Source of the DNA: Micrococcales bacterium KH10
Lineage (GTDB): Bacteria; Actinomycetota; Actinomycetes; Actinomycetales; Cellulomonadaceae
DNA: 64,000 nt
Assembly (NCBI GenBank): GCA_900188465.1
Contig: FZPE01000001.1
Coordinates: forward strand, 868,001 to 932,000
Reading direction: 5' to 3'
The notes under the pieces were generated by a model. That model made no database searches. It had not been told where the DNA came from and saw only the letters and a program-made list of their open reading frames with translations. Both the position numbers and the translations under genes were made by a program. Positions 1 to 64,000 of the stretch are shown here, in pieces. Positions within the stretch are counted from its first letter, which is position 1. Each line of letters opens with the position of its first letter.

Positions 1-523
1 AGGCTGCGGTTGTCGCTGCGCCTGCAAGAACCAGTTTGAGCGGTGTGGCTCCGCCTCGGCCTAGCGAGCCGATGGAGTAGACCAGCACCGCTGACACTGC
101 GGCCCCGCAGGTTGCCGCAGTGATGTATTGCCATGGTGCGGCGATCCCGATCACGACGATGCTGATCACCACCGCCAATGATGCTCCAGCGCTGATTCCG
201 AGGATGCCGGGGTCGGCGAGCGGATTGCGTGTCACAGCCTGCAACGTCGCCCCAGCCACGGCCAGGACGGCACCGACGAGTATAGCCAGCACGGTGCGCG
301 GAACTCGTTTCAGGATCGCCGCTTCAGCGAAGGTGTCGGAATGCCCGCTGAGCGCCGACACGATCTGATCCCAGGTGACGTCCCGCGACCCGAAGGACAC
401 CGATGCGACGGCAAGCAGCACGACGACGGCTACTGCGATCAGGATCCAGGTGACGCGAATCAGCGCCGAACCGCCCTGACGGGATCGGATCGGCGCTGAT
501 TGCGTCACAACGTGGGTACTCAC
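1..523 (-). CDS. FecCD-family ferric-siderophore ABC transporter permease, 3' end cut by window edge
   Basis: Membrane permease that passes ferric-siderophore from the binding protein across the cytoplasmic membrane. The visible N-terminal 174 codons contain a hydrophobic first helix and the FecCD signature [17 protein letters not shown] after a stretch reading [19 protein letters not shown]. The start is a GTG whose bases overlap the stop of the upstream binding-protein gene (GTGA, 4 bp), so the two are translationally coupled. The remainder of the gene, and probably a second permease and an ATPase, lie beyond position 1. The family assignment is firm; the siderophore cannot be named. Confidence 0.9.
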
Positions 524-1581
524 GCGGCGGCTTGGGCTGCCTCGTCGAGCAACGCGAAGTAGTCACCGATTCCCCACTCGATGGACAGTGGCGATGGGTT
601 CGCTGACGCCGACAGCGGTGTGTTGTCGGGCAGGACCACGACCGCGCCGTCAGCAATCGCGGGTACCTTGGACAACAACGAGTCGCCTTGTAACAGTGGC
701 AAGGTGGTGTCGTCGCCGTAGGTAACGATGATGTCAACATCCTCGAACTGGTCGGCTTGCTCCGAGGCGACAGTGGTATAGAACGAATCGGTTCCAGCCG
801 TTGCCTCCGTGACCAGGCTGGGCACTGCCATCCCCGCGGTGGCCAGGAAGCCGACCCGGGGGTCGTGAGTGGTGTAGAAGCCGACCTCGCTCAGGTCGGT
901 TGGCTCGACCCAGGCGAAGAGCACTGACGAGTCTTGCAAAGCCGGGTACTGCGCGAAGGACTCGGCGATCTTGGTGTCCAGATCAGCAGCAAATTGCTGG
1001 CCCTCGGCGCCAAGTCCGAGCGCTTTGGAGTTCATCTCGATCATTTGAGCCATAGTGGTGCCCCATGCGGTATCCGGGAAGGCCACCACTGGTGCGATCT
1101 TCGACAGCGTGGCGTACTCATCCTCGGTAATCCCCGAGTACGCAGCCAGGATCACATCCGGATTGGTGTCACCTACCGCCTCGAAGTCGATGCCAGCAGT
1201 CTCATCGAAAAGCACTGGGATCTCAGCATCGAGTTCGGCTAACTTGTCCTCGACCCACGGCAGCACGCCGTTGTCATCGTCGTCGCCCCAAGTCGCTTTG
1301 CTCATGCCAACAGGCACGATGCCCAGTGCCAGCGGCACCTCGTGGTTGGCCCAAGCAACAGTGGCCACACGTTCCGGTTTTGCTTCGATGACGGTCTCAC
1401 CGTAGGCATGCTCGATAGTGACGGGGAATGCATCAGTTTCAGCGTCTGCTGTATCGGTGTTCTGTTCCGCGGCTGGTGGAGCTTCCACCGGCGCGGTCGA
1501 CTCCTGCGAGGACGCGCATGCACCCAAAGATAGTGCCAAAGTTGCAATGGCCAACAGGGAAAGGCTTCGTGCGGTTCTCAT
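520..1581 (-). CDS. Iron-siderophore ABC transporter substrate-binding lipoprotein
   Basis: Extracytoplasmic solute-binding lipoprotein that captures ferric-siderophore for the downstream FecCD permease. The 353-aa product has a lipoprotein signal ending in LGAC (lipidated Cys22), then an Ala/Glu/Thr-rich tether to about residue 50. The rest is a class III binding fold: [32 protein letters not shown] and a long helical linker are typical of FepB/FhuD-type proteins. A good ribosome site (AGAAGGA) precedes the ATG. The promoter carries a DtxR/IdeR-like box, so iron repression is expected. Confidence 0.9.
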
Positions 1582-1608
1582 CGGCTTCCTTCTGGACGGT
1601 CTTGTTTG

Positions 1609-1627
1609 TTTGGTAATGCTTACCTAA
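1609..1627 (-). promoter_or_regulatory. DtxR/IdeR-type iron box
   Basis: On the minus strand the site reads TTAGGTAAGCATTACCAAA. It agrees at 15 of 19 positions with the DtxR/IdeR consensus TTAGGTTAGCCTAACCTAA, counted by eye. It lies about 30 bp upstream of the siderophore-binding lipoprotein start and overlaps the candidate -10 element, as expected for Fe2+-dependent repression. Confidence 0.75.
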
Positions 1628-1648
1628 CTTTAAGGGAGTTTTTGACAA
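1621..1648 (-). promoter_or_regulatory. Candidate sigma-A promoter of the siderophore-uptake operon
   Basis: Minus-strand TTGTCA (-35, 1643-1648) is followed after 16 bp by TAGGTA (-10, 1621-1626). The -10 lies inside the iron box. Read by eye, not mapped. Confidence 0.5.
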
Positions 1649-1790
1649 GATGACACCACCCATACTTCAAACTTGTGTGACTCGCCCCACATTCACTGCA
1701 CATTGGAGCGCCAGAACCGTCACAAAGACCGGTGTCGGCAGATGGACACCAATCGCGCCAAACCGCTATCTACCGGACAATAATGTGGTG

Positions 1791-3071
1791 ATGGACGACG
1801 CGCTTGCCCGCAGCCTCGCACAGCCCGCGACACTGCGGCTGCTAGACGAACTGACCGCGCGCGATCTTGCCGATCCGCTACGAACCGTGACAGCGCTGCG
1901 GGGCATGGGTGCCTCCTCTGACATCGCCGCGGCATTATCTTCATTAGCCGAACTGCGCACCACAGCAGAGCTGAAACTCGGCCACCACGCCACCACGATG
2001 CTGCTGACCCGACCTGGCCTGGAACAAGCGACCCGTTGGTCGGTGGCAGCGCTGCGCGCCCGCCGCTTCCAAGTCGGCGGTATCACGGCCGTTGCGGACC
2101 TCACCTGCGGCCTGGGGGTGGATGCGATGGCTCTGGCGGCCGCTGGTTTGGCGGTGCACGCTTACGAACTCGACCCGGCAACGGCTGTTTTCGCAGCACA
2201 CAACCTCGCGGCATATCCGCGGGCCTCGGTCACCGCTGGCGATGGTCGGCTCGCGGATCTGAGCCATGTCGACGCCATCTATGCGGACCCGGCCCGGCGT
2301 ACCGGCACCGGTGCGCGCATCAATGACCCCGAACAATACTTGCCCGCTCTGTCCGAGATCTGGGCATTGCGAGATCGAGTGCGTCTGGTCGGTGTCAAAG
2401 TCGGACCCGGCATCGCCCACCGCGACATCCCGCCGGGCGCCACAGCCACGTGGACCTCCGTCGATGGCGACGTCGTCGAAGCCACGCTATGGCACGGCGG
2501 CAACCCCGACTCGACGACTGATCGCACTGGCGGCCCCTGGCACGAGGCCACTGTCGCCGCGAGCGACCCCGAGGCACCGACAACCGGACGACTACGAACC
2601 ACAACGATCGCGGGCATACCGGACGGCAGCCACGGCGCGCCTCCGCTACAAGCGCTCAGCGATGTCACCGAACTAGGCGACTTCCTGCTTGAACCGGACG
2701 GCGCGGTGATCCGAGCGCACTTGCTCGGCATGCTTGGCGCGATCAGCGAGCAGACGGATATTCAGCTCGTGTCACCTCGCATCGCCTATCTGTCGACGTC
2801 AAGGCCGTTGCCCGCTCGTGACGGCATTTCGCTGGCGCGGGCGTATCGGGTGCTCGATGTCTTGCCATTGAACGTCAAGAAGCTCAAGCAATACCTCAAG
2901 CAGCGTAATGTCGGCGCAATCACGATCAAGAAACGCGGCGTGGACCTGATTCCAGAAGTTGTGCGAAAACAGTTAGGTTTACGCGGGGAGAATCACGCAA
3001 CAGTGATTCTGACGCGCATCGCTGGCGCGCACCGCGCGATGATGGTTGAGCCGATGGAGGAGGTGAGATGA
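1791..3071 (+). CDS. Class I SAM-dependent methyltransferase, THUMP-like type
   Basis: Probable S-adenosylmethionine-dependent methyltransferase; the substrate is unknown (nucleic acid is likely for THUMP-like relatives). A Rossmann motif I, VADLTCGLGVDAMALA, lies near residue 100. An acidic motif YADPARR follows where the catalytic loop would be, and a C-terminal basic region carries LKQYLKQRNVGAITIKKRG. The frame is open back to an ATG at 1650, but that would overlap the divergent iron-regulated promoter. Starting at 1791 gives 426 aa, which fits the family better. Its stop overlaps the next start (ATGA), so it is coupled to the YbdK-like ligase. Confidence 0.8.
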   Translation: MDDALARSLAQPATLRLLDELTARDLADPLRTVTALRGMGASSDIAAALSSLAELRTTAELKLGHHATTMLLTRPGLEQATRWSVAALRARRFQVGGITAVADLTCGLGVDAMALAAAGLAVHAYELDPATAVFAAHNLAAYPRASVTAGDGRLADLSHVDAIYADPARRTGTGARINDPEQYLPALSEIWALRDRVRLVGVKVGPGIAHRDIPPGATATWTSVDGDVVEATLWHGGNPDSTTDRTGGPWHEATVAASDPEAPTTGRLRTTTIAGIPDGSHGAPPLQALSDVTELGDFLLEPDGAVIRAHLLGMLGAISEQTDIQLVSPRIAYLSTSRPLPARDGISLARAYRVLDVLPLNVKKLKQYLKQRNVGAITIKKRGVDLIPEVVRKQLGLRGENHATVILTRIAGAHRAMMVEPMEEVR

Positions 3072-4201
3072 CTACTATTCCCTTTGCACAGTCCGAGCGG
3101 TCGACGGTAGGAATCGAATGGGAGTTGGCGCTCGTCGACCAAGATTCTGGCGACCTTCGTCAAGTCGCGCCCGTCATCCTTGAGACCGTCTCCCCCGACG
3201 GCTCCCAGCACCCCAACATCCGTCAAGAACTACTGCTGAACACCATCGAAGTGGTCTCGGATGTGCGACGGACTGTCCGTGAAGCCGGAGCTGACCTACA
3301 GCGGTCCATTGACCAGATCCGCGAGATTCTCGACCCCATGCGGGTGGAACTGATGTCGGCTGGCTCCCATCCCTTCGCACGGTGGGATCAACAGAAGGTC
3401 TCCGACAAGGAACGCTACGCGACGCTGATTGACCGCACCCAGTGGTGGGGCCGCCAAATGCTAATCTACGGCGTACACGTCCACGTCGGGGTCGAAGATC
3501 GGGACAAGGTGCTGCCACTCTCCCACGGCCTTCTGCCCTATTTCGGTCATCTGCAGTCCTTGGCTGCCTCGTCCCCGTTCTGGGGCGGCGATGACACCGG
3601 TTACGCATCCAACCGTGCGCTGCTGTTCCAACAGCTCCCGACCGCAGGGCTGGGTTTTCAGTTGGATTCCTGGCAGGACCTGGAACGGTACTTCGCCGAT
3701 ATGATCCACACCGGAGTCATCGACGAGTTCGATGAGATCCGCTGGGACATCCGTCCATCGCCACGATTTGGCACGCTCGAAACCCGGATCTGCGATGGCA
3801 CCCCCACGCTGCAAGAGGTGCTCGGGGTAGCAGCATTGACGCACTGCCTCATCGAGCATCTGTCGCGCCAACTCGATACAGGTGAGGACTTAGCCACTAT
3901 TCCACCGTGGTTTGCGCAGGAGAACAAATGGCGTTCAGCCCGCTACGGCATGGATGCGATCTTGATCGTCAACGAGGTCGGAGATGAGGAACTCGTCGGC
4001 GATTCGTTACGCCAGTTACTCCACACCTTGGAGCCGGTCGCTGCGGATCTTGATTGTTTGGACGAGTTGGCCCACATTTGGACGATGCTCGACAAGGGCG
4101 CCAGTTACCAGCGGCAACGGGCCGTCGCTGCCGCTCATGAGGGCCGACTTGATGCCGTGGTGCAATCCCTGGTTGCCGAGATGCGTCAAGGTCATATCTA
4201 G
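3068..4201 (+). CDS. YbdK-type carboxylate-amine ligase (GCS2 glutamate-cysteine ligase family)
   Basis: The 377-aa protein belongs to the ATP-dependent GCS2 glutamate-cysteine ligase superfamily. It opens with the signature TVGIEWELALVD, has LMSAGSHPFARW and IYGVHVHVGVEDRDKVLP in the middle, and a catalytic-core stretch GTLETRICDGTP near residue 240. Length matches E. coli YbdK (about 372 aa). Members make gamma-glutamyl or related amide bonds. Whether this one makes gamma-glutamylcysteine (for example for ergothioneine) is not shown. It overlaps the upstream methyltransferase by 4 bp, so the two are probably an operon. Confidence 0.85.
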   Translation: MTTIPFAQSERSTVGIEWELALVDQDSGDLRQVAPVILETVSPDGSQHPNIRQELLLNTIEVVSDVRRTVREAGADLQRSIDQIREILDPMRVELMSAGSHPFARWDQQKVSDKERYATLIDRTQWWGRQMLIYGVHVHVGVEDRDKVLPLSHGLLPYFGHLQSLAASSPFWGGDDTGYASNRALLFQQLPTAGLGFQLDSWQDLERYFADMIHTGVIDEFDEIRWDIRPSPRFGTLETRICDGTPTLQEVLGVAALTHCLIEHLSRQLDTGEDLATIPPWFAQENKWRSARYGMDAILIVNEVGDEELVGDSLRQLLHTLEPVAADLDCLDELAHIWTMLDKGASYQRQRAVAAAHEGRLDAVVQSLVAEMRQGHI

Positions 4202-4394
4202 TTTTCGCAGACACTCTTCCACGATCGCACTCGACCATTTAAGTGCACTCACAGTTAAAACTGGACCTCAAACGTCCGTGAGATGACCCAGGCTAGAAAA
4301 AATGCTTGAAGACCTCTAGCGTGGTCTCTGTGTGGCGGCAATGTCGCCGTCACACCCTAGATAGCACAACACGTCCGCACAATGAGGTCATCAC

Positions 4395-7300
4395 GTGAGT
4401 CACTTCGCCACCACTGCCCACCCTTCCCGCCTGCACAGCGCTACGTCGAGAAAGGTTCTTGGTATTGGTCTGGCCCTCATGTTGGCGGCGGCTCTTCCAT
4501 TAATTACGGAGGCCCCTGTGGCATTCGCCGACCCAGTTCAAGTTGGTTCCGGCAGTTACACCACCGACAAGGTTGGTACCGAGCCGGGTGAAGCGGGTAA
4601 ATTCTGCACCACAACTCCACGCGAGTCCTTCAGCCTGGGTGGCAACACCATCCCGGCTCTCGTGACGAAGAATGCCCCGATTCCGACCAACGACTGGTGG
4701 AGTTCGCTCGTCTTCCGTAAACGGGTGCAAAGTGGCGGACAGTCGAACTGTTCAATCTCGTCGCGACTGTTCGCGAACCCTGGTGTGTTCGGATGGCATG
4801 AGCGCGGTCTCGGCATCACCTACTCAAATACGGTCTCTGCAGCCGAGAACCCTGGCCACGCCATCCCGAACTACTCCGGCCAAGGTTATGAGTATCGTGG
4901 CCCATCAGCCGACGGCCACGACCTATATGCGGGCAGCAGTTTCAGTTCGGGAAACCCCAGCCCTGCGATGATCGGCACCGAACTTCAAGTAACCGACTGG
5001 ACCGACTGGACGGTCGAGTCTCGTCTGGTCAATGCAAGTGGTAACGCAGAGGTCCGTGCGATTATCGGTCGCGGTATGCCTATCACCTGGTTGGAGAGCC
5101 AGGGTGCTGCAGCCCGCATCCAGACTTCAGACAGCGCAACCCACGCACTGCATGACGGCAATAGCACCTTGATCATCACCATCAACGGACGCTCCTATGT
5201 GGCGTGGGCACCGCACGGCACGACGTGGCAGACCGTTGCTCCCGCACAGGTCGACGCTGGTGCGAAGGCATTCCGTGCGAACAGCGGCCGGTACGCGGTA
5301 GCAATCGTGCCGGACGGCGCTAATGCCGCCGAGATAGCCGCGCAGTGGAAGCAGTTCGCCTACTCCCCGGTGACGTCAACGACCCTGGACTACACCTATA
5401 ACCAAACTGCAGGCACGCTGGAAGCCAACTACAACATTGGGGTTACTCGTTACGCAGGATCAGGGTCCACGACGAGCACCGTCATGGCATTGTTCCCACA
5501 CCAAGAGCAATACCGCAGCGACAACTCCGTCGCACGCAGTCAGACCTACGTGTCACCGCGCGGCCAGATGACCATCTTGGACAACGTCTCCGGTTTCAGC
5601 ACGGCCACCCCATTTCACGGTGTCATGACGGAAATTCCAGGGCTGACGACTACGCCTGGCGAAGAGCACCACGATCAGTTGATCGACTACCTGGATGAGG
5701 TTCGCAATGACCCACTCAATCAGTCCATGGTGGAGGACAATGGCGACGCCACGTACTGGACCGGCAAAGCAGTTGGCCGCGCAGCCCGCATCGCAGAACT
5801 CGCGGACCAAGTCGGCGACATCGATGCCCGTGACAAGGCATTGGCCGCAATTCGCAGCACCCTGAGCGATTGGTTCACCGCTACCCCCGGCAAGACGCAG
5901 AAGGTCTTCGCCTATTCGGAGAACTTCGGCACGCTGCTCGGGTACCCCGCGGGACCTGGCGGCGGTGACCAATACGGCACGCTCGCGAGCATGAACGACC
6001 ACCACTTCCACTACGCCTACTACATCACCGCAGCCGCCACGTTGGCACGGTTCGACCAGCAGTGGGCGCAGAACTACGGCGGCATGGTCGAAATGTTGAT
6101 CCGTGACACTGCCTCACCCGATCACGACGACCCGATGTTCCCGTTCCTGCGCACCTTCGACATCTACGCCGGGCACTCGTGGGCATCTGGCGACGGCGGC
6201 GACTCACATGGCAATAACCAGGAGGCCTCGTCCGAGGCGATGAACCTCGCCCAAGCGATGATCCAATGGGGTGAGATCACCGGAAACACCAGCATCCGCG
6301 ACACCGGCATCTACCTCTACACAACCGAGGCGACCTCAGCACTGCGGTACTGGTTCAATGCTGAAGGCGACTTCCCGGCAAGCGGCCCGTATGCGAAGAA
6401 CTACGCCTCCATGGTGTGGGCAAACGGCGCACACTATTCGCTGTGGTTCGGTGAGAACCCAATCACCGGAAACGAGCACGAGTTCTTCTACGGCATCAAT
6501 ATGCTGCCGGTGACCGGCGGTTCACTCTACCTGGGTTACTACCCGGACGTCGTCCAGCGCACCTATGACGAGTTCACCCAAACCAATGGCCAGCCCGAAC
6601 CGAAGTACTGGCACGACATCTTGTACTCGTACCTGGCGCTAGCGGACGGCGAGCAAGCACTGGCAAAGTTCCAAGCAACCAACGCCAACAACACTTACGC
6701 AGTCGAGAGCGGAGAATCCCGCGCCCACACCTTCCACTGGCTTACGTCGCTGGCAGCACTCGGTCAGGTCGATACCAAGGTAACGGCGAACTATCCGATG
6801 GCCACCACGTTCAACAAAGGTGGGCAGCGCTCGTATGTGGTGACCAACGTCTCCAACAAGGACATCGAGGTGACATTCCGTGACAAGTCCGGCAACGTGG
6901 TTGCCACGGTGAATGCGCCGAAGGGGCAGGTCACCACGCAGAAACCTGACGGCTCCGTGGTCTCACTGGGTGATGGCTCGTCTGGTGGCACCGGCATCGC
7001 AATCCCTAGCGACCCAGATGACGGCGGCAACCCGGGCAATGGCGGCACGAAGCCTCCAGTGACCACACCACCGCCCACCGACAACTCCAAGACGAACGCG
7101 AAGAAGCGTAAAGCGAAGGTCGTCAACATCAAAGTGACCAAGGGGCGCCACAAGGACGCCAAGCGTCCGGCGCGCACCATCAAGGTGCGAACGGCTGCTC
7201 GTGTCCGCGTCGCGCTGCGCGCTCCCAAGAAGACTGCCGTGCGAGGGAAGGTGCGACTCCGGGTCGGCAAACGCGTGATCGGCAAGGCGAAGCTGCGTAA

Positions 7301-7439
7301 GAAGGGCAAAAACTGGGTCGCCGTGGTGCGGGTCAAGAAGTCCGCCAATAAGACCCGCGGCAAAGTGCGCGTCGTCTATCCAGGTTCCAAGCTAGTGCGA
7401 AAGCAGACATTCAAGACGAAGGTCCGCGTGGCCCGCTGA
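4395..7439 (+). CDS. Secreted GH81 endo-beta-1,3-glucanase, copy 1
   Basis: Secreted enzyme that cleaves internal beta-1,3-glucan bonds of fungal/yeast walls or laminarin. The 1014-aa product starts at a GTG with AGG-rich sequence upstream. The signal peptide ends at AFA-DP (about residue 45). The GH81 catalytic domain runs to about residue 860 with NDWWSSLVFR near the N-terminus, NDHHFHYAYYI (Asp535, candidate acid) and NNQEASSEAMN (Glu610/Glu614, candidate bases) by analogy with characterised GH81 enzymes. A Gly/Pro/Thr linker then leads to a Lys/Arg-rich module at about 900-1014. It is first of three consecutive GH81 genes; the 120-bp gap to copy 2 shows no clear terminator. Confidence 0.93.
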   Translation: MSHFATTAHPSRLHSATSRKVLGIGLALMLAAALPLITEAPVAFADPVQVGSGSYTTDKVGTEPGEAGKFCTTTPRESFSLGGNTIPALVTKNAPIPTNDWWSSLVFRKRVQSGGQSNCSISSRLFANPGVFGWHERGLGITYSNTVSAAENPGHAIPNYSGQGYEYRGPSADGHDLYAGSSFSSGNPSPAMIGTELQVTDWTDWTVESRLVNASGNAEVRAIIGRGMPITWLESQGAAARIQTSDSATHALHDGNSTLIITINGRSYVAWAPHGTTWQTVAPAQVDAGAKAFRANSGRYAVAIVPDGANAAEIAAQWKQFAYSPVTSTTLDYTYNQTAGTLEANYNIGVTRYAGSGSTTSTVMALFPHQEQYRSDNSVARSQTYVSPRGQMTILDNVSGFSTATPFHGVMTEIPGLTTTPGEEHHDQLIDYLDEVRNDPLNQSMVEDNGDATYWTGKAVGRAARIAELADQVGDIDARDKALAAIRSTLSDWFTATPGKTQKVFAYSENFGTLLGYPAGPGGGDQYGTLASMNDHHFHYAYYITAAATLARFDQQWAQNYGGMVEMLIRDTASPDHDDPMFPFLRTFDIYAGHSWASGDGGDSHGNNQEASSEAMNLAQAMIQWGEITGNTSIRDTGIYLYTTEATSALRYWFNAEGDFPASGPYAKNYASMVWANGAHYSLWFGENPITGNEHEFFYGINMLPVTGGSLYLGYYPDVVQRTYDEFTQTNGQPEPKYWHDILYSYLALADGEQALAKFQATNANNTYAVESGESRAHTFHWLTSLAALGQVDTKVTANYPMATTFNKGGQRSYVVTNVSNKDIEVTFRDKSGNVVATVNAPKGQVTTQKPDGSVVSLGDGSSGGTGIAIPSDPDDGGNPGNGGTKPPVTTPPPTDNSKTNAKKRKAKVVNIKVTKGRHKDAKRPARTIKVRTAARVRVALRAPKKTAVRGKVRLRVGKRVIGKAKLRKKGKNWVAVVRVKKSANKTRGKVRVVYPGSKLVRKQTFKTKVRVAR

Positions 7440-7559
7440 TCGAGCTCGTCGAGATGACAGTCGGTGATCTCGACATGCCGATTCTCGCAGATGAATCTAG
7501 GCTTGTGAACGGTGCAACGAAGCACCTGACAACGTTGTCTAGGAACCTGGAGTTTCGCC

Positions 7560-10500
7560 GTGCAACTCGTATCATCTCTGGTCGGGGCGATGGCGCTCGT
7601 CCTGACTATGTCCCTTGCCCAAGCCCCCATAGCCGTTGCCAATCCGATCACAGCCCCCGGTGGTGGCAGCTACCTCCAGCACCCGCACGGCGGTCAGTGG
7701 AAGGGACCGGCTGGCGAAGCCGTCCACGGTAGCGACTTTTGCAACTACACCCCACGCAGCCAGCATCCGCAACATCCCGGCAATGCGCAGCGTGGCCCTC
7801 TCATCGGTTCCAACGCACCATCTGGCGGCATCCCCACCAACGACTGGTGGAGTTCGCTCGTCTTTCGCGGCTGGGTCGCAAACCCGGGAGTCTGCGATCT
7901 CGGATCTCCGCTCTACGCACATCCCGCCGCCTACCAGTTGCATGCGCGAGGCATGGGAATCACTTACACGAATGCGCTAACTGGTCCGCGGTTCACGCCC
8001 GGGACGACTACCGACCAGGGATACGCCTATCACTCTCCGGGGTGGGGCGATGTCGGCAACGAAAACCATGACATCATCGCCGGGACCGACTTCTACGCCT
8101 CGACCCTGACGGTGGAAAACTGGACGGATTGGACAGTCGAGACTCTTCTGAAAGATAGCGGCAACCGCTCGGTGCGTTCCATCATCGGCCACGGTCTGCC
8201 ATTCTCGTGGCACGAATCAGTGAATGGTCCGAGCCAGATCGCAGCGCGCGGCAACGTCTCTGTGTGGCGTCGCGACGGCGCGCAACTTGGCCTGCAAATC
8301 TCGGGCCGAAACTATATTGCCTACGCCCCACACGGAAGCTCGTGGACCGATCACGGTGGTAACCGGTTTACGGCTGCGGCCGGATGGTTCTCAGTCGCGG
8401 TGATCCCCGATGGCGCCAACCGGGAGCAGATTGCGGACGCGTGGCAACAGTTCGCGTGGTCGCCGGTGACAGGAACGCAGGTCACGCCGGTTTACGACCA
8501 GTCCGCAGGCATGCTGCGCGCCACCTATGGCGTCACCGTCAGCCGCAAGGCTGGCAGCGGATCGACCAACTCGACTGTCATGGCACTTTATCCGCATCAG
8601 ACGAAGCACCTGACCGGGGCTACTCCCCTGGCGCAGACCTACACGTCACCGCGCGGCAAGATGGCGGTACTGGCAGGCACCTCGTCCTTTACTACCGAAA
8701 CCCCGTTCTATGGGGTGATTTCGGAGATCCCAGCCGTGGCCACGGCTGCTGGCTCCAGCAAGGATAAGTTGTGGAGTTATCTGGAGCAGGTCAAAGATAA
8801 TCCGCTTTGGATGCAGAGTGACGAAACGTATTGGGCGGGCAAGGCCTTCGGGCGAGCCGCCCGCATCGTTGAAGTGGCTGACCAGATTGGGCATACCGAA
8901 GCACGTGACAAGGCTTTGGATGATCTTGAGGACCAGCTGAGCGATTGGTTCACTGCCACCGCAGAGAAAAACTACAAAGTGTTTAACTACAACGCCGCGT
9001 GGGGCACCATGATCGGATATCCGGTTGGTGTTTTCGGTTCTGAAAGCGAGATGAATGACCACCACTTCCACTATGGCTACTACATCGCTGCTGCAGCGAC
9101 ACTTGCACGGCACCGCCCGCAGTGGGCCAATCAGTATGGCGGCATGGTTGACATGTTGGTGCGCGATGCCAATAGCCACCTGCGCAATGACCCGATGTTC
9201 CCGTATCTGCGTAGCTTCGATATCTATGCCGGTATGGACTGGGCTTCGGGACACGCGCGCTTCAGCGCCGGCAATAATCAGGAGTCCAGTTCGGAAGGAA
9301 TGAACTTTGCTGGAGCCATGATCCAATGGGCTGAGGTGCGCGGCGATCAGGTCATGCGTGACACCGGCATCTTCATGTACACCACGCAGGCCGAGGCCAT
9401 CAGCAAATACTGGTTCAACGCTGACAATGATGCATTCCCATCCTCGCAATACAACCGCAATTACGCTTCGATGGTCTGGGGCGATGGTGCGCAGTATTCA
9501 TTGTGGTTTGGGAATAACGATCAGCACGAGTTCTTCTACGGAATCAACACTTTGCCGCTGACGGGATCGCACCTGTATTTGGGGTATCGGCCCGATGTGG
9601 TTGCTCGCACCCTCGGTGAGTTCTATCAGCGCCGTGGTGGAGCAGAACCGCGTTGGTGGCACAACATCATCTACGGCTACCAGGCGTTGAATGACCCGTC
9701 GACGGCTCTGACGAAGTTCACCCATGCAACGGACACTGGCAGTGGAATCGGCTGGGAGGAAGGGTCGAGCCACCCTCACACCTATAACTGGATTCGCAAC
9801 CTCGTCGACTTGGGGCAGGTGGACACCTCCGTGGTCGGGAATTATCCATTGGCCACTACCTTCGCCAAGAATGGTCAGCGTTCCTATGTGGTGACGAACT
9901 CGTCCAATCAATCCATCACTGTGACCTTCAAGGAGGTCGCCACTGGGACGGTGCTGGCGCAGGTGACTGCCGGTCCAGGCAAGATCGCCACTCGCAAGCC
10001 CGACGGTTCAACGGTAAGTTTCGGTACGGCTGCGGGCGGTTCCGGAATCGACATTCCGGTGACTGATCCGGGCGGGGATGACGGCGGAGACAACGGCGAC
10101 GGCGGCGACAACGGCGACGGCGGAGACAACGGCGACGGCGGCGACGGTGGGGACAACGGAGGCGGCGGCGACGGTGGAGACGACGGCGGTGGCAGCACCC
10201 CCGGAACGGGCACTACGCCTGGCACCGGCGGCACGCCGGGAGCAAACGGCAATGCGCCGGACGCAACCAATAACCCGTCAGCAACCGCGACCAAGGTCCA
10301 GTTGAAGCTGCGTGGCGTCAAGATCACCAAAGGCAAACAGACGAAACGCACCATCAAACAGCGTCGTGCTGCACGGATTCGAGTGCAGTTCAAGGCCCCG
10401 AAGAACCGCGCGGTCAAAACCAAAGTTCAGCTCCGCGTGGGCAAACAGATCCTCGGTAGCAAACGCATCAAGCAGACGAAACCCGGTCGTTATGTCGCCG

Positions 10501-10616
10501 TGGTGAAAGTGCGCGGCGCCAAGAACGTGAAACGCGGCAAGATCCGGGTTCGTGTGAAAGCGAGCAAGACGGTAAGCCCCGCCAACTACAGCACGAAACT
10601 CAGGGTGGTGCGGTAA
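7560..10616 (+). CDS. Secreted GH81 endo-beta-1,3-glucanase, copy 2
   Basis: The 1018-aa product starts at GTG, has a short signal peptide (cleavage near AVA-NP, about residue 28) and a full GH81 domain. NDWWSSLVFRG and NDHHFHYGYYI (Asp500) are intact, as is NNQESSSEGMN (Glu575/Glu579). An acidic Asp/Gly/Asn linker (about residues 838-880) encoded by 18-bp repeats is followed by a Thr/Pro/Gly stretch. It ends in the basic module (about 908-1018, starting KVQLKLRGVKITKG) shared with copies 1 and 3. Only 2 bp separate its stop from the start of copy 3, so the two are co-transcribed. Confidence 0.93.
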   Translation: MQLVSSLVGAMALVLTMSLAQAPIAVANPITAPGGGSYLQHPHGGQWKGPAGEAVHGSDFCNYTPRSQHPQHPGNAQRGPLIGSNAPSGGIPTNDWWSSLVFRGWVANPGVCDLGSPLYAHPAAYQLHARGMGITYTNALTGPRFTPGTTTDQGYAYHSPGWGDVGNENHDIIAGTDFYASTLTVENWTDWTVETLLKDSGNRSVRSIIGHGLPFSWHESVNGPSQIAARGNVSVWRRDGAQLGLQISGRNYIAYAPHGSSWTDHGGNRFTAAAGWFSVAVIPDGANREQIADAWQQFAWSPVTGTQVTPVYDQSAGMLRATYGVTVSRKAGSGSTNSTVMALYPHQTKHLTGATPLAQTYTSPRGKMAVLAGTSSFTTETPFYGVISEIPAVATAAGSSKDKLWSYLEQVKDNPLWMQSDETYWAGKAFGRAARIVEVADQIGHTEARDKALDDLEDQLSDWFTATAEKNYKVFNYNAAWGTMIGYPVGVFGSESEMNDHHFHYGYYIAAAATLARHRPQWANQYGGMVDMLVRDANSHLRNDPMFPYLRSFDIYAGMDWASGHARFSAGNNQESSSEGMNFAGAMIQWAEVRGDQVMRDTGIFMYTTQAEAISKYWFNADNDAFPSSQYNRNYASMVWGDGAQYSLWFGNNDQHEFFYGINTLPLTGSHLYLGYRPDVVARTLGEFYQRRGGAEPRWWHNIIYGYQALNDPSTALTKFTHATDTGSGIGWEEGSSHPHTYNWIRNLVDLGQVDTSVVGNYPLATTFAKNGQRSYVVTNSSNQSITVTFKEVATGTVLAQVTAGPGKIATRKPDGSTVSFGTAAGGSGIDIPVTDPGGDDGGDNGDGGDNGDGGDNGDGGDGGDNGGGGDGGDDGGGSTPGTGTTPGTGGTPGANGNAPDATNNPSATATKVQLKLRGVKITKGKQTKRTIKQRRAARIRVQFKAPKNRAVKTKVQLRVGKQILGSKRIKQTKPGRYVAVVKVRGAKNVKRGKIRVRVKASKTVSPANYSTKLRVVR
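10083..10136 (+). repeat. 18-bp tandem repeat encoding GGDNGD linker
   Basis: Three near-identical 18-bp units (GGCGGAGACAACGGCGAC and a one-base variant) encode consecutive GGDNGD blocks in the linker of GH81 copy 2. Degenerate Gly/Asp codons follow to about 10200. The acidic flexible spacer joins the catalytic domain to the basic module. Confidence 0.85.
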
Positions 10617-10618
10617 CT

Positions 10619-13600
10619 ATGGCGCGGGTCTCGTTGAAGACGACGGCGCGATCATGCGCGCGATCGATCGCAGCAACAACTGCAGCACTGCTCATCTTCG
10701 GCGGGGCTGTAACAGCCGCACCCGCCCAAGCGGGCATTGAAAGTCCGGGTGGCGCAGGCAGCTATACGACCGACAATGTCGGTGCCATTCCCGGCGGAGC
10801 CTGTGGGCAGACGAGCCTGCGCGACCATTTGACGCCCGATGCGCCGAACCGGCCTGTCCCCACCAATGACTGGTGGACATCGCTCGTCTTCAAATTCTCG
10901 GACGCGAACGGGACTCAGGGGTGTGGACAGAATCTGGCGCTGAACGCCTTACCCGTGCAATACAGCGTCGAGGACGGCAAGAAAGCCCACCAATACGACG
11001 GCGACTCCGACATCCCCGGAGTGCATATCTCCTACCATCCTCTGGTGGATGTGGCTGGTGTGCCAGGCGGCCAGCCGCAAGATCAGAACTTCCATCAGTA
11101 CATGCGTAAAGATGTGCTGGTTGCTCAGGTTGATGGGCTTGGGCAAACTGACGCGAAGGTGTCTAACTGGTCGGATTGGACGGTTTCGACTCGGCAATCT
11201 GATGGATCGCGCACCTTGGATGCGACGATCGGGCAGGGATTGCCGTTCTCCTGGTTCCGGGCCACCGGCGGCAATGCGAAGTTGAAGGCGAATGGCTGGA
11301 CTAACGTCGAGTTCATCGTCGATGGTGCAGTGACCAACGCCCCGACCGGATCCTTGGTAGTTATCGCCACCGGGCCGACAAATGAGCAGGGTCAAGTAGC
11401 GGATCGCCGTTACTACGCGGCGTTTGCGCCGGTCGGAGCATCTTGGTCCAAGTCCGACGAGTTCGGGCACTGGAACGACCTCATCGCAACCAGCGCAGGT
11501 CATTTCTCAGTGGCGGCGCTGCCGCTACCAGCCGGCGCAAGCACGGCCCAGGCTTGGTCGGTTGCCGAGCAGTTCGCACCCTATGCGCACTCGCCGGTCA
11601 CTGACACTCGAGCCGACTACACCTATGACCAGTCCACTGGCGAGGTCGCAGTGACATATCGAGTCACGGCCGACCCACTGCCGGGATCAGGCGGCTCAGC
11701 GGGCACGGCGATGGCGCTGCTCCCCCATCAGTACGCGGTCTATAGCTCAGCGGAGCCCTCGTCCCGTAACTCATTTATCTCGGAACAGTACTCATCTCCG
11801 CGCGGGGTGATGAAGACGCTGGTTGGCGTGACGAGTTTCACCACGATCGACCACTTCCGCGGTGTGCTGACGGAAGTGCCCGCGGTGGCAACCGGTGTGC
11901 CAGATTCGGCCGAACGCCATCGACTCAATGCCGAACTCAGCGGATATCTGGGCAACGGTTCGCTCGCCGACCAGTTGCATACTTACAACACCCCCACCTA
12001 CGGCGTCGGCAAAGCGCTGGGTCGAACCGCGCGGATCGTGGAGGTCGCCGACCAGTTGGGACGCACCGATGTGCGCGATAAAGCGCTGGGAGACATCCAC
12101 GACACGTTGACTGACTGGTTCACTGCCCAGCAGGGTAAGAGTACGCAAGTGTTCCGGTACTCGTCCCCCTGGTCGTCCCTGATCGGATACCCGGCTGACT
12201 TCTTCTCCGATACCGAGCTCAACGACCATCATTTCCATTACGGCTACTACGTCATGGCGGCCGCGACCCTGGCTCGTTTCGATCCTACTTGGGCCAGTGA
12301 TTACGGTCCGATGGTCGAACTGCTGATCCGCGATGTGAACTCGCCGAACCGCTCTGACGCCATGTTCCCCTATCTGCGCTACTTCAACGCGTACAGCGGG
12401 CACGACTATGCGGCAGGACCAGCACCGTATGACGCTGGGAACAACCAAGAATCCTCGTCCGAGGCGATGAACGCCACCGCGGGGATGCTGATGTGGGGCG
12501 AGGTCACGGGCAATCGTACAATTCGTGATGCCGCGGTGTACATGTACACCACGCAGGCCGCCGCGATCAACGCCTACTGGTTCAACGATGCAGGTGGCGC
12601 ACTACCGTCAGGGTTCAACGATCAGGTGGTCCCGGTGGTGTGGACCAATGGCGGCACTGGTGGATTGTTCTTCGGCAACGGCGAACGAGCATACAAGTAC
12701 GGGATCAATACCCTGCCCATTACCGGGGCGTTCTTGTATCTGACACCGTCCTCCGTGACGCGCAACTACAATGCGCTTCAGGCTGCGCCACGGATCAGTG
12801 GTGAGAACGCGAACGAGTGGCGTGATGTGCACCTGAGCGCGCTAGCACTCGCCGACGGCGCGGCAGCTCTGGACGGTCTGAATCAGTTGGGCGATTACCT
12901 GATCGGCCCGGACCCGAACCTCCCCTATACCAACGAGCACGGCATGAGCAAGGCTCATACCTACCACTGGATCGCGAACCTTGCCGCGCTGGGCACAGTG
13001 GATCGTTCGATTACTGCGAACTATCCGCTGGCTGCTGTCTTCTCCAGTGCACAGGGCCGCACCTACGTGGCGTCGAATCTCGGATCAGCACCGATCAACG
13101 TAACCTTCTCAGACTGCATCCGACTTGATGTCGCCCCTGGTCAAACGGCTTGGAGCGGGGTATGGTCTGGCGATGCCGGGGAGTCTACGGGTGGACAGAC
13201 ATTGCCGATCCCTGACCCTGGGTGGGAGGCATGCCTTGTTGACCCAGAAGATCCTGGCCCTGATCCCGGTGATGGGTCTGGACCGGACCTAGGCGACGGG
13301 GATGGGGATGGTTCGGCTGATCCTGGCGATCCCGATGACGGCCCCGAGGAACCGAACTCTCGCGAGCCAAAAACCCCGGACGCCGACCAGAACGGAACCG
13401 CGATGCCGCCGCCCTCGTCATCGTCGGCAAAGGTCAAGCTGAAGTTGCGTGGGGTGAAGATCACACGGGGCAGGCAGACCAAGCAAACCGTCAAACTGCG
13501 CACGATGGCGCGTATCAAAGTGCGGTTCAAGGCTCCGAAAGGGCGGACCGTGAGGACCCAGGTAAGGCTGCGAGTTGGGAAGCAGACGATCGGCAAGAAG

Positions 13601-13753
13601 CGGGTCAAACAGGTCAGGCCTGGACGATATGTTGCCGCGATCAAGGTCCACAAGGGCAAGAACGTCAAACTTGGCAAGATCAAGGTCCGAGTCAAGGGCA
13701 CTAAAACAGTGCGAGCAGCCACTTACAAGACTCGATTGCGTGTGGTACGTTGA
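10619..13753 (+). CDS. Secreted GH81 endo-beta-1,3-glucanase, copy 3
   Basis: 1044 aa, starting 2 bp after copy 2, with the GGTGG ribosome site inside that gene. Signal peptide ends at AQA-GI (about residue 40). The GH81 domain keeps NDWWTSLVFKF, NDHHFHYGYYV (Asp536) and NNQESSSEAMN (Glu611/Glu615), so it should be active. It is more diverged than copies 1 and 2: longer between the N-terminal motif and the core, and a Cys-containing insert before the linker. An acidic Asp/Gly/Pro linker precedes the shared basic module (about 934-1044, KVKLKLRGVKITRG). Divergence suggests a different glucan preference; this is inference. Confidence 0.92.
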   Translation: MARVSLKTTARSCARSIAATTAALLIFGGAVTAAPAQAGIESPGGAGSYTTDNVGAIPGGACGQTSLRDHLTPDAPNRPVPTNDWWTSLVFKFSDANGTQGCGQNLALNALPVQYSVEDGKKAHQYDGDSDIPGVHISYHPLVDVAGVPGGQPQDQNFHQYMRKDVLVAQVDGLGQTDAKVSNWSDWTVSTRQSDGSRTLDATIGQGLPFSWFRATGGNAKLKANGWTNVEFIVDGAVTNAPTGSLVVIATGPTNEQGQVADRRYYAAFAPVGASWSKSDEFGHWNDLIATSAGHFSVAALPLPAGASTAQAWSVAEQFAPYAHSPVTDTRADYTYDQSTGEVAVTYRVTADPLPGSGGSAGTAMALLPHQYAVYSSAEPSSRNSFISEQYSSPRGVMKTLVGVTSFTTIDHFRGVLTEVPAVATGVPDSAERHRLNAELSGYLGNGSLADQLHTYNTPTYGVGKALGRTARIVEVADQLGRTDVRDKALGDIHDTLTDWFTAQQGKSTQVFRYSSPWSSLIGYPADFFSDTELNDHHFHYGYYVMAAATLARFDPTWASDYGPMVELLIRDVNSPNRSDAMFPYLRYFNAYSGHDYAAGPAPYDAGNNQESSSEAMNATAGMLMWGEVTGNRTIRDAAVYMYTTQAAAINAYWFNDAGGALPSGFNDQVVPVVWTNGGTGGLFFGNGERAYKYGINTLPITGAFLYLTPSSVTRNYNALQAAPRISGENANEWRDVHLSALALADGAAALDGLNQLGDYLIGPDPNLPYTNEHGMSKAHTYHWIANLAALGTVDRSITANYPLAAVFSSAQGRTYVASNLGSAPINVTFSDCIRLDVAPGQTAWSGVWSGDAGESTGGQTLPIPDPGWEACLVDPEDPGPDPGDGSGPDLGDGDGDGSADPGDPDDGPEEPNSREPKTPDADQNGTAMPPPSSSSAKVKLKLRGVKITRGRQTKQTVKLRTMARIKVRFKAPKGRTVRTQVRLRVGKQTIGKKRVKQVRPGRYVAAIKVHKGKNVKLGKIKVRVKGTKTVRAATYKTRLRVVR

Positions 13754-13951
13754 CCGCGCGCATCCGCTAGCCCTGCGTTTACCCCTTTAACGGAGAAATA
13801 GTTGATACTCACTTTTGGCCTCGCTTCCATCCTGATTGGCCAGTACGCTCACTTTGTAGGGGATCATGCCAACCAGCAGGTCGGAGTCGTTTCTTCCCGC
13901 TGTTTGGTTTGATGTCCAACTCGATCCGCCGTTCTCAACGAGGAGAATTCT

Positions 13952-16138
13952 GTGAAGTTCAAGCGCCTCTTGTCCACCTTCGCGGCCGCAGCGCTGTTGT
14001 TTAGTTTCGGCGAACTCGCTGGGCTTCCTGCCCAAGCTGCAGCGCTCGAAAAGGTTCCATTCACGATCAACAACAACTCTGGGATCCAGGACGCCCCGCT
14101 GTTCGTTGGGATCATGGGAACCAACCCAGCCACCGGGCGCGACGCTTACCTGGTTCAACAAGGAAACGATTGGGTGCTTCAGGACATCCCTCATGCCGCA
14201 CCGTTTCCCGCACCACCACAGCCACTCAATGGCGTGATGTTCGCAGGTCCGGCTGCTGGCAGTTCGCTCACAGTGCTAACTCCACACATTGACTCCGGAA
14301 GGCTGTACTACTCCTGGGGCGAGCCGCTGAAGTTTGATTTCGTTCAGAACGATCTCGGAAAGGACAAGATCGTCTATCCCGACCACAAGAATGAACCCAG
14401 TCGATCCATCCTGCACGGTAGCGCGGAGTACACGTACGACGAGAACAACGTGTTGTGGTACAACTCCACCCAGGTGGACTTCTTCGGACCTCCCGCGCAG
14501 GTAGGTATCGCAGACGAAAGCGGACACATCCTGTCAACAGGACGTCTGGCTCTAGACGGGTTTGACTATGTGCATACCGAACTCGCCAAGCATGGGGAAT
14601 GGTCCAAACTCGTTGAATGGGGGCCTTACAACAACGTAGTAAGGGTGCTCAATCCCTCTCACAAACTTGGACACGACGGGTTCAACGCGGGAAACATGCA
14701 ACCGTACATTGATCAGGTGTGGGAAAAGTACAAGAACACCGATATGCGGATTCGCCCTATCGGCGATGACCCCAACCTCGTCTTTACCGGTCGCGTTGGT
14801 AGCGATAACGTCTTCCGATTCACGACACCCGATTCTCGTTTTGGTGATGTTGCGATTAACAAGCCAACTCCTTGGGAAGCCTTGGCGTGTGCCGGTCCTA
14901 TGACGGGCGGTGCTGAGCAAGGTTGGATCGCCCGCACCCTGTGCGCCGGCTTCAACAGGTCGAACATGATGACATATGAGGATCACCCCACGACGAACGA
15001 CAAATTTTACGCGGACTCGCAGTGGCGGAACTGGTACGTGAAGATCGTTCACGAAGCGATGGCAACTGGACATGCCTATGCCTTTGCTTTTGACGACGTT
15101 GGAGGCTACGAGTCGCTCACTGCGGTAGGAAACCCAAGCCACGCCTACTTGCAACTCGATCCTTTCAGCGGTTCAGTCGAACCGATTGGCGAAGAACCAG
15201 ACGGTAGCGGCCATGGCGGAGACAACGGTGGCGGAGACAACGGCGGTGATGACGGCAGCAACCCCGGCGGAGACGACGGTAGTAACCCCGGTGGCGGAGA
15301 CGACGGTAGTAACCCCGGTGGCGGAGACGACGGTAGTAACCCCGGTGGCGGAGACGACGGTAGTAACCCCGGTGGCGGAGACGACGGTAGTAACCCCGGT
15401 GGCGGAGACGACGGTAGTAACCCCGGTGGCGGAGATGATGGCGACGGCGGGGATGGTGGCAACCCTGGCGGCGGAGACGACGGAGAGAATCCAGGTGGCG
15501 GAGACGACGGCGGTGACAACGGCGACAACCCGGGCGGCGACCAAAGCCCAGGCGGTAACGGTGACGACGGTGCCGATACAGACAAAGACACTCGGAACCC
15601 ACCCGGTTCGATAACGCTGGGCACTATGCTCAGCGCATCGGTCAATGTCTCACCTGAACGCCCGACGGGTAAGCGCCAGTGGCACACCAAGAACGTCCAA
15701 GTCAGTGCACAGGGCGTCGCACCGGCAGGCACTGCTGCCACATTGCAGATCAAGGTTGGTAAGGCTGCGTGGGCGACATACGCTGGACCAGTCACGCTGA
15801 AGAAGGCCGGAAAGACAAGGGTTCAGGCACGCGTCATTGCTGGCAATCGAGTTTCACCCGTTGATTCATTACGAGTGAAACTCGACAAGAAGGCTCCGAC
15901 GAAACTCAAAGCCAAGACCAACAAGCGCGGCATCAAACTGCGGGCCAAGGACAAGACCAGCAAGGTCGCCAAGATTCGTTACCGGATCAAACGCGCGGGT
16001 GGCGGTTGGACGAAGTGGCGTGCTTACAAGGGCAAGCGCATCAAGGCCCGCGCCAACTTCCAGCGCATCCGGGTTCGCGCTATCGACACGGCTGGCAACA
16101 AACGAGTCAAGACCTTCAAAGTGAAGGCTCGTAGGTAG
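13952..16138 (+). CDS. Secreted GH64 beta-1,3-glucanase (laminaripentaose-producing type)
   Basis: The 728-aa secreted protein starts at GTG after GAGGAG. Signal peptide ends near AQA-AA (residue 30). Residues about 30-405 form a GH64 domain (thaumatin-like beta barrel plus alpha/beta lobe): VPFTINNNSG, YYSWGEPLKFDF, WYNSTQVDFFG. Glu159 and Asp176 are plausible counterparts of the catalytic Glu/Asp pair of LPHase. Residues about 411-549 are an Asp/Gly/Asn linker with seven DDGSNPGG units. Residues about 551-728 are a basic module with two Ig/FN3-like repeats (WATYAGPV, WTKWRAYKG, VRAIDTAGN), unlike the GH81 modules in sequence. GH64 releases laminaripentaose, complementing GH81 cleavage. Confidence 0.9.
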   Translation: MKFKRLLSTFAAAALLFSFGELAGLPAQAAALEKVPFTINNNSGIQDAPLFVGIMGTNPATGRDAYLVQQGNDWVLQDIPHAAPFPAPPQPLNGVMFAGPAAGSSLTVLTPHIDSGRLYYSWGEPLKFDFVQNDLGKDKIVYPDHKNEPSRSILHGSAEYTYDENNVLWYNSTQVDFFGPPAQVGIADESGHILSTGRLALDGFDYVHTELAKHGEWSKLVEWGPYNNVVRVLNPSHKLGHDGFNAGNMQPYIDQVWEKYKNTDMRIRPIGDDPNLVFTGRVGSDNVFRFTTPDSRFGDVAINKPTPWEALACAGPMTGGAEQGWIARTLCAGFNRSNMMTYEDHPTTNDKFYADSQWRNWYVKIVHEAMATGHAYAFAFDDVGGYESLTAVGNPSHAYLQLDPFSGSVEPIGEEPDGSGHGGDNGGGDNGGDDGSNPGGDDGSNPGGGDDGSNPGGGDDGSNPGGGDDGSNPGGGDDGSNPGGGDDGSNPGGGDDGDGGDGGNPGGGDDGENPGGGDDGGDNGDNPGGDQSPGGNGDDGADTDKDTRNPPGSITLGTMLSASVNVSPERPTGKRQWHTKNVQVSAQGVAPAGTAATLQIKVGKAAWATYAGPVTLKKAGKTRVQARVIAGNRVSPVDSLRVKLDKKAPTKLKAKTNKRGIKLRAKDKTSKVAKIRYRIKRAGGGWTKWRAYKGKRIKARANFQRIRVRAIDTAGNKRVKTFKVKARR
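15248..15430 (+). repeat. 27-bp tandem repeat in GH64 linker, seven copies
   Basis: Seven DDGSNPGG(G) blocks. The last five or six DNA units are identical in every base read, including synonymous positions, while the first unit is a variant (GACGGCAGC and 24 bp long with its neighbour). Base-perfect copies point to recent slippage or unequal crossover, so linker length probably varies among strains. Confidence 0.92.
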
Positions 16139-16141
16139 TCA

Positions 16142-16181
16142 CGTTCGCTGTGCTCGTCATCATGACCGAGCACAGCGAACG
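16142..16181 (+). terminator. Terminator of the glucanase cluster
   Basis: A 15-bp perfect stem (CGTTCGCTGTGCTCG at 16142-16156 with its complement at 16167-16181) begins 4 bp after the GH64 stop, followed by the pyrimidine-rich GTTCTCTCT. Confidence 0.8.
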
Positions 16182-16229
16182 GTTCTCTCTACCTGGAGCA
16201 GGCGGTACTCGTCACCGACGGTGACTTAG

Positions 16230-16478
16230 TTACCGACTGCTCCATGCATCTCTACTCAACCTGCCAGCACCGCAATCAATAACCCCGTACGAGTTTTCCA
16301 CAAGATCTGGTGTTGGGTGGGTGAATGTCTGAGGGCAGGGATCAGTGGTCACCGCACGATGATCGGGCGTCACTGGGCCTGCCGTCTGATCAGTGCATGA
16401 CCACACCGACCACGCCAAGTGGGCAGTCCTGACAGTTCGCTCGCGCGAGTGTGAACTGCTTGACCAGGTGCACGTCAT
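16230..16478 (-). CDS. Candidate small ORF, last member of an overlapping minus-strand chain
   Basis: An 82-codon ORF whose ATG overlaps the stop of the zinc-ribbon gene by 4 bp (ATGA). No domain is recognised; the product is rich in Ser, Thr and Pro and has no signal peptide or membrane segment. The only argument for it is the overlap, which repeats upstream in the same chain. It could equally be chance. Confidence 0.3.
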   Translation of the reverse strand: MTCTWSSSSHSRERTVRTAHLAWSVWSCTDQTAGPVTPDHRAVTTDPCPQTFTHPTPDLVENSYGVIDCGAGRLSRDAWSSR

Positions 16479-16942
16479 CGACCGGTCACCACATACCGCT
16501 CACACCGTTCCCGTACCTGACCGGTGTACCCCTTCCAGCGTGCACGCTTGTACTTCCCAGCGATCATCACAGCGAACCATTGCGCGTCCTCAATGATCGC
16601 GTTCAGGTCCTTCGATGATCGATCAAGTTCATCTTGCAGTTCAGCGTTCTTTTCGGTCAGCGCGCGCACCTGCTCAGCCAGGTCGCCAGCAGTGCGCCGT
16701 GCGCGTTCAAGCTCAGCGTGCACTGCGCCCTTCTTCGCCGCGACATTCTGCCCGTCGATCAGGACAGCAACCCTGGCCAAGTCGCGCACCATGGCCGCAC
16801 GATCCGTCGTCAGCCCAGCTCGGCGCTTTGCACGAGCTCGTGCTTTGCGCTGGCTCTCTCGACAACGCACCGTGCAATAAACCGCACGTGACCGCACTAC
16901 GGGTTCACCACACCTCGGGCACATCGACTGCTTGCTTGTCAT
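16475..16942 (-). CDS. Small zinc-ribbon/coiled-coil protein, function unknown
   Basis: A 155-aa protein from the ATG at 16942 (the frame runs back to 16960). The N-terminus has CPRCG and, 16 residues on, CTVRC: four Cys that could bind zinc. A strongly basic stretch (RKARARAKRR) follows. From about residue 60 to 120 heptad-like Ala/Leu/Glu repeats (AELERARRTAGDLAEQVRAL) suggest a coiled coil. This could be a nucleic-acid-binding accessory protein of a mobile element, but no family is recognised. Its start overlaps the upstream ORF stop and its stop overlaps the downstream ORF start, both ATGA. Codon use looks like real coding sequence. Confidence 0.65.
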   Translation of the reverse strand: MTSKQSMCPRCGEPVVRSRAVYCTVRCRESQRKARARAKRRAGLTTDRAAMVRDLARVAVLIDGQNVAAKKGAVHAELERARRTAGDLAEQVRALTEKNAELQDELDRSSKDLNAIIEDAQWFAVMIAGKYKRARWKGYTGQVRERCERYVVTGR

Positions 16943-17130
16943 ACCCACCAACGCGCGCATACGGCAGGATCGTCGCGCGTCGATAATTTGTCACTAGTCA
17001 CACCACGGTGCCAGAGGCCCATGGCTTCTAAGATCGATGCTCGATAAGAGTATCGATGGGTGTGGATAACTTCGTCTCGTAGATAGTCGATCTGATCTGG
17101 GAGGGGCGTCGGTCCCTTCCGCACCCTCAC
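16939..17130 (-). CDS. Small ORF coupled to the zinc-ribbon gene
   Basis: 63 codons from a GTG. The product (starts MRVRKGPTPLP, ends ARWWV) has no recognised domain; a short helical part reads ASILEAMGLWHRG. Its stop overlaps the ATG of the zinc-ribbon gene (ATGA) and its GTG overlaps the stop of the ORF above it (GTGA). Two overlaps on one small ORF argue for a genuine polycistronic message, but protein-level support is lacking. Confidence 0.4.
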   Translation of the reverse strand: MRVRKGPTPLPDQIDYLRDEVIHTHRYSYRASILEAMGLWHRGVTSDKLSTRDDPAVCARWWV

Positions 17131-17417
17131 AGCGCGGCCGCATCAACCGATGCTACACTCGGCACCGTTTCGGACACTTGGGTCCCGTCGTCCACCGTGA
17201 TCGAGGTGCGGTCAACGCATGCCTCTACTGGTCCGCAAGAAGTCGTTGTCCGCAGTGCAGACCTGCACAGCAAGGTTTCGGGCGATGAGGGTGCAGCCCT
17301 CCCCATGCTCCGCATGAGACTGTATCGCGTAGGGCACCTCGAACTGAATCCCCGCGGATGTTCGCAACCAATCATCGCGACTATTTTCATCGTTACGAAG
17401 AGAGAGTGCTGCAACAA
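17127..17417 (-). CDS. Candidate ORF heading the overlapping minus-strand chain
   Basis: 96 codons from the furthest ATG; the true start may be further in. The C-terminal part (CVDRTSITVDDGTQVSETV) looks protein-like, while the N-terminal part looks less so. The stop overlaps the next GTG by 4 bp. It begins just inside the inverted repeat at 17416-17469. It may be the remnant of a larger gene. Function unknown. Confidence 0.25.
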   Translation of the reverse strand: MLQHSLFVTMKIVAMIGCEHPRGFSSRCPTRYSLMRSMGRAAPSSPETLLCRSALRTTTSCGPVEACVDRTSITVDDGTQVSETVPSVASVDAAAL

Positions 17418-17469
17418 ATACCCCCGAGAATTTCAACTGCTTTCTCAGCGCGAATCCCCGGGGGTATTT
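17416..17469 (-). terminator. 11-bp inverted repeat below the protease gene
   Basis: AAATACCCCCG (17416-17426) and its perfect complement (17459-17469) flank a 32-base loop, 37 bp downstream of the protease stop. It may be the protease terminator, though the loop is long and no T-run follows. A protein-binding operator for the chain below is an alternative. Confidence 0.45.
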
Positions 17470-17505
17470 CAATTCATATTGGGAGAATATGCTCTTGATG
17501 TGAGA

Positions 17506-35609: not shown

Positions 35610-37725
35610 TTTGGTAGAGGGCGGCGGAGCCGGAGCGGGCGATCTCCTCTAGGCCGCGACTGGTGTCGACGGCGGCGAAGCCGGCGGTGACCTGTGCGCT
35701 GCGTGCACCACCCGCGAGCAGATCATCGTCGAGGTACGCGTACTCGACCCCGGTGGCGCGCAGCGCCTCGCACACCTGGGGATCCGTATCGAGTGACGCG
35801 AAGTGTTCAGAAAGGTACGCCGCATCAGGCGATAGTCCGGTGAGGTTCGTGCGCTGGTACACCGCCGCCACGCCGCCCAGACCGCTGGCCAGCACTCCCC
35901 CGGACATCGGATCGGCGATGACCACTGCACCTGGCGGCAACAACCTGGCAAGCCGGTCGAGCAGGTCCCGGTCATCGACGTCAACGATCAGCGCGTCGCG
36001 CGCCGCCAGTGCCGCCGGATCGAAGACCCCACGCGAACGCTGCACCATGCCGGGCAACTGTGTGCCCACAGACAGCACCACCGTGACAACGGTGATCCCC
36101 GCAGTAGCTCGCGGCCGACTCCAGCCAAGCGCAGCACCGCGCACACCACGCTGAGCACGTGCAACACCGCCCTTGCGTGCAACTCTCCAAGCGCCACCAT
36201 GCACAGCCAGCCAACGTGCTATCACCAGCAACCCGACAGCCGCCAGTAGCAAGGCGCTGATCGGGTAAAGCGCCTCAAGCCGGAACACGTGTTTGTACCA
36301 AAAGCCGGTCAACCCGCGCAGCGCGTTCTCGGGGCCACCGGCTAGAGCCGCAAGCACAATGGTCATGCCCCACATCGCCACAAGCCAGCGCGACGAGCGC
36401 CGCCGCAGCAACGTCACCACCCCGACAATCACAGCAACGCTAATGATGATATTGCCCGGCAGTTGCCACAAGGCAACATCGCTCAGCAGCCGTGAAGTCG
36501 TGAACAGATAGGACCTGGTCTCAATGGTCTGCTCGTAATTCATCACCGCGCGCAGCACGGGCCACAGCGGGCTGAAACGGATAAATGCGACCAGAGCCAC
36601 GCTAACCAGTACGGCGCCTGCCGCGACCCACCACCAGGCAGACCATCGCGGACGAGTGCTCCCTCGCTCCTGCGCCCCAAGCCCGCCAGAAGTCGACCGA
36701 CGATCAAGCCACCGGCGACCGGCCCGCCACAGCGCGCCAGCCACAATAGGCAGCGCCAGCGCCAGGTAAGAAAAGATCGTATTGGGGTGCGCGAAGACCG
36801 CCGCTGCGCCGGTGAGCGCCAGCAGCACCCCATACAGCCCCGAACGAGGCTTCCGCACGACCAGGATGGTGGCAGCCAGTGCCGCAGGCAGCAACGCGGT
36901 CCCTAATGCGTTGGGCGATTGTGCGCTCAAGATGTGCTGAGTGAAGGGGAAGAACGATAGCGACGAGCTCAACGCGACCACGATCACACTCAGTGCGACT
37001 TGCCGCGGGAAGGCAACTCGTACCAAAAAGAATATGGAGATCGGCCACACGGCCGCCATCACGGCCAGGGCGCTGATCGTGACCGCCTGAGCGGGAACCA
37101 TCGCAGGCATCAGTGCCGTCACAGCATGCCAGGCACTCGGATAGTAGGTACCCGCGCCCGCATGGGACACCACCGCATCCAGGCCGCCAAACATGCTTGC
37201 CTGCCCCGATGAGGCGATGTGGGCGACGGCATTGAGATGTACGAAGCCGTCGCGCACTTGTAGTGGTGCGGCAAGATCTGGCAGCGCCGCCAACACACCC
37301 ACCAGTGAGATCAGTGCCGCAGCCGCGCCCGCAGACCAGGCTATGACGGTGGTACGGCGGGGCAACGACACGATGAACGCGTTCGCGGAGCACGGAACCT
37401 GAGGCGAAGACGTCCCGTCTGGTCCGTCAGATGGCCCTCGTCCTGAACGTTGGCCAGCGATGCCCATCCGAACTCGTCGGAACAACCAACGAATAGCCCA
37501 CGCCGCGACGGCAACACAAACCCACCCAAGCGCCGCGCTGCCGATATCCCAACCCACGCCAATGTAGGGGTACAAGGTCGTCGCCAGCGCGACAAACACC
37601 GTGGTGACGCTGGCAGCGGCTCCGATCGAGAACACACCACGTACTCCCGCAAGCCTTAACAGTACGTACCCGGGCAGGAGCCAAAGCGCCGCAGCGAGCG
37701 GCAACCACCAGATGACCTGAACCAC
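35593..37725 (-). CDS. DUF6541-family polytopic membrane protein
   Basis: 710 aa from a GTG, with about 12-14 hydrophobic segments through residue 560 and a final globular domain outside the membrane (SGGVLASGLGGVAAVYQRTNLTGL, YAYLDDDLLAGG). The layout and N-terminal WWLPLAAALWLLPGYVLLRLAGV fit actinobacterial DUF6541 proteins, thought to resemble GT-C type polyprenyl-sugar transferases; activity is unproven. It lies between truA and rplQ on the same strand, beyond the rplQ terminator. Confidence 0.8.
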   Translation of the reverse strand: MVQVIWWLPLAAALWLLPGYVLLRLAGVRGVFSIGAAASVTTVFVALATTLYPYIGVGWDIGSAALGWVCVAVAAWAIRWLFRRVRMGIAGQRSGRGPSDGPDGTSSPQVPCSANAFIVSLPRRTTVIAWSAGAAAALISLVGVLAALPDLAAPLQVRDGFVHLNAVAHIASSGQASMFGGLDAVVSHAGAGTYYPSAWHAVTALMPAMVPAQAVTISALAVMAAVWPISIFFLVRVAFPRQVALSVIVVALSSSLSFFPFTQHILSAQSPNALGTALLPAALAATILVVRKPRSGLYGVLLALTGAAAVFAHPNTIFSYLALALPIVAGALWRAGRRWLDRRSTSGGLGAQERGSTRPRWSAWWWVAAGAVLVSVALVAFIRFSPLWPVLRAVMNYEQTIETRSYLFTTSRLLSDVALWQLPGNIIISVAVIVGVVTLLRRRSSRWLVAMWGMTIVLAALAGGPENALRGLTGFWYKHVFRLEALYPISALLLAAVGLLVIARWLAVHGGAWRVARKGGVARAQRGVRGAALGWSRPRATAGITVVTVVLSVGTQLPGMVQRSRGVFDPAALAARDALIVDVDDRDLLDRLARLLPPGAVVIADPMSGGVLASGLGGVAAVYQRTNLTGLSPDAAYLSEHFASLDTDPQVCEALRATGVEYAYLDDDLLAGGARSAQVTAGFAAVDTSRGLEEIARSGSAALYQITACR

Positions 37726-37774
37726 ATGTGCTCCCTACTGCCTCGATGGGACTGCATCCTAGGGTAACCAGCGC

Positions 37775-37816
37775 GAACGGGGTGGACCTAGGTTTGCACC
37801 CAGGTCCACCCCGTTC
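37775..37816 (-). terminator. Terminator of the alpha ribosomal operon
   Basis: 15-bp perfect stem (GAACGGGGTGGACCT, complement at 37802-37816) with a 12-base loop, 36 bp beyond the rplQ stop. No T-run is present. Confidence 0.85.
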
Positions 37817-37851
37817 ATGTTGCTCAGTTGTACTGCCTCAGCAGTCTCAAC

Positions 37852-38454
37852 TCACTTCTCGTCGCTGTCTGCGGCGGCTTCAGCCTCGTCTGCCTCGACC
37901 TCGGTGGTCTCTGCTTCCTCGGCTGAGGCCTCTTCAACCGCTGCTTCCTCGACCTCAGCGGTCTCAGCTGCGGTGTCCTCGACCTCGGCAGCAGCCTGCT
38001 CCTTGACGGAACGCTTGGCAGCGCCTTCAGCTTCACGGACGACAGCCTGCTTCGGGCTGACAGGTTCCAGGACGAGCTCGATCACAGCGAGCTGCGCGTT
38101 GTCGCCCTTGCGGGTTCCAACTTTGGTGATACGGGTGTAGCCACCGTTGCGCTCCGCGAACTGCGGTGCGATCTCGTTGAACAGGCGGTGCACGATGGTG
38201 TAGGCATCGCCTTCGCCGTTCCAGCGGCGGGGTGTCTTGTTGCGGATGACCGATGACACCTGGCGACGTGCGTGCAGGTCGCCGCGCTTCGCCTTGGTGA
38301 TCAGACGCTCGGCAAGCGGCTGGAGACGCTTGGCGCGGGTCAATGTGGTGGTGATGCGACCGTGCTCGAAGAGGCTGGTGGCAAGGTTCGCCAGGATCTG
38401 ACGCTCGTGCGCCGATCCGCCGCCCAGGCGCGGGCCCTTAGTAGGGGTAGGCAT
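37852..38454 (-). CDS. rplQ: 50S ribosomal protein bL17 with acidic C-terminal extension
   Basis: Lines the exit-tunnel side of the large subunit. 200 aa versus about 120 in E. coli. The core [19 protein letters not shown] to VELVLEP (about 145 residues) is normal. The last 50 residues are almost only Ala, Glu, Asp, Thr and Val, a disordered acidic tail seen in several actinobacterial L17 proteins. Last gene of the alpha operon. Confidence 0.97.
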
Positions 38455-38509
38455 TGTCTTTGCTCCTTGTATGGCTGGTCATTCGCCGTCATGGCGCATG
38501 ACCGCAAAA

Positions 38510-39526
38510 TCAGTTGTACTGCTCGTCGAGGTCTTCGCTGACACCGGACTCGTCGACGTACTCGTCGTCAGTCGGGGCAACAAAGTCGAGCGGTGAATCC
38601 TTCAGACCCAAGCCGAGGCCAGCAAGCTTCTTCTTGACCTCGTCGATGGACTTCGCACCGAAGTTACGAATGTCCAGCAGGTCAGCTTCGCTGCGGGCAA
38701 CGAGTTCACCCACGGTGTGGATGCCCTCGCGCTTGAGGCAGTTGTAGGACCGGATCGTCAGGTCAAGCTCTTCAACCGGCAGTGCCAGATCTGCCGCCAA
38801 GGCAGCATCTGTTGGCGACGGGCCAATTTCAATACCTTCAGCTTCCACATTGAGTTCCCGGGCAAGGCCGAACAACTCAACAAGCGTCTTACCAGCCGAT
38901 GCCAGGGCATCTGCCGGGGAGATCGCTGGCTTGGTCTCGACGTCGACAATAAGCTTGTCGAAGTCCGTACGCTGCTCGACACGGGTTGCCTCGACTGCGT
39001 AGCTCACCTTGAGAACCGGCGAGTAGATCGAGTCGACGGGAATCCGTGACAGTTCAGCGTCCGGCAACTTGTTCTGCTGCGCGGAGACGTATCCACGACC
39101 ACGCTCAACGGTCAGCTCGATCTCAACCTTGCCCTTGTCGTTCAACGTGGCCAGGTGCAGATCAGGGTTGTGAATCTCGACGCCAGCAGGCGGCAGAATG
39201 TCCGCTGCGGTGACTACGCCGGGGCCCTGCTTGCGCAGGTACATCACGACAGGCTCGTCGTTGTCCGAGGACACCACGAGGTTCTTGATGTTCAAGATCA
39301 GTTCGGTGACGTCTTCCTTAACACCCGGAATGGTCTCGAACTCGTGCTGAACACCGTCAAGGCGGATCGAGGTAACCGCGGCACCAGGGATGGACGACAG
39401 CAACGTGCGGCGAAGCGAGTTGCCGATCGTGTAACCAAAACCTGGCTCCAACGGCTCGATGGCGAATCGTGACCGTGTGGCAGAGATGACTTCTTCAGTC
39501 AGCGTGGGACGCTGTGCAATAAGCAC
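38510..39526 (-). CDS. rpoA: DNA-directed RNA polymerase subunit alpha
   Basis: Assembly platform of RNA polymerase. 338 aa from the GTG at 39526 ([12 protein letters not shown]) with AAAGGAAA upstream. The N-terminal dimer domain has [22 protein letters not shown]; the C-terminal domain (about 245-310) has [20 protein letters not shown] and [14 protein letters not shown]. An acidic tail follows. It sits directly after rpsK; rpsD, which lies here in many bacteria, is absent. Confidence 0.98.
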
Positions 39527-39652
39527 TGGTGGTTTTCCTTTCGCATGAAGCACCCGCTATATGACGCTTCTTGGATAGCGAACGAGCGGACCGGTTGAGT
39601 CCGTTCGTGAAGGTAAAGGCAGTTTGGTGTGAACCTAACGACCAGGACTAGA

Positions 39653-40054
39653 TCAGACGCGGCGACGCTTCGGTGGGCGGCATCCGTTGTGCGCCTGCGG
39701 CGTCACATCCTGGATCGTGCCGACCTCGAGGCCTGCTGCGGTCAACGAACGGATCGCGGTCTCACGTCCAGAACCCGGGCCCTTGACGAAGACGTCAACC
39801 TTCTTCACACCGTGCTCTTGAGCACGACGTGCAGCGGCCTCAGCGGCGAGCTGAGCAGCGAACGGGGTGGACTTACGCGAACCCTTGAATCCAACCTGGC
39901 CGGACGATGCCCAAGCGAGGACGGCACCCGAAGGATCCGTGATGGAAACGATGGTGTTGTTAAAGGTGCTCTTGATGTGCGCCTGGCCGAGCGGAACATT
40001 CTTCTTGTCCCTACGGCGTGGCTTACGGACTGCACCGCGAGTCTTGGGAGGCAT
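39653..40054 (-). CDS. rpsK: 30S ribosomal protein uS11
   Basis: Platform protein of the small subunit. 133 aa. [37 protein letters not shown], and the ending [16 protein letters not shown] are family hallmarks. Lies between rpsM and rpoA in the alpha operon. Confidence 0.98.
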
Positions 40055-40137
40055 GTGGTGGTCTTACTCCTGTTTCGAGATCGTCGAACCGACTGTGCTA
40101 AGCGGCAACACTGTGGCCAGTCGGACTGCTGGGTTTG

Positions 40138-40512
40138 TCAGCGAGCCTTCTTCTTGCCCGCAACGGTGCGCTTCGGTCCCTTACGGGTACGCGCGTTTGT
40201 CTTGGTGCGCTGTCCGCGCACAGGAAGACCGCGGCGGTGCCGAAGGCCCTCGTAGCAGCCGATCTCGACCTTGCGGCGAATGTCGGCAGCGACCTCACGA
40301 CGGAGGTCACCCTCAAGCTTGTAATTACCCTCAAGGTAGTCACGTAACGCGACTAGCTCCGCATCGGACAGATCCTTGACGCGAACGTCCGGGCTGATAC
40401 CGGTGCCTGCCAGGGTCTGCTGCGCACGCGTGCGCCCGACGCCGAAAATGTAGGTGAGTGCGACCTCGACGCGCTTGTCGCGCGGCAGATCAACTCCGAT
40501 AAGACGTGCCAT
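40138..40512 (-). CDS. rpsM: 30S ribosomal protein uS13
   Basis: Head protein contacting the large subunit and P-site tRNA. 124 aa. [30 protein letters not shown], and the basic tail [19 protein letters not shown] are present. Follows rpmJ after a 165-bp gap that shows no gene. Confidence 0.98.
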
Positions 40513-40677
40513 GGAGCGTGGTGTTCCTTACATACGATCCGGAGGTCTGCCGCAACACCTCTCGTATTCGTTACGAGCCCTGGCCTCCGGACCAGGGGTT
40601 TCAGCAACTGCCTATGCAGTGTGCCGATGGTATTGCGATGTTCTGTTGTCGCGCAGGTGACCAGTGACGGGGCTGAA

Positions 40678-40791
40678 TTAGCCCTGACGCTGCTTGTGAC
40701 GCGGGTTTTCGCAGATGACCATGACGTTTCCGTGCCGGCGGATAACCTTGCACTTGTCACAGATCTTCTTGACGCTGGGGTTGACCTTCAT
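40678..40791 (-). CDS. rpmJ: 50S ribosomal protein bL36, zinc-binding form
   Basis: A 37-aa protein read directly from the minus strand: [20 protein letters not shown] onward, ending in RHKQRQG. Cys11, Cys14, Cys27 and His32 form the zinc site, so this is the zinc-dependent (C+) paralogue. It lies between infA and rpsM, its usual place, and is too short for most ORF cut-offs. Confidence 0.97.
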
Positions 40792-40876
40792 CGTTTGTCC
40801 TTAGTCGCTGAGGGCTGAGTGATCCCTGAGCAACATCGTCGTGGTGTGAGGTAAGAATCCTGGAGAACCAGGCGAT

Positions 40877-41098
40877 CTACTTGTAGCGGTAGACGATCCG
40901 GCCGCGTGTCAGGTCGTACGGGCTCAACTCCACGACGACACGGTCTTCAGGCAGGATGCGAATGTAGTGTTGCCGCATCTTGCCAGAGATGTGCGCTAGA
41001 ACCTTGTGCCCGTTAGCGAGTTCCACACGGAACATTGCGTTCGGCAATGCTTCGACTACGGAACCCTCTACCTCGATTGCACCGTCCTTCTTCGCCAT
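40877..41098 (-). CDS. infA: Translation initiation factor IF-1
   Basis: OB-fold factor that occupies the A site during initiation. 73 aa from the ATG at 41098 ([20 protein letters not shown]), the family length; the frame continues upstream without similarity. [27 protein letters not shown] follows. The 209-bp gap above (41099-41307) probably holds the promoter of the infA-rpmJ-rpsM-rpsK-rpoA-rplQ operon. Confidence 0.97.
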
Positions 41099-41307
41099 AT
41101 CCTCCGCTAACTGTTGATCTGGTACGCCATTACGGCGTCGAATGTGGCACGTACACACGCCGAAACCAGTGCTGGAGACACTGAGAATCGGAAGATTGAC
41201 CTGGTTTGAGGTTCCGCAGCCGCCGTACTACCTATGGCGGGCGCGAAAGTGTACATACCCGACGGACCAGTGTAGCGCAAACCCGCCGGGTTGCGCCAGT
41301 GCGGGTC

Positions 41308-42156
41308 CTAGTCGACGAGCATGCCCAAAGTGACACCGCGCTTAGCCAACTCGGCGGCGCCGCCATCGGGTTCGGTGAGCACGAAAATGCCGTCGTCGAG
41401 GATTGCGACAGTGTTCTCCCAGTGCGCGGCCGTGCTGCCGTCGACCGTGACCACGGTCCAATCGTCTTCGCAGGTGCATACTTCGCCACTGCCACGTGTC
41501 AGCATCGGTTCGATGGCCAGGCACATTCCGGGACGAATGCGGGTTCGCGGTGACGACGCGGCGAAATTCGGAACATCAGGATCCTGATGCATCTGCGATC
41601 CAATGCCGTGTCCGACGAAATCCTCGACGATCCCGTATTGGGCTTCGTCTGTCGCCATGGCCTCGTCCACTGAGGCTTCGATCGCCGCACCCACATCGCG
41701 GACCCGTCGTACGGTGGCCAGCGATGCAATGCCGTCCCACATCGCGTCACGCGTCGCCGAGACGAGGCGTTCATCGTGCGCAGTAGTTGACTCGTCCGGA
41801 TGGGGAACAATGACAGTGCGAGCCGCATCCGCGTGCCACCCGTCTACGATCGCCCCGCTGTCGACAGAGACCACGTCTCCTGGCTGTAACGGCATGTCGC
41901 CGGGGATGCCGTGGATCACGGCCTCGTTGACGGATACGCAGATAGTCGCTGGGAAGCCCTCGTAGCCCAGGAAGGACGAGGTGGCACCGCCGTCAGCGAT
42001 ATGTTGACTGGCGATCGCGTCCAGCTCGGCCGGAGTCACCCCCGGTGCGACAGCGTTCGTCACTGCCTCTAGGGTCCTGGCTACGACCACTCCAGCGCGG
42101 CGCATGGCCGCGATCTGTGCGGGGGTCTTGTATTCGACACCTTGGCGACCGAACAC
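41308..42156 (-). CDS. map: Type I methionine aminopeptidase
   Basis: Removes initiator Met. 282 aa from a GTG. The metal ligands are all visible: Asp99, Asp110, His183, Glu216 and Glu247, with His82 in IHGIPGD. Follows adk by 16 bp in the secY-adk-map unit. Confidence 0.97.
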   Translation of the reverse strand: MFGRQGVEYKTPAQIAAMRRAGVVVARTLEAVTNAVAPGVTPAELDAIASQHIADGGATSSFLGYEGFPATICVSVNEAVIHGIPGDMPLQPGDVVSVDSGAIVDGWHADAARTVIVPHPDESTTAHDERLVSATRDAMWDGIASLATVRRVRDVGAAIEASVDEAMATDEAQYGIVEDFVGHGIGSQMHQDPDVPNFAASSPRTRIRPGMCLAIEPMLTRGSGEVCTCEDDWTVVTVDGSTAAHWENTVAILDDGIFVLTEPDGGAAELAKRGVTLGMLVD

Positions 42157-42172
42157 TGCTGTGACTACTTTC

Positions 42173-42745
42173 TCAACGAGCCGCTAAAGCCACGTCGATA
42201 CGCTCGGCTACGGCGTCGATCTCGCCGATGCCGTCGACCTCGACGAGCAGACCACGTGCCCGGTAGGCGTCGATCAAGGGCGCTGTCTCTTGCTCGTAGA
42301 TATCGAGCCGACGAGCGATCGTCTCAGCGGTGTCGTCTTCGCGGCCTTCCAACTCGGCACGTCTGCTCAGGCGACCAAGCAACTCGTCCCGGTCTGCTGT
42401 AAGCACGATAACCGCATCAAGAGACCAGCCAAGATCGGCAAGAATTCCGTCGAGCGCTTCAACCTGGGCTGCGTTGCGAGGGTAGCCGTCGAGGATGAAC
42501 CCCTCGGCGGTGTCCTGCTGGCCCAATCGGTCGCGCACCATGTCGTTGGTCACCGAGTCCGGGACGAGCTCGCCGCGCGAGGTGAAAGACTGAGCCAGTT
42601 TGCCCAATTCCGTCTCGCCCTTGATGTTCGCCCGGAAGATGTCTCCGGTTGAGATCGCAGGCACCTCGGCACGCTGCGCCAGCAACGCTGCCTGAGTTCC
42701 CTTACCGGCGCCCTGCGGGCCCATGATCAAGAACCGATGTGTCAC
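42173..42745 (-). CDS. adk: Adenylate kinase, short form
   Basis: Interconverts ATP, AMP and ADP. 190 aa. P-loop GPQGAGKGTQ is at the start and the AMP site reads ISTGDIFRANI and DGYPRNAAQ. There is a short LID without the four-Cys zinc domain, as in actinobacteria. Its GTG overlaps the secY stop by 4 bp (GTGA). Confidence 0.97.
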   Translation of the reverse strand: MTHRFLIMGPQGAGKGTQAALLAQRAEVPAISTGDIFRANIKGETELGKLAQSFTSRGELVPDSVTNDMVRDRLGQQDTAEGFILDGYPRNAAQVEALDGILADLGWSLDAVIVLTADRDELLGRLSRRAELEGREDDTAETIARRLDIYEQETAPLIDAYRARGLLVEVDGIGEIDAVAERIDVALAAR

Positions 42746-44037
42746 CGCAGTAGTCCTTCGTAGTGGCGCTGCTGCAATTGAGCGTCGATCTGCTTGACGG
42801 TCTCAAGACCGACACCGACCAGAATCAGGATCGACGTACCACCGAATGGAATGTTCGCGGTAACCTCGAGCCAGATGAATCCGAGAGTCGGGATCAACGC
42901 GACCAGTGCCAGGTAGAGCGAACCGGCAGTGGTGATACGCGTGATGACGTACTGCAGGTACTCGGCGGTCGGGCGTCCGGCACGGATACCCGGGATGAAG
43001 CCGCCGTAGTTCTTCATGTTGTCCGCAACCTCAGTCGGGTTGAACGTGATCGCGGTGTAGAAGAACGTGAAGAAGATGATCAGCACGAAGTAGATGGCCA
43101 GGTGCAGCGGCGCGTTCGGCGAACTGAGGTTGTTGGTGACCCACATGGCCCAACCCTCGTTCTGGTTGCCTGAGAACTGACCGATCAAACCAGGCACTGC
43201 CAAGATCGATGAAGCGAAGATCACTGGGATCACGTTCGCCATGTTGATCTTGATCGGAATGTAGGTGGATGATCCGCCGTACATCCGACGACCCACCATG
43301 CGCTTGGCGTACTGGACCTGGATACGGCGCTGTGACTGCTCAACGAAAACGATCAGCACGACGACGAGCAGTGCGATCGCGACGACAACGGTGAACTTGC
43401 CCAGACCGGCGGAGCCACCTGCGATACCCCACAGGGCTGTCGGCAGCGTCGCGGCGATCGAGGTGAAGATCAGCAGTGACATACCGTTTCCGATGCCGCG
43501 TTCGGTGATGCGCTCACCGAGCCACATGATCATTCCGGTACCAGCAGTCATGGCGGTGATCACGATGATCTGGTTCATGATGCCGTCGTTGAACAGCACT
43601 GAATTCTCACAACCGAGCAACGCGCCAGTGCGTGCCATGGTCGTGTAAGTAGTCGCTTGAAGGATTCCGAGACCAATCGTGAGGTAACGGGTGTACTGCG
43701 TCAGTTTCGCCTGACCAGCCTGACCTTCTTTGTGGAGGGTCTCGAAGCGCGGGATCACCACACGCAGCAACTGCACGATGATCGATGCGGTGATGTACGG
43801 CATGATGCCGAGCGCAAAGATCGACAGTTGCAGCAGTGCACCACCACTGAATAGGTTCACCAAACCGATGAAGTCGTTCGACTGACCTGCCTGGACACAC
43901 TGTTCCACTGCCTGATAGTCCACACCTGGCGAAGGCACGAACGAGCCCACGCGATACAACGCGATGATCGCGAGCGTGAACAACAACTTCCGTCTCAGGT
44001 CAGGCGTCCGAAACGCCCGGGTGAATGCGCTGAGCAC
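42742..44037 (-). CDS. secY: Protein translocase subunit SecY
   Basis: Channel of the Sec translocon; it exports the signal-peptide proteins in this window. 431 aa with ten hydrophobic segments. GSFVPSPGVD opens the first loop, ALGIMPYITASIIVQLL is the plug/TM2 region, and PGIRAGRPTAEYLQ and GGTSILILVGVGLETVKQIDAQLQQRHYEG are in the C-terminal half. Separated from rplO by 225 bp holding a strong hairpin, so it is likely transcribed from its own promoter. Confidence 0.98.
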   Translation of the reverse strand: MLSAFTRAFRTPDLRRKLLFTLAIIALYRVGSFVPSPGVDYQAVEQCVQAGQSNDFIGLVNLFSGGALLQLSIFALGIMPYITASIIVQLLRVVIPRFETLHKEGQAGQAKLTQYTRYLTIGLGILQATTYTTMARTGALLGCENSVLFNDGIMNQIIVITAMTAGTGMIMWLGERITERGIGNGMSLLIFTSIAATLPTALWGIAGGSAGLGKFTVVVAIALLVVVLIVFVEQSQRRIQVQYAKRMVGRRMYGGSSTYIPIKINMANVIPVIFASSILAVPGLIGQFSGNQNEGWAMWVTNNLSSPNAPLHLAIYFVLIIFFTFFYTAITFNPTEVADNMKNYGGFIPGIRAGRPTAEYLQYVITRITTAGSLYLALVALIPTLGFIWLEVTANIPFGGTSILILVGVGLETVKQIDAQLQQRHYEGLLR

Positions 44038-44217
44038 CGAATCCTCCTGGACCCGCTATCGCGGGCGATATTGATACTGCGGTAAGGCAGCCAACCGACG
44101 TCGTGCCAAAAACTGGCACCTGTCGAACCTTACCTGCAACGAGCCCCAAATTGGAACTCGACGATGCCGCTACGTCACGGCATATCGAACACGTATTTTA
44201 TCTAAGACTGATATGGC

Positions 44218-44251
44218 GCGAGGCCGGGCAGCTGGCGCCACCCGGCCTCGC
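44218..44251 (-). terminator. Hairpin between rplO and secY
   Basis: An 11-bp GC-rich perfect stem (GCGAGGCCGGG at 44218-44228, complement 44241-44251) begins 12 bp after the rplO stop. No T-run. Either a terminator or an attenuator that splits the spc operon. Confidence 0.75.
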
Positions 44252-44262
44252 GGCCGGTCGGA

Positions 44263-44760
44263 TCAATCCTGAGCGATAGATCCGCCCGCTGCCACAATCT
44301 TCTCTTGAGCAGCGTTTGAGACCTTGTCGACCTGGACGTCCAACTTGACATTGATGTCTCCGGTGGCGAGCACCTTGACGAGATGTCCCTTACGAACGGC
44401 ACCCTTGGCAACCAGGTCTTCAACTGTGACCTTGCCGCCTTCGGGGTACAACTCTGCGAGCTTGTTCAGGTTGACAACCTGGTACTCGGTACGGAACGGG
44501 TTCTTGAAGCCACGCAACTTCGGCAACCGCATGTGCAGTGGCATCTGGCCACCTTCGAAGCGAGCCGGCACTTGGTAGCGAGCCTTGGTTCCCTTGGTGC
44601 CTCGTCCGGCAGTCTTACCCTTCGAAGCCTCACCACGACCCACGCGGGTCTTTGCCGTCTTGGCTCCTGGAGCCGGACGAAGGTGGTGCATCTTCAGGGT
44701 GCCGCCAGCACCTTCCGTCGTTGACGAGGCAGCCTCGTCAACCTTCTTCTTCTCTGCCAT
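44263..44760 (-). CDS. rplO: 50S ribosomal protein uL15
   Basis: Large-subunit assembly protein. 165 aa with an extra N-terminal 22 residues ([17 protein letters not shown]). The core begins [22 protein letters not shown], then [28 protein letters not shown], ending in the conserved beta core. Precedes the spc-operon break. Confidence 0.97.
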
Positions 44761-44762
44761 GG

Positions 44763-44945
44763 TCAGTCAACCTCCTCGACGGTGACCAGGTGTGACACCG
44801 TGTCGACCATGCCACGGAACTCCGGGCGGTCTTCCTTCACGGTGGTGTCACCAATACGCTTCAGACCGAGGCTACGCAGCGTCTCCCGCTGGTACTTCTT
44901 GCCACCGATGCTTGATTTGATCTGAGTGACCTTGAGCTTCGCCAT
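44763..44945 (-). CDS. rpmD: 50S ribosomal protein uL30
   Basis: 60 aa from the second ATG of an ATGATG pair overlapping the rpsE stop (TGATG). [25 protein letters not shown] and the ending [15 protein letters not shown] match uL30. Between rpsE and rplO. Confidence 0.97.
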
Positions 44946-45616
44946 CATGCACCTACCTGCTCTGCCGCAGCGGCCTTCTCGGCGCGACCTGCAGCTTGCG
45001 CACGCAACAGCGCTGCGGGAGCCACAGCGTCGAGCGGAAGGCCACGACGAGCCGCAACAGCCTCAGGCTGCTCCAGCTGACGCAGTGCCTCTACGGTGGC
45101 GTGCACAATGTTGATTGCGTTAGACGAGCCGAGCGACTTGCTCAGCACGTCGTGGATTCCAGCGCACTCGAGCACCGCACGAACCGGACCGCCGGCGATA
45201 ACACCGGTACCCGGGCCAGCCGGACGCAGGAATACGACACCTGCGGCCGCCTCACCCTGAACCGGGTGAGGGATGGTGCCCTGGATACGAGGAACGCGGA
45301 AGAAGGACTTCTTCGCTTCCTCGACACCCTTGGCAATGGCGGCTGGAACTTCCTTAGCCTTGCCGTATCCGACGCCCACGGTACCGTCGCCGTCGCCCAC
45401 CACTACGAGAGCGGAGAAGCTGAACCGACGACCACCCTTGACGACCTTCGAGACACGGTTGATGGTGACGACACGCTCAACAAATGCGTTCTTGTCGGCG
45501 TCGCGACCTCGGTCGCCGCCACGGCCCCCGCCGCGACGGTCATTGCGGCGCTCGCCCGAGCGCTCGTTGTTCTCGCCGGCGCTGCGGCCGGCATTGCCCT
45601 GCTGCCCTGCAGCCAT
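44945..45616 (-). CDS. rpsE: 30S ribosomal protein uS5
   Basis: Decoding-fidelity protein. 223 aa with about 45 disordered Arg/Gly/Asp/Asn-rich N-terminal residues ([20 protein letters not shown]) ahead of the core [35 protein letters not shown] and the [15 protein letters not shown] loop follow. Confidence 0.97.
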
Positions 45617-45668
45617 CAGAGAGTCCTTTGCTTCCGTGCGTCAACGTTTGAATTGATCTTGAAGTTCA

Positions 45669-46040
45669 TCACAGCGTCAAACCGCCTTCGCGTGCGCCGT
45701 CGGCGACAGCGGCGACCCGGCCGTGGTACTTGTTTCCGCCACGGTCGAAGATCACGGTGTCGATACCGGCAGCCTTGGCGCGTTCTGCGACGAGTTCGCC
45801 AACCTTACGGGCCTTGGCGGTCTTGTCACCGTCAAGCGCGCGCAGGTCAACTTCGAGCGTTGAAGCGGAAGCCAGGGTGTGACCGACAGTGTCGTCGACG
45901 ATCTGTGCGGTCATGTGCCGTGAGGAACGAGTGACCACGAGACGTGGACGGGCAGCCGTGCCAGAGATCTTCTTGCGAAGACGCAGGTGACGGCGTGCGC
46001 GTGCAACGGACTTTCCTTTGCCCTTGATTTCGACAGCCAT
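45669..46040 (-). CDS. rplR: 50S ribosomal protein uL18
   Basis: 5S rRNA-binding protein. 123 aa from the ATG at 46040, which overlaps the rplF stop (TGATG); a GTG directly before it is the alternative. [21 protein letters not shown] and [24 protein letters not shown] are characteristic. Confidence 0.97.
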
Positions 46041-46576
46041 CACTTACCAGCCTTTCCGACCTTGCGGCGTACAACTTCGCCCTCGTAGCGCACACCCTTG
46101 CCCTTGTAGGGCTCAGGCTTGCGGATCTTGCGGATATTGGCCGCGACTTCACCGACTTGCTGCTTCGAGATTCCCGAAACTGAGAACTTCGTTGGGCTTT
46201 CCACGGCAAACGTGATGCCCGCGGGGGCTTTCACGAGAACCGGGTGGGAGAATCCGAGCGCGAACTCGAGGTCTGAGCCCTTTGCGGTGACACGGTAACC
46301 GGTACCGACAATTTCGAGCTTCTTCTCATAGCCGTTGGTGACACCTTCGATGATGTTAGCCAGCAGCGTACGAGTCAGACCGTGCAGCGCACGTGAGTCA
46401 CGCTCGTCATCTGGGCGAGCGACCTTGAGCTCGCCATCCTCAAGCGCGACCGAGATCGGGCTGGGGACTGCGTGCTCCAGGGTTCCCTTGGGGCCCTTCA
46501 CGGTGATCTTGTCACCGTCAATTTTTACATCCACTCCGGCCGGGACCGGAACGGGGATCTTACCGATTCGAGACAT
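46040..46576 (-). CDS. rplF: 50S ribosomal protein uL6
   Basis: Sits near the factor-binding stalk. 178 aa. [20 protein letters not shown], the second-half signature [19 protein letters not shown], and no extension. In the usual place between rpsH and rplR. Confidence 0.98.
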
Positions 46577-46597
46577 GGTTCGATACTCCTTTCCGAA

Positions 46598-46996
46598 TCA
46601 CCAGACGTAGGCGAGGACTTCCCCGCCAACACCCTTGCTTGAGGCCTGCCGGTCAGTCAAGAGACCAGAGGACGTGGACAGAATCGCAATACCGAGACCA
46701 CCGAGAACCTTGGGCAGGCTCGTCGACTTTGCGTATACACGCAGACCGGGCTTGGAAACTCGTTTGATCCCTGAGAGCGAACGCTCACGGTTGGGACCGT
46801 ACTTCAGTGTGAGGGTCAGGTTCTTCCCGACCTTGGCATCAGCCACGTCCCAGCCGTTGATGTATCCCTCGGCCTGCAAGATCTCAGCGATGTGCTGCTT
46901 GAGCTTGGAGTAAGGAATAGTCACGGTCTCGTGGTGAGCCGAGTTAGCGTTCCGCAGACGAGTCAGCATGTCTGCGATGGGGTCAGTCATCGTCAT
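46598..46996 (-). CDS. rpsH: 30S ribosomal protein uS8
   Basis: Early 16S rRNA binder, in E. coli the translational repressor of the spc operon. 132 aa. [23 protein letters not shown] and the ending [23 protein letters not shown] second ATG two codons in is an alternative start. Confidence 0.98.
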
Positions 46997-47063
46997 TGGG
47001 CTTTAGCCCTTCCTCGTCGGGGTATCCAGCCACCCAAAGGGTGCGGACCTGCGACGTAGTGGT

Positions 47064-47249
47064 TTACCAGCTGCTCTTTGTGATGCCCGGCAGTTCGCCA
47101 CGGTGAGCCATCTCACGCAGGCAGATACGGCACAGGCCAAACTTGCGATACACCGAGTGCGGACGTCCGCAACGCTGGCATCGAGTGTAGGCACGCACCG
47201 CAAACTTGGGCTTGGCCGCTGCCTTGTTGATCAAAGCCTTCTTAGCCAT
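47064..47249 (-). CDS. rpsZ: 30S ribosomal protein uS14, zinc-binding type Z
   Basis: 61 aa, the short form with a zinc site: Cys24, Cys27, Cys40, Cys43 in [24 protein letters not shown]. Starts 1 bp below the rplE stop. With the zinc form of bL36 nearby this shows zinc-dependent versions kept in the main operon. Confidence 0.98.
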
Positions 47250-47250
47250 T

Positions 47251-47832
47251 TCAGTTCTCCTTGAACGGGAAGCCGAGCCGGCGCAGCAGCGAGCGGCCCT
47301 CGTCGTCGGTGGTAGCGGAAGTCACGATAGTGATGTCCATACCACGCACGCGGTCAATCTTGTCCTGATCGATCTCGTGGAACATCGACTGCTCCGTCAG
47401 ACCGAACGTGTAGTTGCCGTGACCGTCGAACTGCTTCGGGCTGAGACCACGGAAGTCGCGAATACGAGGCAGCGCCAATGACAGCAACCGGTCCAGGAAC
47501 TCCCACATCCGGTCGCCGCGCAAAGTCACGTGCGCACCGATGGGCATTCCCTCACGCAGTTTGAACTGTGCGATGGACTTGCGAGCGCGAGTGACCTGCG
47601 GCTTCTGACCGGTGATGATGGTCAGGTCGCGAATCGCGCCTTCGATCAACTTGGAGTCACGTGCGGCATCGCCGACACCCATGTTCACGACGATCTTCGT
47701 CAAACCAGCGACCTGGTTGACGTTCTCGTGAGAGAACTCTTCGCGCAGACCCGTGATGATTTCCTCGCGGTACTTCTGCTTCAGACGTGGCAGTGCCGGA
47801 GCCTCCACGGTTGTTGTCGTCTCAGTGCTCAT
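47251..47832 (-). CDS. rplE: 50S ribosomal protein uL5
   Basis: 5S rRNA and P-site contact protein. 193 aa. [64 protein letters not shown] overlaps the rplX stop by one base. Confidence 0.98.
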
Positions 47833-48173
47833 CAGATGTCCTTACCAGAACGCTTAGCGACACGGACGCGCATCGTGCGCTCGCGGCCATCACGCTCAAC
47901 AGTCTCGCTGCGGTATCCAACCCGGGTGCCCTTCTTGGTCTCCGGGTCGACCAGCATGACGTTCGAGATATGGATCGGCGCTTCGATCGTCTCGATGCCA
48001 CCGGTGCGTGCGCCGCGCTGGGTCTGTCCGACCTTGCGGTGCTTCGTCTTACGGTTGATACCTTCGACGATCACACGGTCCTGCTCCACGAGAACCTCGA
48101 GGACACGACCTTCCTTCTTGCGGTCCGCGCCTGCGATAACGACGACCAGGTCGCCCTTCTTAATCTTTGCCAT
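47832..48173 (-). CDS. rplX: 50S ribosomal protein uL24
   Basis: Assembly initiator near the tunnel exit. 113 aa. [23 protein letters not shown] is the KOW motif; [23 protein letters not shown] follows. One base after rplN stop region (2-bp gap). Confidence 0.98.
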
Positions 48174-48174
48174 C

Positions 48175-48543
48175 TCAGAGCACCTCCGGGGCCAGCGAGA
48201 TGATCTTCATGAAACGCTTGTCGCGAAGTTCACGACCGACGGGTCCGAAGATACGGGTTCCACGAGGCTCGCCGTCACCCTTGAGGATGACTGCGGCGTT
48301 CTCGTCAAACTTGATATATGAGCCGTCTGGGCGGCGACGCTCCTTGACGGTACGGACGATAACGGCCTTGACGACCTCGCCCTTCTTAACGTTTCCGCCA
48401 GGAATAGCATCCTTGACGGTGGCAACAATGACGTCACCGACACCGGCGTAGCGGCGGCCTGAGCCACCGAGCACACGGATGCACAAGATTTCCTTGGCAC
48501 CGGTGTTGTCGGCGACCCTGAGTCGCGACTCCTGCTGGATCAT
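48175..48543 (-). CDS. rplN: 50S ribosomal protein uL14
   Basis: Intersubunit bridge protein. 122 aa. [35 protein letters not shown] and the ending [18 protein letters not shown]. First gene of the spc group after the hairpin at 48615-48651. Confidence 0.98.
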
Positions 48544-48614
48544 GTGTTGAACTCCTGTCGTCGAGCTGGTTCTCGCAGTGTGCGAGCCTTGCCGAACGGA
48601 TAGCTGTCATGCTT

Positions 48615-48651
48615 GCGTGGTTGCAGCTGGCAGAACCAACTGCAACCACGC
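48615..48651 (-). terminator. Hairpin separating S10 and spc groups
   Basis: 12-bp perfect stem (GCGTGGTTGCAG at 48615-48626, complement 48640-48651), 8 bp after the rpsQ stop. No T-run follows; terminator or partial attenuator. Confidence 0.75.
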
Positions 48652-48659
48652 GAGACTTG

Positions 48660-48941
48660 TTACTTGGCCTTCTCGAGGATCTCCACGAGACGCCAACGCT
48701 TGGTCGCCGACAATGGGCGGGTCTCCATGATCAGCACGAGGTCACCGATACCTGCGGTGTTTTCCTCGTCGTGTGCCTTGATCTTGGAGGTACGGCGAAT
48801 AACTTTACCGTACAACGCGTGCTTCACGCGGTCTTCGACCTCGACGACAATGGTCTTGTCCATCTTGTCGGAGACCACATACCCACGACGGGTCTTGCGG
48901 CTAGCACGCACCTGGGTGGTGGTGTTTTCGTTCTCGCTCAT
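48660..48941 (-). CDS. rpsQ: 30S ribosomal protein uS17
   Basis: 93 aa from the ATG at 48941 ([10 protein letters not shown]); a GTG 12 bp upstream overlaps the rpmC stop and is possible. [23 protein letters not shown] and [23 protein letters not shown]. Last gene of the S10 operon. Confidence 0.97.
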
Positions 48942-48949
48942 CAAATGCC

Positions 48950-49189
48950 TCACTCGCTCGCGCTCGGTGCTGTACGGATGCCGAGCTCGCGCTCACGCAG
49001 AATCGTGTAGATCCGCGCGATGTCACGCTTGACGGCCTTAAGCCTGCCGTGGTCCTCAAGCTGACCGGTGGCCGACTGGAAACGCAAGTTGAACAATTCC
49101 TTCTTGGCGTTGTCCAGTTCCTCAACCAGCTTCGCGTCCGTGAAACCGTCGAGGTCGCTGGGAGCAAGTCCCTTCGATCCGATAGCCAT
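48950..49189 (-). CDS. rpmC: 50S ribosomal protein uL29
   Basis: Exit-tunnel protein, docking site for trigger factor with uL23. 79 aa from the ATG at 49189, which overlaps the rplP stop (TGATG). [21 protein letters not shown] and [20 protein letters not shown]. Confidence 0.97.
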
Positions 49190-49608
49190 CAGTTCGCACC
49201 ACCTTCGCGTACCACGAAACGGCACTTCATCGGGAGCTTGTGGATCGCACGGCGCATAGCTTCGCGTGCCAGCGCCTCGTCCACACCGGCCAACTCGAAA
49301 ACGATACGACCGGGCTTGACGTTGGCGACCCACCACTCGGGTGAACCCTTACCGGAACCCATGCGGGTTTCGGCGGGCTTCTTGGTCAAAGGACGGTCTG
49401 GGAACACGTTGATCCAGACCTTACCGCCACGCTTGATGTGGCGAGTCATTGCAATACGTGCAGCTTCAATCTGACGGTTGGTCAGGTATGCCGGCTCAAG
49501 AGCCTGGATACCGTACTGACCGAACGCAATCGTCGTGCCACCCTTGGCCTGTCCTGACCGCTTGGGGTGGTGCTGCTTACGGTGCTTGACCTTGCGAGGA
49601 ATCAACAT
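49189..49608 (-). CDS. rplP: 50S ribosomal protein uL16
   Basis: A-site tRNA accommodation protein. 139 aa. [63 protein letters not shown], full length with no extension. Confidence 0.98.
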
Positions 49609-49610
49609 GG

Positions 49611-50429
49611 TCAGGCCTCCTTACCAGCTGGTGCCGCTGCTGCCTCAGCAGCTGCGGGAGCCTCGGCTGCGCCAGCGGCATTGCTGCCACCTGCACGCTC
49701 GCCACGACGGGGGCCACGTCCGGAACGCGCACCGCGTCCACCGCGACCGGAACGAGGAGCCTGCGAAGCCTGCTCGCGTGCCCATTCCTTCTCGGTCATG
49801 TCGCCCTTGTAGATCCAGACCTTCACGCCGATACGGCCGAAGGTGGTACGAGCCTCGAAGAAGCCGTAGTCAATGTTGGCGCGCAGCGTGTGCAGCGGCA
49901 CACGGCCTTCACGGTAGAACTCGCTACGGCTCATCTCAGCGCCGCCGAGACGTCCCGAGCACTGCACACGGATACCCTTTGCGCCGGCACGCTGTGCCGA
50001 CTGGATGCCCTTGCGCATTGCGCGACGGAACGAGACACGGCTTGCGAGCTGCTCGGCGATGCCCTGTGCGACCAGCTGTGCGTCTACCTCTGGGTTCTTG
50101 ACCTCGAGGATGTTCAACTGCACCTGCTTGCCGGTGAGCTTCTCCAACTGCGTGCGCAGACGGTCTGCCTCCGCACCGCGGTGTCCGATGACGATACCGG
50201 GACGAGCGGTGTGAATGTCGATGCGAACCCGGTCACGGGTGCGCTCGATCTCGACCTTGGAGATACCTGCACGCTCGAGCCCGGTGCTCATCAGCTTGCG
50301 GATAGCAACGTCTTCGCGAACGTAGTCGCGGTAACGCTGACCCGGCTTGGTTGAGTCAGTGAACCAACGCGACCGGTGATCTGTCGTAATGCCCAGGCGG
50401 AACCCGAGCGGGTTGACCTTCTGTCCCAC
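49611..50429 (-). CDS. rpsC: 30S ribosomal protein uS3 with Ala/Gly/Arg-rich tail
   Basis: mRNA-entry protein. 272 aa. The KH domain [12 protein letters not shown]-like segment reads [40 protein letters not shown] opens the gene. After about residue 215 the tail is [20 protein letters not shown] then Ala-rich, longer than E. coli's 233 aa and typical of actinobacteria. Confidence 0.98.
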
Positions 50430-50431
50430 TA

Positions 50432-50848
50432 TCAGGCCCGTCCCTTCTCTTCACGGGGTGTGACGACCACAGTGATGTGGCTCGTACGCTTCAGGATGCG
50501 ACCGGCACGGCCCTGAGCACGCGGCCTAAACCGCTTGAACGTCGGACCCTCGTCGATGAAGACGCGCGAGATCACGAGGGACTCACGTGCCAAGTTCTCG
50601 GTCGTGATGGCGTTGGCCGTCGCAGATTCGACAACCTTCAGCACATCTGCCGCTGCCGCCTGCGGAGCAAACTTCAGCGTGGAGACAGCCTCATCAACCG
50701 AAGCGCCGCGAACCAGGTCGGCGACACGACGGGCCTTCTGCGGCGTGACACGTACGAAACGCGCCACGGCAAAGGCACCCTCAGCGTCTCCGAGCAGGCT
50801 CACCCGGCGTTCTGACGGGTTCTCCTTGTTACGCGGTGCCGCGCTCAT
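50432..50848 (-). CDS. rplV: 50S ribosomal protein uL22
   Basis: Its loop narrows the exit tunnel. 138 aa with about 20 extra N-terminal residues. [20 protein letters not shown], then [25 protein letters not shown] overlaps the rpsS stop by 4 bp. Confidence 0.98.
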
Positions 50849-51126
50849 CGCCGCCTACCCTTCTTATCGTCCTTCACGTGCCCCTTAAAGGTACGTGTCG
50901 GTGCAAACTCACCGAGCTTGTGACCGACCATCGACTCGGTGACGAACACCGGGACGTGCTTGCGGCCATCATGCACGGCAAAAGTATGACCTAGGAAGTC
51001 GGGGGTGATAACCGACCGACGCGACCAGGTCTTGATCACATTCTTGGTACCCGCCTCGTTCTGCGCGTCCACCTTCTTCTGCAGGTGGTCGTCGACGAAG
51101 GGGCCCTTCTTCAAGCTACGTGGCAT
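50845..51126 (-). CDS. rpsS: 30S ribosomal protein uS19
   Basis: Head protein near uS13. 93 aa. [59 protein letters not shown]. Confidence 0.98.
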
Positions 51127-51141
51127 TAGTCAGGCTCCTTA

Positions 51142-51978
51142 TCAGCGCTTCTTGCCCGTACGGCGACGGCGAACGATCAACTTGTCACTGGGCTTGCCCG
51201 GACGACGGGTGCGGCCTTCAGCCTGACCCCATGGGCTCACCGGGTGGCGACCACCGGAAGTCTTGCCTTCACCACCACCGTGTGGGTGGTCGATCGGGTT
51301 CATGGCCACACCACGCACGGTCGGACGCTTGCCCTTCCAGCGGTTACGGCCGGCCTTACCCCAGTTGATGTTGGACTGCTCGGCGTTACCGACTTCACCG
51401 ACGGTGGCGCGGCAGCGCGCGTCGACGTTGCGGATCTCACCAGACGGCATGCGCAGTTGCGCATAGGGGCCGTCTTTGGCGACGAGCTGAACCGATGCGC
51501 CAGCAGAACGTGCGATCTTCGCGCCGCCACCGGGACGCAGCTCGATGGCGTGAACCACCGTACCGGTCGGGATGTTGCGCAACTGCAGGTTGTTGCCTGG
51601 CTTGATGTCGGCGTTCGGACCCGACTCAACGAAGTCGCCCTGACGCAGCTTGTTCGGCGCTACGATGTAGCGCTTCTCGCCATCTGCATAGTGCAGCAGT
51701 GCGATGTGTGCAGTACGGTTCGGGTCGTATTCAATATGTGCGACCTTCGCGGGCACGCCGTCTTTGTCGTGACGGCGGAAGTCGATGACTCGGTATGCAC
51801 GCTTGTGACCACCACCCTTGTGGCGAGTCGTGATGCGGCCGGTGTTGTTACGCCCACCCGTCTTTGACAACGGACGGACCAGCGACTTCTCCGGCTGTGA
51901 CCGAGTGATCTCGACAAAGTCCGCGACGCTGGCGCCACGGCGACCAGGCGTAGTCGGCTTGTACTTACGGATTCCCAT
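51142..51978 (-). CDS. rplB: 50S ribosomal protein uL2
   Basis: Near the peptidyl-transferase centre and bridges the subunits. 278 aa. [38 protein letters not shown], and the conserved [18 protein letters not shown] with the functionally important His. Confidence 0.98.
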
Positions 51979-52013
51979 GGGGATTCGTCCTCAATCTCCT
52001 TTAGTGGCCCGCG

Positions 52014-52313
52014 TCAGCTGATGGCACCAAAGACGTCAATCGTGCCCTCGGAGAGAGTGACGATTGCGCGCTTGGTGTCCTTACGCTTGCCGATACCGAA
52101 TTTCGTGCGCCGGGTCTTGCCCTTACGGTTGAGCGTGTTGACCTTGGCAACCTTGACATCGAATACCTTCTCAACTGCGATCTTGATCTCAGTCTTGTTG
52201 GCATCCGGTGCAACGACGAATGTGTACTTGCCCTCGTCGATCAAACCGTAGCTCTTCTCAGAGACCACGGGAGCGATCAGAATCTCACGAGGGTTCTTCT
52301 GGACGGCGCTCAT
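52014..52313 (-). CDS. rplW: 50S ribosomal protein uL23
   Basis: Tunnel-exit protein and trigger-factor dock. 99 aa. [26 protein letters not shown]-type core, [24 protein letters not shown] overlaps the rplD stop by 4 bp. Confidence 0.98.
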
Positions 52314-53014
52314 TTAGCAGCCTCCTCTTCAGCAGCCTCGCTTGAAGTGGCAACCGCAGTTGCACCACGTCCAGTGGTCGGACCGGCGAGGAACTTCTCG
52401 AGTGCACCCTGGGTGAACACAACGTCGTCTGAAATCAGCACGTCATAGGTGTTCAACTGATCCGGGACCAGCAAGTGCACTTCAGGTACGTTACGCAGTG
52501 ACTTGGAAGTCAATTCATCGCCACGCTCGAGTACGACGAGCACATTCTTACGTCCCGACAGCTGCTTGAGCACGCTCAGCGCAGCCTTCGTGGACGGAGT
52601 TCCGTCGATGCCGAACTCAGTGACGACGTGTACGCGACCTGCGCGAGCCCGATCCGAAAGCGCGCCGCGCAGTGCGGCTGCCTTCATCTTCTTCGGGGTG
52701 CGCTGGTTGTAACTGCGCGGCGTCGGTCCGTGGACCACGCCACCGCCAGCGAACTGGGGTGCGCGAGTCGAACCTTGACGAGCACGTCCAGTGCCCTTTT
52801 GCTTGAATGGCTTCTTGCCACCACCGGAGACTTCACCACGGCTCTTGGTGTCGTGGGTGCCCTGGCGGGCAGCGGCACGCTGAGCGACGACAACCTGGTG
52901 GATCAGTGGGATGTTGGTCTGAACGTCAAATACCTCGGCGGGCAGTTCGGCTTTTCCAGCCTTCTTACCCTTCGCATCGAGGACATCGACCGTGAGTGTT
53001 GCGTTGTCAGCCAT
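52310..53014 (-). CDS. rplD: 50S ribosomal protein uL4
   Basis: Tunnel protein; in E. coli it autoregulates the S10 operon. 234 aa from the ATG at 53014 ([13 protein letters not shown]); a GTG 9 bp above overlaps rpl[21 protein letters not shown] is the tunnel loop. The C-terminus carries about 20 extra residues ([13 protein letters not shown]). Confidence 0.97.
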
Positions 53015-53019
53015 GGCGA

Positions 53020-53679
53020 TCACGCACCCTTCACAGCGTTGCGAACCACGACGATACCGCCCTTAGGTCCAGGGACAGCGCCCTTGACCAGGATGAGACC
53101 CTTGTCTGCATCAACGGCGTGAACCGTCAGGTTCTGGGTGGTCTGAGTCACGTGGCCCATACGACCGGCCATGCGCAGGCCCTTGAACACGCGAGCCGGT
53201 GTGGCGCAAGCGCCAATGGAACCAGGCTTACGGTGGTTACGGTGCGCACCGTGCGAAGCTGAAACGCCCGCGAATCCGTGACGCTTCATAACGCCGGCAA
53301 AGCCCTTGCCCTTGGTCGTGCCTTGCACGTCGACCAGGGCGCCTGCAGTGAATGCCTCAGCGGTGATCTCCTGACCGAGGTTGAACTCGGCAGCATTGGA
53401 GGTGCGGATCTCCGCAACGTGACGGCGCGGCGTAACGCCAGCCTTTTCAAAGTGACCCTTGAGCGGTTTGGTGACCTTGCGCGGGTCAATCTGACCGGCG
53501 GCGATCTGGACCGCGGCGTAGCCATCGGCTTCCGGAGTGCGGACCTGGGTCACAACATTGGGGCTCACTGCGACGACTGTCACAGGAACCAGTTTGCCGG
53601 CCTCGTCCCAAACCTGGGTCATACCGAGCTTCGTTGCGAGCACAGCCGTTACGGGGCGCTCGTTCTGGTGGGTAGTCAT
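53020..53679 (-). CDS. rplC: 50S ribosomal protein uL3
   Basis: Early-assembly protein near the peptidyl-transferase centre. 219 aa. [22 protein letters not shown], then [21 protein letters not shown] and [22 protein letters not shown]. Confidence 0.98.
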
Positions 53680-53696
53680 GCTTTCTCCTCCCCGCC

Positions 53697-54005
53697 TCAG
53701 AGCTTGATCTCGATGTTCACATCCGCAGGAAGATCGAGTCGCATCAGCGAGTCAACTGCCTTCGGAGTGGGATCGATAATGTCGATCAACCGCTTGTGCG
53801 TGCGCATTTCAAAATGCTCGCGGCTGTCCTTGTACTTGTGCGGCGACCGGATCACCACAAACACGTTCTTCTCGGTCGGCAACGGCACCGGGCCCACGAC
53901 TGTCGCACCAGCGCTGGTTACCGTGTCGACGATCTTGCGCGCCGAACTGTCGATAACTTCGTGGTCGTAGGACTTGAGCCGGATGCGGATCTTCTGTCCC
54001 GCCAT
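53697..54005 (-). CDS. rpsJ: 30S ribosomal protein uS10
   Basis: Head protein and NusE antitermination factor. 102 aa from the ATG at 54005 ([19 protein letters not shown]); the frame is open 84 codons upstream with no similarity. [22 protein letters not shown] is diagnostic. First gene of the S10 operon. Confidence 0.98.
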
Positions 54006-54451
54006 GGCGTCGTCTGACTCTCTCTCTCGAACTGCTATCTGTCCGACCCCCGCGCTCGGGCGTGTCGCTTTGTGCGTCACACTTCCGCGCTGTTCCGGGT
54101 GGAACCAGGGATCGTTGTGGGTGGTAACTTCACCAAAAGGTCGTGTGAGATCGACTTTCCCAGTGAAATTCTTTCGTACGCCTACATTCGACAGAGAACC
54201 TGTCTGCGGAGTCAGCGGCCATATGGTCACTCGTCTGACGCGTCTATGGCCCGGCACCTGATTCCGTCGGCTTGAGATTCAGCCGATCTGCGCGATCACG
54301 CACCACACTGTTCGATTCGTCAAACACTCCCCGCAGGGAGTCGCCCTGTCGCAGGCAACCTGAATAGTCTGCCACAGCATAGCCATTGAAGCAACCCCGA
54401 TCAGCTGCCGTGTGGCACAGTTCACCTGTATTGCCGATATGAAGGAGAAAT
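54006..54451 (-). other. S10 operon upstream region, no gene seen
   Basis: About 445 bp between rpsJ and the terminator of the first lectin-like protein gene. It must hold the S10 promoter and a leader. A minus-strand TATGCT at about 54377-54382 could be a -10 element, but I could not pair it with a good -35. A GC-rich stem CTCCCTGCGGGGAG lies near 54328-54341. Confidence 0.5.
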
Positions 54452-54487
54452 GGCGATGGCCCCTACTTCGCAGTAGGGGCCATCGCC
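54452..54487 (-). terminator. Intrinsic terminator of the 12-repeat surface protein gene
   Basis: 15-bp perfect stem (GGCGATGGCCCCTAC at 54452-54466, complement 54473-54487), 6-base loop, then ATTTCTCCTT on the minus strand, 28 bp after the stop codon. Confidence 0.9.
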
Positions 54488-54515
54488 CTTGATTTTCCAG
54501 CCCTCAGCTAGTTCA

Positions 54516-57500
54516 TCATGCTGTGCGACGACGGGTCACGATAACCAGTCCAGCGCCAAGCAGTGTCAGTCCCAGCGCACCGATGGCGGTGACTGTCACG
54601 GTTGCTCCGGTACGGGCCAACTCGTCCTCGTCACCTGAGTCACCATCTGGGTTGTCCTCAGGGTCTGACTCCGGGTCGTCCTCATCTCCCTCGTTGCCCG
54701 TATCCGTCGCTGCGGAGACGGTGACAGAGAACTCGGCTTCGTCGATCAGGTTGTTGCCATCGGTAACCCGGTAGCGCAACTTGGCCTCACCGGTAAAGCC
54801 CTCTTCTGGAGTGAAGGTGACCTTGCCGGTCTCCGGGTCGACTGTCCAAGTTCCCTGACCGGGGATGGTCACGGAGTTGCCCGGAACCGGCTCGCCCGTT
54901 TCCGGGTCAAGCAGTTCGACCTTGAGATCGGTGCTGGTGCCAGGCGTGGTCAGTTCTTCCAGCGGATCGAACTCGACCGGCGTACCCGGACGTGTGGTCT
55001 TCGACTGGTCGATGGCGGTCGGCGGCTGGTTCACCCGAACCGTCAGTGTGCCGCTGTCGGTCAAGTCGTTGCCGTCGGTGACCGTGTAGGTCACCGGAGT
55101 CGGGTCATCGGTGAAGCCAGGCTCCGGGGTGAAGGTGGTGCGACCTGTGTCAGGGTCGATCGTCCAAACGCCCTCACCCGGAACCGTCTTGGTCGTCGGG
55201 TCACCAGCGTCGTGACCGTCGAGAGTCACCGTCAGGTCGGTGCTCGTACCAGGGGTGATCACCGGATCCAACGTGGCGTTCTCACCTGGGTTGACGGTCA
55301 CGGTCTGGTCGCCACCGGTCGGAGGGTAGTTGACATTGACAATGAGTGTTCCGCTGTCGGTCAGACCGTTGCCGTCGGTCACCGTGTAGGTGATCGGAGT
55401 CGGGTCGCCCGTCAAGTTCGGGTCAGGAATGAAGGTGAACTCTTCCTCATCAGGGTCGTAAGTCCACACACCCTCACCCGGAACCATCTTGCGGTGCGGG
55501 TTACCCGTGTCATGACCGTCGATCTCGATGTCAAGGTCGGTACTGGTGCCTGGAGTAATCGGCGGGGTCAGCACTGCCTCTTCACCAGTGTTGACGGTGG
55601 TGCTGTCATCTGGTGCGGTCGGCGGGTAGTTGACGTGAACGGTCAGGTTGCCACTGTCAGACAGGTCGTTGCCGTCGGTCACCGTGTAGGTCACCGGAGT
55701 CGGGTCACCGGTCAGAGCTGGGTCAGGAGTGAAGGTGAACTCACCGGTACCGGGGATGTACTCCCACACACCCTCACCCGGAACCGTCTTGCGGTGCGGG
55801 TTACCCGTGTCATGACCGTCGATCTCAACCTCTAGGTCAGGATCATTACCAGGTGTGATGATCGGATCCAGCGTTGCCGTCTCACCAGTGTTCACCGTCT
55901 CAGTGTCATCACCAGCAGTCGGCGGCACGTTCACCAGAACGTTCAGCGTTCCCGTGTCGCTTAGATCATTTCCGTCAGTGACGGTGTAGGTGATCGGGTC
56001 TGGGTTTCCAGTGAAGCCCTGCTCCGGGGTGAAAGTGAAGTTACCGCTACCCGGCACATAGCGCCAAGTACCCTGTCCAGGAACGACGAGCTCATGTGGA
56101 GTCGCACCAGGAGCGTCGTCAATCACCACGGTCAGGTTGGTGCTCGTACCAGGGGTGATCGCCGGGTCAAGCGTGGCAGTCTCACCCGGGTTGACGATCT
56201 CCGTGTCGTCCGGCGCCACTGGCGGGTAGTTGACGTGAACCGTCAAGTTTCCGCTGTCAGACAGGTCGTTTCCATCGGTCACCGTGTAGGTCACCGGAGT
56301 CGGGTCGCCCGTCAGAGCTGGGTCAGGAGTGAAGGTGAACTCACCGGTACCGGGGATGTACTCCCACACACCCTCACCCGGAACCGTCTTGCGGTGCGGG
56401 TTGTTCTGGTCGTGACCATCGATGGAGACATCCAGGTCAGGGTCATCGCCTGGGGTGATGACTGGATCCAACGTTGCTGTCTCACCGGTGTTCACCGTCT
56501 CGGTGTCGTCACCGGCAGTCGGCGGGACATTGACCGAGACACTCAACGTTCCCGTGTCTGAAAGGTCGTTTGCATCAGTGACGGTGTAATCCGTTGGGGT
56601 GGGGTTTCCGTTGAAGCCCTGCTCCGGAGTGAAGGTGAAGTCACCCGTTCCCGGGTGATACTCCCACACACCCTGACCCGGAACCGTCTTGCGGTGCGGG
56701 TTGTTCTGGTCGTGACCAACGAGGGCAACCGACAGATCGGTGCTCGTACCGGGAGTGATCGCCGGGTCAAGCGTGGCAGTCTCACCCGGGTTGACGACCA
56801 CAGAGTCATCTGGTGCCACTGGCGGGTAGTTGATGTTGACCGTCAGCGTTCCGCTGTCAGTCAAGTCATTGCCGTCCGTGACGGTGTAGGTCACCGGGGT
56901 CGGCTGACTGGTGAAACCAGGCTCCGGAGTGAATACGGTCTGGCCTGTGTTCGGGTTGATAACCCAGACGCCCTCGCCGGGAACCGTCTTGGTGGTCGGG
57001 TTGCCAGCGTCGTGGTCATCGAGTTCAGCAGTCCAGTTCGAGTCGCTTCCAGCGACGATGATCGGGATCAGTGTCGCGCTAGGCGTACCGGCAGTGATGG
57101 TGACCGACTGGTCGCCCGCAGCCGGTCCAACCACGATTGACAGCGTGCCGTCAGCAGTCTGACCGTTGGCGTCGGTGACGCGGTAGTCGATGGACGGCAC
57201 TGGGCCGCGGTAGTTTGCATCAGCAACGTACGTGGTCTGACCCGTGGTCGGGTTAATCGTCCACACACCGCCGTGAGTATCGGTGTAAGTATTCGAAGCA
57301 ATCGGATCGCCGGTAGTCGGATGCAACAGCGTGTAACCCGTGATGCTGCCCGAGCCGGGAACCGTGTTCAGGTCGCTCGGCGCGAAAGTCGCGGTTTCGC
57401 CCGGCTCGACAGTCTCACTGGCATCGCCGGTTTGCGGACCGTAGGTCACGCCGAGGTTTCCAGTGTCACTCAGGGAGTTGCCGTCGGTGACGGTGTAACT

Positions 57501-59483
57501 GATCGGTGTGATGGCGCCGGAATAACCGGTCTGAGGCGCAAACGCAATCTGGCCGTTGGCCGGGTTGAGCGTCCAGGTTCCTTCGCCCGCCACTGTCTGT
57601 GTTGTGCCACCCGGAGTGTCTGGGTTGGTCAGCGTAACGGTCAGTGTCGAAGACGAGCCTTCATCGATCAAGTCGGCAATCGGGTCGAAGTTGACTGAAG
57701 CGCCCTGTGCAGCGGACTTTGTCTGATCACCTGCGCTAGGCGGCATCAGGATCGAGAGTGTGCCATCAGCGGTGTGATCGTTGCTGTCGGTCACACGGTA
57801 GTCGATGGACGGCACTGGGCCGCGGTAGTTCGCATCAGCAACATAGGTGGTCTGCCCCGTGCTCGGGTTAATCGTCCACACACCACCGTGAGCATCGGTG
57901 TAAGTGTTCGAAGCAATCGGATCGCCCGTAGTCGGATGCAACAGCGTGTAACCCGTGATGCTGCCCGAGCCAGGAACTGTCTCAAGGTCACTGGAAGCAA
58001 ATGTTGCAGTGTCACCTGGCGAAACGGTCTTTGACTCGTTACCGGTTTCTGGACGGTACTGCACAGTCAGTGTGCCGGTTCCAGTTTCCCAACCCTGGTC
58101 GGTCACCACATAGTCAATCGAGACTTCGGTGACGTCACCGGGGGTATGCGGTGTGTATGTCACCTCACCGGTGGCACGGTTAATCGTCCAGGTTCCTTCA
58201 GCGACCACCACAGTCGTTGCGCTAGTCGGATTGCCGTCCGCCGGGTCGACGAGTTGGTACGGCTCAGGCTGGAGGGGGACAACACCCTCCTCAACGAGGT
58301 CGGATAGATCAAAGCTGGCGGACTGACCCTGGTTACGCACCTCAGTTGCATCCGCAGCGGAAGGGCCACCCAGGATGCGCAGATCACTGATCAGGTGCGA
58401 ACCGGTCGCACCACCCGTGGACGAGGCGAAACCGAACTTGAACTGCGCTGGAAGATCTTCCGGCAATGCTTGTTCGTTGATGACTGTCTCATAGTTGGTG
58501 CCGGTACCGGTGAAGTCCACTTCAACGGTCACAGTCGGGTTCGGGTTCGGTGTGATGATGATTCGCACGTCACGCGCTGTCGCCTCAACATCAGCCACCG
58601 ACGGAACCACATCGTCGAGTTCTGCCCATAGTGATTTCTGACCCCAACTCGTCGGGGACGAACCAAATTGCCCATGGGTATCGAGTTTCTGGTTCGCAAT
58701 CAGGCAGTAGCCTTCGAGCGTTGTATTACCGACTGGGCCACGCAAACCAATCGAGTTGGTGTTCGCCAACGATGCCGGGTTCCAACCCTGTGTATCCCAA
58801 TACGTGTTGTTGGAGTCAGGTGACGTATCCGCCGTACAGGTCGTGCCACCGACGTGGGCGGGGTTCGCGTAGTTTCCGAAGGTGTCCAGTCCGATGCCGA
58901 GGTAACCACCCTCAATTCCAGGATCGTTCGATGCCACGCGACGGGCATATCCGAGCGACCCGCCAAGCGCTCCCACCGAGGTCAGGTTGGTCTGACCATC
59001 GACGAGGAAGAAACTGATACCGTCAGCAACGCGACGGAGCGCACCGTCACCCTGCGGCTGGCCGTACTGATACTGCTTGAAGTCAATGCGTAGACCTGCT
59101 GCGGCGTCAACGGCCGTGTTATAAAGCGCACCGCCGCGACGGTTATACCAGTTATCCGTCAACTGCAAGAAGCCTGTCTCGTCACCGCCAGCGACGGGAG
59201 TTCCCAACCCGGCATCTGCGGCCAAATCTCGGTCACATGCGTATGGGCCGCTCGTGGCATCTGTCAGACATGCGTCATCGAGGAGCTGCCATCCAGTGCC
59301 AGCAAGCGTGGACCGACGGAAGTTCTCTGCATGCAGGACGTTGGCGTCGTTCGCGGATGCCGTGGCAGGCGCCACCACCTGCCAGGCGAGCATCGTTGCA
59401 ATCAAGGCGAATACTGCAGCCAACGCTGCGGCAACCCGCAACGTCTGACTACGGTCAGCCTGCGCGGCTAACGTTCGAGTCAT
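54516..59483 (-). CDS. Giant cell-wall-anchored protein: L-type lectin-like head, 12 CshA-type repeats, LARTG
   Basis: 1655 aa. Signal peptide about 1-44. Residues about 45-373 form an L-type (legume) lectin-like jelly roll: [67 protein letters not shown]. Residues about 374-1591 are twelve repeats of about 100 aa, each with (G/E)GVW or GTW, [14 protein letters not shown] and [12 protein letters not shown], the CshA-type fibril consensus. An acidic Asp/Glu spacer then leads to LARTG (1622-1626), a hydrophobic helix and RRR: a sorting signal of the LAxTG kind used by class E sortases. A likely adhesin; ligand unknown. Its paralogue lies directly upstream on the same strand. Confidence 0.88.
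54712..58365 (-). repeat. Twelve coding repeats of about 300 bp (CshA-type domains)
   Basis: Repeats 5-11 are closest in DNA. Blocks 55681-55800 and 56281-56400 differ at only 2 of 120 bases, 600 bp apart. Repeats starting YPPVAPDD and VPPTAGDD alternate (units 6/7 and 8/9), showing that a two-domain unit was duplicated. Confidence 0.9.
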
Positions 59484-59752
59484 TCTCTCTCTAAACCTCT
59501 CGGGGGATCTGAAACTAGCGTCACCCGGTATGGGCGCATAGCTGTGTCACGGCAGCACCGGACAGGGACTATACCGGGGGCTAACCAGGTCAATGGTCGC
59601 AACCGCTCGTCTAGATTGTCAAGGGTGCAAATGCGCTTTATTAGGCTCATTATCGTTGTAATTGCAAGCCGCAGAGGTCCTCGACCACCTAGCCGTCAAC
59701 GATCGTTGTGAGTCCATGGCTCGTCGCATCGCACGAAAACGTAAAAAAACGG
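59484..59752 (-). other. Upstream region of the 12-repeat surface protein, no gene seen
   Basis: About 270 bp between the two surface-protein genes after the terminator at 59753-59798. Minus-strand TTGACA near 59614-59619 and TATAGT at 59568-59573 could be promoter parts, but spacing between them is not standard. AGAGAGAG precedes the start codon as ribosome site. Confidence 0.4.
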
Positions 59753-59798
59753 GCGATGGGGGTGTCGCCAGCTTCTCAGCTGGCGACACCCCCATCGC
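59753..59798 (-). terminator. Strong intrinsic terminator of the 5-repeat surface protein gene
   Basis: A 20-bp perfect stem (59753-59772 with 59779-59798, core GGGGGTGTCGCCAGC), loop TTCTCA, then CCGTTTTTTTACG on the minus strand. It isolates the two surface-protein genes from each other. Confidence 0.95.
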
Positions 59799-59854
59799 AG
59801 GTCGCGCTATCGCGAGTGGGCTATTACTGCGCAATGCTCACGATGTTGCTTCCG

Positions 59855-62764
59855 TCACACCTCTAGGCGTCGGCGGGTAATCACAATCAGACCAGCACCC
59901 AGCAGCAGCAAACCGAATGCTCCGATAGCCGTTGCCGTGATGGTCGCTCCGGTCCGTGCCAGTTCATCACGGTCACGACCATTGTTGCCTGAGTCTTCGT
60001 CGGAATCATCGTCAGCGTCGTCACGACCGTTGTCGGTGTCTTCAGAATCGTCGTCGCCAGCTCCAGAGTCGCTGGCGGGGATGGTCACCGACAGTTGAGC
60101 TTCGTCATACAGGTCGTTCCCGTCCGTCGCACGGTAACGCAGCGTGGCGGTACCGGTGAAGCCATCGGCCGGGGTGAAAGTGACCTTGCCGGTCGATGGG
60201 TCGACTGTCCAGGTTCCTTCACCTGGCACGGTGACCGAGTTGCCCGGTACCGGATCGCCCGTGCTCGGGTCGAGCAGTTCGATGCGGATGTTGCTGTCGG
60301 ATCCCGGCGTCACCAGGTCGACTGGCGGGTCGAAGTCAACGGGAGTTCCCGGTTGAGTGGTCTTCGACTGGTCGTTCGCCGTCGGTGGTGTGCGGGTGAG
60401 TACAGTCAAGGTACCCGAATCCGTCAGCCCGTTGCTGTCAGTAACCGTATAGGTCACTGGAGTCGGGTTATCGGTGAAGCCGGGCTCCGGGGTAAAGGTA
60501 GCCTGACCAGTGCCGGGATCAATGGTCCAAACGCCCTCACCGGGGACGGTCTTGCGGGTCGGGTCGCCCGGGTCCGATCCGTCCAGGGAGACCGTCGGGT
60601 TCGGGTCGGTGCCGGGGGTGATGACCGGATGCAGCGTAGCTGGGTCCCCTGGGTTGACTGTCACGGTCTGATCGCCGGCCTGTGGCGGCACGTTGTACTC
60701 CACGGTCAAGGTCGCTGTATCAAACAGGTCGTTCCCGTCGGTCGCACGGTACTGAATAGGTGCCGGGTTGTCAGTGAAACCGGGCTCTGGGGTAAAGGTG
60801 ATGACACCCGTTCCAGGCACGAGTGTCCAGGTGCCTTCACCAGGAACTGTCAACGTGTTCGGGTCGCCTGGGTCGGAGGACTCCAGCGTGATCGTGATGT
60901 CGGTGCTCGAACCGGTGTCGACGAGATCAGCGATCGGATCGAAACTGACCGCATCACCTGGGTTTCCGGCCTTGGTTTCATCCTCGGCGAGCGGGGGGAC
61001 GATGATCGACAACGTACCCGTTGCGGTTTCGTTGTTACCGTCAGTGACCCGATAGTCAATCGACGGCACCGGACCGCGGTAGGACTCGTGCGCCTGGTAA
61101 GTTGTCTCACCTGTGTTCGGGTTGATGGTCCATACGCCACCATGAGCATCCGTGTAAGTGGTTACCGGGTTTCCGGTACCAGGCTCCAGCAAGGTGTACG
61201 TGAGGTCGTTGGACGAGCCTGGAGTGACCAGATCATTCTCGACATCAAACGTACCGGTGGAACCCGGCTGCACGATCCGGATGTCGTCCGCAGCTTCGGG
61301 TCGGTAAATAACTGACAGTTCGCCATCCGCGGATTGACCGGTGGAGTCAGTGACCCGGTAATCGATTGGGGTGACGGGACCGGTGAAACCTGAAGATGGC
61401 ACGAATGTGACATCACCAGTGTTCGGGTTGATCGTCCAGGTTCCTTCACCTGGGACGTCAACGCTGGTGACCGGGTTACCGTTGTTCGGATCGATCAAGC
61501 GGTAGGCATCTGTGCCAGGAATCGGCGACGCGCCAGGCGTCACCAGGTCCGCGGCGGTAAAGTTCGCGGTTTCGCCCTGGTTGAGGGTTACCGTGTCATC
61601 TTCGGCACCGGGCGCATTCAGAATCGACAGGGACCCGATGAGGTGGCTACCGGTGTTGTTTCCGGTCGACGCCGAGAAGCCGAACTTGAATCCAGCTGCT
61701 GGGATCGGAGCTGGAACCGTCTCCGAGAGAATCTCTTCGTAGTTGTTTCCGGTGCCCGAGTAGTCAATCGAGACGGTCACGGTCGGGTGGTCACCTGGGT
61801 TGGCAACTGGCGATACCACGATACGAACCTTGCGGCCTGCGCTGATGATGTCGCTCTGAGTGGGAGTAACATGCAGGTCACCCGCCCACAATGACTTAGA
61901 ACCCCACGAGCCGGGAACATGCGGGCTAAATGTGTCGGCAACGGACCCATCGGATCCGATGGTGTCTAGCTTTTCGCGTGCCAGGAGGCAGTATCCGGTT
62001 GTTCCGTTACCCGGTCCGCGCAGTGAAATGTTGTTCGTGTACAGCGCGTTGGCGTTCTCAAGCGTGTTCCAACCGGAACCGGCATAGAGGCCCGCCGGTT
62101 CACTGCCTGGAGCTGGGCAGTCGGTCCCGCCGACGTGGCCCTGGTTGGCGAAGTTACCGAAAGTGTCAAGACCGACACCCAAGTATCCGTTGGCGATACC
62201 CGGCAGCACCGGGCTCTGGTCGCGTCGCGGACCGTATCCGAGCGAGCCACCGATAGGACCGGTTTCGGTTAAGTTCACGGCACCATCGACCAGGAAGAAA
62301 CCGATTCCATCGGCCGCACGACGGTCTTCACGGTTACGTGTCGGACCGTACTGGTACTGGGTGAATTCGATTGCGAGGCCTTGTGATGCCGCAATCGCCT
62401 CGTTGTAGACCACACCACCGTTGGTGTTGAGACGGTTATCGGTGAGCTGAAGGAATCCAGTGCCGTCACCACGCGCAACTGGCGTGCCGAAGCCGCGCGA
62501 CGTGTTCGTCGCAGTCGGGTCAGCATCACGGTCACAAGCCCACGGACCGGAGGTGGCGTCAGTGAGGCAGGCTGCGCCAAGTCGAATCCAGGCGGATTCG
62601 GCCGGTGTAGCATTGGCGAAACTCTCGTCAACTGCCGCGGCGTGTGAACTCGGCGACATGGCCACTTGCCAGGCCATCATCGTCATAATGAGAGCAAAGA
62701 CCGCCGCCAGAGCGGTGGCAGAACGGCGCGCCATTATGGTCGCCGTTGGGCGATTCTTCGACAT
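59855..62764 (-). CDS. Cell-wall-anchored protein: L-type lectin-like head, 5 CshA-type repeats, LARTG
   Basis: 969 aa, shorter paralogue of the 1655-aa neighbour. Signal peptide to about residue 43 (SSHAAA). The lectin-like head (about 45-384) shares [74 protein letters not shown]. Five repeats (about 385-896) match the CshA-type consensus. An acidic Asp/Glu/Asn/Arg spacer precedes LARTG (935-939), a hydrophobic helix and RRR. Ribosome site GAAAGG lies before the ATG. Transcribed separately because strong terminators flank it. Probably a surface glycan-binding protein; the ligand is not known. Confidence 0.88.
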
Positions 62765-62955
62765 GAACTAGCCTTTCGTACTTCTTAGAGGCGGATCAGG
62801 GCGCATGAGCCAGCAAACTGCACGGAGTCCACACAACGCCGAGTCTATGTTCCCAAAGGTCCTATTCCCTCGTCAAGACGTTCAGTCATCGTTGTCAGAA
62901 TCTACAAACTAGAGGGCTATTCGATCGTCGAACATGTTGGATATGACAACAAAAA

Positions 62956-62995
62956 TCAGTGAGGCCCGAACCCCAAGGGGTTCGGGCCTCACTGA
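62956..62995 (-). terminator. Intrinsic terminator of tuf
   Basis: 19-bp perfect stem (62956-62974 with 62977-62995, core GGCCCGAACCCC) around AA, then TTTTTGTTG on the minus strand, 22 bp after the tuf stop. Confidence 0.95.
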
Positions 62996-63017
62996 AAGAT
63001 CAACGCCTAACAGCGAA

Positions 63018-64000
63018 TCACTTGATGATCTTGGTCACACGACCGGAACCAACGGTGCGGCCACCCTCACGGATAGCGAAGCCGAGGCCCTCTTCCATAG
63101 CGATCGGCTGGATGAGCTGAACAGTCATCTCAGTGTTGTCGCCAGGAAGCACCATTTCCTTGTCAGCCGGCAGCTGGATAACGCCGGTGACGTCGGTGGT
63201 GCGGAAGTAGAACTGCGGACGGTAGTTCGAGAAGAACGGGTTGTGACGTCCACCCTCGTCCTTGTTCAGGATGTAGACCTGAGCTTCGAAGTCAGTGTGC
63301 GGGGTGATCGAACCAGGCTTGACAACAACCTGACCACGCTCGACCTCGTCACGCTTGATGCCGCGAAGCAGAAGACCGGTGTTGTCACCAGCCTGCGCCT
63401 GGTCCATCTGCTTGTGGAAGGTCTCGATACCGGTGACGGTGGTCTTCTGCGCTTCACGCAGACCGACGATCTCAACCTCGGAGTTGACGTCGAGAACACC
63501 GCGGTCGACCTTACCGGTGACAACGGTTCCACGACCGGTGATCGTGAAGACGTCTTCAATTGGCATCAAGAAGGGCTTGTCCAACTCGCGAACTGGGTCC
63601 GGGATGTTCTCGTCCACTGCGTCCATGAGCTTCTCGACCGAAGCCACCCATTCTGCATCGCCTTCGAGAGCCTTCAGACCGGAAACTGGCACAACTGGTG
63701 CCTCGCGGTCGAAGCCCTGCGACTCGAGGAGGTCACGGACCTCTTCTTCGACGAGCTCAAGCATGTCAGGGTCGTCGACCATGTCAGCCTTGTTGAGAGC
63801 GACGAGCAGGTAAGGAACACCAACCTGGCGAGCCAAGAGCACGTGCTCTTTGGTCTGTGCCATGACGGAGTCGGTTCCAGCGACCACGAGGATTGCGCCA
63901 TCCATCTGTGCCGCACCGGTGATCATGTTCTTGATGTAGTCGGCGTGGCCTGGAGCGTCAACGTGAGCGTAGTGACGCTTATCGGTCTCGTACTCGATGT
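63018..64000 (-). CDS. tuf: Elongation factor Tu, 5' part beyond the window edge
   Basis: GTPase that delivers aminoacyl-tRNA to the ribosome. About 327 C-terminal codons are visible, running through [15 protein letters not shown] (G3), [11 protein letters not shown] (G4), domain 2 [13 protein letters not shown] and domain 3 ending [16 protein letters not shown]. The frame stays open to position 64000, so the first 70 or so codons lie outside. rpsL-rpsG-fusA would be expected upstream. Confidence 0.98.

Follow-up and report, generated by a model that had tools for sequence, protein, structure and literature searches.

Several known surface proteins come close to the pair analysed here. YwfG of Lactococcus lactis carries an L-type lectin, mucin/mucus-binding domains and an LPXTG signal; it binds alpha-1,2-mannose and yeast mannan and aggregates yeast, and its mannose or calcium contacts include Asp117, Gly136, Asp152, Tyr154 and Asn156 (PMC9815576). 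SraP of Staphylococcus aureus has a legume-lectin-like module and cadherin-like modules, holds calcium through Asp, a Tyr main chain, Asn and Asp, and also promotes bacterial aggregation through its lectin-module region (PMC4047093). CshA of Streptococcus gordonii has the head domains NR1 and NR2 and binds fibronectin (PMC10952558). The parts of the two proteins reported here (fibrillar adhesin, L-type lectin head, CshA stalk, sortase anchor) are thus known, while their combination, locus and organism appear to be new. The first-pass annotation was supported in its lectin-head/CshA-stalk/sortase-anchor architecture and adhesin reading, with novelty limited to those three respects; its “undescribed adhesion system” was too strong, since both L-type-lectin surface adhesins (SraP, YwfG) and CshA stalks have been described.

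The window, a 64,000-nucleotide stretch of DNA, comes from a genome that belongs to Rarobacter, with R. faecitabidus DSM 4813 as a sister. Two adhesin ORFs (Table 1) were flanked by rpsJ (53697-54005) and the tuf C-terminus (63018-63998), all on the minus strand; their coordinates were exactly those claimed earlier for two paralogous proteins of the anchored type, and their heads were 56.5% identical over 315 aligned residues. The G+C content of both genes was similar to that of the neighbourhood. Comparison of the head of the 969-aa protein with that of R. faecitabidus gave a dN of 0.21 against a dS of 1.52, with synonymous sites near saturation, and the low dN speaks for purifying selection on this head. 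Because ORFs, domains, anchors, hairpins and low dN against dS all match, these are real, maintained genes rather than chance ORFs.

Table 1. Features of the adhesin locus, in window coordinates except for the last row, which gives residue numbers.
Feature	Position	Strand	Basis
Hairpin after 1655-aa gene, 16 pairs, weak T tract, upstream of S10 operon	54452..54487	-	hairpin scan
Longer fibrillar adhesin gene, 1655 aa	54516..59483	-	ORF + domain profile matches
LARTG sorting signal + hydrophobic segment + RRR tail, 1655-aa protein, residues 1622-1655	54519..54620	-	sequence
Stalk, 1655-aa protein, 12 CshA-type repeats	54702..58358	-	TIGR04225, 12 stretches
L-type-lectin head, 1655-aa protein, residues 43-375	58359..59357	-	profiles, alignment
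Signal peptide region, 1655-aa protein, residues 1-42	59358..59483	-	sequence, by eye
Terminator-like hairpin after 969-aa gene, 20 pairs, then CCG + seven T	59753..59798	-	hairpin scan
Shorter fibrillar adhesin gene, 969 aa	59855..62764	-	ORF + domain profile matches
LARTG sorting signal + hydrophobic segment + RRR tail, 969-aa protein, residues 935-969	59858..59962	-	sequence
Stalk, 969-aa protein, 5 CshA-type repeats of ~100 aa	60068..61630	-	TIGR04225, 5 stretches
L-type-lectin head, 969-aa protein, residues 44-378	61631..62635	-	profiles, alignment, predicted fold
Signal peptide region, 969-aa protein, residues 1-43	62636..62764	-	sequence, by eye
Terminator-like hairpin after tuf, 18 pairs, ends upstream transcription unit	62956..62995	-	hairpin scan, sequence
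Putative ligand residues, 969-aa head	D152, G173, D200, F202, N204, S366-T367-G368		

Each gene had been credited with its own strong terminator: a hairpin does follow each, but “strong” is uncertain for the 1655-aa gene, whose T tract is poor. The hairpin scan found a hairpin after tuf in both R. faecitabidus and another Rarobacter genome (G004) and no notable hairpin after the adhesin gene in either, which means that a terminator behind the adhesin gene is not conserved. A search for consensus promoters found none in the window or in G004, and its single match in R. faecitabidus was located within the gene.

The L-type-lectin-like head proposed for both proteins was borne out by profile and fold comparisons. 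PF18483 (Lectin_L-type_dom) matched the two heads in Pfam at E 1.6e-9 (38.4 bits) and E 2e-8 (34.8 bits), both under its gathering cut-off of 78.3, and by sequence they are distant relatives of this family, not curated members. A profile of 21 related heads found peanut lectin in the PDB (E 7.3e-10), the two aligning at the motifs ADG, GG-LG, D-x-x-x-N and GFSAS; the Asp, Gly and Asn positions so matched are what we take to be the sugar-site residues of peanut lectin. The predicted head fold, a low-confidence model built from three sequences (mean pLDDT 52.1, pTM 0.64), resembled ERGIC-53 with Z 13.6 and rmsd 3.1 over 195 residues, and all of the 50 matches listed by Foldseek, as of the 50 listed by VIA-align, were plant lectins, ERGIC-53/VIP36 or “carbohydrate-binding domain” entries. 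Within the low confidence of that model, the heads have the predicted concanavalin-like beta-sandwich of L-type (legume-type) lectins.

Putative ligand residues were traced in an alignment of 21 of 31 head stretches, which left out short, divergent or frame-broken stretches (L028, L029) and copies (L001, L023); the G046 junction head, here and in the tree, is a fragment. D152 was found in 20/20 heads covering its column, and G173, D200, N204 and STG in 21/21, such that the putative sugar-site Asp, Gly and Asn were kept at conserved positions and the putative calcium ligands D200 and N204 in every head. For the fourth calcium ligand (Asp166 in YwfG) no certain counterpart could be placed: at the nearest position 4/5 junction heads have D and the 1655-aa protein has T, and the remaining 16 heads carry only G, N, Q, S or T there. 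The stacking position is Tyr in YwfG and Phe (F202) here. Near the putative ligand site, F202, V211-G212 and G372-S373 set the five junction heads apart from the 16 others, with Phe in place of Trp/Tyr/Leu and changed VG and GS loops in 5/5 and an inserted WN segment in 4/5. Mannose therefore cannot be assumed and, by analogy only, is a putative ligand.

Like YwfG, the proteins combine an N-terminal L-type lectin, a putative calcium site, putative Asp/Gly/Asn sugar contacts, repeats and a C-terminal sortase signal; unlike that Firmicute protein, they have CshA rather than mucin-/mucus-binding repeats and LARTG rather than LPXTG. This likeness is one of description and not of direct sequence comparison: the YwfG entries 7YL4-7YL6 were not among the 60 matches listed for the head profile in the PDB, and neither YwfG nor SraP entries were among the matches listed there, by Foldseek or by VIA-align, an absence that shows nothing either way. 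With SraP they share the general build of a surface protein whose lectin head is carried by Ig/cadherin-like modules arranged as a rod; SraP differs as a serine-rich repeat glycoprotein with a beta-grasp module and a sialic acid ligand. Profile scans found no beta-grasp domain in either adhesin, and their CshA-repeat stalks were not serine-rich (serine content 5.2% and 6.0%, with no more than 8 and 6 serines in any 50 residues).

The CshA-type stalk claimed for both proteins stands well above the curated TIGR04225 cut-off of 60, at 404.6 bits for the 1655-aa protein (12 stretches) and 216.3 bits for the 969-aa protein (5 stretches); much of the longer stalk follows an exact 300-bp period. Four Rarobacter genomes together held 36 CshA-repeat matches (17, 5, 9 and 5; E up to 0.001), all in junction proteins save the 5 of G046, which come from a short contig that could not be linked to the tuf-rpsJ junction. 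In G046 a lectin-CshA and a lectin-DUF7507 gene stand in tandem. The repeat stalk and sortase anchor signal are shared with CshA. In place of NR1 and NR2, of which nothing so named appeared in a Pfam scan to E 1, the heads gave the lectin match, a contrast resting on that scan rather than on direct comparison with CshA.

The LARTG signal claimed for both proteins was read in both C-termini, each time followed by a hydrophobic stretch and RRR, and points to predicted anchoring. LAXTG is the sorting signal of class E sortases (PMC5148588), and with the hydrophobic segment and basic tail both proteins fit the predicted substrate pattern of that class. Matches to sorting-signal profiles fell under their cut-offs (NF058582, residues 935-966 of the 969-aa protein; TIGR01167, residues 1621-1653 of the 1655-aa protein). 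A class E (LAXTG-type) sortase was found above cut-off in 4/4 Rarobacter genomes, that of the window's genome (G000:C4:300991-301641) scoring 233.4 bits against a cut-off of 160; a separate classification also placed it in class E. Instead of LAXTG, the junction adhesin of R. faecitabidus ends in LPTTG and that of G004 in LPQTG, so the pairing with a sortase varies.

Together, the two tandem genes probably encode exported, wall-anchored fibrillar adhesins with glycan-binding lectin heads, whose most likely use is attachment to other cells, for example yeast. This reading is supported at the sequence level by the architecture, the head fold class, the conserved putative ligand residues, the sortase encoded in the genome, the recurrence of the genes across the genus and the low head dN/dS; secretion, anchoring, calcium binding and sugar binding of both adhesins we infer. 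A signal peptide would export each adhesin, the stalk of 5 or 12 CshA repeats would keep the head off the cell surface, and the head would recognise its glycan through a site that needs calcium.

Lysis of living yeast is a known trait of Rarobacter. In the window, three GH81 and one GH64 glucanase genes (beta-1,3-glucanases) lie at 4395-16138, which makes a yeast or fungal glycan target plausible, though unproven. A protein of R. faecitabidus that combines alpha-lytic-type protease with ricin-type lectin domains has relatives in 4/4 Rarobacter genomes, and Protease I of this species is called yeast-lytic and mannose-binding (PMC1458353). We give nearly even chances to a target glycan in the walls of yeast or other fungi. 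On this view the fibres would keep prey or food in place, and the wall would be opened by secreted glucanases together with a lectin-bearing protease. Going further, the junction could, tentatively, be a prey-capture locus dedicated in Rarobacter, in which lectin-tipped fibres with their own specificities hold yeast during dissolution of the wall by beta-1,3-glucanases and lectin-bearing proteases, and a head family has been refitted onto CshA stalks. In the papers listed for the genus, titles and abstract openings do not describe how Rarobacter holds its target; this can be tested directly with the two genes and with their single-copy relative in R. faecitabidus DSM 4813, a type strain that can be cultured.

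Rather than prey, the fibres might bind polysaccharides of the same bacterium or of other bacteria for cell-cell cohesion or biofilm, with two heads and two stalk lengths making different contacts. The aggregation of bacteria by the SraP lectin-module region (PMC4047093) and the divergence of the five junction heads near the putative ligand site agree with this, but the fungal-wall-lytic gene set and YwfG, a wall protein with the same lectin type that binds yeast mannan and aggregates yeast (PMC9815576), argue against it, and we regard it as rather unlikely. Less probable again is that the head serves feeding, keeping plant or fungal polysaccharides close to the cell, and is no cell-cell adhesin: relatives of the head in 18/97 non-Rarobacter family genomes searched would allow a role common to polymer-degrading bacteria, yet a long anchored stalk is typical of adhesins, and profile scans found no catalytic domain in either protein.

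As the proposed synteny check confirmed, the tuf-rpsJ junction is an uncommon place for such adhesin genes and one peculiar to Rarobacter. The tuf-rpsJ gap had a median of 522 bp in 96 family genomes (5 of 101, namely, G046, G001, G022, G026 and G036, had no usable tuf match), and the three largest gaps (3.7, 5.3 and 9.0 kb) were those of the three Rarobacter genomes measured, the two besides the window's carrying one lectin-CshA gene each. Among 30 head loci in the family search, tuf was shown only at L001, L002 and L003, in these three genomes. An order-wide search, which scored only 7 candidates per genome and may have missed some, found heads in 12/297 genomes, with tuf within the ~1.5-kb flanks of only 2 of 20 loci (L077 and L082, both Rarobacter). 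The annotation's phrase “inside the most highly conserved part of the chromosome” was nevertheless overstated, as the genes lie between two operons, and 18 of the 21 genomes with gaps >1.1 kb were not Rarobacter. ORFs from nine large gaps, chosen by length and third-position G+C and thus likely but unproven genes, belonged to families unrelated to the adhesins (such as sugar kinases, a nucleoside hydrolase, dehydrogenases and a phosphatase). Insertion inside an operon was ruled out, the genes following the tuf hairpin and preceding the S10 genes. The placement probably goes back to an insertion early in the history of Rarobacter, at an insertion-tolerant spot between operons, and the adhesin genes are probably not part of ribosomal gene function.

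In the head tree, the junction heads formed one clade (support 100/99) of two old subtypes that pair across species; only the window's genome, among the three, had both. Recent mobile cargo landing between tuf and rpsJ, as the unrelated genes at this junction in other genera might suggest, is very improbable given an adhesin gene in 3/3 Rarobacter genomes with a contiguous junction, the subtype pairing, the G+C and the low dN against dS. Only members of the junction clade were seen to join this L-type-lectin head to a CshA stalk; elsewhere the head family was seen on DUF7507/DUF11 stalks or pilus tips. The Rarobacter pilus-tip proteins L036, L037 and L038 have heads of the same family, 37-39% identical to the 969-aa head, but differ in their DUF7507/SpaA stalk, LPxTG-like end and adjoining LPXTG pilin and sortase genes. 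The two genes add to a clear case of a single head family that occurs on different carriers, namely pilus tips and stalks of the DUF7507 and CshA types.

The two lectin-headed, CshA-stalked LARTG proteins that the first-pass annotation placed between rpsJ and tuf were recovered in all their parts (ORFs, heads, repeats, and C-termini). Both ORFs are flanked by tuf (end 63018) and rpsJ (start 54005), all in the same reading direction, and both proteins run from a signal-peptide-like N-terminus through a ~335-residue head and a repeat stalk to a C-terminal LARTG-hydrophobic-RRR. The claim that each gene has its own strong terminator stood only in part: a hairpin follows each, but the T tract after the longer gene is weak.

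Coordinates of the adhesin genes, neighboring hairpins, and glucanase genes in the window
Feature	Coordinates	Strand
ORF, longer adhesin (1655 aa)	54516-59483	minus
ORF, shorter adhesin (969 aa)	59855-62764	minus
Hairpin after tuf	62995-62956	minus
Hairpin after shorter gene	59798-59753	minus
Hairpin after longer gene (T tract weak)	54487-54452	minus
GH81 beta-1,3-glucanase gene	4395-7439	+
GH81 beta-1,3-glucanase gene	7560-10616	+
GH81 beta-1,3-glucanase gene	10619-13753	+
GH64 beta-1,3-glucanase gene	13952-16138	+

The unusual address between tuf and rpsJ is common to the genus Rarobacter. Across the family, rpsJ and tuf lay on a single contig in 96 of 101 genomes, with a median gap of 522 bp (≤1.1 kb in 75 of the 96). 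The three largest gaps belonged to the three measurable Rarobacter genomes of the four compared: 9015 bp in the window's genome (2.8 Mb), 5334 bp in G004, and 3677 bp in Rarobacter faecitabidus DSM 4813, the nearest named relative (head identity, 69 to 72%). The junctions of R. faecitabidus and G004 each carry one gene for a head of the same family plus CshA repeats (L034 and L035). The earlier picture of a module inside the most conserved part of the chromosome is nonetheless too strong: the adhesin genes lie between two operons and leave the ribosomal operons uninterrupted. Ten ORFs were scanned from gaps of 1.2 to 3.4 kb in nine genomes of other genera, and eight had Pfam matches (PfkB sugar kinases and short-chain dehydrogenases, two of each; one nucleoside hydrolase, one histidine phosphatase, and one astacin-like protein; and, below cut-off, one AbiEi-like protein). 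Because other genera fill the same junction too, the site is permissive.

The fourth Rarobacter genome, G046 (loci L042:2-1525 and L040), is in ~410 contigs without a tuf match. One contig of 4957 bp carries a lectin-CshA gene (LAQTG) and then a second lectin head in tandem; on a separate contig, an anchored DUF7507 protein (LAATG) directly precedes rpsJ. The two contigs may be linked, and the stalk type may have been exchanged at the junction.

The heads resemble L-type lectins. The Pfam L-type lectin model matched the two heads at E values of 1.6e-9 and 2e-8, below its curated score, and a profile built from 21 heads matched peanut lectin at 7.3e-10, with the head motifs ADG, GG-LG, D-x-x-x-N, and GFSAS falling on their peanut lectin counterparts. 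For a structure model from three sequences, of low confidence (pLDDT 52.1, pTM 0.64), the best 50 matches each from Foldseek and VIA-align consisted entirely of plant lectins, ERGIC-53/VIP36, and entries titled "carbohydrate-binding domain," the highest Z among the matches listed being 13.6. Among heads covering them, D152, G173, D200, N204, and S366-G368 (969-aa numbering) were invariant. These are the same in kind, matched by motif rather than by sequence alignment, as the calcium- and mannose-holding residues Asp117, Gly136, Asp152, Tyr154, and Asn156 of Lactococcus lactis YwfG, as given in excerpts of PMC9815576. At the position of the stacking Tyr of YwfG, all five junction heads have Phe, as against Trp, Tyr, or Leu in the 16 others; for the fourth calcium ligand of YwfG, the heads show no sure equivalent.

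The TIGR04225 CshA repeats (cut-off, 60 bits) scored 404.6 bits over 12 stretches in the 1655-aa protein and 216.3 bits over 5 in the 969-aa protein. The four Rarobacter genomes hold 36 such repeats (17, 5, 9, and 5; three exceed the cut-off individually), all within junction-type lectin proteins, the 5 of G046 being on a contig without a link to the junction. In other genera of the family, nine heads sit on DUF7507 stalks, in some cases together with DUF11; CshA repeats were not found with them at E 1e-5, five of the nine being visible only up to the locus end. Much of the array in the longer gene has an exact 300-bp period (54917-57113). Within it, copy 55517-55816 is 82% like copy 56117-56416, two units away, versus 60% and 73% for its direct neighbors, hinting at two-unit duplications.

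The junction heads formed one clade (support 100/99; 100/97 with the G046 fragment) of two subtypes: R. faecitabidus falls beside the 969-aa protein (96/95), and G004 beside the 1655-aa protein (96/94). The simplest reading is that the gene pair predates the three species and each relative retained one copy. Between the window's genome and R. faecitabidus, the 969-aa head has a dN of 0.21 and a dS of 1.52, near saturation.

Class E sortases use LAXTG, according to the portion of PMC5148588 consulted. Of three sortase matches in the window's genome, one is class E and exceeds its cut-off, a second is class C and lies in a pilus cluster, and the third has no clear class. The LPTTG and LPQTG motifs of R. 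faecitabidus and G004, respectively, count against a fixed adhesin-sortase pairing. Pilus clusters in three Rarobacter genomes (L036:7813-13315, L037:7604-13298, and L038:3768-9703) encode a lectin-headed tip protein, an LPXTG pilin, and a sortase (SpaH/EbpB and class C families in the window's genome); tip and junction heads belong to one family.

The proposal of an undescribed adhesion system goes too far, all of the parts being of already named kinds; the combination, its site, and its host organism seem new. A lectin-headed CshA fiber was not met in the consulted portions of the fibrillar-adhesin papers PMC9210967, PMC8286594, and PMC10952558. Titles and abstract openings of literature naming the genus described no Rarobacter adhesin, and no work naming Rarobacter was among the best matches listed for adhesin, sortase, and lectin literature.

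As a target of the heads, a yeast or fungal glycan is our leading, still tentative, guess because several lines point that way. Protease I of R. faecitabidus is reported to be yeast-lytic and to carry a mannose-binding domain (PMC1458353, in part), and YwfG, a wall protein with a lectin head, aggregates yeast (excerpts of PMC9815576). An R. faecitabidus protein joining an alpha-lytic-type protease to a ricin-type lectin domain has relatives in all four Rarobacter genomes; the one in the window's genome shares 57% identity with it, and the one in G046 has a single internal stop. Ricin-type domains also occur on one GH16 and one GH30 enzyme (window's genome) and a GH64 enzyme (R. faecitabidus), and the row of three GH81 genes and then one GH64 gene at 4395-16138(+) fits a yeast-wall-lytic life. 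Elsewhere in the window, 35593-37725(-) encodes a 710-aa DUF6541 protein (PF20176, E 8.6e-119).
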